From an uncultured Lachnospiraceae bacterium (GTDB lineage Bacteria; Bacillota; Clostridia; Lachnospirales; Lachnospiraceae), in NCBI GenBank assembly GCA_944383965.1, contig CALWRQ010000009.1, positions 1 to 43,872 on the forward strand: a stretch of DNA of 43,872 bases, given 5' to 3'. The notes below the pieces were generated by a model. That model saw nothing but the letters and a program-made list of their open reading frames with translations, had not been told where the DNA came from and did no database searches. Below are positions 1 through 43,872 of this stretch, in pieces (positions within the stretch are counted from its first letter, which is position 1; each line of letters opens with the position of its first letter). Made by a program: the position numbers and the translations under genes.

Positions 1-194
1 CGGAAAACATTTTCCGCCTTCCAGGGATGAATCATCGGTTCCGTATCCGAAGTATCCAGCTCTCTGAGCTTTTCCACATAATCCAGCATCTTCTGCATCT
101 GATCAATGGCTTCTGCTTTTTCCCCTTCAGAAATATCAAGCTTTGCCAGAATCAGAACGTTTTCCAGTATTTTCTCATCTATTTTTTCTGCCAT
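1..194 (-). CDS. gatC: Asp-tRNA(Asn)/Glu-tRNA(Gln) amidotransferase subunit C, partial at the window edge
   Basis: GatC is the small clamp subunit of the GatCAB transamidase, which converts misacylated Asp-tRNA(Asn) or Glu-tRNA(Gln) to the amide form using glutamine. The visible N-terminal 64 residues begin MAEKIDEKILENVLILAKL and carry the family hallmark DTSDTEPMIHP near the end of the readable part. The C-terminus and presumably gatA/gatB lie beyond position 1. The start at 194 is set by a strong site (AGGAGGAGC, 7 bases upstream). The gene starts 16 bases after the aspS stop, so it is co-transcribed with aspS under the T-box. Too short for an ORF caller because it is truncated. Recognition is confident from the start region and context. 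Confidence 0.9.
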   Translation of the reverse strand, partial: MAEKIDEKILENVLILAKLDISEGEKAEAIDQMQKMLDYVEKLRELDTSDTEPMIHPWKAENVF

Positions 195-209
195 TTTCTG
201 CTCCTCCTG

Positions 210-1538
210 TTACGGTGTCAGCCTGCCCATATCTCTCGGGAACAGGCATCCTTCTCTTACATTGTCTTCTCCCAGAAGCTGTACGGTCAGCCGTTCCAGG
301 CCGATTCCCAGGCCTCCGTGAGGAGGCATCCCGCAGCGGAACGCCTCCAGATATCCTTCCATCCCTTCTTCTGACATCCCTCTGGCTTCCATTTTTTTCA
401 TCAGCATCTGGTAATCGTGGATTCTCTGGCCTCCCGTAGTAATCTCCACCCCTCTGCAGAGGAGATCAAAGCTCAGCGTATACCGGCTGTCCTCCGGGTC
501 ATCCATGGCATAAAAGGGACGTTTTTTCGAAGGATAATGAGTAATGAATACAAAATCACTTCCCAGATATTCCCTTCCGTAACGGCCGATCAGGCTTTCT
601 TCTTCCGGCTCCAGATCATAAGGAGCTCTGGCGGGCCGGCCGTAAACCTCTGACACAAGTTTCTTGGCTTCGTCAAAGCGGAGCGCCGGAATGGACGTGA
701 TTCGGGGAAGTTGGCAATTTAAAAGCTCCAGTTCCCTGCTGTATTCCCTGTTCAGAAGTTCCATGGCATATCGGAGGAACTCCGTCTCCACGCCCATCAC
801 ATCTTCCATACTGTCAATATATCCCATTTCCAGATCCAGGCTGGTATATTCGTTCAGATGTCTTCTGGTATTGTGCTTTTCGGCCCGGAACACCGGCCCG
901 GTTTCAAATACCCGGTCAAACACTCCCACCATCATCTGCTTATAGAACTGGGGACTCTGAGCCAGCACTGCCGGCTTATGAAAGTAGCTGAGCTTGAAAA
1001 TATTGGCTCCTCCTTCCGCTCCTTTCGCTCCGATCTTCGGCGTATGGATCTCCGTAAAACCCTGACTGTAAAGGTAATCCCGGAATCCACGGACCAGCCC
1101 CTCCTGGATCCGGAATCTGGCCCGTTCCCTCAGATTCCTCAGGGAAACAGCCCGGTGATCCAGGCGGGTTTCCAGGGAAGCTTTCATAACCGCTCTGTCT
1201 ATGGGGAGGGGAAGGGGAGATGCGGGAGATGACAGGATCAGTACCTTTTCCGCAGCGATCTCTGCTCCTCCGGGAGCCCTCTCTTCTCTTCTCAGCGTTC
1301 CCCAGACCTTAAGCGTACAGCCCTCCCGGATTTCCCCTGCAGCCTCAAAGCGGTCCTTCTGAAAAACCGTCTGAATCAATCCGTCTCTCTGGCGCAGAAC
1401 TACAAATACTACCTCTCCCAGATTTCTCACCCGGTGTACAGCGCCTTCTGCCTGTACCGCCATTCCCTCCTCCGTCAGCTCTGTCATTTGGCTGATCCGG
1501 AATCCTTCCTGTTTTGTCATTCCTGTAATCTGTTTCAT
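210..1538 (-). CDS. aspS: Aspartyl-tRNA synthetase, archaeal type, probably non-discriminating
   Basis: A class II synthetase of 442 residues, shorter than the ~590-residue bacterial AspRS and lacking the bacterial GAD insertion, so it belongs to the archaeal/AspS2 type. It has an N-terminal OB anticodon-binding fold (about residues 15-105), class II motif 2 (FRAEKHNTRRHLNEYTSLD) and motif 3 (GGLGIGLERL) near the C-terminus. The start at 1538 is chosen because it follows a GGAAGG site; upstream in-frame codons fall in the T-box terminator region. The Trp that archaeal discriminating enzymes carry in the GWV-x-EIR segment appears as Ala here (GAVHRVR), and gatC follows directly. Both suggest it also charges tRNA(Asn) with Asp for GatCAB. 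That specificity is inferred from context, not shown. Confidence 0.9.
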   Translation of the reverse strand: MKQITGMTKQEGFRISQMTELTEEGMAVQAEGAVHRVRNLGEVVFVVLRQRDGLIQTVFQKDRFEAAGEIREGCTLKVWGTLRREERAPGGAEIAAEKVLILSSPASPLPLPIDRAVMKASLETRLDHRAVSLRNLRERARFRIQEGLVRGFRDYLYSQGFTEIHTPKIGAKGAEGGANIFKLSYFHKPAVLAQSPQFYKQMMVGVFDRVFETGPVFRAEKHNTRRHLNEYTSLDLEMGYIDSMEDVMGVETEFLRYAMELLNREYSRELELLNCQLPRITSIPALRFDEAKKLVSEVYGRPARAPYDLEPEEESLIGRYGREYLGSDFVFITHYPSKKRPFYAMDDPEDSRYTLSFDLLCRGVEITTGGQRIHDYQMLMKKMEARGMSEEGMEGYLEAFRCGMPPHGGLGIGLERLTVQLLGEDNVREGCLFPRDMGRLTP

Positions 1539-1594
1539 ACTTTCTTCCTTTCCGTTCCGGAAATGCTTCTGCTGCATGCCCTGCTTTCGGACAC

Positions 1595-1638
1595 AAAAAA
1601 AGTCCCGGAACATTCATTTTCTATGAATCTTCCGGGAC
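1595..1638 (-). terminator. T-box intrinsic terminator upstream of aspS
   Basis: Stem GTCCCGGAA (minus, 1638-1630) pairs with TTCCGGGAC (1610-1602), followed by seven T. The terminator is mutually exclusive with the antiterminator formed by the T-box sequence at 1651-1664. Uncharged tRNA should favour readthrough into aspS-gatC. Confidence 0.92.
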
Positions 1639-1993
1639 GGGAATTCTCCCGCGGTACCACCCGCATTGCCTGCAACTCCCGGTCTGAAATCAGAACCGGA
1701 AAAACTGCTTCGGCCTCTCATGAAGACGCCGCAGACGTGCTCCGGCCTGAAGCGGACTTACTCTCCGCTTTCTCAGACCTCCTTGCCTGCTGCCGGGCCA
1801 ACACCCGAAACGTCTTCCCGCTTAACGCGCAGTCCACGTGCCGTCCTACTTATGGTTCAGGCGGCCGGCTCCGGAGTGTTCCCTTCCCTTTTCTTTCCTG
1901 CAGACGCTCTCAGTCGGTGACGTCCGCTTCCTGTCGGATCTCCAAGGGTGAGTCTCCTTCTCTGCCTTTGGTTTTGTTTGATTTTCTTTATGG
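1595..1993 (-). promoter_or_regulatory. T-box riboswitch leader of aspS-gatC, proposed Asn specifier
   Basis: The ~450-base leader between the promoter and aspS contains the conserved T-box antiterminator sequence GCGGGTGGTACCGC (1664-1651 read on minus) followed by an intrinsic terminator. At the 5' end a Stem I can be drawn: GGC/GCC, then an AGAGAA/GGA kink-turn-like internal loop, GGAG (1957-1954) paired with CUCC (1876-1873), and CCCUU (1948-1944) paired with AAGGG (1885-1881). The unpaired 3' strand of this internal loop reads AACA (1880-1877), so the specifier is probably AAC (Asn), overlapping GAA as GAAC. The T-box is certain. The specifier is a hand fold, and the usual AGUA strand of the specifier loop is not obvious. 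Confidence 0.9.
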
Positions 1994-1999
1994 CTCTGT

Positions 2000-2028
2000 A
2001 TTATAGTCCGTCTGTTTTCGTATGTCAA
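2000..2028 (-). promoter_or_regulatory. Promoter of the T-box/aspS operon
   Basis: A consensus housekeeping promoter on the minus strand: TTGACA (2028-2023), 17-base spacer, TATAAT (2005-2000). Transcription should start near 1993, giving the T-box leader. It lies 57 bases after the dapL stop, and no clear U-tailed terminator separates the two units. Confidence 0.88.
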
Positions 2029-2084
2029 GCACTATTTTCAGACTTTATGATCCTCTTCTCTTTTTGGCCGGAATTTTCCGCCTG

Positions 2085-3293
2085 TTACATGCGGCGGATC
2101 CGCTCCACTGCTTCCTGGGTACTCTCATGACTTCCGAAAGCCGTCAGACGGAAATATCCCTCTCCGGAAGGTCCGAATCCGGAACCGGGAGTTCCAATCA
2201 CTCCTGCCTGCTCCAGGAGCAGGTCGAAAAACTGCCAGGAGGTCATCCCATTGGGCGTTTTCAGCCATATATAGGGGGAGTTTACGCCTCCGGACGCCTG
2301 ATATCCGCAGGAAAGAAGGCCTTCCCGGATCACTGCCGCATTTTTCATGTAATAGCCGATCTGCTCCCTGATCTGTTTTTGTCCGTCTGGCGCGTACACT
2401 GCCTGGCCGGCTCTCTGCACAATATAGGGGGTTCCGTTATATTTTGTTCCCTGCCTCCGGAACCAGAGGTCTCTTAAGCTCACTCCGTCTCTTACCAGTT
2501 CCGAAGGAACCACGGTAAAACCCAGTCTTACTCCCGTAAATCCGGCATTTTTGGAAAAGCTGCGGAACTCTATGGCGCAGGTACGGGCGCCGTCGCACTC
2601 ATAGATACTGTGCGGAATGCCGTCTTCCGTAATGTATGCTTCATAGGCTGCATCATAAAGCAGAACAGAACCGCTCTTATTGGCTGCATCCACCCATTTC
2701 TGCAGCTCTTCTTTCCGGATCGCAGAACCGGTGGGATTGTTGGGAAAGCACAGATAGACAAGCTCCGGCATCTTTTCCGGAATCTCCGGAAGAAATCCGT
2801 TTTCCAGCGTACAAGGCATATAGGTTACATCTCCGTAACGGCCGGATTCCCTGCAAAAATCCCCCGTTCTCCCCGCCATGACATTGGTATCCAGATAAAC
2901 GGGATATACCGGATCGCAAACTGCGATCCTCACCTCCTGGCTGAACAGCTCCTGAGTATTTCCGCAGTCGCATTTTGCGCCATCGGAAATGAAGATCTCA
3001 TCCCCATCGATCTGACAGCCTCTGTCCCGGTAATCTTTTTCAGCGATCACTTCCCGCAGGAATTCATATCCCTGTTCCGGTGCATAACCACGGAATGTTT
3101 CCGCCTTTCCCATCTCATCCACTGCCCGGTGCATGGCTTCCTGCACTGCCGGAACCAGAGGAAGGGTCACATCCCCGATTCCCAGCCGGATCAGGCTGCG
3201 GTCCGGATGAGCCTGGGCGAAAGCGGCGGTCCGCTTCGCCGTCTCGGAGAAAAGATAGCTTCCCTGAAGTTTCTGGTAATTCTTGTTTATCAT
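2085..3293 (-). CDS. dapL: LL-diaminopimelate aminotransferase
   Basis: A PLP-dependent class I/II aminotransferase of 402 residues that converts tetrahydrodipicolinate to LL-diaminopimelate with glutamate as amino donor, the shortcut route to lysine and peptidoglycan DAP. Diagnostic segments are the N-terminal IRLGIGDVTLPLVPAV, the FISDGAKCDCGN stretch typical of DapL, the FPNNPTG motif and the PLP-lysine segment EFRSFSKNAGFTGVRLG. Length matches the family. The start at 3293 has an AGGAGG site. It begins 11 bases after the ANTAR gene, so it is the last gene of the pyrG-gltBD operon. This placement ties glutamate production directly to one of its large anabolic uses. Confidence 0.93.
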   Translation of the reverse strand: MINKNYQKLQGSYLFSETAKRTAAFAQAHPDRSLIRLGIGDVTLPLVPAVQEAMHRAVDEMGKAETFRGYAPEQGYEFLREVIAEKDYRDRGCQIDGDEIFISDGAKCDCGNTQELFSQEVRIAVCDPVYPVYLDTNVMAGRTGDFCRESGRYGDVTYMPCTLENGFLPEIPEKMPELVYLCFPNNPTGSAIRKEELQKWVDAANKSGSVLLYDAAYEAYITEDGIPHSIYECDGARTCAIEFRSFSKNAGFTGVRLGFTVVPSELVRDGVSLRDLWFRRQGTKYNGTPYIVQRAGQAVYAPDGQKQIREQIGYYMKNAAVIREGLLSCGYQASGGVNSPYIWLKTPNGMTSWQFFDLLLEQAGVIGTPGSGFGPSGEGYFRLTAFGSHESTQEAVERIRRM

Positions 3294-3304
3294 AATCGTT
3301 CCTC

Positions 3305-3841
3305 CTAATCATTTTCATAAAGGAGCAGCACCATACGTGCCGTTTCTCCCATTGTACGCCCTGTCTCCATACTGCGTTTCTGAAGATACCGGTGAGCGGC
3401 TTCCTCCGTCAGACGGTTCCGTTCCATCAGCAGGCGCTTGGCCTGACGGACCGCTTTTTCATCTTCTCCGTTTCTTGTCTTTCTACCGCGGACATTCGAC
3501 GTTTTTTCTCCCATCATCATTCTCACGGTATTGACCAGCTCAAATACCCGCACAGGAGCCGCGACCGTCATCATGTCCGGCGGACATTCCGACAGCCTGG
3601 CCTCCGTACCGATCACCAGAAGCTCCACGGCCGGAGGCAGGTATTCCCTGAGGCCGGAACAATGCATATCCTTCAGACGCACGCTGCAGATCAGAATCCC
3701 CTCCTCCATGAGAGCAGCTTCCTGAAGTGCCTGAGAAGGGGATGTGCACAGGATCAGGTTTTCATATCCATTTCTTTCCAGAGCCCGCTTCACATTTTTT
3801 CCGTCCTCCTCTCTGGAAAATGCGATAATGATGCCCTTCAT
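3305..3841 (-). CDS. ANTAR-domain antiterminator with a degenerate receiver domain
   Basis: A 178-residue protein. Residues ~1-112 have a response-regulator-like fold and residues ~127-172 match the ANTAR RNA-binding helices (RQAKRLLMERNRLTEEAAHR followed by YLQKRSMETGRTMGETA). ANTAR proteins bind paired small RNA hairpins and prevent terminator formation. The receiver is degenerate: the position of the phospho-acceptor Asp is Ser53 (ILICSVRL), and the conserved Lys-Pro of beta-5 is Ala95-Pro96. Phosphorylation control is therefore unlikely. Start 3841 is chosen by a GGGGAGGAG site; the upstream in-frame region has none. The gene sits 22 bases after the GS-like gene. ANTAR-type hairpins in the leaders at 12823-12890 and 13025-13070 make autoregulation and control of glnN likely. 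Confidence 0.9.
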   Translation of the reverse strand: MKGIIIAFSREEDGKNVKRALERNGYENLILCTSPSQALQEAALMEEGILICSVRLKDMHCSGLREYLPPAVELLVIGTEARLSECPPDMMTVAAPVRVFELVNTVRMMMGEKTSNVRGRKTRNGEDEKAVRQAKRLLMERNRLTEEAAHRYLQKRSMETGRTMGETARMVLLLYEND

Positions 3842-3863
3842 CTCTCTCCTCCCCTTCCGGCGA

Positions 3864-5147
3864 TCAGTATCGGTACAGATACTCCTGAAGTTCCCATTCC
3901 GTAACCTGTCTCTCATACCGGTGCCATTCTTCCTCTCTGCAGGCCACATAGCGGGAGCAGAGCCGGGTTCCCAGCGCCTGTTTTACGAATGGATCCTTCC
4001 TGAAATGTTCCAGTGCTGCTTCCAGGTTTCCGGGAATCCTGCCCTGAGAAATGCCTTCCGGAAAACAGGCATGGTTTCGGATTCCGTCCATCCCTGCTTC
4101 CAGGCAGAGCGCCAGGAGCAGGTAGGGATTGGCCGCCCCGTCTGCCCCGCGGTATTCCACGCGTGTACGCATACCGCGCACAGGCGGAATACGGATCAGT
4201 GCATTCTCTCTCCTGGAAGACCAGAGCAGGTCTGTGGGAGCTTTTGTACCCGATACCAGTCTTTTATAGGAATTGACCAGCGGATTGGCCACTGCGGTCA
4301 TGGCTTCCATATGACCGAGAAGCCCTCCCGCAAACCATTCCGCAGTCTGGGAAAACCCTTTTCTGTCTTCTGATGCAAATACATTTTCTCCGTTCCGGAA
4401 CAGGGTAAAATGAAGGTGTACTCCCGACCCTTCCGCATTTCCCAGAGGTTTCGGCATAAAGGTTGCATGAAGCCCATGACGCCGCGCCACCGAACGGACA
4501 ATCGTCCGGAATGCGGCGATTCCGTCTGCCGCTTCCAGAAGTCTCATCCTGCCAAGATCAATGCTGTGCTGGCCGGGAGAAATCTCATGCCGGGAAGCCT
4601 CTACCCGCACTCCCATTTCCTCCAGGGTAGATACCATTTCTTTTCTGGCATTTTCCCCCAGATCCACCGGCCCCGCTTCCAGATAGCCCGCTCTCTCATG
4701 GGTCAGGGAAGTGGGCTGACCGTCATCATCCGTGTGAAAAAGAAAGAACTCACATTCCGGCTGAACATACAGCTGATAGCCGTTGCCTGCCGCCTTTTCC
4801 TCCACTGCCTTTAATGCCGCTCTGGAATCCTCCTGGAAGGGGGTTCCGTCCTCCCGGCAGAGGCTGCAGAACATTCTGGCACCGCTCCCGTTCTGACTCT
4901 TCCAGGGCAGAATGGAAAACGTAGACGGATCCGGACAGAGCAGCAGTTCCACTCCATCCTCCCCGTCTCTGCCGGCCAGAAACGTACCGTCCACAAACAC
5001 TGGTTCCTCATTCAGCTTTTTCAGGCGGTCTGACGTCACGGAAACACTTTTCAGCGTTCCCGTAATATCCGTAAACTGAAGACTTACTGAGCCTACTTCT
5101 TCCTCCTCCATTGTCTCCAGAATCCTGCGGAATGCTTCATCTCCCAT
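3864..5147 (-). CDS. Type I glutamine synthetase-like protein with lost catalytic residues
   Basis: Glutamine synthetases ligate ammonium to glutamate. This 427-residue protein has the GSI fold and many landmarks: D27 (QFTD), E131-C-E133 (PECEFFLF), H187-E188, MPKPLG and GSGVHLH (H244, H246), NSYKRL, and R329-V-E-Y-R333. Three key positions are changed. The metal-ligand Glu of the HHEVxPGQxE motif is Ser195 (GQHS). The catalytic flap Glu of the GYEAP motif is Lys302 (SGTKAP). The Arg of the ARNRS motif is Glu314 (SRREN). These correspond to E220, E327 and R339 of the enterobacterial enzyme. Normal synthetase activity is therefore doubtful. Options are a sensor/pseudoenzyme for the adjacent ANTAR protein or a ligase for another substrate. 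It overlaps gltD by 11 bases; a GTG at 5150 is an alternative start. Confidence 0.88.
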   Translation of the reverse strand: MGDEAFRRILETMEEEEVGSVSLQFTDITGTLKSVSVTSDRLKKLNEEPVFVDGTFLAGRDGEDGVELLLCPDPSTFSILPWKSQNGSGARMFCSLCREDGTPFQEDSRAALKAVEEKAAGNGYQLYVQPECEFFLFHTDDDGQPTSLTHERAGYLEAGPVDLGENARKEMVSTLEEMGVRVEASRHEISPGQHSIDLGRMRLLEAADGIAAFRTIVRSVARRHGLHATFMPKPLGNAEGSGVHLHFTLFRNGENVFASEDRKGFSQTAEWFAGGLLGHMEAMTAVANPLVNSYKRLVSGTKAPTDLLWSSRRENALIRIPPVRGMRTRVEYRGADGAANPYLLLALCLEAGMDGIRNHACFPEGISQGRIPGNLEAALEHFRKDPFVKQALGTRLCSRYVACREEEWHRYERQVTEWELQEYLYRY

Positions 5148-6642
5148 CACATGTTCCTCCTCTGTTCAGATTGGAATATCCCATGAGCGAGGCGTCTACC
5201 TGAACAGCCGCCTCTGCGCCTTCCCGTATGGCCCAGACCACCAGGGACTGTCCCCGCCTCATATCTCCCGCGGCAAATACAGCCGGATCAGACGTGGCAA
5301 AACTTCCCTCTCTGCAGGCTGCTCTTCCCCGTTCATTCAGCGTCAGTCCGAAGCTCTCAGCCCCGTACTCCTCCGCCCCGGAAAAGCCGGCAGCAATCAG
5401 TACCAGATCTGCCGGGATCTCCTTTTCTGTTCCCGGCTTGGGAACCATCCTCCGGTTGTTCCCGGTTGTTTCCTCAGTCAGTTCCACTGTGCAGACCTTT
5501 GCCACATTTCCCCTTTTTCCGGGCAGAAATGCGGTGACAGTGGTACAGTACCTTCTCGGATCCTCTCCGTAGACGCTCATGGCCTCTTCCTGTCCGTAAT
5601 CCGTCTTTTTAATCCTGGGCCACTCCGGCCACGGATTCTTATCACTTCTTTTTTCCGGAGGTTCCGGCATCATCTCCAGCTGCACCACAGATCTGGCTCC
5701 CAGGCGGACGGCAGTTCCCACACAGTCATTTCCCGTATCCCCTCCTCCGATGACCACAACTCTTTTTCCTTTCACCGCAGGATACTTTTTATCCTGCAGC
5801 CCGGAATCCAGCAGGCTCTTGGTCACTGCAGACAGAAAATCCACAGCAAACCAGATGCCTCCCGTCTCCCTTCCGGGCACCTGGATATCTCTCGGCTTTC
5901 CGGCTCCGCAGCAGAGCAGAATCCGGTCAAACTCCCGGCGTATGCTCTCTCCCGTCACAGTTTTCCCCACATCGGTATTCAGGCAGAAACGGATTCCTTC
6001 CTCTTTCATCAGGCTGATCCTGCGTTCCACTACCGATTTTTCCAGCTTCATATTGGGAATTCCGTACATCAGAAGGCCTCCCGGCCGGTCACTTTTTTCA
6101 AATACGGTCACCTCATGTCCTCTCCGGTTCAGGAAAAAAGCCGCGGCCAGTCCGGACGGACCGCTTCCGATCACGGCCACCCGTTTTCCCGTGCGGACCT
6201 TCGGCGGCTCGGGGTGTACCCATCCGGAAGCAAAAGCCGTCTCTATGATATGCAGTTCATTTTCTTTGGTGGATACCGGATCCCCGTAAAGTCCGCAGGT
6301 ACAGGCTGCCTCGCAGAGAGCCGGACAGACCCGTCCGGTGAATTCCGGAAAACAGTTGGTTTTTCCAAGCCGTCTGTAAGCCTGTTCCCAGTTACCCATA
6401 AATACCAGATCATTAAACTCCGGTACCAGATTTCTCAAAGGGCAGCCTGACGTCATTCCCCCGAGCGTGGCTGCCGATTGGCAGAACGGCACTCCGCAAT
6501 CCATGCATCTGGCCCCCTGAAGCCTCTGACGTTCTGCCGGAAGGCTGCAGTGAAATTCTCTGAAGTTTTTGATCCTTTCTTCCGGAGAAAGCACTCTGCC
6601 GTTCTCCCTGCCGTAATCCAAAAATCCTGTTGGCTTTCCCAT
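5137..6642 (-). CDS. gltD: Glutamate synthase (NADPH) small subunit
   Basis: The beta subunit of GOGAT takes electrons from NADPH and passes them through FAD and Fe-S clusters to the large subunit. The 501 residues show N-terminal cysteines for the iron-sulfur clusters (RCMDCGVPFC, then SGCP, NCFPEF, CPALCEAACTCG). The FAD loop is VIGSGPSGLAAAF (~157-170) and the NADPH loop VVIGGGDTGNDC (~290). Length is usual for GltD. It starts 3 bases after the gltB stop and its end overlaps the GS-like gene, indicating translational coupling along the operon. Confidence 0.96.
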   Translation of the reverse strand: MGKPTGFLDYGRENGRVLSPEERIKNFREFHCSLPAERQRLQGARCMDCGVPFCQSAATLGGMTSGCPLRNLVPEFNDLVFMGNWEQAYRRLGKTNCFPEFTGRVCPALCEAACTCGLYGDPVSTKENELHIIETAFASGWVHPEPPKVRTGKRVAVIGSGPSGLAAAFFLNRRGHEVTVFEKSDRPGGLLMYGIPNMKLEKSVVERRISLMKEEGIRFCLNTDVGKTVTGESIRREFDRILLCCGAGKPRDIQVPGRETGGIWFAVDFLSAVTKSLLDSGLQDKKYPAVKGKRVVVIGGGDTGNDCVGTAVRLGARSVVQLEMMPEPPEKRSDKNPWPEWPRIKKTDYGQEEAMSVYGEDPRRYCTTVTAFLPGKRGNVAKVCTVELTEETTGNNRRMVPKPGTEKEIPADLVLIAAGFSGAEEYGAESFGLTLNERGRAACREGSFATSDPAVFAAGDMRRGQSLVVWAIREGAEAAVQVDASLMGYSNLNRGGTCDGR

Positions 6643-6645
6643 CCT

Positions 6646-9600
6646 CTACACCTCCCGTTTATTTCCTGTGCTCTCATAGAACGCTTCAATCTGCGCCTGT
6701 TCTCCGGACAGCCCCTGCTCCTCCAGTCTGGCGCACAGAAGCATGACTTTTCGGTAATCATCCGGTATGATCTTTTTAAATCTGGGAAGGTACTCACTGA
6801 AATGCTCCAGCACTTCCCGTCCCTTTTTCGAACCGGTATATTCCACATGGCACCGGATCAGTTCCTTCAGTTCCTGGATATCATAACGGTTTTCCACCTG
6901 CTCCATGGATACCATTTCCCGGTTCAGATGGCGGTACAGCTCATTTTTTTCATCCAGCACATAAGCGATTCCTCCGCTCATTCCCGCGGCAAAATTTTCT
7001 CCCGTTCTTCCAAGAACCACTACCCGGCCTCCGGTCATATATTCGCAGCCGTGATCTCCCACTCCTTCCACCACCGCATTGGCGCCGGAATTGCGCACGC
7101 AGAACCGTTCACCTGCCACTCCGCAGATATAGGCCGCTCCTGATGTTGCTCCGTAAAGGGCTACATTCCCCACGATAATATTTTTATCCGGCTGATATCC
7201 GGCCTCTGCGGGCGGTGCCACTGCCAGAATTCCTCCGGAAAGACCCTTGCCGAAATAGTCATTGCTGTCACCGGAAAGGCTGATGGTCAGACCCTTCGGT
7301 ATAAACGCTCCGAAGCTCTGCCCGCCTGATCCCTGACACCGCACCGTGAAGGTACCGTCAGGAAATCCTTCTTTTCCGGTCCGGGTGATCTCTGATCCCA
7401 GGATCGTTCCGAACGCCCGGTCTGTATTTGACACCTCCAGGGAAACGGTTTTTGCCGTTCCCGTCTCCAGAGACTGACGGAATTCGGGAAGAAGAGCTTT
7501 CACGTCCAGGGAACGGTCCAGGCAAAAGTCATAAGCTTTTTCCGGGCAGAATACCGCTTTTCTCGGTCCTCCTTCCAGAATCGCGGTCACGTCAATACGG
7601 GAAGCGCGGCCTCCCTGTATGCATGCCTTTTTTCTCAGAAGATCCGTCCGGCCCACCAGTTCTTTTACCGTACGGATTCCCAGATCTGCCATGTATTCCC
7701 GCAGTTCCTCCGCAATGAACCTCATAAAGTTCTCCACATATTCCGGTTTTCCTGAAAAGCGTTTTCTCAGTTCCGGATTCTGGGTGGCAATTCCCATAGG
7801 ACAGGTATCCAGATTGCATACCCGCATCATGACGCATCCCAGCGCTACCAGAGGTGCCGTGGCAAATCCGAATTCCTCAGCTCCCAGCATGGCGGCCACT
7901 GCCACATCCCATCCGGTCATGAGCTTTCCGTCTGCCTCAATAGCCACCATCTCCCGCAGACCGTTTCTCATCAGTGTCTGATGGGTCTCTGCCACTCCCA
8001 GCTCCCAGGGCAGGCCTGCGTTATGAATGGAACTGCCCGGAGCCGCTCCCGTTCCACCGTCCGATCCGGAAATCAGAATTACCTGGGCTCCGGCCTTCGC
8101 CACTCCGGCCGCTACAGTCCCTACGCCGGCTTCACTTACCAGTTTTACGGAAATCCGTGCATTTCTGTTCGCATTTTTCAGATCGAAGATCAGCTGGGCC
8201 AGGTCTTCGATGGAATAGATGTCATGATGAGGCGGCGGAGAGATCAGGCTGACGCCCGGAGTAGAATGGCGGGTTTTTGCGATCCACGGGTAGACCTTTC
8301 CTGCCGGAAGGTGTCCGCCTTCTCCCGGTTTTGCTCCCTGAGCCATTTTGATCTGGATCTCTCTGGCGCTTACCAGATAGCGGCTGGTAACGCCGAACCG
8401 GCCGGAAGCGACCTGCTTGATGGCAGAACAGCGATCATTTTCTGTCCCTGCCGAATCCAGCCGTTCCTCGCTTTCTCCTCCCTCTCCCGTATTGGATTTC
8501 CCACCCAACCGGTTCATGGCAATGGCCAGAGCCTCATGGGCCTCCTGAGAAATGGAACCGTAGGACATGGCTCCTGTTTTGAATCTCCTGACGATTGAAT
8601 CTGCCGGTTCTACCTGGTCCAGGGGAATAGGGGTTGTACCGGGAACCAGTTCAAACAGACTCCGGATATTTCCGCAGCTTTCCCGGTCTGCGGCTTTTGT
8701 ATATTCCTTAAAAAGTCCGTAATCTCCTGTGCGCACCGCCTGCTGGAGGAGATGAATGGTCTCCGGATTGTACCGGTGGATCTCCCCCTGACTTCTCATT
8801 TTATGGTTGCCCTCGCTGTCAAAAGTCAGATCCGTCCACAGCCCCAGGGGATCAAATGCCTGTGAATGCAGACTGTCCGCTTCCTTCGCAAGATCTTCCA
8901 GTGTGATTCCTCCGATTCTGCTCACCGTTCCGGTGAAATACCGGTCAATCACTTCTTTTGAAACTCCCACCGCCTCAAAGATCTTCGCTCCCTGGTAGGA
9001 CTGAAGAGTGGAAATTCCCATTTTGGACGCGATTTTTACGATTCCGTGAAGGACGGCGCTGCGGTAGTCCTGTTCCGCCGCTGCATAATCCTTGTCCAGC
9101 ATTCCTTCTTCGATCAGCTGCCCCACTGTTTCCAGAGCAAGGTACGGGTTGACCGCACTGGCCCCGTAGCCCAGCAAAGCGGCAAAATGATGAACATCTC
9201 TGGGCTCTCCCGACTCCAGAATCAGGGACATGGCCGTACGCTTCTTTGTCTGAACCAGGTGCTGATGTACGGCGGAAACTGCCAGAAGAGAAGGAATGGC
9301 CACATGGTTCTCATCCACACCTCTGTCGGAAAGGATCAGAATGGCTGCTCCGTCCCGGTAAGCCTTGTCCACCTCCACAAACAGGTGATCCACCGCTCTT
9401 TCCAGCCGGGCACTTTTATAATAGGTGATCGGGACAACCGCTGTTTTCAGTCTTCCTTCTTTCAGTTCTTTCAGCTTCAGCATGTCCGTATTTCCCAGAA
9501 TAGGCTGGCTGATCTTCAAAACCTGGCAGTTTTCCGCCCGGTCTTCAAGCAGATTGCCGTCTCTTCCCACATAGACTGCTGTGCTGGTTACAATTTCCTC

Positions 9601-11184
9601 ACGGATCGCGTCGATCGGAGGATTGGTCACCTGAGCAAACAGCTGTTTGAAATAGGCAAAGAGCGGCTGCGGCTCTTCCGACAGAGCTGCCAGCGGAATA
9701 TCCGATCCCATGGCCCGGATGCTTTCCGCTCCGTTGAGAGCCATTCCAAGAATGGACGTGCGGTATTCCTCATAGGTATATCCGAATGCCTTCTGAAGTC
9801 TTGCTCTCTGCTCCGGCGTATGCACCGGAGCCTTTCTGTTGGGGATTTTTAAATCCTCTAAGCAGACCAGACCGCCGCTGAGCCATTCCCCATAAGGCTT
9901 CGCTGCCGCGTAATGGCCTTTCAGCTCTTCATCATGGATGATCTTTCCTGCTCTGGTATCCACCAGAAGCATTTTCCCCGGGTGAAGTCTTTCTTTCAGT
10001 ACGATGTCTTCCTCCGGAACGGGAAGAACACCCACCTCAGACGCCAAGATCACCGTACCGTCTTTCAACACATAATATCTGGAAGGCCGCAGCCCGTTTC
10101 GGTCCAGAACGGCTCCCATCACGTCTCCGTCTGAAAACACTATGGAAGCCGGACCGTCCCACGGCTCCATCATGGTAGCGTAGTACTGGTAAAATTCTCT
10201 CTTTTTTTCCGCCATGGCACGGTTGTTTTCCCAGGGTTCCGGTATGGTCACCATTACTGCCAGAGGAAGATCCATGCCGTTCATCATGAGAAATTCCAGG
10301 GTATTGTCCAGCATGGCGGAATCGGATCCCTGCACGTTGATCACCGGCAGGATCTTATGAAGCTCCCCGTTCAGACATGGAGATTCCATGGTCTCTTCCC
10401 TTGCCAGCATTTTATCCGCATTGCCCCGAATGGTATTAATCTCTCCGTTGTGTACGATCAGACGGTTGGGATGAGCTCTTTCCCAGCTGGGTTCCGTATT
10501 GGTACTGAACCGGGAGTGAACCATGGCAATGGCAGAGTCGTAATTTTCTGACTGCAGATCTCTGTAAAAGGTCCGCAGCTGCCCTACCAGAAACATTCCC
10601 TTATATACAATGGTCCGGCTGCTGAGGGACACTACATAGGTTCCCTCATTGCACTGTTCAAACACGCGGCGGACCACATAGAGCTTCCGGTCAAAATCCA
10701 GTCCCCGGTTCACCCCTTCCGGCCGCTTCACAAATCCCTGTTCAATACAGGGCATGCATGCTCTGGCTTTCTGGCCCAGAACTGACGGATCCACGGGCAC
10801 AATGCGCCATCCCAGGAATTCCATTCCCTCTTTTTCCACGATCACCTCGAACATTTTCTTTGCCTGGTTTCTCTTCAGTTCGTTTTCCGGGAAGAAAAAC
10901 ATCCCCACTCCGTAATCCCGCTCTCCGCCCAGACGAATCCCTTCTTCTGCGCAGACTCCGGAAAAAAAGCGGTGAGAGATCTGAAGCAGGATTCCCACTC
11001 CGTCTCCGGTCTTTCCCTCTGCGTCCTTTCCCGCACGGTGTTCCAGATTTTCTACGATTCTCAAAGCCCGTTCCACAGTTGCTCTGCTTTTTCTTCCTTT
11101 GCGGTCCACTACGGCTCCGATGCCGCAGTTATCGTGTTCCATCTGTGGACAGTAAAGTCCCTGCCGGTCTGTTCCGTTTTTCAT
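6646..11184 (-). CDS. gltB: Glutamate synthase large subunit
   Basis: The alpha subunit makes two glutamates from glutamine and 2-oxoglutarate. It is 1512 residues, the normal length. The type II amidotransferase nucleophile is Cys20 (DNCGIG), implying removal of a 19-residue propeptide. The synthase/FMN domain carries [13 protein letters not shown] and the glycine-rich [12 protein letters not shown]. The 3Fe-4S ligands are in [20 protein letters not shown], and the C-terminal beta-helix repeats ([15 protein letters not shown]-type) follow. The start overlaps the pyrG stop (ATGA), so glutamine-using CTP synthase and GOGAT are translationally coupled. Expression should depend on the leader at 12823-12916. 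Confidence 0.97.
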
Positions 11185-12797
11185 AAGCTGTCCGCTCCTT
11201 TCTTTCTCTCAGCTGCCGCCCGCACCAGTCCTGCGAACAGCGGATGGGCATGATTGGGTCTGGATTTGAACTCCGGATGGGCCTGAGTCGCTATGAAATA
11301 GGGATGTTCCGGAAGTTCGATCATCTCCACGATCCGGCCGTCGGGAGACAGACCGGAAAGCCTCATTCCGTGAGCCTTCAGAATCTCCCGGTATTCATTG
11401 TTGAACTCATAGCGGTGACGGTGACGTTCTTTTGTTTCTTCCGTTCCGTAAAGCTTCTCCGCCAGGGATCCCTTCTGAAGTACACAGGGATATGCTCCCA
11501 GGCGGAGTGTTCCGCCCAGATCCGTCACCCCGTTCTGTTCCGGCATCAGAGCGATTACCGGATGGGCAGTATCCGGATTCAGCTCCGTACTGTCCGCATC
11601 CCCCAGACCTGCCACATTTCTGGCAAATTCAATTACCGCCAGCTGCATTCCCAGGCAGATTCCCAGGTAGGGAATCTTCCTTTCTCTTGCATACCGGATC
11701 GCCCGGATCTTCCCGTCAATTCCTCTGTTTCCGAAGCCTCCCGGTACCAGAATCCCGTCCGCACCCCCAAGAAACGCTTCCACAGTTCCGTCTGTCACCT
11801 GCTCCGAATCCACCCAGCGGATATTCACACTGCATCTGTTTTCGATCCCGCCGTGCTTGAGAGCCTCTGCCACGCTTAAATAGGCATCATGAAGCTGCAC
11901 ATATTTCCCCACGAGAGCAATTGTAACCGAGTTTTCCGGATGACGCAGATTCCAGACCATCTGTTTCCATTCCTCCAGATCCGGCGTGCCGCAGGGAAGC
12001 TTCAGGCACCGGCATACCACCTCTGCCAGGTGCTCCTGCTCCATAGCCAGAGGCGCTTCATACAGATATTCCACATCCAGATTCTGGAGCACATGATCCA
12101 CCGGTACATTGCAGAACAGCGCGATTTTTTCTTTTACATCCGTTCCCAGTTCCACCTCTGAGCGGCAGACCAGAATATCCGGCTGTATTCCCATTCCCTG
12201 AAGCTGTTTCACACTGGCCTGAGTGGGTTTGGTCTTCAGCTCCCCGGAAGCTCTCAGATAAGGAATCAGGGTCACATGGATCAGAATGGCGTTTTCTCTT
12301 CCCACCTCCATCTGAAACTGCCGGATCGCCTCCAGAAAGGGCTGGCTTTCCATGTCTCCTACCGTTCCTCCCACTTCTATAATAGCAATGCAGTCCTCTT
12401 CCCGGTCCGAATGGTAAAACCGGCTTTTGATCTCATTCGTAATATGGGGAATCACCTGTACGGTATGGCCGCCGTAATCCCCTCTTCTCTCTTTGTGAAG
12501 AACCGACCAGTAAATCTTTCCCGTTGTCACATTGGAATGCACTCCCAGATTTTCATCAATAAACCGTTCATAATGTCCCAGATCCAGATCGGTCTCTGTT
12601 CCGTCTTCCGTAACAAATACTTCTCCGTGCTGAATGGGATTCATGGTTCCCGGATCCACATTGATATAGGGATCCAGCTTCTGCATGGTAACCCGGTATC
12701 CTCTGGATTTCAGAAGCCTTCCCAGAGACGCTGCCGTGATTCCCTTTCCCAGTCCGGATACCACTCCTCCTGTGACAAATACATATTTTACTGACAT
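11181..12797 (-). CDS. pyrG: CTP synthase (glutamine-hydrolysing)
   Basis: Converts UTP to CTP using ATP and glutamine. The 538 residues have the N-terminal synthetase P-loop ([20 protein letters not shown]) and the C-terminal class I amidotransferase with nucleophile Cys in [10 protein letters not shown] and the HPEF triad segment near the end. The start at 12797 has a GGAG site; codons further upstream lie within the attenuator leader. As first gene of the pyrG-gltB-gltD-GS-like-ANTAR-dapL operon it is unusual: pyrG is more often next to rpoE or alone. Pairing with GOGAT makes sense if the operon responds to glutamine supply. Confidence 0.97.
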
Positions 12798-12811
12798 ATG
12801 ACTGATCTCCT

Positions 12812-12916
12812 CTCTGAAACAGAAAAAGGGGGTCTTAATCCCTGAACCGCCGGTAATCTCCCGACCGTCCGGTTTCAGACGCCCTTGTCTCCTCAAACTG
12901 TATTTTTCTTTTATAA
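12812..12916 (-). promoter_or_regulatory. ANTAR-type antitermination leader of the pyrG-gltBD operon
   Basis: Hairpin P1 on the minus strand is AGAC-[AAGGGC]-GTCT (12890-12877): 4 base pairs and a hexaloop with A at position 1 and G at 4, the signature recognised by ANTAR proteins. A second small hairpin is CCG-[GACGGT]-CGG just downstream, with G4 but not A1. The GGGC of the P1 loop plus its 3' arm GTCT (12884-12877) pairs with AGACCCCC (12835-12828), one C-C mismatch, to form a terminator followed by T5. P1 and the terminator are thus mutually exclusive. The operon encodes its own ANTAR protein, implying autoregulation. The RNA fold is visible; binding is inferred. Confidence 0.68.
12823..12884 (-). 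terminator. Leader terminator (attenuator) upstream of pyrG
   Basis: Base stem GGGCGTCT / AGACCCCC with one mismatch, an inner stem GA-ACCG / CGGTTC with a bulge, then TTTTT at 12827-12823. It lies 26 bases before the pyrG start. The 5' arm is shared with the ANTAR-type hairpin P1. The short U tract makes it weaker than the glnN counterpart. Confidence 0.62.
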
Positions 12917-12922
12917 GCGAAT

Positions 12923-12951
12923 ATCATATTCTAAATTTGCCGATTTGTAAA
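12923..12951 (-). promoter_or_regulatory. Promoter of the pyrG-gltB-gltD-GS-like-ANTAR-dapL operon
   Basis: TTTACA (12951-12946), 17-base spacer, TATGAT (12928-12923) on the minus strand. The predicted start near 12916 leaves a ~118-base leader. The -35 elements of this promoter and the divergent glnN promoter are 35 bases apart in AT-rich DNA. Confidence 0.78.
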
Positions 12952-12986
12952 GCCCCAATTTTTTTCATTTTATTTTTACAAAATGC

Positions 12987-13014
12987 TTGACATCCTCACT
13001 GATTTGTGTATACT
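12987..13014 (+). promoter_or_regulatory. Promoter of glnN
   Basis: TTGACA (12987-12992), 16-base spacer, TATACT (13009-13014). Predicted start near 13021, immediately before the attenuator hairpins. Confidence 0.82.
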
Positions 13015-13024
13015 ACTTCACATA

Positions 13025-13070
13025 AAGCAAGGGTGCTTCGGTCAACGGCTGGCCGACGCACCCTTTTTTT
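13025..13070 (+). promoter_or_regulatory. ANTAR-type antitermination leader of glnN
   Basis: Hairpin P1 is AAGC-[AAGGGT]-GCTT (13025-13038), a 4-base-pair stem with hexaloop A1/G4. Hairpin P2 is TCGGTC-[AACGGCT]-GGCCGA (13038-13056), a 6-base-pair stem whose loop also has A1 and G4 but is 7 long (5 if A-U pairs). The loop GGGT plus the 3' arm of P1 (GGGTGC, 13031-13036) pairs with GCACCC (13058-13063) to complete a terminator, so P1 excludes the terminator. The P1 loop is the same AAGGGY as in the pyrG leader although the stem sequence differs. This is covariation supporting a common RNA ligand site for the ANTAR protein encoded at 3305-3841. Confidence 0.72.
13031..13070 (+). terminator. Strong attenuator terminator in the glnN leader
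   Basis: GGGTGC, a 1x1 mismatch, TCGGTC, a 7-base loop, GGCCGA, GCACCC, then TTTTTTT, an A and another seven T. It begins only about 10 bases after the predicted transcription start, so glnN should be off unless the hairpin is disrupted. Confidence 0.88.
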
Positions 13071-13102
13071 ATTTTTTTGCAGAAAGAAAGGAGAGGATCT
13101 TT

Positions 13103-15193
13103 ATGAAAAATATTCCTGAATTATACGGCAGTCTGGTATTCAGTGACCGGGTTATGCGGGCAAAGCTTCCCGGAGATGTGTACAAAGCACTGAAAAAAAC
13201 GATTCAGAATGGTACTCATCTGGAACTGGATGTGGCAAATGCCGTGGCAGTCGCCATGAAAGAATGGGCAGTGGAAAACGGAGCCACTCATTTCACCCAC
13301 TGGTTCCAGCCCATGACCGGCATCACCGCAGAAAAACACGACAGCTTTATCTCTCCCCTGGCTCCCGGTGAAGTAATCATGGAATTCTCCGGAAAAGAGC
13401 TGGTAAAAGGAGAACCGGACGCTTCCAGTTTTCCTTCCGGAGGATTGAGAGCCACTTTTGAGGCACGGGGCTATACGGCATGGGATCCTACTTCTCCCGC
13501 ATTCATCAAGGACGGAACGCTCTATATTCCTACTGCATTCTGTTCCTATACCGGTGAAGCCCTGGACAAAAAAACCCCCCTTCTCCGTTCCATGGAGACA
13601 CTGAATCGTGAAGCCGTCCGTCTCCTGCATCTTCTGGGATACGGAGAGATCTCCCGGGTATCTACTACAGTCGGTCCGGAGCAGGAGTATTTTCTTATTG
13701 ACAAGGAACTGTACCGCCGCAGAAAGGACCTGGTATTCTGCGGAAGAACTCTGTTCGGCGCTCCGGCTCCCAAAGGTCAGGAAATGGAAGATCACTATTT
13801 CGGTGTGCTCCGTCCCAGAGTTTCCGCCTATATGCATGAGCTGGATGAAGAGCTCTGGAAGCTGGGCGTTCCCGCAAAAACCAAGCACAATGAAGTGGCT
13901 CCCGCTCAGCACGAGCTGGCCGCCGTTTATGATACAGCAAACATTGCGGTAGATCATAACCAGCTTACCATGGAAATGATGAAAAAGGTGGCGGATAAAC
14001 ACGGTCTTGCCTGCCTTCTTCACGAAAAGCCCTTTGCCGGCATCAACGGAAGCGGAAAACACAACAACTGGTCTCTGATCACTGACACCGGGCTGAATCT
14101 GCTGAATCCGGGTAAAAATCCGGGAGAAAACCTTCCGTTTCTTCTTTCTCTCGCAGCTGTAATCCAGGCAGTGGACGAATACGGCGATCTTATGCGGATC
14201 TCGGTAGCCAGTGCCAGCAATGACCATCGGCTGGGAGCCAATGAAGCTCCGCCCGCTATAGTATCCATTTTCCTCGGAGATGAGCTCACCTCCCTGCTCT
14301 CCTCCATTGAAAAAGGAACCTCATTTACCGAGCCTGAGACTGTGCAGATGGAAACCGGAGCCAAAGTGATTCCTCACTTCATGAAGGACAATACAGACCG
14401 GAACCGCACCTCTCCCTTTGCCTTTACCGGCAACAAGTTTGAATTCCGGATGCCCGGTTCCTCTCTTTCTTCCGCCGGTCCCAATGTGGTGCTGAACACA
14501 GCCGTCGCTGAAATGTTCCGCCGCTTCTCCCTGCAGCTGGAGAAACTGTCCTCAGGTGAGCGGGAAAGCGCAGCAAAAGAACTGGTGCGCAAAGCGGTCA
14601 CAGAACATAAGAGGATCCTGTTCAACGGAAACGGTTATACGGAAGAATGGGTAAACGAAGCAGGCCGCCGCGGACTCTGGAATCTTATTTCCACTCCTGA
14701 CGCCATTCCTCACCTTCTGGATGAAAAGAATGTGGAGCTGTTTACCAGACACCACATATTCAGCCGCGGAGAAATCTACGCCCGCTATGAAATTCTTCTG
14801 GAAAACTACAGCAAAGCTCTGCAGCTGGAAGGACGGACCATGACGGAAATGATGGAAAAAGATCTTCTTCCCGCACTCCTTGCCCATACGGGTCATACCG
14901 CTGCTGCTGTACAGTCGAAAAAAGAACTGGGACTGCCTCTTGGTTTTGACATCCGTCTTCTGGAAAAGCTCTCTGCTCTCTATGATTCCATCACACAGAG
15001 AACTGAAAAGCTGTCTGACGACCTGAAAAAATCTGCTGACTATGATGATATTCTGGAAACAGCCCGTTTCAGCCGCGATGTGATCCTGGCAGATCTGGAA
15101 GAAATCCGTTCCTTCGCCGATCAGGCAGAAGCTCTGATTCCTGATGAGCTGCTTCCCTATCCTACTTACGACCAGCTTCTGTTTTCTGTATAG
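13103..15193 (+). CDS. glnN: Glutamine synthetase type III
   Basis: A 696-residue GSIII, the usual length for this dodecameric family. Its hallmarks are [42 protein letters not shown] and [18 protein letters not shown]. The active-site Glu of the NEVAPAQHE motif is intact, unlike in the GS-like protein at 3864-5147, so this is probably the working ammonia-assimilating enzyme of the region. The start at 13103 has a GGAGAGG site; the open frame upstream runs through the attenuator and is not used. It is transcribed divergently from the GOGAT operon, with the attenuator in its leader as on/off control. purF follows after 95 bases. Confidence 0.96.
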
Positions 15194-15210
15194 AATACCG
15201 AAAGCCGTCC

Positions 15211-15234
15211 AGGGCGCCGGAGATCCGGCGCCCT
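15211..15234. other. GC-rich hairpin between glnN and purF
   Basis: A perfect 10-base-pair stem AGGGCGCCGG / CCGGCGCCCT with loop AGAT, 18 bases after the glnN stop. No U tract follows in either direction, so it is not a normal intrinsic terminator. It could stabilise the glnN mRNA 3' end or act as a partial terminator or processing site that sets the glnN:purF ratio. Confidence 0.6.
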
Positions 15235-15288
15235 GCGGCATGTTCCGGATTTCATGCCATAAACAATCCAATCCGAAGGAGGAAATTT

Positions 15289-16737
15289 ATGAACGCACCC
15301 GAATCTGTTTCCGCCGCATCTTTTACCGGTCTTCATGAAGAATGCGGCGTATTTGCTGTTTTTGACACTGCAGGGAATGATACGGCTCCCCTCATATACC
15401 GCGGTCTCTCCGCTCTCCAGCACCGCGGGCAGGAATCCTGCGGAATTGCCGTATCCTCTACTTCCGGCCCTCCCCGTAATATCCGCTGCCACAAAGGCCT
15501 CGGTCTGGTCAGTGAAGTGTTTTCCCCCTCCATTCTTCACGCACTGCCAGGAAATCTGGGGGTAGGCCACGTACGCTATTCCACCTGCGGCTCCACTTCT
15601 CCGGAAAATGCTCAGCCTCTTGTTCTGAACTACATAAAAGGATCCTTTGCGCTGGCTCATAACGGAAACCTGGTCAACGCCTCCAGACTCCGCAGGGAGC
15701 AGGAAGCGCAGGGAGCTGTTTTCCGTACCACCATTGATTCGGAAGTCATCGCCTGCGGCATTGCCAGAGAACGCGTTCGGACTTCCTCTATAGAAGAAGC
15801 TGTAGAACAGACGGCAAAATGCCTGATGGGCGGTTATGCACTGGCTGTCACCAGTCCCAGAAAACTGATCGGCGTCCGGGATCCCTGGGGGCTGAAGCCT
15901 CTCTGTCTGGGAAAAAAGGACTCTGCCTACTTCCTTTCCTCGGAAAGCTGCGCCTTTTCCTCTCTTGGAATCCAGTTTATACGGGATCTCCTTCCGGGAG
16001 AAATCCTTATCGTCTCCTCTCAGGGTCTTTCCTCCCGTTTCCTTCCTGCCCCGCCGGAAAAAACGGCCCGCTGCGCATTCGAATATATCTATTTCGCCCG
16101 CCTTGACAGCGTAATCGACGGAGTCTCTGTCTATGACGCCCGGTTCCGCAGCGGAGAAGCTCTTGCCCGCCTCCATCCTGCCCAGGCAGACCTGGTTACC
16201 GGTGTTCCTGATTCCGGCCTGACCGCAGCGGCAGGCTTTTCCAAAGCTTCCTCCATTCCCTTTGCACTGGCTCTCTGCAAGAACAGCTATGTGGGCCGGA
16301 CTTTCATAAAGCCTACGGACGAAGAACGCCAGAATGCCGTCCGCATGAAGCTGAGCGTTCTGACGTCTGTGGTAAAGGGAAAGCGGATCGTATTGGTAGA
16401 CGACTCCCTGGTCAGGGGGACTACCATGTCCGCCCTGGTGAAAATGCTCCGCCAGGCAGGAGCTTCTCAGATCCATGTACGGATCTCATCGCCTCCGTTC
16501 CTGTTTCCCTGTTATTTCGGGACGGACGTTCCCTCCAACCGCCAGCTCATTGCCTCTTCCCATTCAGAGGCGGACATCTGCTCCCTCATCGGCGCCGATT
16601 CTCTTGCCTACCTTCCCATGGAGGCCCTGGATCATATGGCAGAAGGGCTCTCTCTGTGCAAAGCCTGCTTCGACGGTCACTATCCCATGACCGTTTCGGA
16701 CTGCAGGCTGCAGAATGGCAAAGATGCTTTTAGCTGA
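15289..16737 (+). CDS. purF: Amidophosphoribosyltransferase
   Basis: First committed step of purine synthesis: PRPP plus glutamine gives phosphoribosylamine. 482 residues. The type II amidotransferase nucleophile is Cys19 (EECGVFAVF), implying removal of an 18-residue propeptide as in the Bacillus enzyme. The PRPP loop is IVLVDDSLVRGTTM. Cysteines for a 4Fe-4S cluster are present: RCAFEYIYFARLDS, FPCYFGTD and LCKACFDGHYP. The ribosome site is AAGGAGG. No separate promoter was evident, so it probably shares the glnN transcript, tying a glutamine consumer to its supplier. Confidence 0.96.
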   Translation: MNAPESVSAASFTGLHEECGVFAVFDTAGNDTAPLIYRGLSALQHRGQESCGIAVSSTSGPPRNIRCHKGLGLVSEVFSPSILHALPGNLGVGHVRYSTCGSTSPENAQPLVLNYIKGSFALAHNGNLVNASRLRREQEAQGAVFRTTIDSEVIACGIARERVRTSSIEEAVEQTAKCLMGGYALAVTSPRKLIGVRDPWGLKPLCLGKKDSAYFLSSESCAFSSLGIQFIRDLLPGEILIVSSQGLSSRFLPAPPEKTARCAFEYIYFARLDSVIDGVSVYDARFRSGEALARLHPAQADLVTGVPDSGLTAAAGFSKASSIPFALALCKNSYVGRTFIKPTDEERQNAVRMKLSVLTSVVKGKRIVLVDDSLVRGTTMSALVKMLRQAGASQIHVRISSPPFLFPCYFGTDVPSNRQLIASSHSEADICSLIGADSLAYLPMEALDHMAEGLSLCKACFDGHYPMTVSDCRLQNGKDAFS

Positions 16738-16865
16738 TCTGGTTTTCAGGCATGCTTTGCATGCATTTACCGATATTCTGACCGTGATCTGCCGGATCAT
16801 CGCCTTTGGATTAACCATAGCCCTTTGTCGAATCGCATGCGGCAAAAGCCGGTCCGCACCAAAAA

Positions 16866-16894
16866 GACAGCCGAAAAAATCGGCTGCCTTTTTT
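16866..16894. terminator. Bidirectional terminator between purF and the M20 amidohydrolase
   Basis: Stem CAGCCGA (16868-16874) / TCGGCTG (16880-16886), loop AAAAA, TTTTTT on the plus side (16889-16894) and AAAAA before it (16861-16865). It can end both convergent transcripts. Confidence 0.85.
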
Positions 16895-16912
16895 AGAAAA
16901 ATTTCTGTCTGA

Positions 16913-18355
16913 TCAGTACGTATCCAGCGGCGGCTTCACAGAATCCGGAAGAGGACACTCATACTTTCCGCCATTCCTGACTGCAACTTCTTCCTTGGCC
17001 CTGCGGATCACATCCGGCTGTTCCATGGTTCTCACACAGCAAAGCGCCAGAACTTTTGCCGCCGTAAGAAGGCCTTTATGGGCCAGAGGGCTGCAGGACT
17101 GGGCTGTCATCTGCCAGGTATGGCCCACATTTCCCACACAGGCAGTAGCCACCTGCAGATTCAGCGTAGGCACCGCATATCCCACATCTCCCACGTCCGT
17201 GGAACCGGCCTGAAGCCGGATCTTATCCGGATCAAACGAGTGAATCTCGCTGTCCAGCGGAGCGTTCAGGATCTCTTCTACCCGGTCTGCTCCGTAAAGA
17301 GCCGCCGCTGTCCGGCGGATTCCTGCCTTTGTTTCCTCATTATAAGTATCCAGGAAGGACTTTGCCAGGCGGTAGTCCTCATCTGTCCATTTCGGAGCAC
17401 CGATCTCCTTCATGCATCCGTCTGCTACGGCAGCCAGGGCGTTGTTAGGCAGGTATTCCGTAAACGCCATGGCCAGCTCACATTCCATGGTCGTCCCGGT
17501 CATGATGGCTGCTCCTCTGGCCACCTCCTTTACCCGTTCGAACAGCTCTTTTACCTGATAGACATAGGGAGCTCTTACCTCGTAGCGCACGCAGGCATGA
17601 TCCTGGACCACGTTGGGAGCAGTTCCGCCCGTATCGATATAAGCATAGTGGATCCTGGCTTCCGGAATCACATGCTCTCTCAAGTAATTGCAGCCCACGC
17701 TCATAAGTTCACAGGCGTCCAGCGCACTTCTTCCCAGATAAGGTGTGGAACCCGCATGGGAAGATATTCCGCTGAAGCGGAAGTTCGCTCCCATAATCGC
17801 ATTGGAATGGACGGCTTCTACCTGGTTTACTGTGGCCGGATGCCACGTATATACAAAATCCACTCCGTCAAAAACACCGGCTCTGGCCATGAACTGCTTG
17901 GAACCGGCTCCCTCCTCTGCCGGACAGCCGAAATAAATCACCGTACCGCTTTTTCCGGTCTCCATCAGGTATTCCTTCACCGCCACAGCGGCAGCCAGCG
18001 CGCCGGTTCCCAGAGCGCAGTGACCGCATCCGTGTCCTGCTCCGCCCGGTTCTGTCTCTTCCTTTACTGCCGTCCCCGCCTTCTGGCTCAGTCCTGCCAG
18101 TGCATCGTATTCTCCCAGGATTCCCATCACCGGCTTTCCGTCTCCCTGGCTGTAGGTTCCGGTAAAACAGGTGGGAATTCCAGCCACACCTGTTTCTACC
18201 TGAAACCCCCAGTCTTTGAGCATCCCTTCCAGCCTTTCTGCCGATCGGGTCTCGTGAAACGCCAGCTCTGCATACCCCCATATATCATCGTTTGCCTCCA
18301 CAAACTGCTGCTGATTTGTCTCTATAAATCGTTCGATCCATTCTCTGTCGTTCAT
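16913..18355 (-). CDS. M20 family amidohydrolase, AbgB-like (p-aminobenzoyl-glutamate hydrolase type)
   Basis: 480-residue zinc peptidase of the M20D/AbgB group. The metal-site segments are GILGEYDALAGLSQ, GGAGHGCGHCALGTGALAAA and FGCPAEEGAGSK; the dimerisation domain is in the middle and AGSTDVGDVGY is near the C-terminus. AbgB relatives cleave the glutamate of p-aminobenzoyl-glutamate (folate breakdown) or other N-acyl amino acids. It is the last gene after a binding protein and permease, 15 bases downstream of the permease, so the substrate is probably imported by that transporter. Exact substrate unknown. Confidence 0.85.
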   Translation of the reverse strand: MNDREWIERFIETNQQQFVEANDDIWGYAELAFHETRSAERLEGMLKDWGFQVETGVAGIPTCFTGTYSQGDGKPVMGILGEYDALAGLSQKAGTAVKEETEPGGAGHGCGHCALGTGALAAAVAVKEYLMETGKSGTVIYFGCPAEEGAGSKQFMARAGVFDGVDFVYTWHPATVNQVEAVHSNAIMGANFRFSGISSHAGSTPYLGRSALDACELMSVGCNYLREHVIPEARIHYAYIDTGGTAPNVVQDHACVRYEVRAPYVYQVKELFERVKEVARGAAIMTGTTMECELAMAFTEYLPNNALAAVADGCMKEIGAPKWTDEDYRLAKSFLDTYNEETKAGIRRTAAALYGADRVEEILNAPLDSEIHSFDPDKIRLQAGSTDVGDVGYAVPTLNLQVATACVGNVGHTWQMTAQSCSPLAHKGLLTAAKVLALCCVRTMEQPDVIRRAKEEVAVRNGGKYECPLPDSVKPPLDTY

Positions 18356-18370
18356 ACGCTTCTCCTTCCG

Positions 18371-19036
18371 TCATCCCTCGCTCAGCCGCATCCGGTATTC
18401 CATCATATTTACTGCCTGGGACAGAACCGTGGTCACCAGCAGGTAGATCAGCCCGGCGATTACGATAGGTTCAATCGGAACGTAGGTAGCTGCCAGCACT
18501 GTTTTGTAGGATGTGGTCAGCTCATTGATAAAGAATACGGAAGCTAAGGAAACCTGTTTGATCATATTTACAAATTCATTGCCCAATGCCGGAAGGATAT
18601 TCCGGATTGCCTGAGGGAGCACCACCTTTCTCATCGCCTGCGCACCGGTAAGTCCCAGGCTTCTGGCCGCCTCCAGCTGACCGGAGTCTACTGCCTGAAT
18701 GCCCGCCCGGATGATTTCTGCCACATAAGCGCCGGAATTCACGATCAGAGCAATAATAATGCAGGCCACATCAGAAATCTCAAAAGGAAGGACCCGGGGA
18801 AGAAGGATCCAGAAGAAATACAGCTGCAGAAGAATCGGAGTCCCTCTCAGGATCCAGATATACCCCTTCACAAACCATTCCATCGGCCGGACTTTTGACA
18901 TACGCATCAGGGCCAGAGCTGTTCCCAGAGCACTTCCCGCCACGATGGTGATCCCGGCCAGACACAGAGTGCCGGCCAGCCCCTGAACATATACATATCC
19001 ATATTTGGATAAAATCTTAAAGATCGTTTCAATCAT
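18371..19036 (-). CDS. Polar amino-acid ABC transporter permease (HisM/GlnP type)
   Basis: 221-residue integral membrane permease with about five transmembrane segments. The EAA loop is EAARSLGLTGAQAMRKVVLPQAIRNILPALGNEF (family consensus, split here: EAARSLGLTG, then AMRKVVLPQAIRNILP). The N-terminal GLAGTLCLAGITIVAGSALG start is typical. It lies between its binding protein and the amidohydrolase. Only one permease and no ATPase gene are in the operon, so it probably works as a homodimer with an ATPase encoded elsewhere. Confidence 0.92.
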   Translation of the reverse strand: MIETIFKILSKYGYVYVQGLAGTLCLAGITIVAGSALGTALALMRMSKVRPMEWFVKGYIWILRGTPILLQLYFFWILLPRVLPFEISDVACIIIALIVNSGAYVAEIIRAGIQAVDSGQLEAARSLGLTGAQAMRKVVLPQAIRNILPALGNEFVNMIKQVSLASVFFINELTTSYKTVLAATYVPIEPIVIAGLIYLLVTTVLSQAVNMMEYRMRLSEG

Positions 19037-19047
19037 GGCGCTCCTCC

Positions 19048-19986
19048 TTAACTGATCCCCAGGCTTGCCGCATACTGGGAATATTCTTCATACCACTGCT
19101 TATACAGCCCCTCTTCTGTCATCTGATCAATGATCCGGTTGACTTCATCCAGAAGTTCTGTTTCCCCCTTTTTCATTCCGATCCGGGTACCCTGAGTGGA
19201 TTCATCCACCACAAACCGGAAATCCTGGATCATGGTCATGCCGCAGTCAGGATTGGCTTCCAGATAAAGTTCTGCCGTCGCCGCTGCTGTAATACATGCG
19301 TCTGCCTTTCCTTCCTGAACCATCAGAAAGCCATCCGTGGTGGCGGAAACTCTCTTTGCTTCCTTATAGGACGGAACCTGCTCCTGAAGGAATACTTCCT
19401 GAAGGGAGCCGCTCTGGACCACTACGGTCTTATCCGCCAGATCATCTGCCGTTTGGATCTCATCCGTATCTTCATCCCGGACCAGCAGGCCGTACCATAC
19501 GGTTTCCTCGTCATAATAATATCCCTTGGAAAGCTCCATGGCCTCTGCTCTCGCCGGCGTGTAAGCCAGTGCGGAAATCGCCATATCATATTTCCCTTCC
19601 GTCACGCTGCTGAGTACCGCTGTAAAATCCAGAGGAACGATCCTGCATTCCACTCCCAGTGCATCTGCAATGTAGTGTGCCAGTTCAATATCCGAGCCAA
19701 CGTATTTTTCGTCTCCCTGTTTTGACGGATCGATGAACTCGTTGGGTGCAAAATACGGCTCCGTGGCCACCTCCAGATATCCTCTTTCTTTGATCTGTTC
19801 CAGCCGGTTCTTACCCGTATCTGCCGTTTTCTCCGTCTCCGCAGCGGACATCAGTCCTTCCTCTCCGCCCGCCGGCGTCTCTACCGTTCCCAATGCAGAG
19901 CATCCGCTCATCAGCAGAGCTGCTGTTGCTGCAGCTGCAGCCGTCCATCTGATTCTCCATCTATCTGCCGTCCATCTCTTTTTCAT
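19048..19986 (-). CDS. Amino-acid-type ABC transporter substrate-binding lipoprotein
   Basis: 312-residue SBP_bac_3 family protein anchored at the outer membrane face by a lipobox (LLMSGC, Cys29) after a charged, Ala-rich signal. The mature part begins with the family pattern KERGYLEVATEPYFAPNEF and contains YVGSDIELAHYIADALGVE and YDMAISALAYTPARAEAM. Ligand is probably a polar amino acid or a small N-acyl amino acid given the downstream M20 hydrolase. It is the first gene after the promoter at 20047-20075. Confidence 0.92.
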   Translation of the reverse strand: MKKRWTADRWRIRWTAAAAATAALLMSGCSALGTVETPAGGEEGLMSAAETEKTADTGKNRLEQIKERGYLEVATEPYFAPNEFIDPSKQGDEKYVGSDIELAHYIADALGVECRIVPLDFTAVLSSVTEGKYDMAISALAYTPARAEAMELSKGYYYDEETVWYGLLVRDEDTDEIQTADDLADKTVVVQSGSLQEVFLQEQVPSYKEAKRVSATTDGFLMVQEGKADACITAAATAELYLEANPDCGMTMIQDFRFVVDESTQGTRIGMKKGETELLDEVNRIIDQMTEEGLYKQWYEEYSQYAASLGIS

Positions 19987-20046
19987 ACTTGACCCTCCAT
20001 GTGGGACCGGTTCCTCTCGGTCACTTTATCGTGCTAATATGGTAGC

Positions 20047-20075
20047 ATTATAAAATATCATTTTGATTCTGTCAA
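20047..20075 (-). promoter_or_regulatory. Promoter of the binding protein-permease-M20 operon
   Basis: Consensus TTGACA (20075-20070), 17-base spacer, TATAAT (20052-20047) on minus. The 5' leader contains a small hairpin (GACCG / CGGTC with an 8-base loop) near the ribosome site. Confidence 0.87.
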
Positions 20076-20104
20076 CTGCATTTTTCAAAAGTTTTTCCGG
20101 ACAG

Positions 20105-20142
20105 AAAAATGCCGCGGAAAAAAGCAGTCTTTTTTCCGCGGC
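20105..20142 (-). terminator. Terminator after the AICAR transformylase gene
   Basis: Long stem GCCGCGGAAAAAAG / CTTTTTTCCGCGGC (20111-20124 with 20129-20142, loop of 4) followed on the minus strand by TTTTT. It separates the purine operon from the next promoter. Confidence 0.85.
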
Positions 20143-20169
20143 ACTTTACCGTATTTTCCGTCAGACAGA

Positions 20170-21348
20170 TCAATGATGGAACAGGCGGATCCCCGTAAAC
20201 GCCATAGCCATGCCGTAGCGATTGCAGGTTTCGATCACATTGTCATCCCTTACGGATCCTCCGGGCTCGGCGATGTACTTAACCCCGCTCTTATAAGCAC
20301 GGTCAATGTTGTCTCCGAACGGGAAGAATGCATCCGATCCAAGAGCAACATCCTGCATCTGATCCAGCCATGCTCTCTTCTCCTCCCTTGTAAATACAGG
20401 GGGCTTTACTTTGAAAATCTTCTCCCATCTCCCGTCAGCCAGCACATCCATGTATTCCTCACCGATATATACGTCGATGGCATTGTCTCTGTCTGCTCTC
20501 TTGATCCCGTCTACAAACTGCAGACCCAGTACCTGAGGAGCCTGCCGAAGGAACCAGTTATCTGCCTTCTGGCCGGCCAGTCTGGTACAGTGTACTCTGG
20601 ACTGCTGTCCGGCGCCGATACCGATGGCCTGGCCGCCCTTCACATAGCAGACGGAATTGGACTGGGTATATTTCAGGGTGATCAGAGAGATCATCAGATC
20701 AATCTTGGCAGAATCGGGGATCTCCTTATTTTCCGTCACCACATTGGAAAGAAGCTCACGGTTAATGGCCAGTTCATTTCTTCCCTGTTCAAAGGTGATT
20801 CCGAATACCTGCTTATGCTCAACAGGAGCGGGACGGTAATCAGGATCGATCTGGATCACATTATAATTTCCGTTCTTTTTGCTCTTTAAGATTTCCAGAG
20901 CTTCCGGCTCATATCCGGGAGCGATCACGCCATCGGATACTTCCCTTTTGATGATTCTGGCCGTATCGGCATCACACACATCAGACAGGGAAATGAAATC
21001 TCCGAATGAAGACATCCGGTCCGCTCCTCTGGCCCTGGCGTAGGCGCAGGCCAGGGGAGAAAGATCTCCCATATCGTCCACCCAGTAGATTTTTCTCAGC
21101 GTATCATCCAGCGGCAGTCCTACGGCAGCACCTGCAGGGGATACATGCTTGAAGGAGGCAGCAGCAGGAAGCCCTGTCGCTTCCTTCAGTTCCCGTACCA
21201 GCTGCCAGCCATTGAAAGCATCCAGAAAATTGATATAACCAGGTTTTCCGCAGAGCACCTGAATGGGAAGATCTCTGTCTCCTTCCATATAAATGCGGGA
21301 AGGCTTCTGATTGGGATTGCAGCCATACTTTAACTCCAGTTCTTTCAT
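20170..21348 (-). CDS. purH: AICAR transformylase (PurH C-terminal type, stand-alone)
   Basis: 392-residue phosphoribosylaminoimidazolecarboxamide formyltransferase that transfers a formyl group from 10-formyl-THF to AICAR. It corresponds to the transformylase half of PurH: KYGCNPNQKPSRIY, SFKHVSPAGAAVGLPL, YTQSNSVCYVKGGQ, IGIGAGQQSRVHC and GSDAFFPFGDNIDRA. The N-terminal IMP cyclohydrolase domain of bifunctional PurH is absent; that step is supplied by the PurO-type gene 13 bases upstream. The two genes therefore complete purine synthesis to IMP as separate proteins. Confidence 0.92.
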   Translation of the reverse strand: MKELELKYGCNPNQKPSRIYMEGDRDLPIQVLCGKPGYINFLDAFNGWQLVRELKEATGLPAAASFKHVSPAGAAVGLPLDDTLRKIYWVDDMGDLSPLACAYARARGADRMSSFGDFISLSDVCDADTARIIKREVSDGVIAPGYEPEALEILKSKKNGNYNVIQIDPDYRPAPVEHKQVFGITFEQGRNELAINRELLSNVVTENKEIPDSAKIDLMISLITLKYTQSNSVCYVKGGQAIGIGAGQQSRVHCTRLAGQKADNWFLRQAPQVLGLQFVDGIKRADRDNAIDVYIGEEYMDVLADGRWEKIFKVKPPVFTREEKRAWLDQMQDVALGSDAFFPFGDNIDRAYKSGVKYIAEPGGSVRDDNVIETCNRYGMAMAFTGIRLFHH

Positions 21349-21361
21349 TTTCTTTTCCTCC

Positions 21362-22075
21362 TTACCGGTTCTTGTTCACGATTCTGGTCTCATAGGTTCC
21401 TGTTTCAATATCAATATAGCGTACAAACAGAGATACCTTGTTTTCCTCATTCAGACTGTTCCAAAGAAGATCTGCAAAGCTGTCAATATCATCCGGAATT
21501 GCCACCCGTTTCGGCTCTCCTTCAAAGCTGGGAAGGGGGTTGCCGTCATGCATATAGGTATGGATGAACCGTCCCTCTCCGTTCAGGGGATTTTCGTAGG
21601 CGTAGGTAAAACGGCTGCAGCTCTCCGGGTTTCCGTTGCTGCTCTTTAAAATGGACAGAGCATAATTATATTTTCCGTTTTCAATATGCATGATTCCGGA
21701 TATCCTGGGCGTGTAGTTAGGACCGTCCGGCTCAAATTCCCGGCTGCGGAGAGACTGTTCAAATGTCAGCTGCCGGTCCATTCCTTCATAAATGGTATCC
21801 GTCTGGTCTCCATTGGTCACAATCGTCTTGTTTCCCAGTACCCGTACCGGAGCGTAGATGATCAGGCTGGGATCCGTAAGCTTGGCCGGGTCAAAAGCCT
21901 GGGTACGGATTCCCTGCCCGTCTTCCACAAACACCCGGTTGCGGCTGTTTTCGCTTCTTCCCATAATAAAGTAAGCGGCTGCCGCTTTCTTTCCGTCCAT
22001 TGTCTTTCCGATAACGATTCCCCGTCCCGGATAAGCGTTCGACTTCAGTTCCTGCTCCATTGATACGATTTCCAT
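21362..22075 (-). CDS. purO: IMP cyclohydrolase, PurO type
   Basis: 237-residue protein of the PurO family (archaeal-type IMP cyclohydrolase, also in Clostridia), closing the FAICAR ring to IMP. Family features are the N-terminal YPGRGIVIGKTMDGKKAAAAY, the RNRVFVEDG segment and the central NYTPRISGIMHIENGKYNYA. The start at 22075 has an AGGAGG site; the open frame further upstream runs through the riboswitch. It is under the ZTP riboswitch and followed directly by the AICAR transformylase. Confidence 0.9.
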   Translation of the reverse strand: MEIVSMEQELKSNAYPGRGIVIGKTMDGKKAAAAYFIMGRSENSRNRVFVEDGQGIRTQAFDPAKLTDPSLIIYAPVRVLGNKTIVTNGDQTDTIYEGMDRQLTFEQSLRSREFEPDGPNYTPRISGIMHIENGKYNYALSILKSSNGNPESCSRFTYAYENPLNGEGRFIHTYMHDGNPLPSFEGEPKRVAIPDDIDSFADLLWNSLNEENKVSLFVRYIDIETGTYETRIVNKNR

Positions 22076-22121
22076 GCGTATACCTCCTGATTTTCCTTTT
22101 CCGAAAGACTGTCCGCAAAAC

Positions 22122-22172
22122 AAAAAACCGTCCGGACAGCCTATGGATATTCCATGATGCTGCCCAGACGGT
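22122..22172 (-). terminator. ZTP riboswitch terminator
   Basis: ACCGTCTGGGCAGC (22172-22159) pairs with GCTGTCCGGACGGT (22140-22127) with a few internal mismatches, followed by TTTTTT. It contains the aptamer's CUGGGCA element. Confidence 0.88.
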
Positions 22173-22238
22173 CGACATTTCTGCTTCCACGTGCTCCCTG
22201 TGGTTCCACCACTATCCGTCAGTTGCACGTCCTAATGT
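22122..22238 (-). promoter_or_regulatory. ZTP (pfl) riboswitch with expression-platform terminator
   Basis: The minus strand carries the conserved ZTP/ZMP aptamer: an ACGTGCAACTGACGG start, GTGGTGGAACCAC, AGGGAGCACGT and the hallmark CGACCGTCTGGGCA (~22174-22161). The last element is also the 5' arm of the terminator, so ligand binding at high ZMP/ZTP (10-formyl-THF shortage) should prevent termination. It fits the downstream genes, which act on AICAR (ZMP) and its product. Confidence 0.92.
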
Positions 22239-22239
22239 T

Positions 22240-22268
22240 ATCTTATCCCATGCATTCGAAAAAAGCAA
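22240..22268 (-). promoter_or_regulatory. Promoter of the ZTP riboswitch-purO-purH unit
   Basis: TTGCTT (22268-22263), 17-base spacer, TAAGAT (22245-22240) on minus, just after the stop of the FtsX-type permease. Non-consensus but correctly spaced for the riboswitch 5' end. Confidence 0.6.
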
Positions 22269-22288
22269 GTATTTTTCCAAAGACAACC

Positions 22289-23656
22289 TTATTCATTCCG
22301 TATGGCGGAAAGGGCAGAAAGTTTCATGGCTTTTACTGCCGGGAAAAATCCGGCCACCATTCCCACCACAACCGCAAAGACCAGAGCTGCAGCAGCCAGC
22401 CATGGAGGAATGCGGGAAATGCTTCCGTCCATTCCTCCCATTCCCATCATCATCTGTGTCACTGCCGGAAGATGATTCATCAGATAGGACAGAGAATAGC
22501 TGAGTATCAGACCGATCACGCCTCCCATCAGTCCGATGAAGCCGGACTCCATCAGAAACATGTTTCTGATGTTCCCCATATCACAGCCCAGCACCTTCAT
22601 CACTCCGATCTCCTTGGTTCTCTCGTAGATGGACATCATCATGGTATTGGCGATTCCGATCGCCGCTACAAACAGGGATACGGCGCCGATTCCGCCCAGC
22701 ACCATCTGGGTCATCTGAGACTGCTTTTTATTCTGTTCCATCCATTCGGAATTGCTGCTTGCCTGAAAGCCCATATCGCTGATCGCTGTCTGGACTTCCT
22801 TTACATGGTCAATGGAATCCACATAGACTACTGCATTGCTGTAAATAAAATAGGGATAGGGTTTTCCCTTCTTATTCGTAGGCTGACCGGGAATCACTCC
22901 TTTTTTGAAAATCTTCTTCAGCTGCGTCTTCAGCGCTTCCAGATCTGTGTAGACTTCCCAGGAATACTGATTGTAATCGTTTTCGCCGCCTTCCACGATT
23001 CCTGCTACAGGGACAAGATACTTTTTCGGCGCCTTTACAGCCGTTCCGTCAGTGCCTGTTCCTCCGTTCATGGACTGATAGTAGGCATCCATATCATAGA
23101 TCACGAAAATCGGCTTCCCCATAAGATCCACATCGGGAAGCTCACCGGTCTCATAATAACTGCCTCCCCGTTTCCCGTTGGAAAAATTCTGCAGCACCAT
23201 ATTTCCGAAAAGCAGCTCCACTTCGCTGCCATCCATTTTCGGATGCCTTCCCTCACCCACCGGAATCTGTTCCATATAGTCTTCCGTTACACCTACCAGG
23301 TTTACATAGCTGGCGGTATACTGGCCCTGGCGCATCATCACGCTCACGTTCAGCAGCGGAGAAACACCGTCCACATACTCCATCTGCCGGAACTGTTCGA
23401 TAATCTCATCGGTCATGTACACCGGATCCTGTCCGCCTTCCGGCTGAGAGTAGGTATCGCAGTAAACATTGATGGCGGTCATGCTTCCGTAGGACTCCAT
23501 CAGCTCCATCTGCATTTCACTCATTCCGATTCCCAGAGACATCATCACCACGATGGATGCCGTTCCGACGATAACCCCCAGAACCGTAAGGGCGGTCCTC
23601 AGCTTTCTTCGTCTCAGATTGTTTATGCTCATGACCAGAAGGTCAAGAAATCTCAT
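22289..23656 (-). CDS. ABC transporter permease, MacB/FtsX family
   Basis: 455 residues: one N-terminal membrane helix (TALTVLGVIVGTASIVVMM, ~20-40), a large extracytoplasmic MacB-type periplasmic-core domain (~45-320), then three C-terminal helices of the FtsX domain. Just after the second helix is the coupling segment YERTKEIGVMKVLGC. Such permeases pair with LolD/MacB-type ATPases and move or release envelope substrates by mechanotransmission rather than import. It overlaps the end of the preceding gene by 14 bases. The periplasmic-core domain includes glycine/lysine-rich loops. Substrate unknown. Confidence 0.9.
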   Translation of the reverse strand: MRFLDLLVMSINNLRRRKLRTALTVLGVIVGTASIVVMMSLGIGMSEMQMELMESYGSMTAINVYCDTYSQPEGGQDPVYMTDEIIEQFRQMEYVDGVSPLLNVSVMMRQGQYTASYVNLVGVTEDYMEQIPVGEGRHPKMDGSEVELLFGNMVLQNFSNGKRGGSYYETGELPDVDLMGKPIFVIYDMDAYYQSMNGGTGTDGTAVKAPKKYLVPVAGIVEGGENDYNQYSWEVYTDLEALKTQLKKIFKKGVIPGQPTNKKGKPYPYFIYSNAVVYVDSIDHVKEVQTAISDMGFQASSNSEWMEQNKKQSQMTQMVLGGIGAVSLFVAAIGIANTMMMSIYERTKEIGVMKVLGCDMGNIRNMFLMESGFIGLMGGVIGLILSYSLSYLMNHLPAVTQMMMGMGGMDGSISRIPPWLAAAALVFAVVVGMVAGFFPAVKAMKLSALSAIRNE

Positions 23657-25481
23657 CGTCTATCTCCTCTTCCTCCGCCTGCAGCTGTTTTTTCCGTCTC
23701 CGCTTTTTTAACGCCGACAGTCCGGCTCCTCCGCCGATCAGGATCACTGCAGCTCCTATGATGACCGGCACCTTATGTCTGGAAAAGAAGCTCTGCTCCA
23801 CTTCCTCCATGCCGTCCATGCTGCCCACATCAATGGACTCATAATCCATGGGCATCTCTTCCGTGACGAACAGTGTCATTTCTTTTTCCACTTCCGTGAT
23901 CACACCGTCTTCATCTTCATAGGATACGATGATTTTCACTTTTCCGTCATCCATGGTTGGAGCTGCTCCTCTGATCATGGCATCTACGTTTCCTGTTTCT
24001 CCCGGCTTGATATTGCCCACATAAGCCTCCGATGGTTCAATGGAATCCGCCTCAAACCGGGCCGTTACATTATAAAGCGTCACCCGTCCCGTGTTGTTCA
24101 CCGGAAACATGACATTGGATTCCGAGCCTACGGTAATATTGTCCGGCATGACGTCGATCGTACCCGTGCTCAGACGTGGAATCTGTCTTACCGGAATATC
24201 CACTACTACCTTATTTGTGGCGTTTTTAAATTCCGGGCTGTCATAGGTTTCATTGATGGTGAGCGAATAGGATCGCTGATCCACCCCAGATCTGGCTTTC
24301 ATCATGACACGCAGCTCCTTGACCTCTCCCGGTGCCAGGCTGTTCACCGTAAAGGAGGAAGAGCCTGTATCTGTAGTAAAGACGGCGCTGTCAGACACTT
24401 TTTCCGATTCCAGTGAAAACAGGATATTGCTGGCCGGGATTCCGGAGGAAGCATTCTTCATCCGCAGAATCAGCTCGAATTCCTGGCCTGCAATGATGTC
24501 TGCCGGTACCGTCTCAAAGCTGTCCACAATGATTCTGGCCTGGGTACGGTCATTTTCATTAAATTCACCCAGTTCATCCTCTTTATCCTTATTGTGAATT
24601 CTTACGTAAAAGGTCCTTTCGATCTTCAGATAATCCCCTGTGTGAGTAGAATTATCCCGATACTGGATCTGTGCCTTGATGGGATAATAACCGCTGTATG
24701 TATCTTTCTGGATTGCCATGCTGTAATCCAGAGACACGGTTTCTCCCGGATCCACCTTTTCAAATCTTCTGTCATAATTGGCATCGTTGATCTCAAAGGG
24801 ATATTTGGTCTTATCCTCGCTCATCTCCAGGCTGACCACCACGTCGTAGGCAGTAAACGTGCTGGCATTTCTCATATTGATGCTGAAATTCATTACATTG
24901 GGATAGGTGCCGTCAGGAGTGTTCTGCCCCTCTCCCAGGATCATATCCAGATCTCCGGTATCCTCGTCCTCCTCATCGGTGGAAGTGGCCACGCTGACCC
25001 AGATATTCACGTATTCGTCTGCCATGGAAAAATTGTCTCCGAAAGCCTTCACGGGAAAGCAGTAATACCCTTCCTTGATGTCCCGGCGGACTCTGGCGGA
25101 AAGAGTCACATTTCTTGACTTTCCAGCCTTTACCGTCCCCAGCTCCTTCATATTTTCTTCATCGAACATTCCCTTCGTGATCTCGAAAGGAAACTGGAAA
25201 TTGGATTCCAGCGTTTCACTGTCATCCAGAAAATCCACATCATAATTGGAGAATCCGATCTTTACATTTTCCAGATCATAGTCTCCCGTATTTGTAAACT
25301 TGAATGTGATATTGGCCGTCTGCCCCGTCTTGGCCGCCGTGATTTTTTCCACGGAAATAAATTCATTGTCATTCATATTTTTGTACGCTGCCTGAGCTTC
25401 CCCCACACCGGCTGCCGGTACGCTCCCGAAAGCGGCCAGCACAGCCAGGCATCCGATCATCCAACGCTTCCACTTTTTCAC
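23643..25481 (-). CDS. Secreted, membrane-anchored repeat protein (COG1361/CARDB-like) of an ABC exporter
   Basis: 612 residues with an N-terminal signal peptide (GCLAVLAAFGSVPAAGVGEAQA-type, cleavage near residue 32). Several beta-sandwich repeats with NTG and PGE turns follow (e.g. TFKFTNTGDYDLENVKIGFS near the start, LAPGEVKELRV, NIKPGETGNV). A C-terminal transmembrane helix (VPVIIGAAVILIGGGAG, ~575) ends in a basic then acidic tail. This is the COG1361/CARDB-like architecture found with MacB-type transporters in Clostridia. The GTG start immediately follows the ATPase stop (TAAGTG), so translation is coupled. It may act as the extracellular adaptor, replacing the MacA protein of Gram-negatives; that role is inferred. 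Confidence 0.82.
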   Translation of the reverse strand: MKKWKRWMIGCLAVLAAFGSVPAAGVGEAQAAYKNMNDNEFISVEKITAAKTGQTANITFKFTNTGDYDLENVKIGFSNYDVDFLDDSETLESNFQFPFEITKGMFDEENMKELGTVKAGKSRNVTLSARVRRDIKEGYYCFPVKAFGDNFSMADEYVNIWVSVATSTDEEDEDTGDLDMILGEGQNTPDGTYPNVMNFSINMRNASTFTAYDVVVSLEMSEDKTKYPFEINDANYDRRFEKVDPGETVSLDYSMAIQKDTYSGYYPIKAQIQYRDNSTHTGDYLKIERTFYVRIHNKDKEDELGEFNENDRTQARIIVDSFETVPADIIAGQEFELILRMKNASSGIPASNILFSLESEKVSDSAVFTTDTGSSSFTVNSLAPGEVKELRVMMKARSGVDQRSYSLTINETYDSPEFKNATNKVVVDIPVRQIPRLSTGTIDVMPDNITVGSESNVMFPVNNTGRVTLYNVTARFEADSIEPSEAYVGNIKPGETGNVDAMIRGAAPTMDDGKVKIIVSYEDEDGVITEVEKEMTLFVTEEMPMDYESIDVGSMDGMEEVEQSFFSRHKVPVIIGAAVILIGGGAGLSALKKRRRKKQLQAEEEEIDDEIS

Positions 25482-26219
25482 TTACAGTTCCTCCTCATCC
25501 TCATGATGCTGCTCTTCGATCTTCAGGATCTTTCCGTCCACAATATGGATCTGTTTATCTGCAAATCCGGCCAGATAATTGTCATGGGTGACCATAATCA
25601 GCGTCTGTTTCCTCTTCCGCACAATCCGGCGCATCAGATTCAGCACATCCTTTGTGGTTCTGGAATCCAGATTTCCCGTAGGCTCGTCCGCAAAAATAAT
25701 ACGGGGATTCACCACCAGTGCCCGGGCGATTCCCACTCGCTGCTGCTGGCCTCCGGACATTTCATTGGCCATGTGATTCATCTGCTTTTCCAGTCCCACC
25801 AGCTTCAGATATTTTCTGGCCAGTTCCAGTCTTTCTTTTTTGGGAACCCCTCTGAAAGACAGCGGCAGAGCCACATTCTCCACAGCATTCATGGTTTTTA
25901 ACAGATTATAGGACTGAAAGATAAATCCCACATTTTCCCTTCGGAAAGTAACCAGTTCTTTTTCCGTCATTCTTTCAATATGAGTTCCGGCAATAATGAT
26001 CTCTCCCTTTGAAGGCTTTTCCAGACCGGCCATCATATTGAGCAATGTCGATTTTCCGGAACCGGACGGTCCTACTACCGCGCAGAACTCTCCCCTCTGC
26101 AGGGAAAAGTCCACTCCGTTCAGGGCGAACACCTTTGTCTCTCCTACCCGGTAAATCTTGTAAAGATTTCTGACCTGAATAATGGGGCTTTCTTTTTTCT
26201 TTTCCGTCTCTTCTTCCAC
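25482..26219 (-). CDS. ABC transporter ATP-binding protein, MacB/LolD type
   Basis: 245 residues with Walker A GPSGSGKST, Q-loop FIFQSYNLL, signature MSGGQQQRVGIARALV, Walker B IIFADEPTGNLD and H-loop THD. The ANGVDF-type N-terminus and MAGLEKPSKGE are typical of the MacB/LolD/FtsE subgroup. Start is a GTG at 26219 behind AGGAGG. A His/Glu-rich tail (EEQHHEDEEEL) ends the protein. First gene of a three-gene exporter operon. Confidence 0.94.
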   Translation of the reverse strand: MEEETEKKKESPIIQVRNLYKIYRVGETKVFALNGVDFSLQRGEFCAVVGPSGSGKSTLLNMMAGLEKPSKGEIIIAGTHIERMTEKELVTFRRENVGFIFQSYNLLKTMNAVENVALPLSFRGVPKKERLELARKYLKLVGLEKQMNHMANEMSGGQQQRVGIARALVVNPRIIFADEPTGNLDSRTTKDVLNLMRRIVRKRKQTLIMVTHDNYLAGFADKQIHIVDGKILKIEEQHHEDEEEL

Positions 26220-26247
26220 GTCTCCTACCTCCTGTCACCGTATTCCT

Positions 26248-26276
26248 ATCATACTATGAATCCCTGAAAATGTCTT
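26248..26276 (-). promoter_or_regulatory. Likely promoter of the MacB-like exporter operon
   Basis: AAGACA (26276-26271), 17 bases, TATGAT (26253-26248) on minus. The AT-rich stretch 26277-26370 between this and the pyrBI promoter shows no gene or other clear structure. Confidence 0.55.
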
Positions 26277-26370
26277 TAATAATTTCACTATAAATATTTA
26301 CTATTTCCTTACGCCTTTTTTCAGCGAATTTTTTGAATTGCCAAAAAAATATAAAACTTTAAAAAAACAC

Positions 26371-26399
26371 TGGAAATATTTCCCGGCCTGTTATATAAT
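26371..26399 (+). promoter_or_regulatory. Likely promoter of pyrBI
   Basis: TGGAAA (26371-26376), 17 bases, TATAAT (26394-26399). Predicted start near 26406, 18 bases before a leader peptide start codon. Confidence 0.7.
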
Positions 26400-26423
26400 G
26401 GAAAAAATTTCAGGAGGTTCTCC

Positions 26424-26495
26424 ATGCTGCTAATAAGATTTTTCTGCCGGAAAGCGTCGGCTGCTTTTATCCATAATTCCATCACGACTCACTGA
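26424..26495 (+). CDS. Putative pyrBI leader peptide (23 residues)
   Basis: A short ORF with a strong AGGAGG site 6 bases upstream and an ATG start, beginning MLLIRFFCRK. Its last codons (TCC ATC ACG ACT CAC TGA) are the 5' arm of the attenuator terminator. A ribosome translating to the stop would therefore block terminator formation. The coding stretch contains U-rich segments (TTTTTCTG, GCTTTTATCC), the second right after a GCCGG/TCGGC hairpin that could be a UTP-sensitive pause site. This layout parallels E. coli pyrL/pyrBI attenuation; homology to PyrL is not evident. Confidence 0.65.
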   Translation: MLLIRFFCRKASAAFIHNSITTH

Positions 26496-26542
26496 TGCGT
26501 GTAGCATTGCTCTCTCATCAATGGGTGTGGTGGTTTTTTTTT
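26479..26542 (+). terminator. Attenuator terminator upstream of pyrB
   Basis: A ~17-base-pair imperfect hairpin: CCATCAC with GTGGTGG (26479-26485 / 26527-26533), then ACTCA and TGATG with CATCA and TGGGT, loop of 18, followed by nine T. It overlaps the end of the leader ORF and stands 42 bases before pyrB. Confidence 0.87.
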
Positions 26543-26584
26543 GCAGAGGGATCGCCTGCCTGAACAGATAATAAGGAGGAATTT

Positions 26585-27508
26585 ATGAGACATTTACTGA
26601 ATCCACTGGACTTTTCCGTGGAAGAAATCAGCCAGCTCCTGGACCTGGCTGGCGACATCGAACACAATCTTCCGAAATATGCCCATGTATGCGACGGCAA
26701 AAAGCTGGCAACCCTGTTCTATGAGCCCAGCACCAGGACCCGCTTAAGCTTTGAAGCCGCTATGTTAAATCTGGGAGGAAGCGTACTGGGCTTTGCTTCC
26801 GCCGATTCCAGTTCTGCCTCCAAGGGAGAAAGTGTAGCGGATACGATCCGCATTATCTCCTGCTATGCAGATATCTGTGCCATGAGACATCCAAAAGAAG
26901 GTGCTCCGCTGGTTGCTTCCCAGTTTTCTTCCATTCCGGTGATCAATGCCGGTGACGGCGGACATCAGCATCCTACCCAGACCCTTACGGACCTGCTGAC
27001 CATCAGAAATCTGAAGGGCCGTCTTGATCATCTGACCGTCGGCCTCTGCGGAGATCTGAAATTCGGCCGTACGGTTCACTCTCTTATCGAAGCGCTGGTA
27101 CGCTATACCGGCATCCGCTTTGTGCTGATCTCTCCCCAGGAACTTCGCGTTCCCGGATACATCCGTACGGATGTACTGGATAAAAACCATGTGGAATACA
27201 AAGAAGTGGACAATCTGGATGAAGCCATGCCGGAGCTGGACATTCTCTATATGACCAGAGTGCAGAAGGAACGCTTCTTCAATGAAGAAGACTATATCCG
27301 TCTGAAGGATTCCTACATTCTGGACCGCCAGAAAATGAAGCTGGCCAAAGAAGATATGTATGTTCTTCACCCCCTTCCCAGGGTAAATGAAATTTCCGTG
27401 GAAGTGGACAAAGATCCCCGAGCCGCATATTTCCGGCAGGCCCAGTACGGAGTCTATGCCAGAATGGCTCTTATCATGACTTTACTGGAGGTGGAAAAAC
27501 CATGTTAA
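26585..27508 (+). CDS. pyrB: Aspartate carbamoyltransferase catalytic chain
   Basis: Condenses carbamoyl phosphate and aspartate, the committed step of pyrimidine synthesis. 307 residues with the carbamoyl-phosphate motif [13 protein letters not shown] (~45-57), [12 protein letters not shown] (~128) and HPLPRVNEI (~262). The ribosome site is AAGGAGG. Its end overlaps pyrI by 7 bases. Regulation is expected by attenuation in the leader, and allosterically through PyrI. Confidence 0.97.
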
Positions 27509-27927
27509 ATATCAGCGGAATCAAAGACGGCATTGTTCTGGACCATATCGCTGCAGGAAAGAGTCTGGATATCTACTACCATCTGGGACTGGACAAGCTG
27601 GACTGCGAAGTAGCCATTATCAAAAACGCAAAAAGCAGCAAAATGGGCAGGAAGGATATTATCAAAATTGCCGGCAATCTGGATCATCTGGACCTGGATG
27701 TACTGGGTTACATTGATCACAACATTACTGTGAATATTATTGCAGACGGGACCATTGCAGAAAAGAAGACCTTAAAGCTTCCCAAAAAAATCGTAAATGT
27801 GATCCACTGCAAGAATCCCCGCTGCATCACATCCATCGAGCAGGAACTGCCTCATGTATTCAAGCTGGCAGATGAGGCTACAAAGACCTACCGCTGTCTG
27901 TACTGTGAGGAAAAATACGGAAAATAA
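27502..27927 (+). CDS. pyrI: Aspartate carbamoyltransferase regulatory chain
   Basis: 141 residues: N-terminal nucleotide-binding domain ([13 protein letters not shown] start) and C-terminal zinc domain with the four ligands in CKNPRC and CLYC (C-x4-C ... C-x2-C). It assembles with PyrB to give CTP-inhibited ATCase. The start ATG lies within the last codons of pyrB (ATGTTAA). Confidence 0.96.
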
Positions 27928-27929
27928 GA

Positions 27930-27957
27930 AAAGAAGGATGAAAGATCATCCTCCTTT
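27930..27957 (+). terminator. Terminator stem after pyrI, possibly split from its T tract by the IS
   Basis: Stem AGGATGA / TCATCCT (27935-27941 / 27946-27952), loop AAGA, extended by AAAG / CTTT across a mismatch. No proper U run follows. The IS begins 6 bases later, and the sequence after the IS right end starts TTTTT. Confidence 0.6.
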
Positions 27958-27962
27958 CCGGT

Positions 27963-27978
27963 GGGGCCGTTGCAAAAT
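27963..27978 (+). repeat. Left terminal inverted repeat of the IS
   Basis: GGGGCCGTTGCAAAAT, matching the reverse complement of the right end at 12 of 16 positions. Confidence 0.8.
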
Positions 27979-28074
27979 AGATGAGTAATCATCTATGGAG
28001 CAGCGGCTCCGTTTTTATGCCTCCAAAACAGAAAACGGACTCCGAAGAGTCCGTAATCCATGGTATAATTAGAT

Positions 28075-29679
28075 ATGTCCACTAACCAAAAATACCATAA
28101 AAATTATACCGAATTCGGCGAACCTTATCAACTGGTTTTGCCATTAAATTTGGAAGGTCTGGTTCCTGATGATGATTCTGTCCGACTGCTGAGCCACGAA
28201 CTGGAGGGATTGGATTACAGCTTGCTGTATCAGGCTTACTCTGCCAAAGGCAGAAATCCGGCAGTGGACCCAAAGACCATGTTCAAGATCCTGACCTATG
28301 CCTATTCCCAGAACATTTATTCATCCAGAAAAATTGAAACCGCATGCAGACGGGATATCAACTTTATGTGGCTGCTTGCCGGACAGAAAGCACCGGATCA
28401 CAGCACGATTGCCCGTTTCCGAACCGGTTTTCTGGCGGATGCCTGCGAAAATCTGTTCTTCCAGATGGTCTCCCGTCTGGAAGCAGGCGGAGAATTGTCA
28501 AAAAAAACCGTATTCATCGATGGGACAAAACTGGAAGCCTGTGCTAATAAGTATACCTTCGTCTGGAAGAAATCGGTGGGGAAATGGGAGGTAAAGATGT
28601 ACGAACAGATCCAGAAAACAGTCTGTCTTCTGAACCAGGAGTATATCTGCGGGTTCCATGTGGGAGAGGAAAGCCGTACCCGTGATCTGCAGGAAATCTG
28701 CCGGTTTCTGGAGGAGAAGTGCAGGATGGACGGGACGGTCTTTGTACATGGAAGAGGGAAACGCAAAAGCCGGAACCAAAGATATCTGGAACTGTTCCGC
28801 CGGTTTCTGGAGCGCCAGACGATCTATGACTGGCATACGGCCAGTTTCCAGGGCCGGAATAACTACTGCAAGACAGACCCGGACGCCACCTTTATGCACA
28901 TGAAGGATGATCATATGAGGAATGCCCAGCTGAAACCTGGATATAACGTCCAGATCGCAGTGGACAGCGAATACATTGTGGCAGCTGAGATTTTTCAGGA
29001 CCGGAATGATGTATGGACCCTGGTACCGTTTCTGAAACACATGGAAGCAAACCTGGGGTATCGATATCCCAGTGTGACAGCGGATTCGGGGTATGAAAGT
29101 GAAGAGGCTTATGAATATCTGAAAAGTCAGGGACAGATCCCGTATATCAAACCGCAGACCTACGAAAAATGGAAAAAGAGAAGTTTTAAAAAGGACATCA
29201 GCAGGCGTGAAAACATGGCGTATGAGAAAGAGACGGATACCTATACCTGTCATGCAGGAAAAAAGCTGAAAGAAGTTTTTAAGAAGAAACAGAAAAGCAA
29301 AAGCGGCTATCCCTCAGAAGTAACCGTATATGAATGTGAAGACTGCAGCGGGTGCCCATACAAGGAAAAATGTACGAAAGCGAAGGGAAATAAGAGACTG
29401 TATCTTTCCAAAAACTTTTTGAAAAAGCGTCAGGAATCCTATGAGAACATCCTGAGTGAAAAAGGAATCCAGTACCGGATAAACCGTTCGATCCAAGTAG
29501 AAGGAGCTTTTGGAGTGTTGAAAAACGATTATGAATTCCAGAGATTTCTGCTGAGAGGGAAAACGAAGGTAAAACTGGAGATCCTTTTGCTGTGCCTGGG
29601 GTATAATCTGAATAAACTGCATGCCAAGATCCAAAATGGGCGAACAGGAAGCCATCTGTTTAAAGTAAAAACTGCATAG
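28075..29679 (+). CDS. IS1182-family transposase
   Basis: 534 residues with the DUF772 N-terminal domain (VDPKTMFKILTYAYSQNIYS, then RRDINFMWLLAGQKAPDHST) and a split DDE nuclease: D149 (TVFIDGTKLEA), a second Asp in VTADSGYES (~340) and Glu in QVEGAFGVLKNDYEFQRF (~478). A Cys cluster CEDCSGCPYKEKC (~420) is typical of this family. All catalytic residues are present, so it looks active. A TATAAT at 28064-28069 ends only 5 bases before the ATG and no ribosome site is visible, so the mRNA may be leaderless. Confidence 0.92.
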   Translation: MSTNQKYHKNYTEFGEPYQLVLPLNLEGLVPDDDSVRLLSHELEGLDYSLLYQAYSAKGRNPAVDPKTMFKILTYAYSQNIYSSRKIETACRRDINFMWLLAGQKAPDHSTIARFRTGFLADACENLFFQMVSRLEAGGELSKKTVFIDGTKLEACANKYTFVWKKSVGKWEVKMYEQIQKTVCLLNQEYICGFHVGEESRTRDLQEICRFLEEKCRMDGTVFVHGRGKRKSRNQRYLELFRRFLERQTIYDWHTASFQGRNNYCKTDPDATFMHMKDDHMRNAQLKPGYNVQIAVDSEYIVAAEIFQDRNDVWTLVPFLKHMEANLGYRYPSVTADSGYESEEAYEYLKSQGQIPYIKPQTYEKWKKRSFKKDISRRENMAYEKETDTYTCHAGKKLKEVFKKKQKSKSGYPSEVTVYECEDCSGCPYKEKCTKAKGNKRLYLSKNFLKKRQESYENILSEKGIQYRINRSIQVEGAFGVLKNDYEFQRFLLRGKTKVKLEILLLCLGYNLNKLHAKIQNGRTGSHLFKVKTA

Positions 29680-29808
29680 AAAAATCAGAAAACTGAGAGG
29701 TTTTATTAAAGTACGGCAAAAATCCAACGATCTGCTCTGAAACCAGAGAAGAACGCCGGATTTTTTGCTGTAACGAGCGGAAGTGCCGCTCAATCATCTA
29801 TTTTGATG

Positions 29809-29824
29809 ATTTTGCGACACTCCC
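29809..29824 (-). repeat. Right terminal inverted repeat of the IS
   Basis: Reads GGGAGTGTCGCAAAAT on the minus strand, aligned to the left end at 12 of 16 positions. Confidence 0.8.
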
Positions 29825-29827
29825 TTT

Positions 29828-30694
29828 TTATTCTGTTTTTCCTGACCCTTTCAGGAATGCTTCCAGTTCTTCCATTCTGGCTTCTGCGTCTGACTCTCCC
29901 AGATGATACATTTCCAGCAGCTTTTCCCGGCTTTTTTCCGTTCGGTGGACCTTCACGGTCCTTGACGGGCGAATTACAAAAATACGTCCTTCTTTCTCCA
30001 GCTGAACCAGCCGGTCTGCGGTCTCGTTGTACATCCGGTTTCTGTTTAAAATGCTTTCCTCCAGTTTCTGAAGATGGCCGTACTTTCGGTGAATTGCTTT
30101 TACCGCCGCCTTTCCGTAAGGCTTTTTCCTGTACTCCAGCGGTCTTGTGAGCACTGCCACCACACGGTCATACCCCATTTCCATACATTTTTCTACGGGT
30201 ATGCTGTCTGCAATTCCCCCGTCCAGATAATACTGTCCCTCATATTTTACAATTTTTGATACAAAAGGCATAGAAGAAGTGGCCCGAAGCGCTTCCATCT
30301 GTCCGATCACATCCGTAATCTTCAGGTATTCCGCCTTCCCTGTACGGACGTTGGTTGCAACCGCATAGAAATCTCCCGGATATCCGGCGAATGCTTCCTG
30401 GTCGAATATATCCAGCTTCAGGGGAACCTCATAATATGCAAATTCCCGCCCCACCAGATTTCCTGTACGCAGAAGAGACCGGAATCCCATATACCGTTTG
30501 TCTCCTGCATACTTCAGGTTATAGCGAAGTGCCCTGCCTTCCTGCCCTGAAAAATAGTTCACTCCGAACAATGCTCCTGCGGATACTCCCAGAATCCCGT
30601 CTACCGGAATCTTCCGTCTCATCATCACATCCAGTACTCCGGCCGTATACATTCCCCGCATTCCGCCGCCTTCCAGTACAAGTCCCGTGCTCAT
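29828..30694 (-). CDS. Patatin-like phospholipase
   Basis: 288-residue cytoplasmic serine lipase of the patatin/RssA-YjjU type. The oxyanion loop is EGGGMRG (8-14), the nucleophile Ser38 is in GVSAG, and the catalytic Asp158 is in LDGG. No signal peptide. The C-terminal ~80 residues are charged helices. Start has an AGGAGG site. It is the last gene after hflK-hflC (16 bases after hflC). The insertion sequence ends just beyond its TAA stop and leaves the coding sequence intact. Substrate unknown; acyl hydrolysis of membrane lipids is the family activity. Confidence 0.9.
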   Translation of the reverse strand: MSTGLVLEGGGMRGMYTAGVLDVMMRRKIPVDGILGVSAGALFGVNYFSGQEGRALRYNLKYAGDKRYMGFRSLLRTGNLVGREFAYYEVPLKLDIFDQEAFAGYPGDFYAVATNVRTGKAEYLKITDVIGQMEALRATSSMPFVSKIVKYEGQYYLDGGIADSIPVEKCMEMGYDRVVAVLTRPLEYRKKPYGKAAVKAIHRKYGHLQKLEESILNRNRMYNETADRLVQLEKEGRIFVIRPSRTVKVHRTEKSREKLLEMYHLGESDAEARMEELEAFLKGSGKTE

Positions 30695-30710
30695 GCTGCG
30701 CCTCCTGTTC

Positions 30711-31598
30711 TCACCAGCTGCCCTCCAGAATCCGGGCCAGCTCGCTGTCTCCGTCTAAAATTACCGTCTTGTTCTCTCCCTTGAGGGATGCTTTCAATGC
30801 ATCCAGAGATCGTACATAATTATAAAAATCCGCCTTTGCCTCATCATTGTAGGCATCGCTCAGAATCTGCATATACTGGGCTTCTCCGGCAGCCTTGATC
30901 TGCTCCGCTTCCGCCTCTGCTTTCGCGATGGTCTCCTTCACCGTCCGGTCCGTCTCATTTTTGATCAGATTGGACTGATACTCACCGTCCGCCTTATAGC
31001 CGGCGGCAATGTTGTTTCTTTCTGAGATCATACGCTGATACACTGCCTCTTTGTTGGAATCCGGCAGATCCAGCTTCTTTGTCTCTACGCTCAGAATCCG
31101 AATCCCGTAGGAATCCATGGCTCCTCCGATATTTTCCGTAATCGTAGCAGCCAGTTCGCCGTTCCGCCCGGAGATAATATCCTGCTGGTCCGTCGCAGAC
31201 ATGACTGTTTTAATGGAATTATACACCACATTTCCTAAACGGATCTCTGCATTCTCCTTGCTTGCATTCAGTGAGGACAGATATTTTACCGGATCGCTGA
31301 TTTCCCAGATCACAAAGCTGTCCACTGTCATGACCTTTTTGTCTTTCGTAGTCACATCGCTGGGATACAGATCAGAAATCATCTTATATTTCGGTATGCT
31401 TAAGGTTCCCTGGACAAAGGGAATCTTAAGGGAAGGTCCCGGCTGATCCTGGATCCTTACCACCTGTCCGAACTGAGTGATCAGTTTATATTCCCTGGCA
31501 TTGGTCGTCACTACCCCGTTCAGCAGCACGATAAGAAGGATCAGTATGATGGCTATGGTTTTTATGGTCCTTACCGTATATTTTGCAAATACGTTCAT
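30711..31598 (-). CDS. hflC: HflC-like SPFH/prohibitin membrane protein
   Basis: 295 residues: one N-terminal membrane anchor (TIAIILILLIVLLNGVV), an SPFH/band-7 domain (YKLITQFGQVVRIQDQPGPSLKIPFVQ-type, ~35-200), and a coiled coil rich in Ala/Glu (IAKAEAEAEQIKAAGEAQ, ~215-240). HflC with HflK forms a large cage around the FtsH protease in the membrane and modulates its activity. AGGAGG ribosome site, 12 bases after hflK. Confidence 0.92.
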   Translation of the reverse strand: MNVFAKYTVRTIKTIAIILILLIVLLNGVVTTNAREYKLITQFGQVVRIQDQPGPSLKIPFVQGTLSIPKYKMISDLYPSDVTTKDKKVMTVDSFVIWEISDPVKYLSSLNASKENAEIRLGNVVYNSIKTVMSATDQQDIISGRNGELAATITENIGGAMDSYGIRILSVETKKLDLPDSNKEAVYQRMISERNNIAAGYKADGEYQSNLIKNETDRTVKETIAKAEAEAEQIKAAGEAQYMQILSDAYNDEAKADFYNYVRSLDALKASLKGENKTVILDGDSELARILEGSW

Positions 31599-31610
31599 TT
31601 TCTGCCCTCC

Positions 31611-32705
31611 TTAATTATATGCCTCTGCCTGGTTTCCGGTTTCCTGTCCGCCGTTTCCCTCCGTCGAAGCGGAAAACGGCTCCAGCGGAAGCAGCTTTTC
31701 CGTTCCGTCTCCCGAATCAATGATCACCTTAAGAGACGGCAGCACATCCTCCATGGCCTCGTAAAACATTCTTTTCTTTGTAATCAGAGGATACTTCTCA
31801 TATTCTGCGTACATTTCATTGAAGCGGGCGACCTGGCCCTCGGCCTCACTGATTCTCTGCTGTTTATACGCCTCTGCATCCTGCTTTACCTTATCTGCTT
31901 TTGCATTGGCTGTGGGAATCTGCTCAGACTGATATTTTTTCGCCTCGTTCACCGCAGTGTCCATCCCCTGCTTGGCGTCTTCCACTGCCTTGAACGCATT
32001 GTTCACATCCTCTGTGGGCGGCTGAGCATCCTGAATGGTCACATTATAAATGCCGATCCCGATATCCTCTGCCATGACCCGGCTGGAAAGCTGCTCCTTC
32101 ACCTTTCCCTGGATCTCCGCCTTTCCTGTGGTGATCACGTCATCTACATTATAAACGCCCACTGTATCCCTGATATAAGACTGGGCAAGGTTTTTGAGAA
32201 TCTCCGTAGCCGTGTCCCTGTTCACATAATATTTGATCGGATCCACTACCTGATATTCGATGTAAAAATCCACATTTACAAAATTAAAATCTTTTGTGAT
32301 CATTTCAGACTCTGATTTCACAGGAGCCGGATTGTTTTCGCTGTTGGCATGATCCTCCGTATCATAATCCGGGTCATAGCCGATGGCCATGCCCACAATA
32401 TTTTTTGAAATCTTATGAACCTGCTGGATATAAGGCAGCTTGAAATGAGGTCCTGCCTCGCTCACCGCCTTGGGAATGCCGAAAGTCGTCACCACCGCCA
32501 TGGTATTCTCATTCAGCGTATAAAAGCTGTTGATTGCCGAAAATATCAGAAATACCGCAAGAAGTCCCAGAGCCAGACCTTTCGCCGCTTTCTTTCCCCC
32601 ATTTCCCGGGCTGCTCTTCTTCCCGCCGTCCGGTCCATTCTCCTCCGGTTTTACCTCTCTCCACCTTTTTCTCTGAAAACCGGAAAACTGAAAATTCATA
32701 TTCAT
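31611..32705 (-). CDS. hflK: HflK-like SPFH/prohibitin membrane protein
   Basis: 364 residues with a Gly/Lys-rich cytoplasmic N-terminus, one membrane helix (GLALGLLAVFLIFSAINSFY, ~45-65), an SPFH domain and a C-terminal coiled coil (~250-300). It partners HflC in the FtsH-associated complex. An alternative ATG lies two codons downstream. No DUF or extra domain visible. Confidence 0.9.
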   Translation of the reverse strand: MNMNFQFSGFQRKRWREVKPEENGPDGGKKSSPGNGGKKAAKGLALGLLAVFLIFSAINSFYTLNENTMAVVTTFGIPKAVSEAGPHFKLPYIQQVHKISKNIVGMAIGYDPDYDTEDHANSENNPAPVKSESEMITKDFNFVNVDFYIEYQVVDPIKYYVNRDTATEILKNLAQSYIRDTVGVYNVDDVITTGKAEIQGKVKEQLSSRVMAEDIGIGIYNVTIQDAQPPTEDVNNAFKAVEDAKQGMDTAVNEAKKYQSEQIPTANAKADKVKQDAEAYKQQRISEAEGQVARFNEMYAEYEKYPLITKKRMFYEAMEDVLPSLKVIIDSGDGTEKLLPLEPFSASTEGNGGQETGNQAEAYN

Positions 32706-32761
32706 TTCCTTTCTCCTTCCGCAATAGTCAGAAACTTCTCCTTCATCAGCTATATTGTATC

Positions 32762-32790
32762 ATCATATCACAAGTCTACCCGGATGTACA
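32762..32790 (-). promoter_or_regulatory. Possible promoter of hflK-hflC-patatin operon
   Basis: TGTACA (32790-32785), 17 bases, TATGAT (32767-32762) on minus, 57 bases upstream of hflK. An overlapping TACAAT lies just downstream. Confidence 0.5.
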
Positions 32791-32815
32791 TCCTAAAAAT
32801 TCTGAAGCTTTCTTT

Positions 32816-32850
32816 AAAAATAAAACGCTCTCTGAAATACTCAGAGAGCG
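32816..32850 (-). terminator. RNase P RNA terminator
   Basis: Perfect 10-base-pair stem CGCTCTCTGA / TCAGAGAGCG with a 5-base loop, followed on minus by TTTTATTTTT. Confidence 0.92.
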
Positions 32851-32851
32851 T

Positions 32852-33206
32852 CAGCCGTATGAGCAAGACGATAAGCCGGGTTATGTCGTTGGATGGTCAT
32901 CTATCTAGGCCTGACGTCGCCGTCAGGCTCCAGCGGCCTACCCGGGAGCGGACGGGCCGCCCATGCTCCCTGTTCGGCCTTGCTTCGGATGGGGTTTACA
33001 TGTGCCCTTTCTGTTACCAGAAAGGCGGTAGTCTCTTACACTGCCTTTCCACCCTTACAGAGAAATCTCTGCGGTTTATTTCTGTTGCACTGTCCTTGGA
33101 GTCGCCTCCACCAGACGTTATCTGGCATCCTGCCCTGTGAAGCCCGGACTTTCCTCCCCTGCAGCCTTTCGGTTCTGCAGCAGCGACCATCTGTCTTACT
33201 CAAAAC
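32852..33206 (-). ncRNA. rnpB: RNase P RNA, catalytic subunit of ribonuclease P
   Basis: The minus strand holds the conserved core: GAGGAAAGTCCGGGCTTCAC (P4/CR-I) near the 5' end, AGGGTGGAAAGGCAGTG in the middle, ACAGAAAGGGCACATG, and the 3' core GGCCTAGATAGATGACCATC ending in ACCCGGCTTATCGTCTTG. The RNA cleaves 5' leaders from pre-tRNAs. About 355 nucleotides. Ends are set approximately by the promoter at 33213-33241 and the terminator at 32826-32850. Confidence 0.96.
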
Positions 33207-33212
33207 TTCATT

Positions 33213-33241
33213 ATTTTATCACATTTCCTGTCATCTGTCTA
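33213..33241 (-). promoter_or_regulatory. Promoter of rnpB
   Basis: TAGACA (33241-33236), 17 bases, TAAAAT (33218-33213) on minus, giving a start near 33206. The -35 overlaps the last codon of the upstream kinase gene. Confidence 0.8.
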
Positions 33242-34897
33242 CACATGAAAACAGCTTCCTCCGATAAATTCCCGAATCAGAGAATTTCCGGGCACCTGAC
33301 TGCTGTCTACCCCAAGGAAATAATCCAGAAATTTCAGCAATCTCTTTGCTTCCAGATATTCCCGGCTGTCTCTGGGAACCGAAAAGAGGATTGGCTCCGC
33401 ATACTGTTTCAGAACTGCCAGTTCATAGACCATGGAGGAATTGAACATCACATCCGCTTCCTCCTGATAGGGAAAAATATTCTCTTCCTCCCCCCGCCGG
33501 ACGGAAGGCCACATCCGTATGGTCTCCTGCGCCGTATTTCCTCTGGTCCTGGCATCCCGTACCATACGTCTTAAAAGCCTTCCGTCCGTAGTCGGAATCC
33601 GGTTGTGTTCATCCACATTCAGCTGCGTAAGTGCGCTGATATAGATCTTGAACTTATTTTCCTTCGGAAGGTGTTCTGACATCCGGTCGTTCAGACAGTG
33701 GATTCCCTCAATCACCAGAATATCGTTTTCTCCTATGGAAAGCATTTCCCCTTTGTACTCCCTCTTTCCGGTTTTGAAATTGAACCTGGGCAGTTCAATC
33801 ACCTTTCCGGCCAGCAGGTCATTCATATCCTGGTTGAATTTTTCCAGATCAATGCATTCCAGCGCCTCAAAATTGTAATTTCCGTTTTCATCTCTGGGAG
33901 TATGCTCCCGGTCTACAAAATAGTCGTCCACACTGATAGGATGGGGAGTCATCCCCTGCGCCCGCAGCTGAATGGACAGCCGTCTGGCAAAGGTCGTCTT
34001 CCCTGATGAGGACGGACCGGCAATCATGACAAATTTCTTGTTTTCCGCCTGAATGATGGCAGAAGCAATCTCGCCGATTTTCTTCTCCTGAAGAGCTTCC
34101 TGGATCAGGATCAGTTCCCCGCATTTTCCTGCGGCAATCTGTTCATTCAGTTCCCCTACGCATCCGGCCTTCAGTTTTTTTCCCCATTCATCGGACTCCT
34201 CCATTACCCGAAACAGTTTCTTTCGGTCTTCCTCAAAAGAGGGAACCGTTTCCGGATCATTCTCGTCCGGCATCATGAGCAGAAATCCGTTTTCATAGGC
34301 CAGAAGATCGAAATACTTCAGATAGCCTGTATTCGGTACCATATAACCGTAATAATAATCCTCATAGTCCCCCAGCCGGTAAATATTTACTCTGGAAACC
34401 CTCCGATAGTAAAACAGCTTTTCCTTATCCGGCATTCCGTTCCTTCGGAACAGTTCCACCGCTTCTTCCGTATGAACGCTCCTCTTTTCAATGGGCAGAC
34501 TGTCCCGGACAAGCTCTTCCATTCTTTCCCTGATGCGGGCAGCCAGCTGCGGAGAAGGATTTTCCCCATCCTTCAGCCGGATAAACAGCCCTTTTCCCAG
34601 AGAGAACTCCACGGAAGCCCTTCCCGCCTCCTCCTGCCCGGCAATATCCCGGAAAGCTTTCATAAACAGCAGAGTCATGCTTCTGTGGTAGGTCTGGATT
34701 CCCGGTTTGTCCCTGCCTGTCAGGAAAGTGATCTCCGCCCCGTCCTTTGCCCGTTTGAACAGTTCCCGCAGCTTTCCATTCATCACCGCAAGCAGGATCC
34801 GATCTCTGCAGCTGCTCTGAACCTCTTCTGCTATTGTACCAAGAAGCGTTCCGTCCGGATATTCCCGCTCCATTCCGTTTACTGTCACCGTAATCAC
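33239..34897 (-). CDS. TGS domain-uridine kinase-like nucleoside kinase
   Basis: 552 residues: an N-terminal TGS domain (ITVTVNGMEREYPDGTLLGTIA-type, 1-60), a central region related to the threonyl-tRNA synthetase second domain (~60-250), and a C-terminal P-loop kinase of the uridine kinase/phosphoribulokinase family (MIAGPSSSGKTTFARRL, ~290). This fused architecture is common in Clostridia and often annotated nucleoside kinase. The preferred start is GTG at 34897, with GGGAGG placed correctly; the open frame upstream has no ribosome site. It sits after nif3, possibly last in the dgt-rpoD operon. Substrate not established. Confidence 0.88.
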   Translation of the reverse strand: MITVTVNGMEREYPDGTLLGTIAEEVQSSCRDRILLAVMNGKLRELFKRAKDGAEITFLTGRDKPGIQTYHRSMTLLFMKAFRDIAGQEEAGRASVEFSLGKGLFIRLKDGENPSPQLAARIRERMEELVRDSLPIEKRSVHTEEAVELFRRNGMPDKEKLFYYRRVSRVNIYRLGDYEDYYYGYMVPNTGYLKYFDLLAYENGFLLMMPDENDPETVPSFEEDRKKLFRVMEESDEWGKKLKAGCVGELNEQIAAGKCGELILIQEALQEKKIGEIASAIIQAENKKFVMIAGPSSSGKTTFARRLSIQLRAQGMTPHPISVDDYFVDREHTPRDENGNYNFEALECIDLEKFNQDMNDLLAGKVIELPRFNFKTGKREYKGEMLSIGENDILVIEGIHCLNDRMSEHLPKENKFKIYISALTQLNVDEHNRIPTTDGRLLRRMVRDARTRGNTAQETIRMWPSVRRGEEENIFPYQEEADVMFNSSMVYELAVLKQYAEPILFSVPRDSREYLEAKRLLKFLDYFLGVDSSQVPGNSLIREFIGGSCFHV

Positions 34898-34919
34898 GGC
34901 TGCACCTCCCGTCTGTCCT

Positions 34920-35720
34920 TTAAAGCACCGCGGCAGGAAACCGCAAAGGAGCCTCAAGGATCTTTGTCCCGTTCCCCAGATGTTCCTTCAGATATCCAGC
35001 CATAAATTCCACAAAAATATGTTCCAGTCCATAGTGCCCTGCATCGATCACCGCCAGACCGCAGGCCGCCGCATCGATTCCTTCATGATGTCCGATATCT
35101 CCTGTGACCAGCACGGTTACTCCCGCTTCCTTCGCCGCCCGGATCATACTTCCACCCGATCCCGGGGAAACGGCGATCACCTGAGTACTCTCCCTGACCT
35201 CGTCCAGACCATAGGCCGTCACAAAGGGAAGGCCGAACCGTTCCTTCACAAAACGGCCGATCTCTGATGCTGTCATGGGACAGTCCAGACGGCCGATTTT
35301 TCCGATCCCTACCGGATTTCCTTCCGGATCCGTTCCTGTTGTTTCCAGCGGTCTTCCTTCCGAAAGATGCAGCCTTTCTGCTGCCAGATCCGCCATGCAT
35401 CCCGGCGCAATATCGAAATTGGTATGCATGGCATAACAGCAGATGTCTTTTCCGATCAGTGTCAGCAGGCGTCTTCCGGTAAAATCCTGATCATTAATCT
35501 TTTTGATTCCCCGGAATATAAGAGGATGATGTGTGAGCAGAAGGTCTGCCTCTTCCCTTACTGCCAGATCCACCATCTCGTCCGTAGCGTCCACTGCCAC
35601 CAGGATCTTTTTTATGTTTTTTCCGTTCCGTCCTGCCAGAAGCCCCGGATTGTCCCATTCACAGGCGTATTCAGGGGGAGCCAGTTTTTCCAGCAGTTCA
35701 ATCACTTCCCTGCACTTCAT
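34920..35720 (-). CDS. NIF3-like dinuclear metal-binding protein
   Basis: 266 residues of the NIF3/YqfO family, proposed as GTP cyclohydrolase I type 2-like or a metal-dependent hydrolase. Metal ligands are in LLLTHHPLIFRGI (~62-74), GDIGHHEGIDA and DAGHYGLEHIFVEFM near the C-terminus. It lacks the PII-like insertion of the longer YqfO form. The start at 35720 has AGGAGG and overlaps the trmK end by 23 bases, the usual Firmicute pair. Function in the cell is not settled. Confidence 0.9.
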   Translation of the reverse strand: MKCREVIELLEKLAPPEYACEWDNPGLLAGRNGKNIKKILVAVDATDEMVDLAVREEADLLLTHHPLIFRGIKKINDQDFTGRRLLTLIGKDICCYAMHTNFDIAPGCMADLAAERLHLSEGRPLETTGTDPEGNPVGIGKIGRLDCPMTASEIGRFVKERFGLPFVTAYGLDEVRESTQVIAVSPGSGGSMIRAAKEAGVTVLVTGDIGHHEGIDAAACGLAVIDAGHYGLEHIFVEFMAGYLKEHLGNGTKILEAPLRFPAAVL

Positions 35721-36408
35721 TCCATGCCTCCTTTGCCAGTCTGATCTCTTCCTCCACTTCCTTTCGTCTGGCGGCTGCCCGCTCCGTACCGGAGCCGGCC
35801 AGACTGCAGGCAATGGTTTCCAGCTTCTTCATTTCCTGTTCCAGGAATTCTCTGAGCACCGGATCCTTTTTCTTCATCAGGACCGGGCCGTACCTCACCT
35901 CCGCCGGGGCGGGAATCTCTGTCCCATGTCCGTCTCTTCTCGCACACTGCATGACGGTATAATACTTTCCTTCTTCCAGTACCATCGCCTCATCCATAAT
36001 GCAGAATCCGTTTTCCCACAGAAAAAAGCGGGTCCGCTCCAGCTCTGACTGGGGAGACAGCACCCATTCATCCACTTGTTCCCACAGTCTCCGGCCCCGC
36101 TCCAGAATCCGGCAGATCAGTTCTCCTCCCATTCCGGCGATCACCACGGTGTCTGCCTCTCCCGGCAGAAGCTTTTCCAGTCCGTCGCTGAGCCTGGTCT
36201 GGATCTTTCCCTCCAGCCCGTGCTCCCTGATATGATCCCTGGCTCTCTTCAAAGGCCCCGGTCTTACATCCATGGCGATGGCAGATGGGGAAATTCCGTT
36301 TTCCACAAGATAAATTGGTATGTATCCATGATCTGTTCCTATATCGGCAGCAATGCTTCCTTCGCTGACAAAGGAAGCAACTGTCTCCAACCGGTGTGAT
36401 AATTTCAT
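35698..36408 (-). CDS. trmK: tRNA (adenine22-N1)-methyltransferase
   Basis: 236-residue class I SAM methyltransferase: SAM motif I is IAADIGTDHGYIPIYL (~19-34), followed by MDVRPGPLKRA, and the active-site loop VVIAGMGGELI. A C-terminal coiled coil (EEEIRLAKEAWNEV) is typical of TrmK. It methylates A22 in tRNA. Position directly downstream of rpoD is conserved across Firmicutes. Confidence 0.93.
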   Translation of the reverse strand: MKLSHRLETVASFVSEGSIAADIGTDHGYIPIYLVENGISPSAIAMDVRPGPLKRARDHIREHGLEGKIQTRLSDGLEKLLPGEADTVVIAGMGGELICRILERGRRLWEQVDEWVLSPQSELERTRFFLWENGFCIMDEAMVLEEGKYYTVMQCARRDGHGTEIPAPAEVRYGPVLMKKKDPVLREFLEQEMKKLETIACSLAGSGTERAAARRKEVEEEIRLAKEAWNEVQGSD

Positions 36409-36421
36409 CCGTCCTCCAACC

Positions 36422-37570
36422 TCAATCCAGATAATCCTTTAGTTTTTTGCTGCGGCTCGGGTGACGAAGTTTCCTCAGCGCCTTGGCCTCGATCTGGCGG
36501 ATCCGCTCTCTCGTCACATTAAATTCCTTTCCCACTTCCTCCAGAGTTCTGGGACGGCCGTCCACCAGCCCGAACCGGAGCTTCAGAACCTTCTGCTCCC
36601 GTTCCGTCAGTGTGTCCAGTACCTCCATAAGCTGTTCATGAAGAAGAGTGAAGGCTGCCGCATCTGCCGGTACCATCACATGGTCATCCTGAATAAAATC
36701 TCCAAGATGGCTGTCCTCTTCCTCTCCGATGGGGGTTTCCAGGGATACAGGCTCCTGAGAAATCTTCATGATCTCTCTTACCCGCTCTACGGGAAGATCC
36801 ATCTTTTCAGATATCTCCTCTGCCGTAGGCTCTCTTCCCAGTTCCTGAAGAAGCTGTCTGGAAACGCGGATCAGGCGGTTAATAGTCTCCACCATATGCA
36901 CCGGAATCCGTATGGTTCTGGCCTGATCAGCAATGGCTCTGGTAATCGCCTGGCGGATCCACCAGGTTGCATAGGTGCTGAATTTATAGCCTTTCTTATA
37001 ATCAAACTTCTCCACTGCCTTGATCAGTCCCAGATTGCCTTCCTGAATCAGGTCCAGGAACTGCATTCCCCTCCCCACATATCGTTTGGCAATGCTCACA
37101 ACCAGACGCAGATTAGCCTCCGCCAGCTTCTGCTTGGCCTCTTCGTCTCCCAGTTCGATCCTTTTCGCCAGTTCGATCTCATCCTCCGTGGACAGCAGCG
37201 GAACCTTTCCGATTTCCTTCAGATACATGCGGACCGGATCCTCCGTACTCACCCCTTCCGGAACGGAAAGGTCGATATTTTCCATATCGATCTCTTCGTC
37301 CTCCATTCCTTCTTCCAGGAACATCTCCGGGTCCATATCCCCGTCTTCATTCAGACTGAGCACGTCAACTTTATTCGCATCCAGAAAATCGTAGACCTCG
37401 TCCAGCTTTTCTCCATCCAGCTGCTCGTCTTTGAAAAAATCGAGAATCTCCCGATCCTCTAAGACATTCTTCTTTTTTCTGGCTTCCGCCAGCAGTTTCT
37501 GCAGCTTTTCCAAAAATCCATCGTTTTCTCCCCCCGGCTTCTTGTCCAGATCCCTGTTCTTCTCTATCAT
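36422..37570 (-). CDS. rpoD: RNA polymerase primary sigma factor
   Basis: 382-residue sigma-70 (SigA type). Region 1.2 is [16 protein letters not shown], region 2 carries [21 protein letters not shown] and the -10 recognition helix with [10 protein letters not shown], and region 4.2 is [20 protein letters not shown]. The N-terminal ~90 residues are acidic. The start at 37570 has GGAGGG 8 bases upstream; an ATG at 37591 abuts an AAAGG with no spacing. It fits the consensus -35/-10 elements seen throughout the window. Confidence 0.96.
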
Positions 37571-37607
37571 GTCTTCCACCCTCCGCAGCATACCTTTAGT
37601 GTATCCT

Positions 37608-39377
37608 TTAATCAAGTGAAATATGCAGGCTGCGTACTGCCGCCTGTTCTTCAATAAGCTTCTGAAGCTGCGCCACATCCGTTACGCAGCGGCTCATATG
37701 ATCCAGGCTGTTTTTCTTTACCTTGACCACTGTTTCTGAAAATGCTTTTTTCTGTTCCTCATTGCTCAGGGATTCACTGAGAGAAGCATTGAACAGCGCC
37801 GCTGCCTCCCGGTACTGATCCCCGTCATTTATGAACTGATTCAGAATGGCCGCCGGATTGAGGCTGCCCTTCCGATGCCCTTCAAAAACCATCTGAGCCA
37901 CCTGGTGATACAGAGGCTCAATGAAATCCTCCTCTGTAATAATTCCTTCTATCTTATCAAACAGCTGTTCATCCTCAATCAGCCAGGTGAGCAGAAGTCT
38001 CTGGGACCGCCGGATCCCGTCTTCCTTCTCCTTTTTCTGCTTCTGGCGCTCTTCCTTCCTCACACGGGCCTCCGCTGCTGCAGAGGTTCCTCCCAGCCGG
38101 CTGCCCAGGCTGTTTACCAGGCGTTTCAGATCCTCGTAATTAATGTAATATTCTGATGCCACCGCCTGCATGTAATTATCCCGTTCCAGTGCCTCGGAAA
38201 ATTCCAGAAGTTTTCGGGCTACCTGGTTATGGAACTCCGTTTTCTGCTCCGGGTCCTGCATACTGTAATTCTTCCGCAGCACATCAATCTCAAACAGAAA
38301 ACTGTTCCTTGCCTGTTCAATCCTTCTTCGGAATTCTTCCGCACCAAGATTTTTTATGAATTCATCCGGATCCTTATAGGGCTCCATGTTCAGCACCCTG
38401 GCGGAAATCCCCGCCTCCTTCAGGATCGGAATGGCTCTCAATGCTGCCCGGATTCCTGCTCCGTCGCTGTCATAGGTAAGAACCACTTTGTCCGTATAAC
38501 GGCGCAGCAGCCCGGCGTGCTGACTGGTAAGAGCCGTTCCAAGAGAAGCCACGGAATTGGTAAATCCCGCCTGCTGAAGAGCGATCACATCCATATAGCC
38601 TTCGCAAAGCAGCAGGTATCCCTCTCTGGAGGTTCTGGCATAATTCAGTCCGTAAAGGTTTCTGCTTTTGTCAAAAATCTTCGTCTCCGGAGAATTCAGG
38701 TATTTCGGAGTTCCGTCTCCCATCACCCGTCCTCCGAAGCCGATTACCCGGTTATTCACATCCATAATAGGAAACATCACCCGGTTCCAGAATTTGTCTC
38801 TGGCTCCCCGCTCTTCAATCGCGAACAGCCCCGTTTCCTTCAGAATGCCGTCATCATAGCCCTGTCCCTTCAGATATTGATACAGACCCCCGCTCTTTCC
38901 TGCAAATCCCAATCCGAAACGCTTGATGGTTTCATCGGTCAGAGCCCTGTTTTTAAAATATTCGTATCCGACTCTGCCCTGGGGCTGATGCAGCTGCCAG
39001 TAGAAATAGCTGGCCGCCTGTTTGTTGATCCTCAGCAGCACTGTCCGAAGCTCTTCTCTGGCCCGTGCCTCTTTAGAATCGTCTTCTTTCGGCAGAGTTA
39101 CTCCTGCCCGGTCCGCCAGCACCTTCAGAGCCTCTGTGAAGGTATAATTTTCATATTCCATCAGGAATGTGATCACATTTCCCCCTGCCCCGCATCCGAA
39201 GCAATAGTACATCTGCTTTCCCGGGGATACAGAAAAGGACGGCGATTTTTCATTGTGAAAAGGGCACAGGCCGAAATAGTTGCTCCCCTTTTTCTGAAGC
39301 CGGACATAGCCGGATATAATGTCCACAATATCGTTCCTTGACCGTACCTCCTCCACGATTTCATCCGGATAGTACAT
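37608..39377 (-). CDS. dnaG: DNA primase
   Basis: 589 residues: zinc-binding CHC2 domain ([11 protein letters not shown] ... [10 protein letters not shown], ~38-65), Toprim catalytic core ([17 protein letters not shown] ~255; [10 protein letters not shown] ~305), and a C-terminal helicase-interaction domain. Makes RNA primers at the replication fork. The start at 39377 has AGGAGG. Neighbours dgt and rpoD form the macromolecular synthesis operon. Confidence 0.96.
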
Positions 39378-39388
39378 GTTCAAACCTC

Positions 39389-40393
39389 CTAAACCTTCCA
39401 TGCCTTCGGCACAAACAGCTTTTCAAATGTGTCGATGGCGTAGATGTCGCTCATTCCTGCAATATAATCGCAGACGACCCGCTCCCGTTTTTCCCCCCGC
39501 TCCATCAGTTTCTGATATTCGGGAGGCAGTTCCCTGATATGTATATAGTAGTAATCATACAGATAAGTAATCAGTTTCTGCACTCTTCCGTCCTCTGCCT
39601 TTGCCACCGGATTGGTATAGACATGGGCGAACATCCACGCTCTCAGCCCCTGCATAGCCTCCTCCATACCGGGAGACATGGCAATGACCGGTCTGTCCTG
39701 GCTGTTCAGGATCAGGTCATGGATCAGCGTATTCAGCCGCTCCCTCACACTGTTCCCGAGCACGTCCGTATAACAGGCCGGCAGTTCCTCCTCCGTCAGC
39801 AGCTTTGCCCGGATGGCATCATCAATGTCATGATTGATATAGGCGATCTTATCAGAAAGACGCACCACGCACCCTTCCAGGGTAGAAGGATGACCGCTGG
39901 TGCGGTGATTCAGAATTCCGTCACGGACCTCTTTTGTCAGATTGAGTCCAAGTCCGTCTTTTTCCAGGACTTCTACAATCCGCACACTCTGCCTGTAGTG
40001 GGCAAACCCGTCCTGGCAGATCTCATTGAGCACCCGTTCTCCTGAATGGCCGAAAGGAGTGTGCCCAAGGTCATGGCCCAGAGCAATCGCTTCCGTGAGA
40101 TTTTCATTCAGGTGCAGGGCTCGGGCGACCGTTCTGGCAATCTGGGCCACTTCCAGCGTGTGGGTAAGCCGGGTCCTGTAGTGATCTCCCTCCGGTGCAA
40201 GAAAAACCTGGGTCTTATGCTTCAGCCTGCGGAATGATTTGCTGTGAAGAATCCTGTCACGGTCTCTCTGATATTCCGGACGAATATCACAGGGCGGTTC
40301 TTCCCGGTCTCTTCCTTTCGTATTCCTGCTCAGAGAGGCATAGGGACTCAGATACTGTTCTTCCAAAAGCTCTGCAGTTTCCCTGATATTCAA
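39389..40393 (-). CDS. dgt: Deoxyguanosinetriphosphate triphosphohydrolase-like protein
   Basis: 334-residue HD-domain dNTPase. Metal ligands are in RTRLTHTLEVAQIAR (H), ALGHDLGHTPFGHSGE (HD) and the later LSDKIAYINHDIDD (D). It hydrolyses dGTP or other dNTPs to nucleoside plus triphosphate. The start is TTG at 40393 behind AAAGGAGG. It heads the dgt-dnaG-rpoD-trmK-nif3 operon. The upstream gap 40394-40499 is AT-rich with TATAAT (40437-40432) and TACAAT (40468-40463) on minus, but no well-spaced -35 was identified. Confidence 0.93.
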   Translation of the reverse strand: MNIRETAELLEEQYLSPYASLSRNTKGRDREEPPCDIRPEYQRDRDRILHSKSFRRLKHKTQVFLAPEGDHYRTRLTHTLEVAQIARTVARALHLNENLTEAIALGHDLGHTPFGHSGERVLNEICQDGFAHYRQSVRIVEVLEKDGLGLNLTKEVRDGILNHRTSGHPSTLEGCVVRLSDKIAYINHDIDDAIRAKLLTEEELPACYTDVLGNSVRERLNTLIHDLILNSQDRPVIAMSPGMEEAMQGLRAWMFAHVYTNPVAKAEDGRVQKLITYLYDYYYIHIRELPPEYQKLMERGEKRERVVCDYIAGMSDIYAIDTFEKLFVPKAWKV

Positions 40394-40499
40394 TCTGCAA
40401 TCCTCCTTTGTATTCCCGAAATTCTCTTACTATTATATGACCACTGGGCAACAGATATGACTATTGTATCATATTTTAATATTTTTCATAGTATTTTTT

Positions 40500-42194
40500 T
40501 CAAAATGGCAGACTGTCCCGAACGCAGAGCGCACCGTATCCCATCTGTTCATTAGGCCAGAATTCTTCTCCGGGAAGCTGCCTGGCCCCTCTTCTCAGAT
40601 ATGCTTTTACTTTTTCTCCATAAAGATAGGGATCGTTCCCTTTTACGATTCCCCATTCCATCAGCAGTGCTGCGGCTCCCGTAACAAAGGGAGCCGCAAA
40701 CGAGGTCCCCGTAACGCTCCCGTAGCCACCCCCTGCTCTGGGAGCTCCAATCTCCACTCCGGGAGCTGCCAGATCCGGCTTGATCTGTCTGGTCAGACGG
40801 GTATAGCCCCGTCCGGAAAAGTCCGCATAAGCCTGATAGGTGCTGTCATATGCCCCTGCGGAAACGGCAAGTGCTGCGGTAGACGGAATGGTCAGAGTGG
40901 TCTCCGGATCCGGCTTCAGAAAGCGGGTCTGCCCGTTTATGGACGAGGAGGCCGGAAGCCAGAGATCGTACCTTCCCGTTACTACCTTTTCCCCTCTCAG
41001 AACCACTTTCCAGATACCCGTATCCACATAAGCCTTTTCCGGAATAAAATCGAAATAGATCTCCTGCGCCTGGCTGTAAGGACTGGGAAACCCGTGATAG
41101 GCAAGAACAGAGGTATCCCCGTACCGGAATCTCTGGGTTCCCATCTCATTTCCAATCCACCCCACTGTTTCTCCCGAGGGTGCAATCAGCCCCACTTTCA
41201 TGCTGTCTGTATAGGATTTCCAGAGCTGAAGGCTGAATCCGGTTTCATATTCTCCCACCGCCAGCTCCTTTTCTTCCGTCTTTCCCGCTTCAGCCCATCC
41301 TGCCGCATGGCCGTTTCCTGCTCCTTCATTTCCTGTTCCCACTATGATCGAAGTACGGCCATACCGGGAAACCGTATCCAGATAAGTTTCCAGCAGACTG
41401 GTCCCGTCATGGGAACCGTAGGTGCTTCCCACACTCAGATTCACCGCCAGAGGCCTTCCCCAGGTTCTTGCCCTCCGCACAGCATAGTCCAGCGCCCGCA
41501 TCAGCCCGGTTGTCCAGGGAAAACTTCCCAGCTTTACTGCCAGAATTCCGCTTTCATAAGCCACTCCCCGCAGACGCCCTCCGGAGGCTCTTCCGTTTCC
41601 CGCAGCAATTCCGGCCACTGCAGTGCCGTGCCCGCTGATATCCATGGACGGAACCAGTCCTGCTCCCTCCTTTTCCCCCAGTGCAAGGGCCTGGTCCAGT
41701 TCTTCCTTTGTAAATACTCTTCCCAGACTCTGATCCCAGAGCTCCAGGATCCGGCTGCTCCCGTCCTCATTCCGGAAATCTGGGTGAAACACATCAATCC
41801 CTGAATCGATGACCCCCACCACGGTTCCCCGGCCGGTCAGTTCCCGGCCGGTTGGAGGCTGAACGGCTGACAGGCAGGAAGCCGCCCTCCCCTCTCCGAA
41901 AACCACATCATAAAAAAGCTCTTTCGGCGCTTCCACATATTCAACCTCCGGAAGAGCCGCCACCCGGGGAATCAGCGGTTCTTCCACCGTCAGGATCCCA
42001 TAGCCCCCCAGCAGCTTTTCCAGCCGCATTCCATCCCCTTCCAGATTCTTTCCGTCTCCGAAATACCGGATAATCAGTTCCCATCGTTTCTCTTCCGGCA
42101 GATATCCGGTCATAAGAGACGGAGAGCGCTCCCTCTCTTCTTTTCCTGCATCCAGCGCCAGATTCAGCACATTTTCCAGTTTCTGACTGTCCAT
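40500..42194 (-). CDS. S8 family subtilisin-like serine protease without signal peptide
   Basis: 564 residues with an intact triad: D130 (VIDSGIDVFHPDF), H189 (DISGHGTAVAGIAAGNG), S498 (GTSFAAPFVTGAAALLM) and oxyanion Asn289 (GTGNEGAG). A ~110-residue N-terminal prodomain-like region precedes the catalytic domain. A ~130-residue jelly-roll-like insertion (~300-430) lies between Asn and Ser, as in the Csp germination protease group of Clostridia. No signal peptide, so it is cytoplasmic or packaged in spores. The start at 42194 is chosen by GGGAGG; ATGs at 42212 and 42266 lie in the region before it. A spore-germination role is possible but not supported by neighbours. Confidence 0.88.
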   Translation of the reverse strand: MDSQKLENVLNLALDAGKEERERSPSLMTGYLPEEKRWELIIRYFGDGKNLEGDGMRLEKLLGGYGILTVEEPLIPRVAALPEVEYVEAPKELFYDVVFGEGRAASCLSAVQPPTGRELTGRGTVVGVIDSGIDVFHPDFRNEDGSSRILELWDQSLGRVFTKEELDQALALGEKEGAGLVPSMDISGHGTAVAGIAAGNGRASGGRLRGVAYESGILAVKLGSFPWTTGLMRALDYAVRRARTWGRPLAVNLSVGSTYGSHDGTSLLETYLDTVSRYGRTSIIVGTGNEGAGNGHAAGWAEAGKTEEKELAVGEYETGFSLQLWKSYTDSMKVGLIAPSGETVGWIGNEMGTQRFRYGDTSVLAYHGFPSPYSQAQEIYFDFIPEKAYVDTGIWKVVLRGEKVVTGRYDLWLPASSSINGQTRFLKPDPETTLTIPSTAALAVSAGAYDSTYQAYADFSGRGYTRLTRQIKPDLAAPGVEIGAPRAGGGYGSVTGTSFAAPFVTGAAALLMEWGIVKGNDPYLYGEKVKAYLRRGARQLPGEEFWPNEQMGYGALCVRDSLPF

Positions 42195-42245
42195 GCCTGC
42201 CTCCCTATTCATTCTCCGGATCCGATTCCGTCTGTTTATGAATAT

Positions 42246-42275
42246 GAAAAAGGCGGAGGGGTTCATTCCTCCGCC
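42246..42275 (-). terminator. Terminator of the suf operon
   Basis: Stem GGCGGAGG / CCTCCGCC (42252-42259 / 42268-42275), 8-base loop, then TTTTTC-type tract on minus. It lies between the SufB/D gene and the protease. Confidence 0.87.
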
Positions 42276-42301
42276 TGAGACAGTTTTTTCTTCTCTTCTT
42301 T

Positions 42302-43219
42302 TTATTTCAGGAAACCGTTAACGATCTGAGCCTCTGCTTCCTCTTCTGTCAGTCCCAGAGTCATCAGTTTGATGATCTGTTCTCCGGCAATCTTTCCGAT
42401 AGCCGCCTCATGGATCAGGGCTGCATCCGTGCACTCTGCCACGATCTCCGGAACCGCCTGAATCTTGGCATCTCCCATGATGATGGAATCGCATTCTGAG
42501 TGCCCGCTGCAGGCAGCATTTCCAAACAGTCTGGACACAAATTTCTGGTAGGAATGATCCTTTGCCACAGAACGGGAAATAATATTGGCACTGGAACCTT
42601 CTCCGTTCAGGCGGGCGCTGATCTCGCTGACTGCCGTCTGATTTCCATGAGTCAGAAGACGTTCCTTGATCACAACCTTCGCTCCGGCTGCCAGCTCCAT
42701 GTCTGTTTTTCTGTCTGTGGAGTCCACGCCTTTGATCTGCACCATCTCCATCTCCATGTAGCTGTCTTCATCCATATGAACTTCCGTAACGGGGTTGAGA
42801 ATCCGCTTTCCGTTTCCGTCTCCCTCACCATAATGCTTCTCCACGTAGCGGACCTTTGCATTTTTCCCCACAAAGAAGCGGTGAATGCCGTCATGCTCCG
42901 AATCCTGGTTTCCGCAGTTGTGAATGCCGCAGCCGGCAATGATCACCACATCTGCTCCTTCGCCGATATAAAAATCATTATAAACCACTTCATTCAGTCC
43001 GCTTTCGCTTAAGATCACCGGAATATGAACGCTCTCGTGGACTGTTCCCGGCTTGATGCGCACATCAATGCCGCTTCCGTCCTCTTTGGAGATAATGTCA
43101 ATGTTCGCCGTCGTATTCCGTCCCTCCAGCTTTCCGTTGGAACGGATGTTGTAGGCGCCTTCCGGCACCTCATGAAGGTCGGCAACCTCCCTAAGCAATG
43201 TCATCTGAATCTGATCCAT
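42302..43219 (-). CDS. SufB/SufD family Fe-S cluster assembly scaffold protein
   Basis: 305 residues of the SufBD beta-helix family, the partner of SufC in Fe-S cluster assembly. Recognisable parts are NACSGHSECDS-type core (FGNAACSGHSECDSIIMGD, ~235), VPEIVAECTDAALIHEAAIGK (split here: AECTDAALIHEAAIGK) and the C-terminal GLTEEEAEAQIVNGFL. It is shorter than canonical SufB (~470) or SufD (~420). It is the compact single-subunit form seen with sufC in many anaerobes and archaea. AGGAGG site, start just after the sufC stop. Confidence 0.9.
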   Translation of the reverse strand: MDQIQMTLLREVADLHEVPEGAYNIRSNGKLEGRNTTANIDIISKEDGSGIDVRIKPGTVHESVHIPVILSESGLNEVVYNDFYIGEGADVVIIAGCGIHNCGNQDSEHDGIHRFFVGKNAKVRYVEKHYGEGDGNGKRILNPVTEVHMDEDSYMEMEMVQIKGVDSTDRKTDMELAAGAKVVIKERLLTHGNQTAVSEISARLNGEGSSANIISRSVAKDHSYQKFVSRLFGNAACSGHSECDSIIMGDAKIQAVPEIVAECTDAALIHEAAIGKIAGEQIIKLMTLGLTEEEAEAQIVNGFLK

Positions 43220-43221
43220 TC

Positions 43222-43872
43222 TCAGTTACCTCCTTCATAATTCCTGCAGACATCCACAGCGGAAGAAGTCCCCAGCAGGCCGGGAAGAATCTCCTCTCTC
43301 GGCCCCTGACTGCGGATCACTCCGTCAGCGATCACCACGATCTCATCTGCAATGCTAAGAATTCTTTCCTGATGGGAAATGATCAGAATGGAGCTGTCAT
43401 GAATGGCTTCCCGCATTTTTTCGAAAACCTGAATCAGGTTCTGGAAGCTCCAAAGATCAATCCCCGCTTCCGGCTCATCAAAAATAGAAAGCTTGGTTCC
43501 TCTGGCCAGGACCGTGGCAATCTCAATTCTCTTAAGTTCTCCTCCGGAAAGGCTGGCATTCACTTCCCGGTTGATGTAGTCTTTCGCGCAGAGTCCTACT
43601 TCGGAAAGGTACTTGCAGGCATCTGCCACAGACAGATTTTTTCTCGCTGCCAGCCGCAGAAGGTCCAGTACCTGAACTCCCTTAAAACGCACAGGCTGCT
43701 GGAATGCAAAGCTGATTCCCATGTTGGCCCGTTCCGTAATACTGGCGTCTGTAATATCTTTTCCGTCAAAATAGATCTTTCCTGCTGTTGGCTTTGCAAC
43801 GCCTGCAATCAGCCTGGCCAGCGTTGACTTTCCGCCTCCGTTGGGGCCGGTTATGACAATAAACTTATTATC
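43222..43872 (-). CDS. sufC: SufC ATPase, partial at the window edge
   Basis: 217 residues visible; the N-terminus lies beyond the window. Walker A is GPNGGGKSTL, signature LSGGELKRIEIATVL, Walker B SIFDEPEAGIDLW, and the H-loop ISHQ. SufC supplies ATP-driven conformational change to the SufB/D scaffold. The stop TGA lies in the ribosome-site region of the SufB/D gene, indicating co-expression. Confidence 0.95.
   Translation of the reverse strand, partial: DNKFIVITGPNGGGKSTLARLIAGVAKPTAGKIYFDGKDITDASITERANMGISFAFQQPVRFKGVQVLDLLRLAARKNLSVADACKYLSEVGLCAKDYINREVNASLSGGELKRIEIATVLARGTKLSIFDEPEAGIDLWSFQNLIQVFEKMREAIHDSSILIISHQERILSIADEIVVIADGVIRSQGPREEILPGLLGTSSAVDVCRNYEGGN

Follow-up and report, generated by a model that had tools for sequence, protein, structure and literature searches.

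A glutamine synthetase-like protein with altered catalytic residues is paired with an ANTAR protein, a candidate sensor for single-hairpin antitermination in a Lachnospiraceae bacterium

ANTAR proteins bind RNA hexaloops that carry A1 and G4 (accessible text of PMC3369931), and this binding prevents terminators (PMC3369936 and the accessible text of PMC3369931). ANTAR control of ammonium transporters and of glutamate and glutamine synthases, through dual hairpins, was predicted earlier in the accessible text of PMC3369931; the available part of PMC8934654 asks why EutV requires two hairpins when a dimer binds one. AmiR has a pseudo-receiver and is gated by AmiC (PMC3369936), and NasT is likewise gated by a neighboring ligand-binding protein, NasS (accessible text of PMC3795266). 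In Clostridium saccharobutylicum, the ANTAR protein NitR induces GS/GOGAT genes on nitrogen limitation (accessible text of PMC6316151, which cites Stutz 2007). Finally, in Bacillus and its relatives glutamine synthetase (GS) gates the regulators GlnR and TnrA, and GlnR is encoded in an operon with GS (accessible text of PMC9249791).

The locus described here lies in a window of 43,872 nucleotides, the whole stretch of DNA that we analyzed, from an uncultured Lachnospiraceae bacterium (Table 1). It encodes a GS-like protein followed directly by an ANTAR protein, and it resembles each of these systems in part. The putative likeness to NitR, drawn from its description, is ANTAR antitermination that induces GS/GOGAT genes on nitrogen limitation; the accessible text mentions neither a broken GS nor a GS-fold sensor as a partner of NitR. 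AmiC–AmiR and NasS–NasT offer the arrangement of an ANTAR protein gated by its neighbor, but their partners respond to amides or nitrate, whereas the neighbor here has a GS fold. GlnR and TnrA are transcription factors that work with an active GS; here, by contrast, the predicted output is through RNA, and the glutamine latch and R316 of the GS have been lost. The EutV and NasR leaders share with ours an A1/G4 hexaloop, a hairpin set against a terminator and nitrogen genes downstream, but contain two hairpins where most of our elements contain one (accessible text of PMC3369931). The single hexaloop hairpin competing with a terminator in the leaders of the pyrG operon and of the type III GS (GSIII) gene is new here. 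A literature search of titles and abstract openings, mostly outside subscription papers, turned up no broken GS as an ANTAR partner, no class-wide GS–ANTAR pairing with catalytic loss and no single-hairpin leaders. We favor, as a reasonably probable reading, a sensor–antiterminator module in which the GS-like protein would be a non-catalytic receptor that gates the ANTAR protein on glutamine genes.

The pyrG, gltB, gltD, GS-like and ANTAR genes overlap or are closely spaced and so probably form one operon. GSIII (glnN) is encoded divergently, as the earlier note had stated, with a likely start at 13103 rather than 12983, and purF (15289-16737, +) lies directly downstream of it. Elsewhere in the window are a ZMP/ZTP riboswitch (22155-22236, −) that overlaps the listed start of an IMP cyclohydrolase-like gene (21362-22228), after which comes an AICARFT-domain gene, a class A bacterial RNase P RNA (32856-33202, −) and a transposase gene (DDE_Tnp_1_6, DUF772; 28075-29679, +).

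Table 1. Features of the locus, in window coordinates
Feature	Position	Strand	Remark
Class II aminoacyl-tRNA synthetase (Asp/Asn/Lys type)	210..1613	−	same strand, downstream
LL-diaminopimelate aminotransferase	2085..3293	−	same strand, downstream of ANTAR gene
ANTAR protein with pseudo-receiver, 178 aa, ATG start	3305..3841	−	directly after GS-like gene
GS-like protein, type I GS fold	3864..5147	−	five active-site positions changed
gltD, glutamate synthase small subunit	5137..6642	−	same (probable) operon
gltB, glutamate synthase large subunit	6646..11184	−	same (probable) operon
pyrG, CTP synthase	11181..12797	−	first gene of the probable operon; start picked by eye
Terminator with U tract, pyrG leader	12824..12886	−	hexaloop and 3′ arm in common with hairpin
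Hexaloop hairpin AGAC[AAGGGC]GTCT, pyrG operon leader, putative antiterminator	12877..12890	−	loop at 12886
Promoter-like TTTACA-17-TATGAT	12923..12951	−	upstream of pyrG leader hairpin
Promoter-like TTGACA-16-TATACT of GSIII gene	12987..13014	+	
Hexaloop hairpin AAGC[AAGGGT]GCTT, GSIII leader, putative antiterminator	13025..13038	+	10 nt after −10 box; loop at 13029
Terminator stem-loop and U tract, GSIII leader	13029..13070	+	hexaloop and 3′ arm in common with hairpin
glnN, type III glutamine synthetase (GSIII)	13103..15193	+	divergent; probable start picked by eye

The 178-residue ANTAR protein contains an ANTAR domain (PF03861, 56 bits against a cut-off of 27) and a receiver in which Ser53 stands in for the phospho-acceptor Asp. 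Scanning genome contigs confirmed at least 486 relatives, of which the best 80 were retained for reading, and the acceptor is missing from 81/81 ANTAR proteins of the window and these 80 loci, with G, S, A, T or N in its place. The receiver thus cannot be phosphorylated, as the earlier note had maintained, and the protein belongs to the pseudo-receiver type of AmiR and not to the phosphorylatable-receiver type of EutV. The best Foldseek matches of a single-chain model (mean pLDDT 85) are Rv1626, EutV and AmiR, with TM scores of 0.43-0.49.

Both leaders in Table 1 carry features of ANTAR targets, an A1/G4 hexaloop on a stem and an overlapping terminator. The element consists of a hairpin of at least 4 bp capped by an AANGGY hexaloop, whose loop and 3′ arm double as the 5′ arm of the terminator; the GSIII leader folds with an energy of −25.3 kcal/mol (z −5.3). 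The 81 sequences contain 102 hexaloop–terminator elements, versus 12 in one shuffled set; 86 of the 102 have the AANGGY form and are spread over 55 sequences, the other 26 sequences having no AANGGY element. Outside the window, 88 elements fit A[AG]NG[GA]Y: 43 precede GS–ANTAR, 18 pyrG and 8 GSIII, 2 are labeled aspS and 4 gltB (2 of them within coding sequence), 5 have no readable gene and 8 are unlabeled, including 5 at purF by eye. A purF-like gene (by eye) with its own hexaloop element occurs in L004, L009, L018, L036 and L046; no such arrangement was seen in the window. Both folds covary across 54 aligned elements (hexaloop stem 0.57 versus 0.26 shuffled; terminator 0.65 versus 0.29). Moreover, promoter-like sites matching at least 9/12 positions lie upstream of 81 of the 86 AANGGY elements (19.6 expected from shuffles), and sites matching at least 10/12 upstream of 78 (2.9 expected), with a median distance of 9 nt from −10 box to hairpin over the 86.

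Upstream second hexaloops show no excess over chance (5/86 elements versus 4.1 expected), and the elements are therefore single-hairpin, unlike EutV targets. In the window, a dual-hexaloop scan gave no match and the single-hairpin scan found the element; a possible AT-rich second hairpin upstream in L002 and L003, two close relatives, is missing from the window. Hairpin scans also picked up tandem hexaloop-like repeats upstream of the GS–ANTAR leader in L060 (2740-2900) and L063 (5970-6130). Rfam searches of the window leaders returned no family at the gathering threshold, two weak matches falling far below their cut-offs, and no match in the leaders of five relatives.

A covariance model built from 54 elements and searched at E ≤ 1e-4 in 196 genomes of the class matched in 41. 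Of the 99 genomes that have ANTAR genes, 40 gave a match, compared with 1 of the 97 that lack them (G196; Fisher 3e-13), the counts being 39 and 1 when the window's genome is set aside; in 59 of the 99 ANTAR genomes there is no match at this threshold. These covarying leader elements, tied as they are to the presence of ANTAR genes, support the antitermination proposed in the earlier note. In 27 of the 29 match loci that were read, the AANGGY hexaloop sits on a stem of at least 4 bp, and the elements lie mostly before nitrogen genes: 8 loci have GSIII downstream, 4 have type I GS (GSI), another 4 have an ammonium transporter, L107 has gltB, and L117 and L131 encode class II glutamine amidotransferase proteins (19/29 in total). 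Other downstream genes encode SAICAR synthetase (L127), an ATP-grasp protein (L103), a PucR-type regulator (L106) and an ABC ATPase (L112); L109, L115, L123, L124, L126 and L129 carry no gene assignment. A second hexaloop is found upstream in 5 of the 27 class match loci (2.1 expected). In L116, an ammonium transporter gene is preceded by a leader with two convincing hexaloops (around 1484 and 1506, −).

Which ANTAR protein reads these elements bears on the receptor role we favor. In the window genome (86% completeness), contig C39 carries at its end a second ANTAR gene (L084), with a diaminopimelate epimerase-like frame (by eye) after it; contig C74 likewise carries at its end a further GSI, whose core is intact (L081). 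Among the matches listed, the nearest orthologues of the GS-like protein are L001–L003, and these genomes also encode an orthologous intact-core GSI, with an ANTAR gene directly downstream in 3/3. Because that pair is unbroken there, the C74 and C39 ends probably meet, which would place the second GSI with the second ANTAR gene. Two ANTAR genes in one genome count against the sensor model, since either product could read the elements. An unlikely alternative is that the second ANTAR protein, probably encoded beside the intact GSI, reads them while the window pair has other targets or acts as an antagonist; departures of the window ANTAR domain from the family consensus at several positions would fit this scheme. 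However, the operon that encodes the window pair itself carries the elements, and the intact-GSI leaders (L081, L086–L088) have neither a model match at E ≤ 1 nor an AANGGY hexaloop; that of L086 has two hexaloops of other sequence. In the window genome, the GSIII element, which was in the training set, is the only one that the model separates from noise, at 39 bits versus 26 for the next match. The pyrG element scores low (16-17 bits in L001–L003), and the window's own is not among the matches listed. Other matches in this genome were rejected by eye as ordinary-looking terminators or as lacking a hexaloop stem.

For a GS-like protein that gates an ANTAR protein, the constancy of the pair is the first consideration. 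An ANTAR gene lies directly downstream of GS in 80/80 loci (best 80 of at least 486 relatives). In the class sample of 196 genomes, thresholds of E ≤ 1e-60 for GS and E ≤ 1e-5 for ANTAR genes gave 140 and 107 matches, respectively. Downstream of 76 of the 140 GS, each of these on a contig of its own, an ANTAR gene follows within 1.5 kb in the same orientation, and 76 of the 107 ANTAR genes sit after a GS. The pair, which the earlier note had read as a module from one locus, is conserved and not local to the window. Because the pairing recurs across relatives, this old enzyme is probably now part of a nitrogen sensor. Against the model, a mirror-tree comparison of 16 sequences did not set GS–ANTAR apart: its partial correlation (0.28) was below those for GS–gltB (0.43) and GS–dapL (0.35). 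One locus (G122:C1:2277913-2280980) carries a tandem GS, a divergent GS and an ANTAR gene on one strand.

The Pfam domains Gln-synt_N and Gln-synt_C (336 bits), the best PDB relatives and the predicted single-chain fold (mean pLDDT 81, pTM 0.85; nearest to GSI structures, TM 0.87) concur in assigning the GS-like protein to type I GS. It does not reach the NCBIfam GlnA equivalog cut-off (369 versus 429 bits). The reading frame could begin at a GTG (5150..3864) or at ATG 5147, which is better placed, behind AGGAGG. Alignment to S. aureus GS (7tdv), with B. subtilis numbering and with spacings that fit from R62 to E333, bears out the three substitutions that the earlier note had read on a GS fold: Ser195 for E196, Lys302 for E304 and Glu314 for R316. 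R62 is also changed, to Gly, as is the N-loop Asn N240, to Glu, whereas E132, E134, E189, H245, R298, E333, R335 and the catalytic Asp are retained. E196 is a metal-ligand position of GSI. The protein lacks the complete GSI catalytic set of six metal ligands, flap Glu and R316 and, judging from the loss of residues needed for catalysis, is presumably inactive. L001–L003, which are 73-77% identical to it, are changed at the same sites but have Gly instead of Ser at E196.

Across the best 80 of at least 486 loci, E196 is retained in 77, L001–L003 being the exceptions. Position 304 in this set is E in 62, D in 7, K in 5, G in 5 and A in 1, position 316 is R in 51, Q in 18, E in 4, K in 4 and P, L or N in 1 each, and both functions (E/D and R/K) are retained together in 55. 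In the class sample, 75 linked copies and 60 of the 64 unlinked ones were examined at the core positions E132, E134, E189, E196, H245, R298, E304 (D allowed), R316 (K allowed), E333 and R335, leaving gaps uncounted. At least one position is lost in 28/75 ANTAR-linked versus 1/60 unlinked copies (Fisher 9e-8, counted by copies; the losses are only 9 changes of state on the tree, and an independent-pairs test is without power), and at least two are lost in 11 versus 0. Core positions are thus lost almost only in ANTAR-linked copies, and the uniformly intact linked homologues that would have refuted the earlier proposal are not what we see; the three positions named in the earlier note are, however, not lost in every linked copy.

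The lost positions are diverse and include metal ligands, His245, E333 and the flap. The ANTAR-linked GS-like protein of L206 (169-1452; G217, of the window's family) has a gap at the flap Glu, and by eye a short unrelated stretch replaces the flap and the Arg316 stretch. Lys304 occurs in 14 linked copies, 12 of which retain all other core positions. Asp at R62 accompanies it in 10 of the 14, against 6 of the 54 copies where position 304 is E or D (Lys304 represents 3 changes on the tree, and a paired test is without power); in Lys304 copies the flap is one residue shorter (by eye) and the R62-loop alignment is less sure. GSIII is present in 28/28 genomes with a damaged linked copy, and the 7 genomes without GSIII are all among the 47 with an intact one (p 0.04); proximity of GSIII to the linked GS (at most 10 kb) shows no difference (11/28 damaged versus 15/47 intact). 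An association of R316 loss with a second GSIII (24/25 versus 7/55 of the best 80 of at least 486 loci, GSIII counts parsed by hand), though strong in numbers, was set aside, as only 5 R316 changes fall on the tree and a paired test showed no effect.

These residues also bear on the rather unlikely alternative that the GS-like protein is still catalytic, as a ligase whose acceptor has changed or whose GS activity is weak, and is merely co-transcribed with an ANTAR protein gated otherwise. The window protein keeps six of the seven residues E132, E134, E189, E196, H245, R298 and E333, the otherwise intact cores of most Lys304 copies elsewhere are compatible with activity, and other GS-fold ligases exist, such as glutamate-methylamine ligase. 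Nevertheless, 4/4 members of the clade have replacements at a metal ligand, the flap Glu and R316 at once, and one shared new reaction is disfavored because the losses are diverse yet almost confined to linked copies.

If the GS-like protein is a receptor, its ligand is probably not read as in Bacillus. In Bacillus GS, E304 contacts glutamine and bonds R62, and R62 and R316 hold the GlnR tail; the roles of the flap Glu, Arg62 and Arg316 come from the same source (accessible text of PMC9249791). The window protein has K, G and E at positions 304, 62 and 316, making glutamine sensing through this latch unlikely and weakening the Bacillus analogy of the earlier note. With E304 and R62 lost, the protein would therefore bind another ligand, read glutamine differently or act as a fixed partner. 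The trio R62 (or K), E304 (or D) and R316 (or K) is complete in 39/80 loci (best 80 of at least 486), and in 25/75 linked versus 32/60 unlinked class-sample copies, a minority of the linked ones, which weakens the analogy further. Because R62 is the latch residue most often changed, in unlinked copies too, Bacillus-type glutamine reading is not to be assumed even where the core is intact. Taken whole, the earlier interpretation is partly supported.

The second GSI copies retain R62, E196 and R316 and have Asp at 304. With such an intact-core GSI in the window genome and in those of L001–L003, and with an alignment of the window protein to GSI that extends to the C-terminus, the GS-like protein could be an inactive subunit of mixed rings that tunes the activity of the intact enzyme, its tie to ANTAR being indirect. 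We regard this as improbable: a single GSI is seen in the draft genomes of L004, L005, L015, L017, L020, L026 and L040 (R316Q, with Gly or Lys at E304), and the intact GSI of L001–L003 has its own ANTAR neighbor. The lower identity of the GS-like proteins (73-78% versus 87-93% for intact GSI; five pairs, L001–L002 left out) would fit a decaying duplicate that is being lost. This reading is very improbable and largely refuted by an open frame in all four, a kept place in the operon and a dN/dS of 0.04-0.17 (six pairs among the window and L001–L003), purifying selection similar to that on gltD (0.10-0.17) that argues for maintenance of the gene, intact GSI being at 0.02-0.07. Accelerated evolution of the GS-like gene, considered for its long stem branch, was dropped because other operon genes are proportionally about as distant.

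Our preferred model, with the GS-like protein as receptor, would work as follows. In the leaders of GSIII and of the pyrG-gltB-gltD-GS-ANTAR operon, the ANTAR protein would bind the single hexaloop hairpin, which when bound would stay folded and block the terminator that overlaps it. Since phosphorylation is not open to its receiver, the ANTAR protein presumably responds to contact with another protein, in the way that AmiR responds to AmiC; the GS-like protein is the likeliest partner. AmiC–AmiR gating, the constant GS-fold neighbor and NitR induction on nitrogen limitation together suggest that the GS-like protein restrains the ANTAR protein when nitrogen is plentiful; nitrogen limitation would then most likely free it, turning the glutamine genes on. 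In most relatives read, the GS partner keeps its catalytic core, whereas in the window lineage it appears to have been remodeled into a non-catalytic GS-fold receptor, and glutamine synthesis would be left to GSIII and the second, intact-core GSI.

More broadly, we judge it an evenly balanced possibility that across the class ANTAR-tied GS have repeatedly been turned into GS-fold receptors that gate single-hairpin antitermination, some with charge-reversed latches (Lys304, Asp62). The single-hairpin leaders bear directly on the two-hairpin question raised in the available part of PMC8934654. If the model is correct, the relatives would display an enzyme-to-sensor conversion at many stages, from GS with an intact core to copies without metal ligands or the flap Glu. 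It would also define a glutamine regulon and explain how ANTAR proteins with non-phosphorylatable receivers are gated in these gut bacteria and their relatives among the Clostridia.
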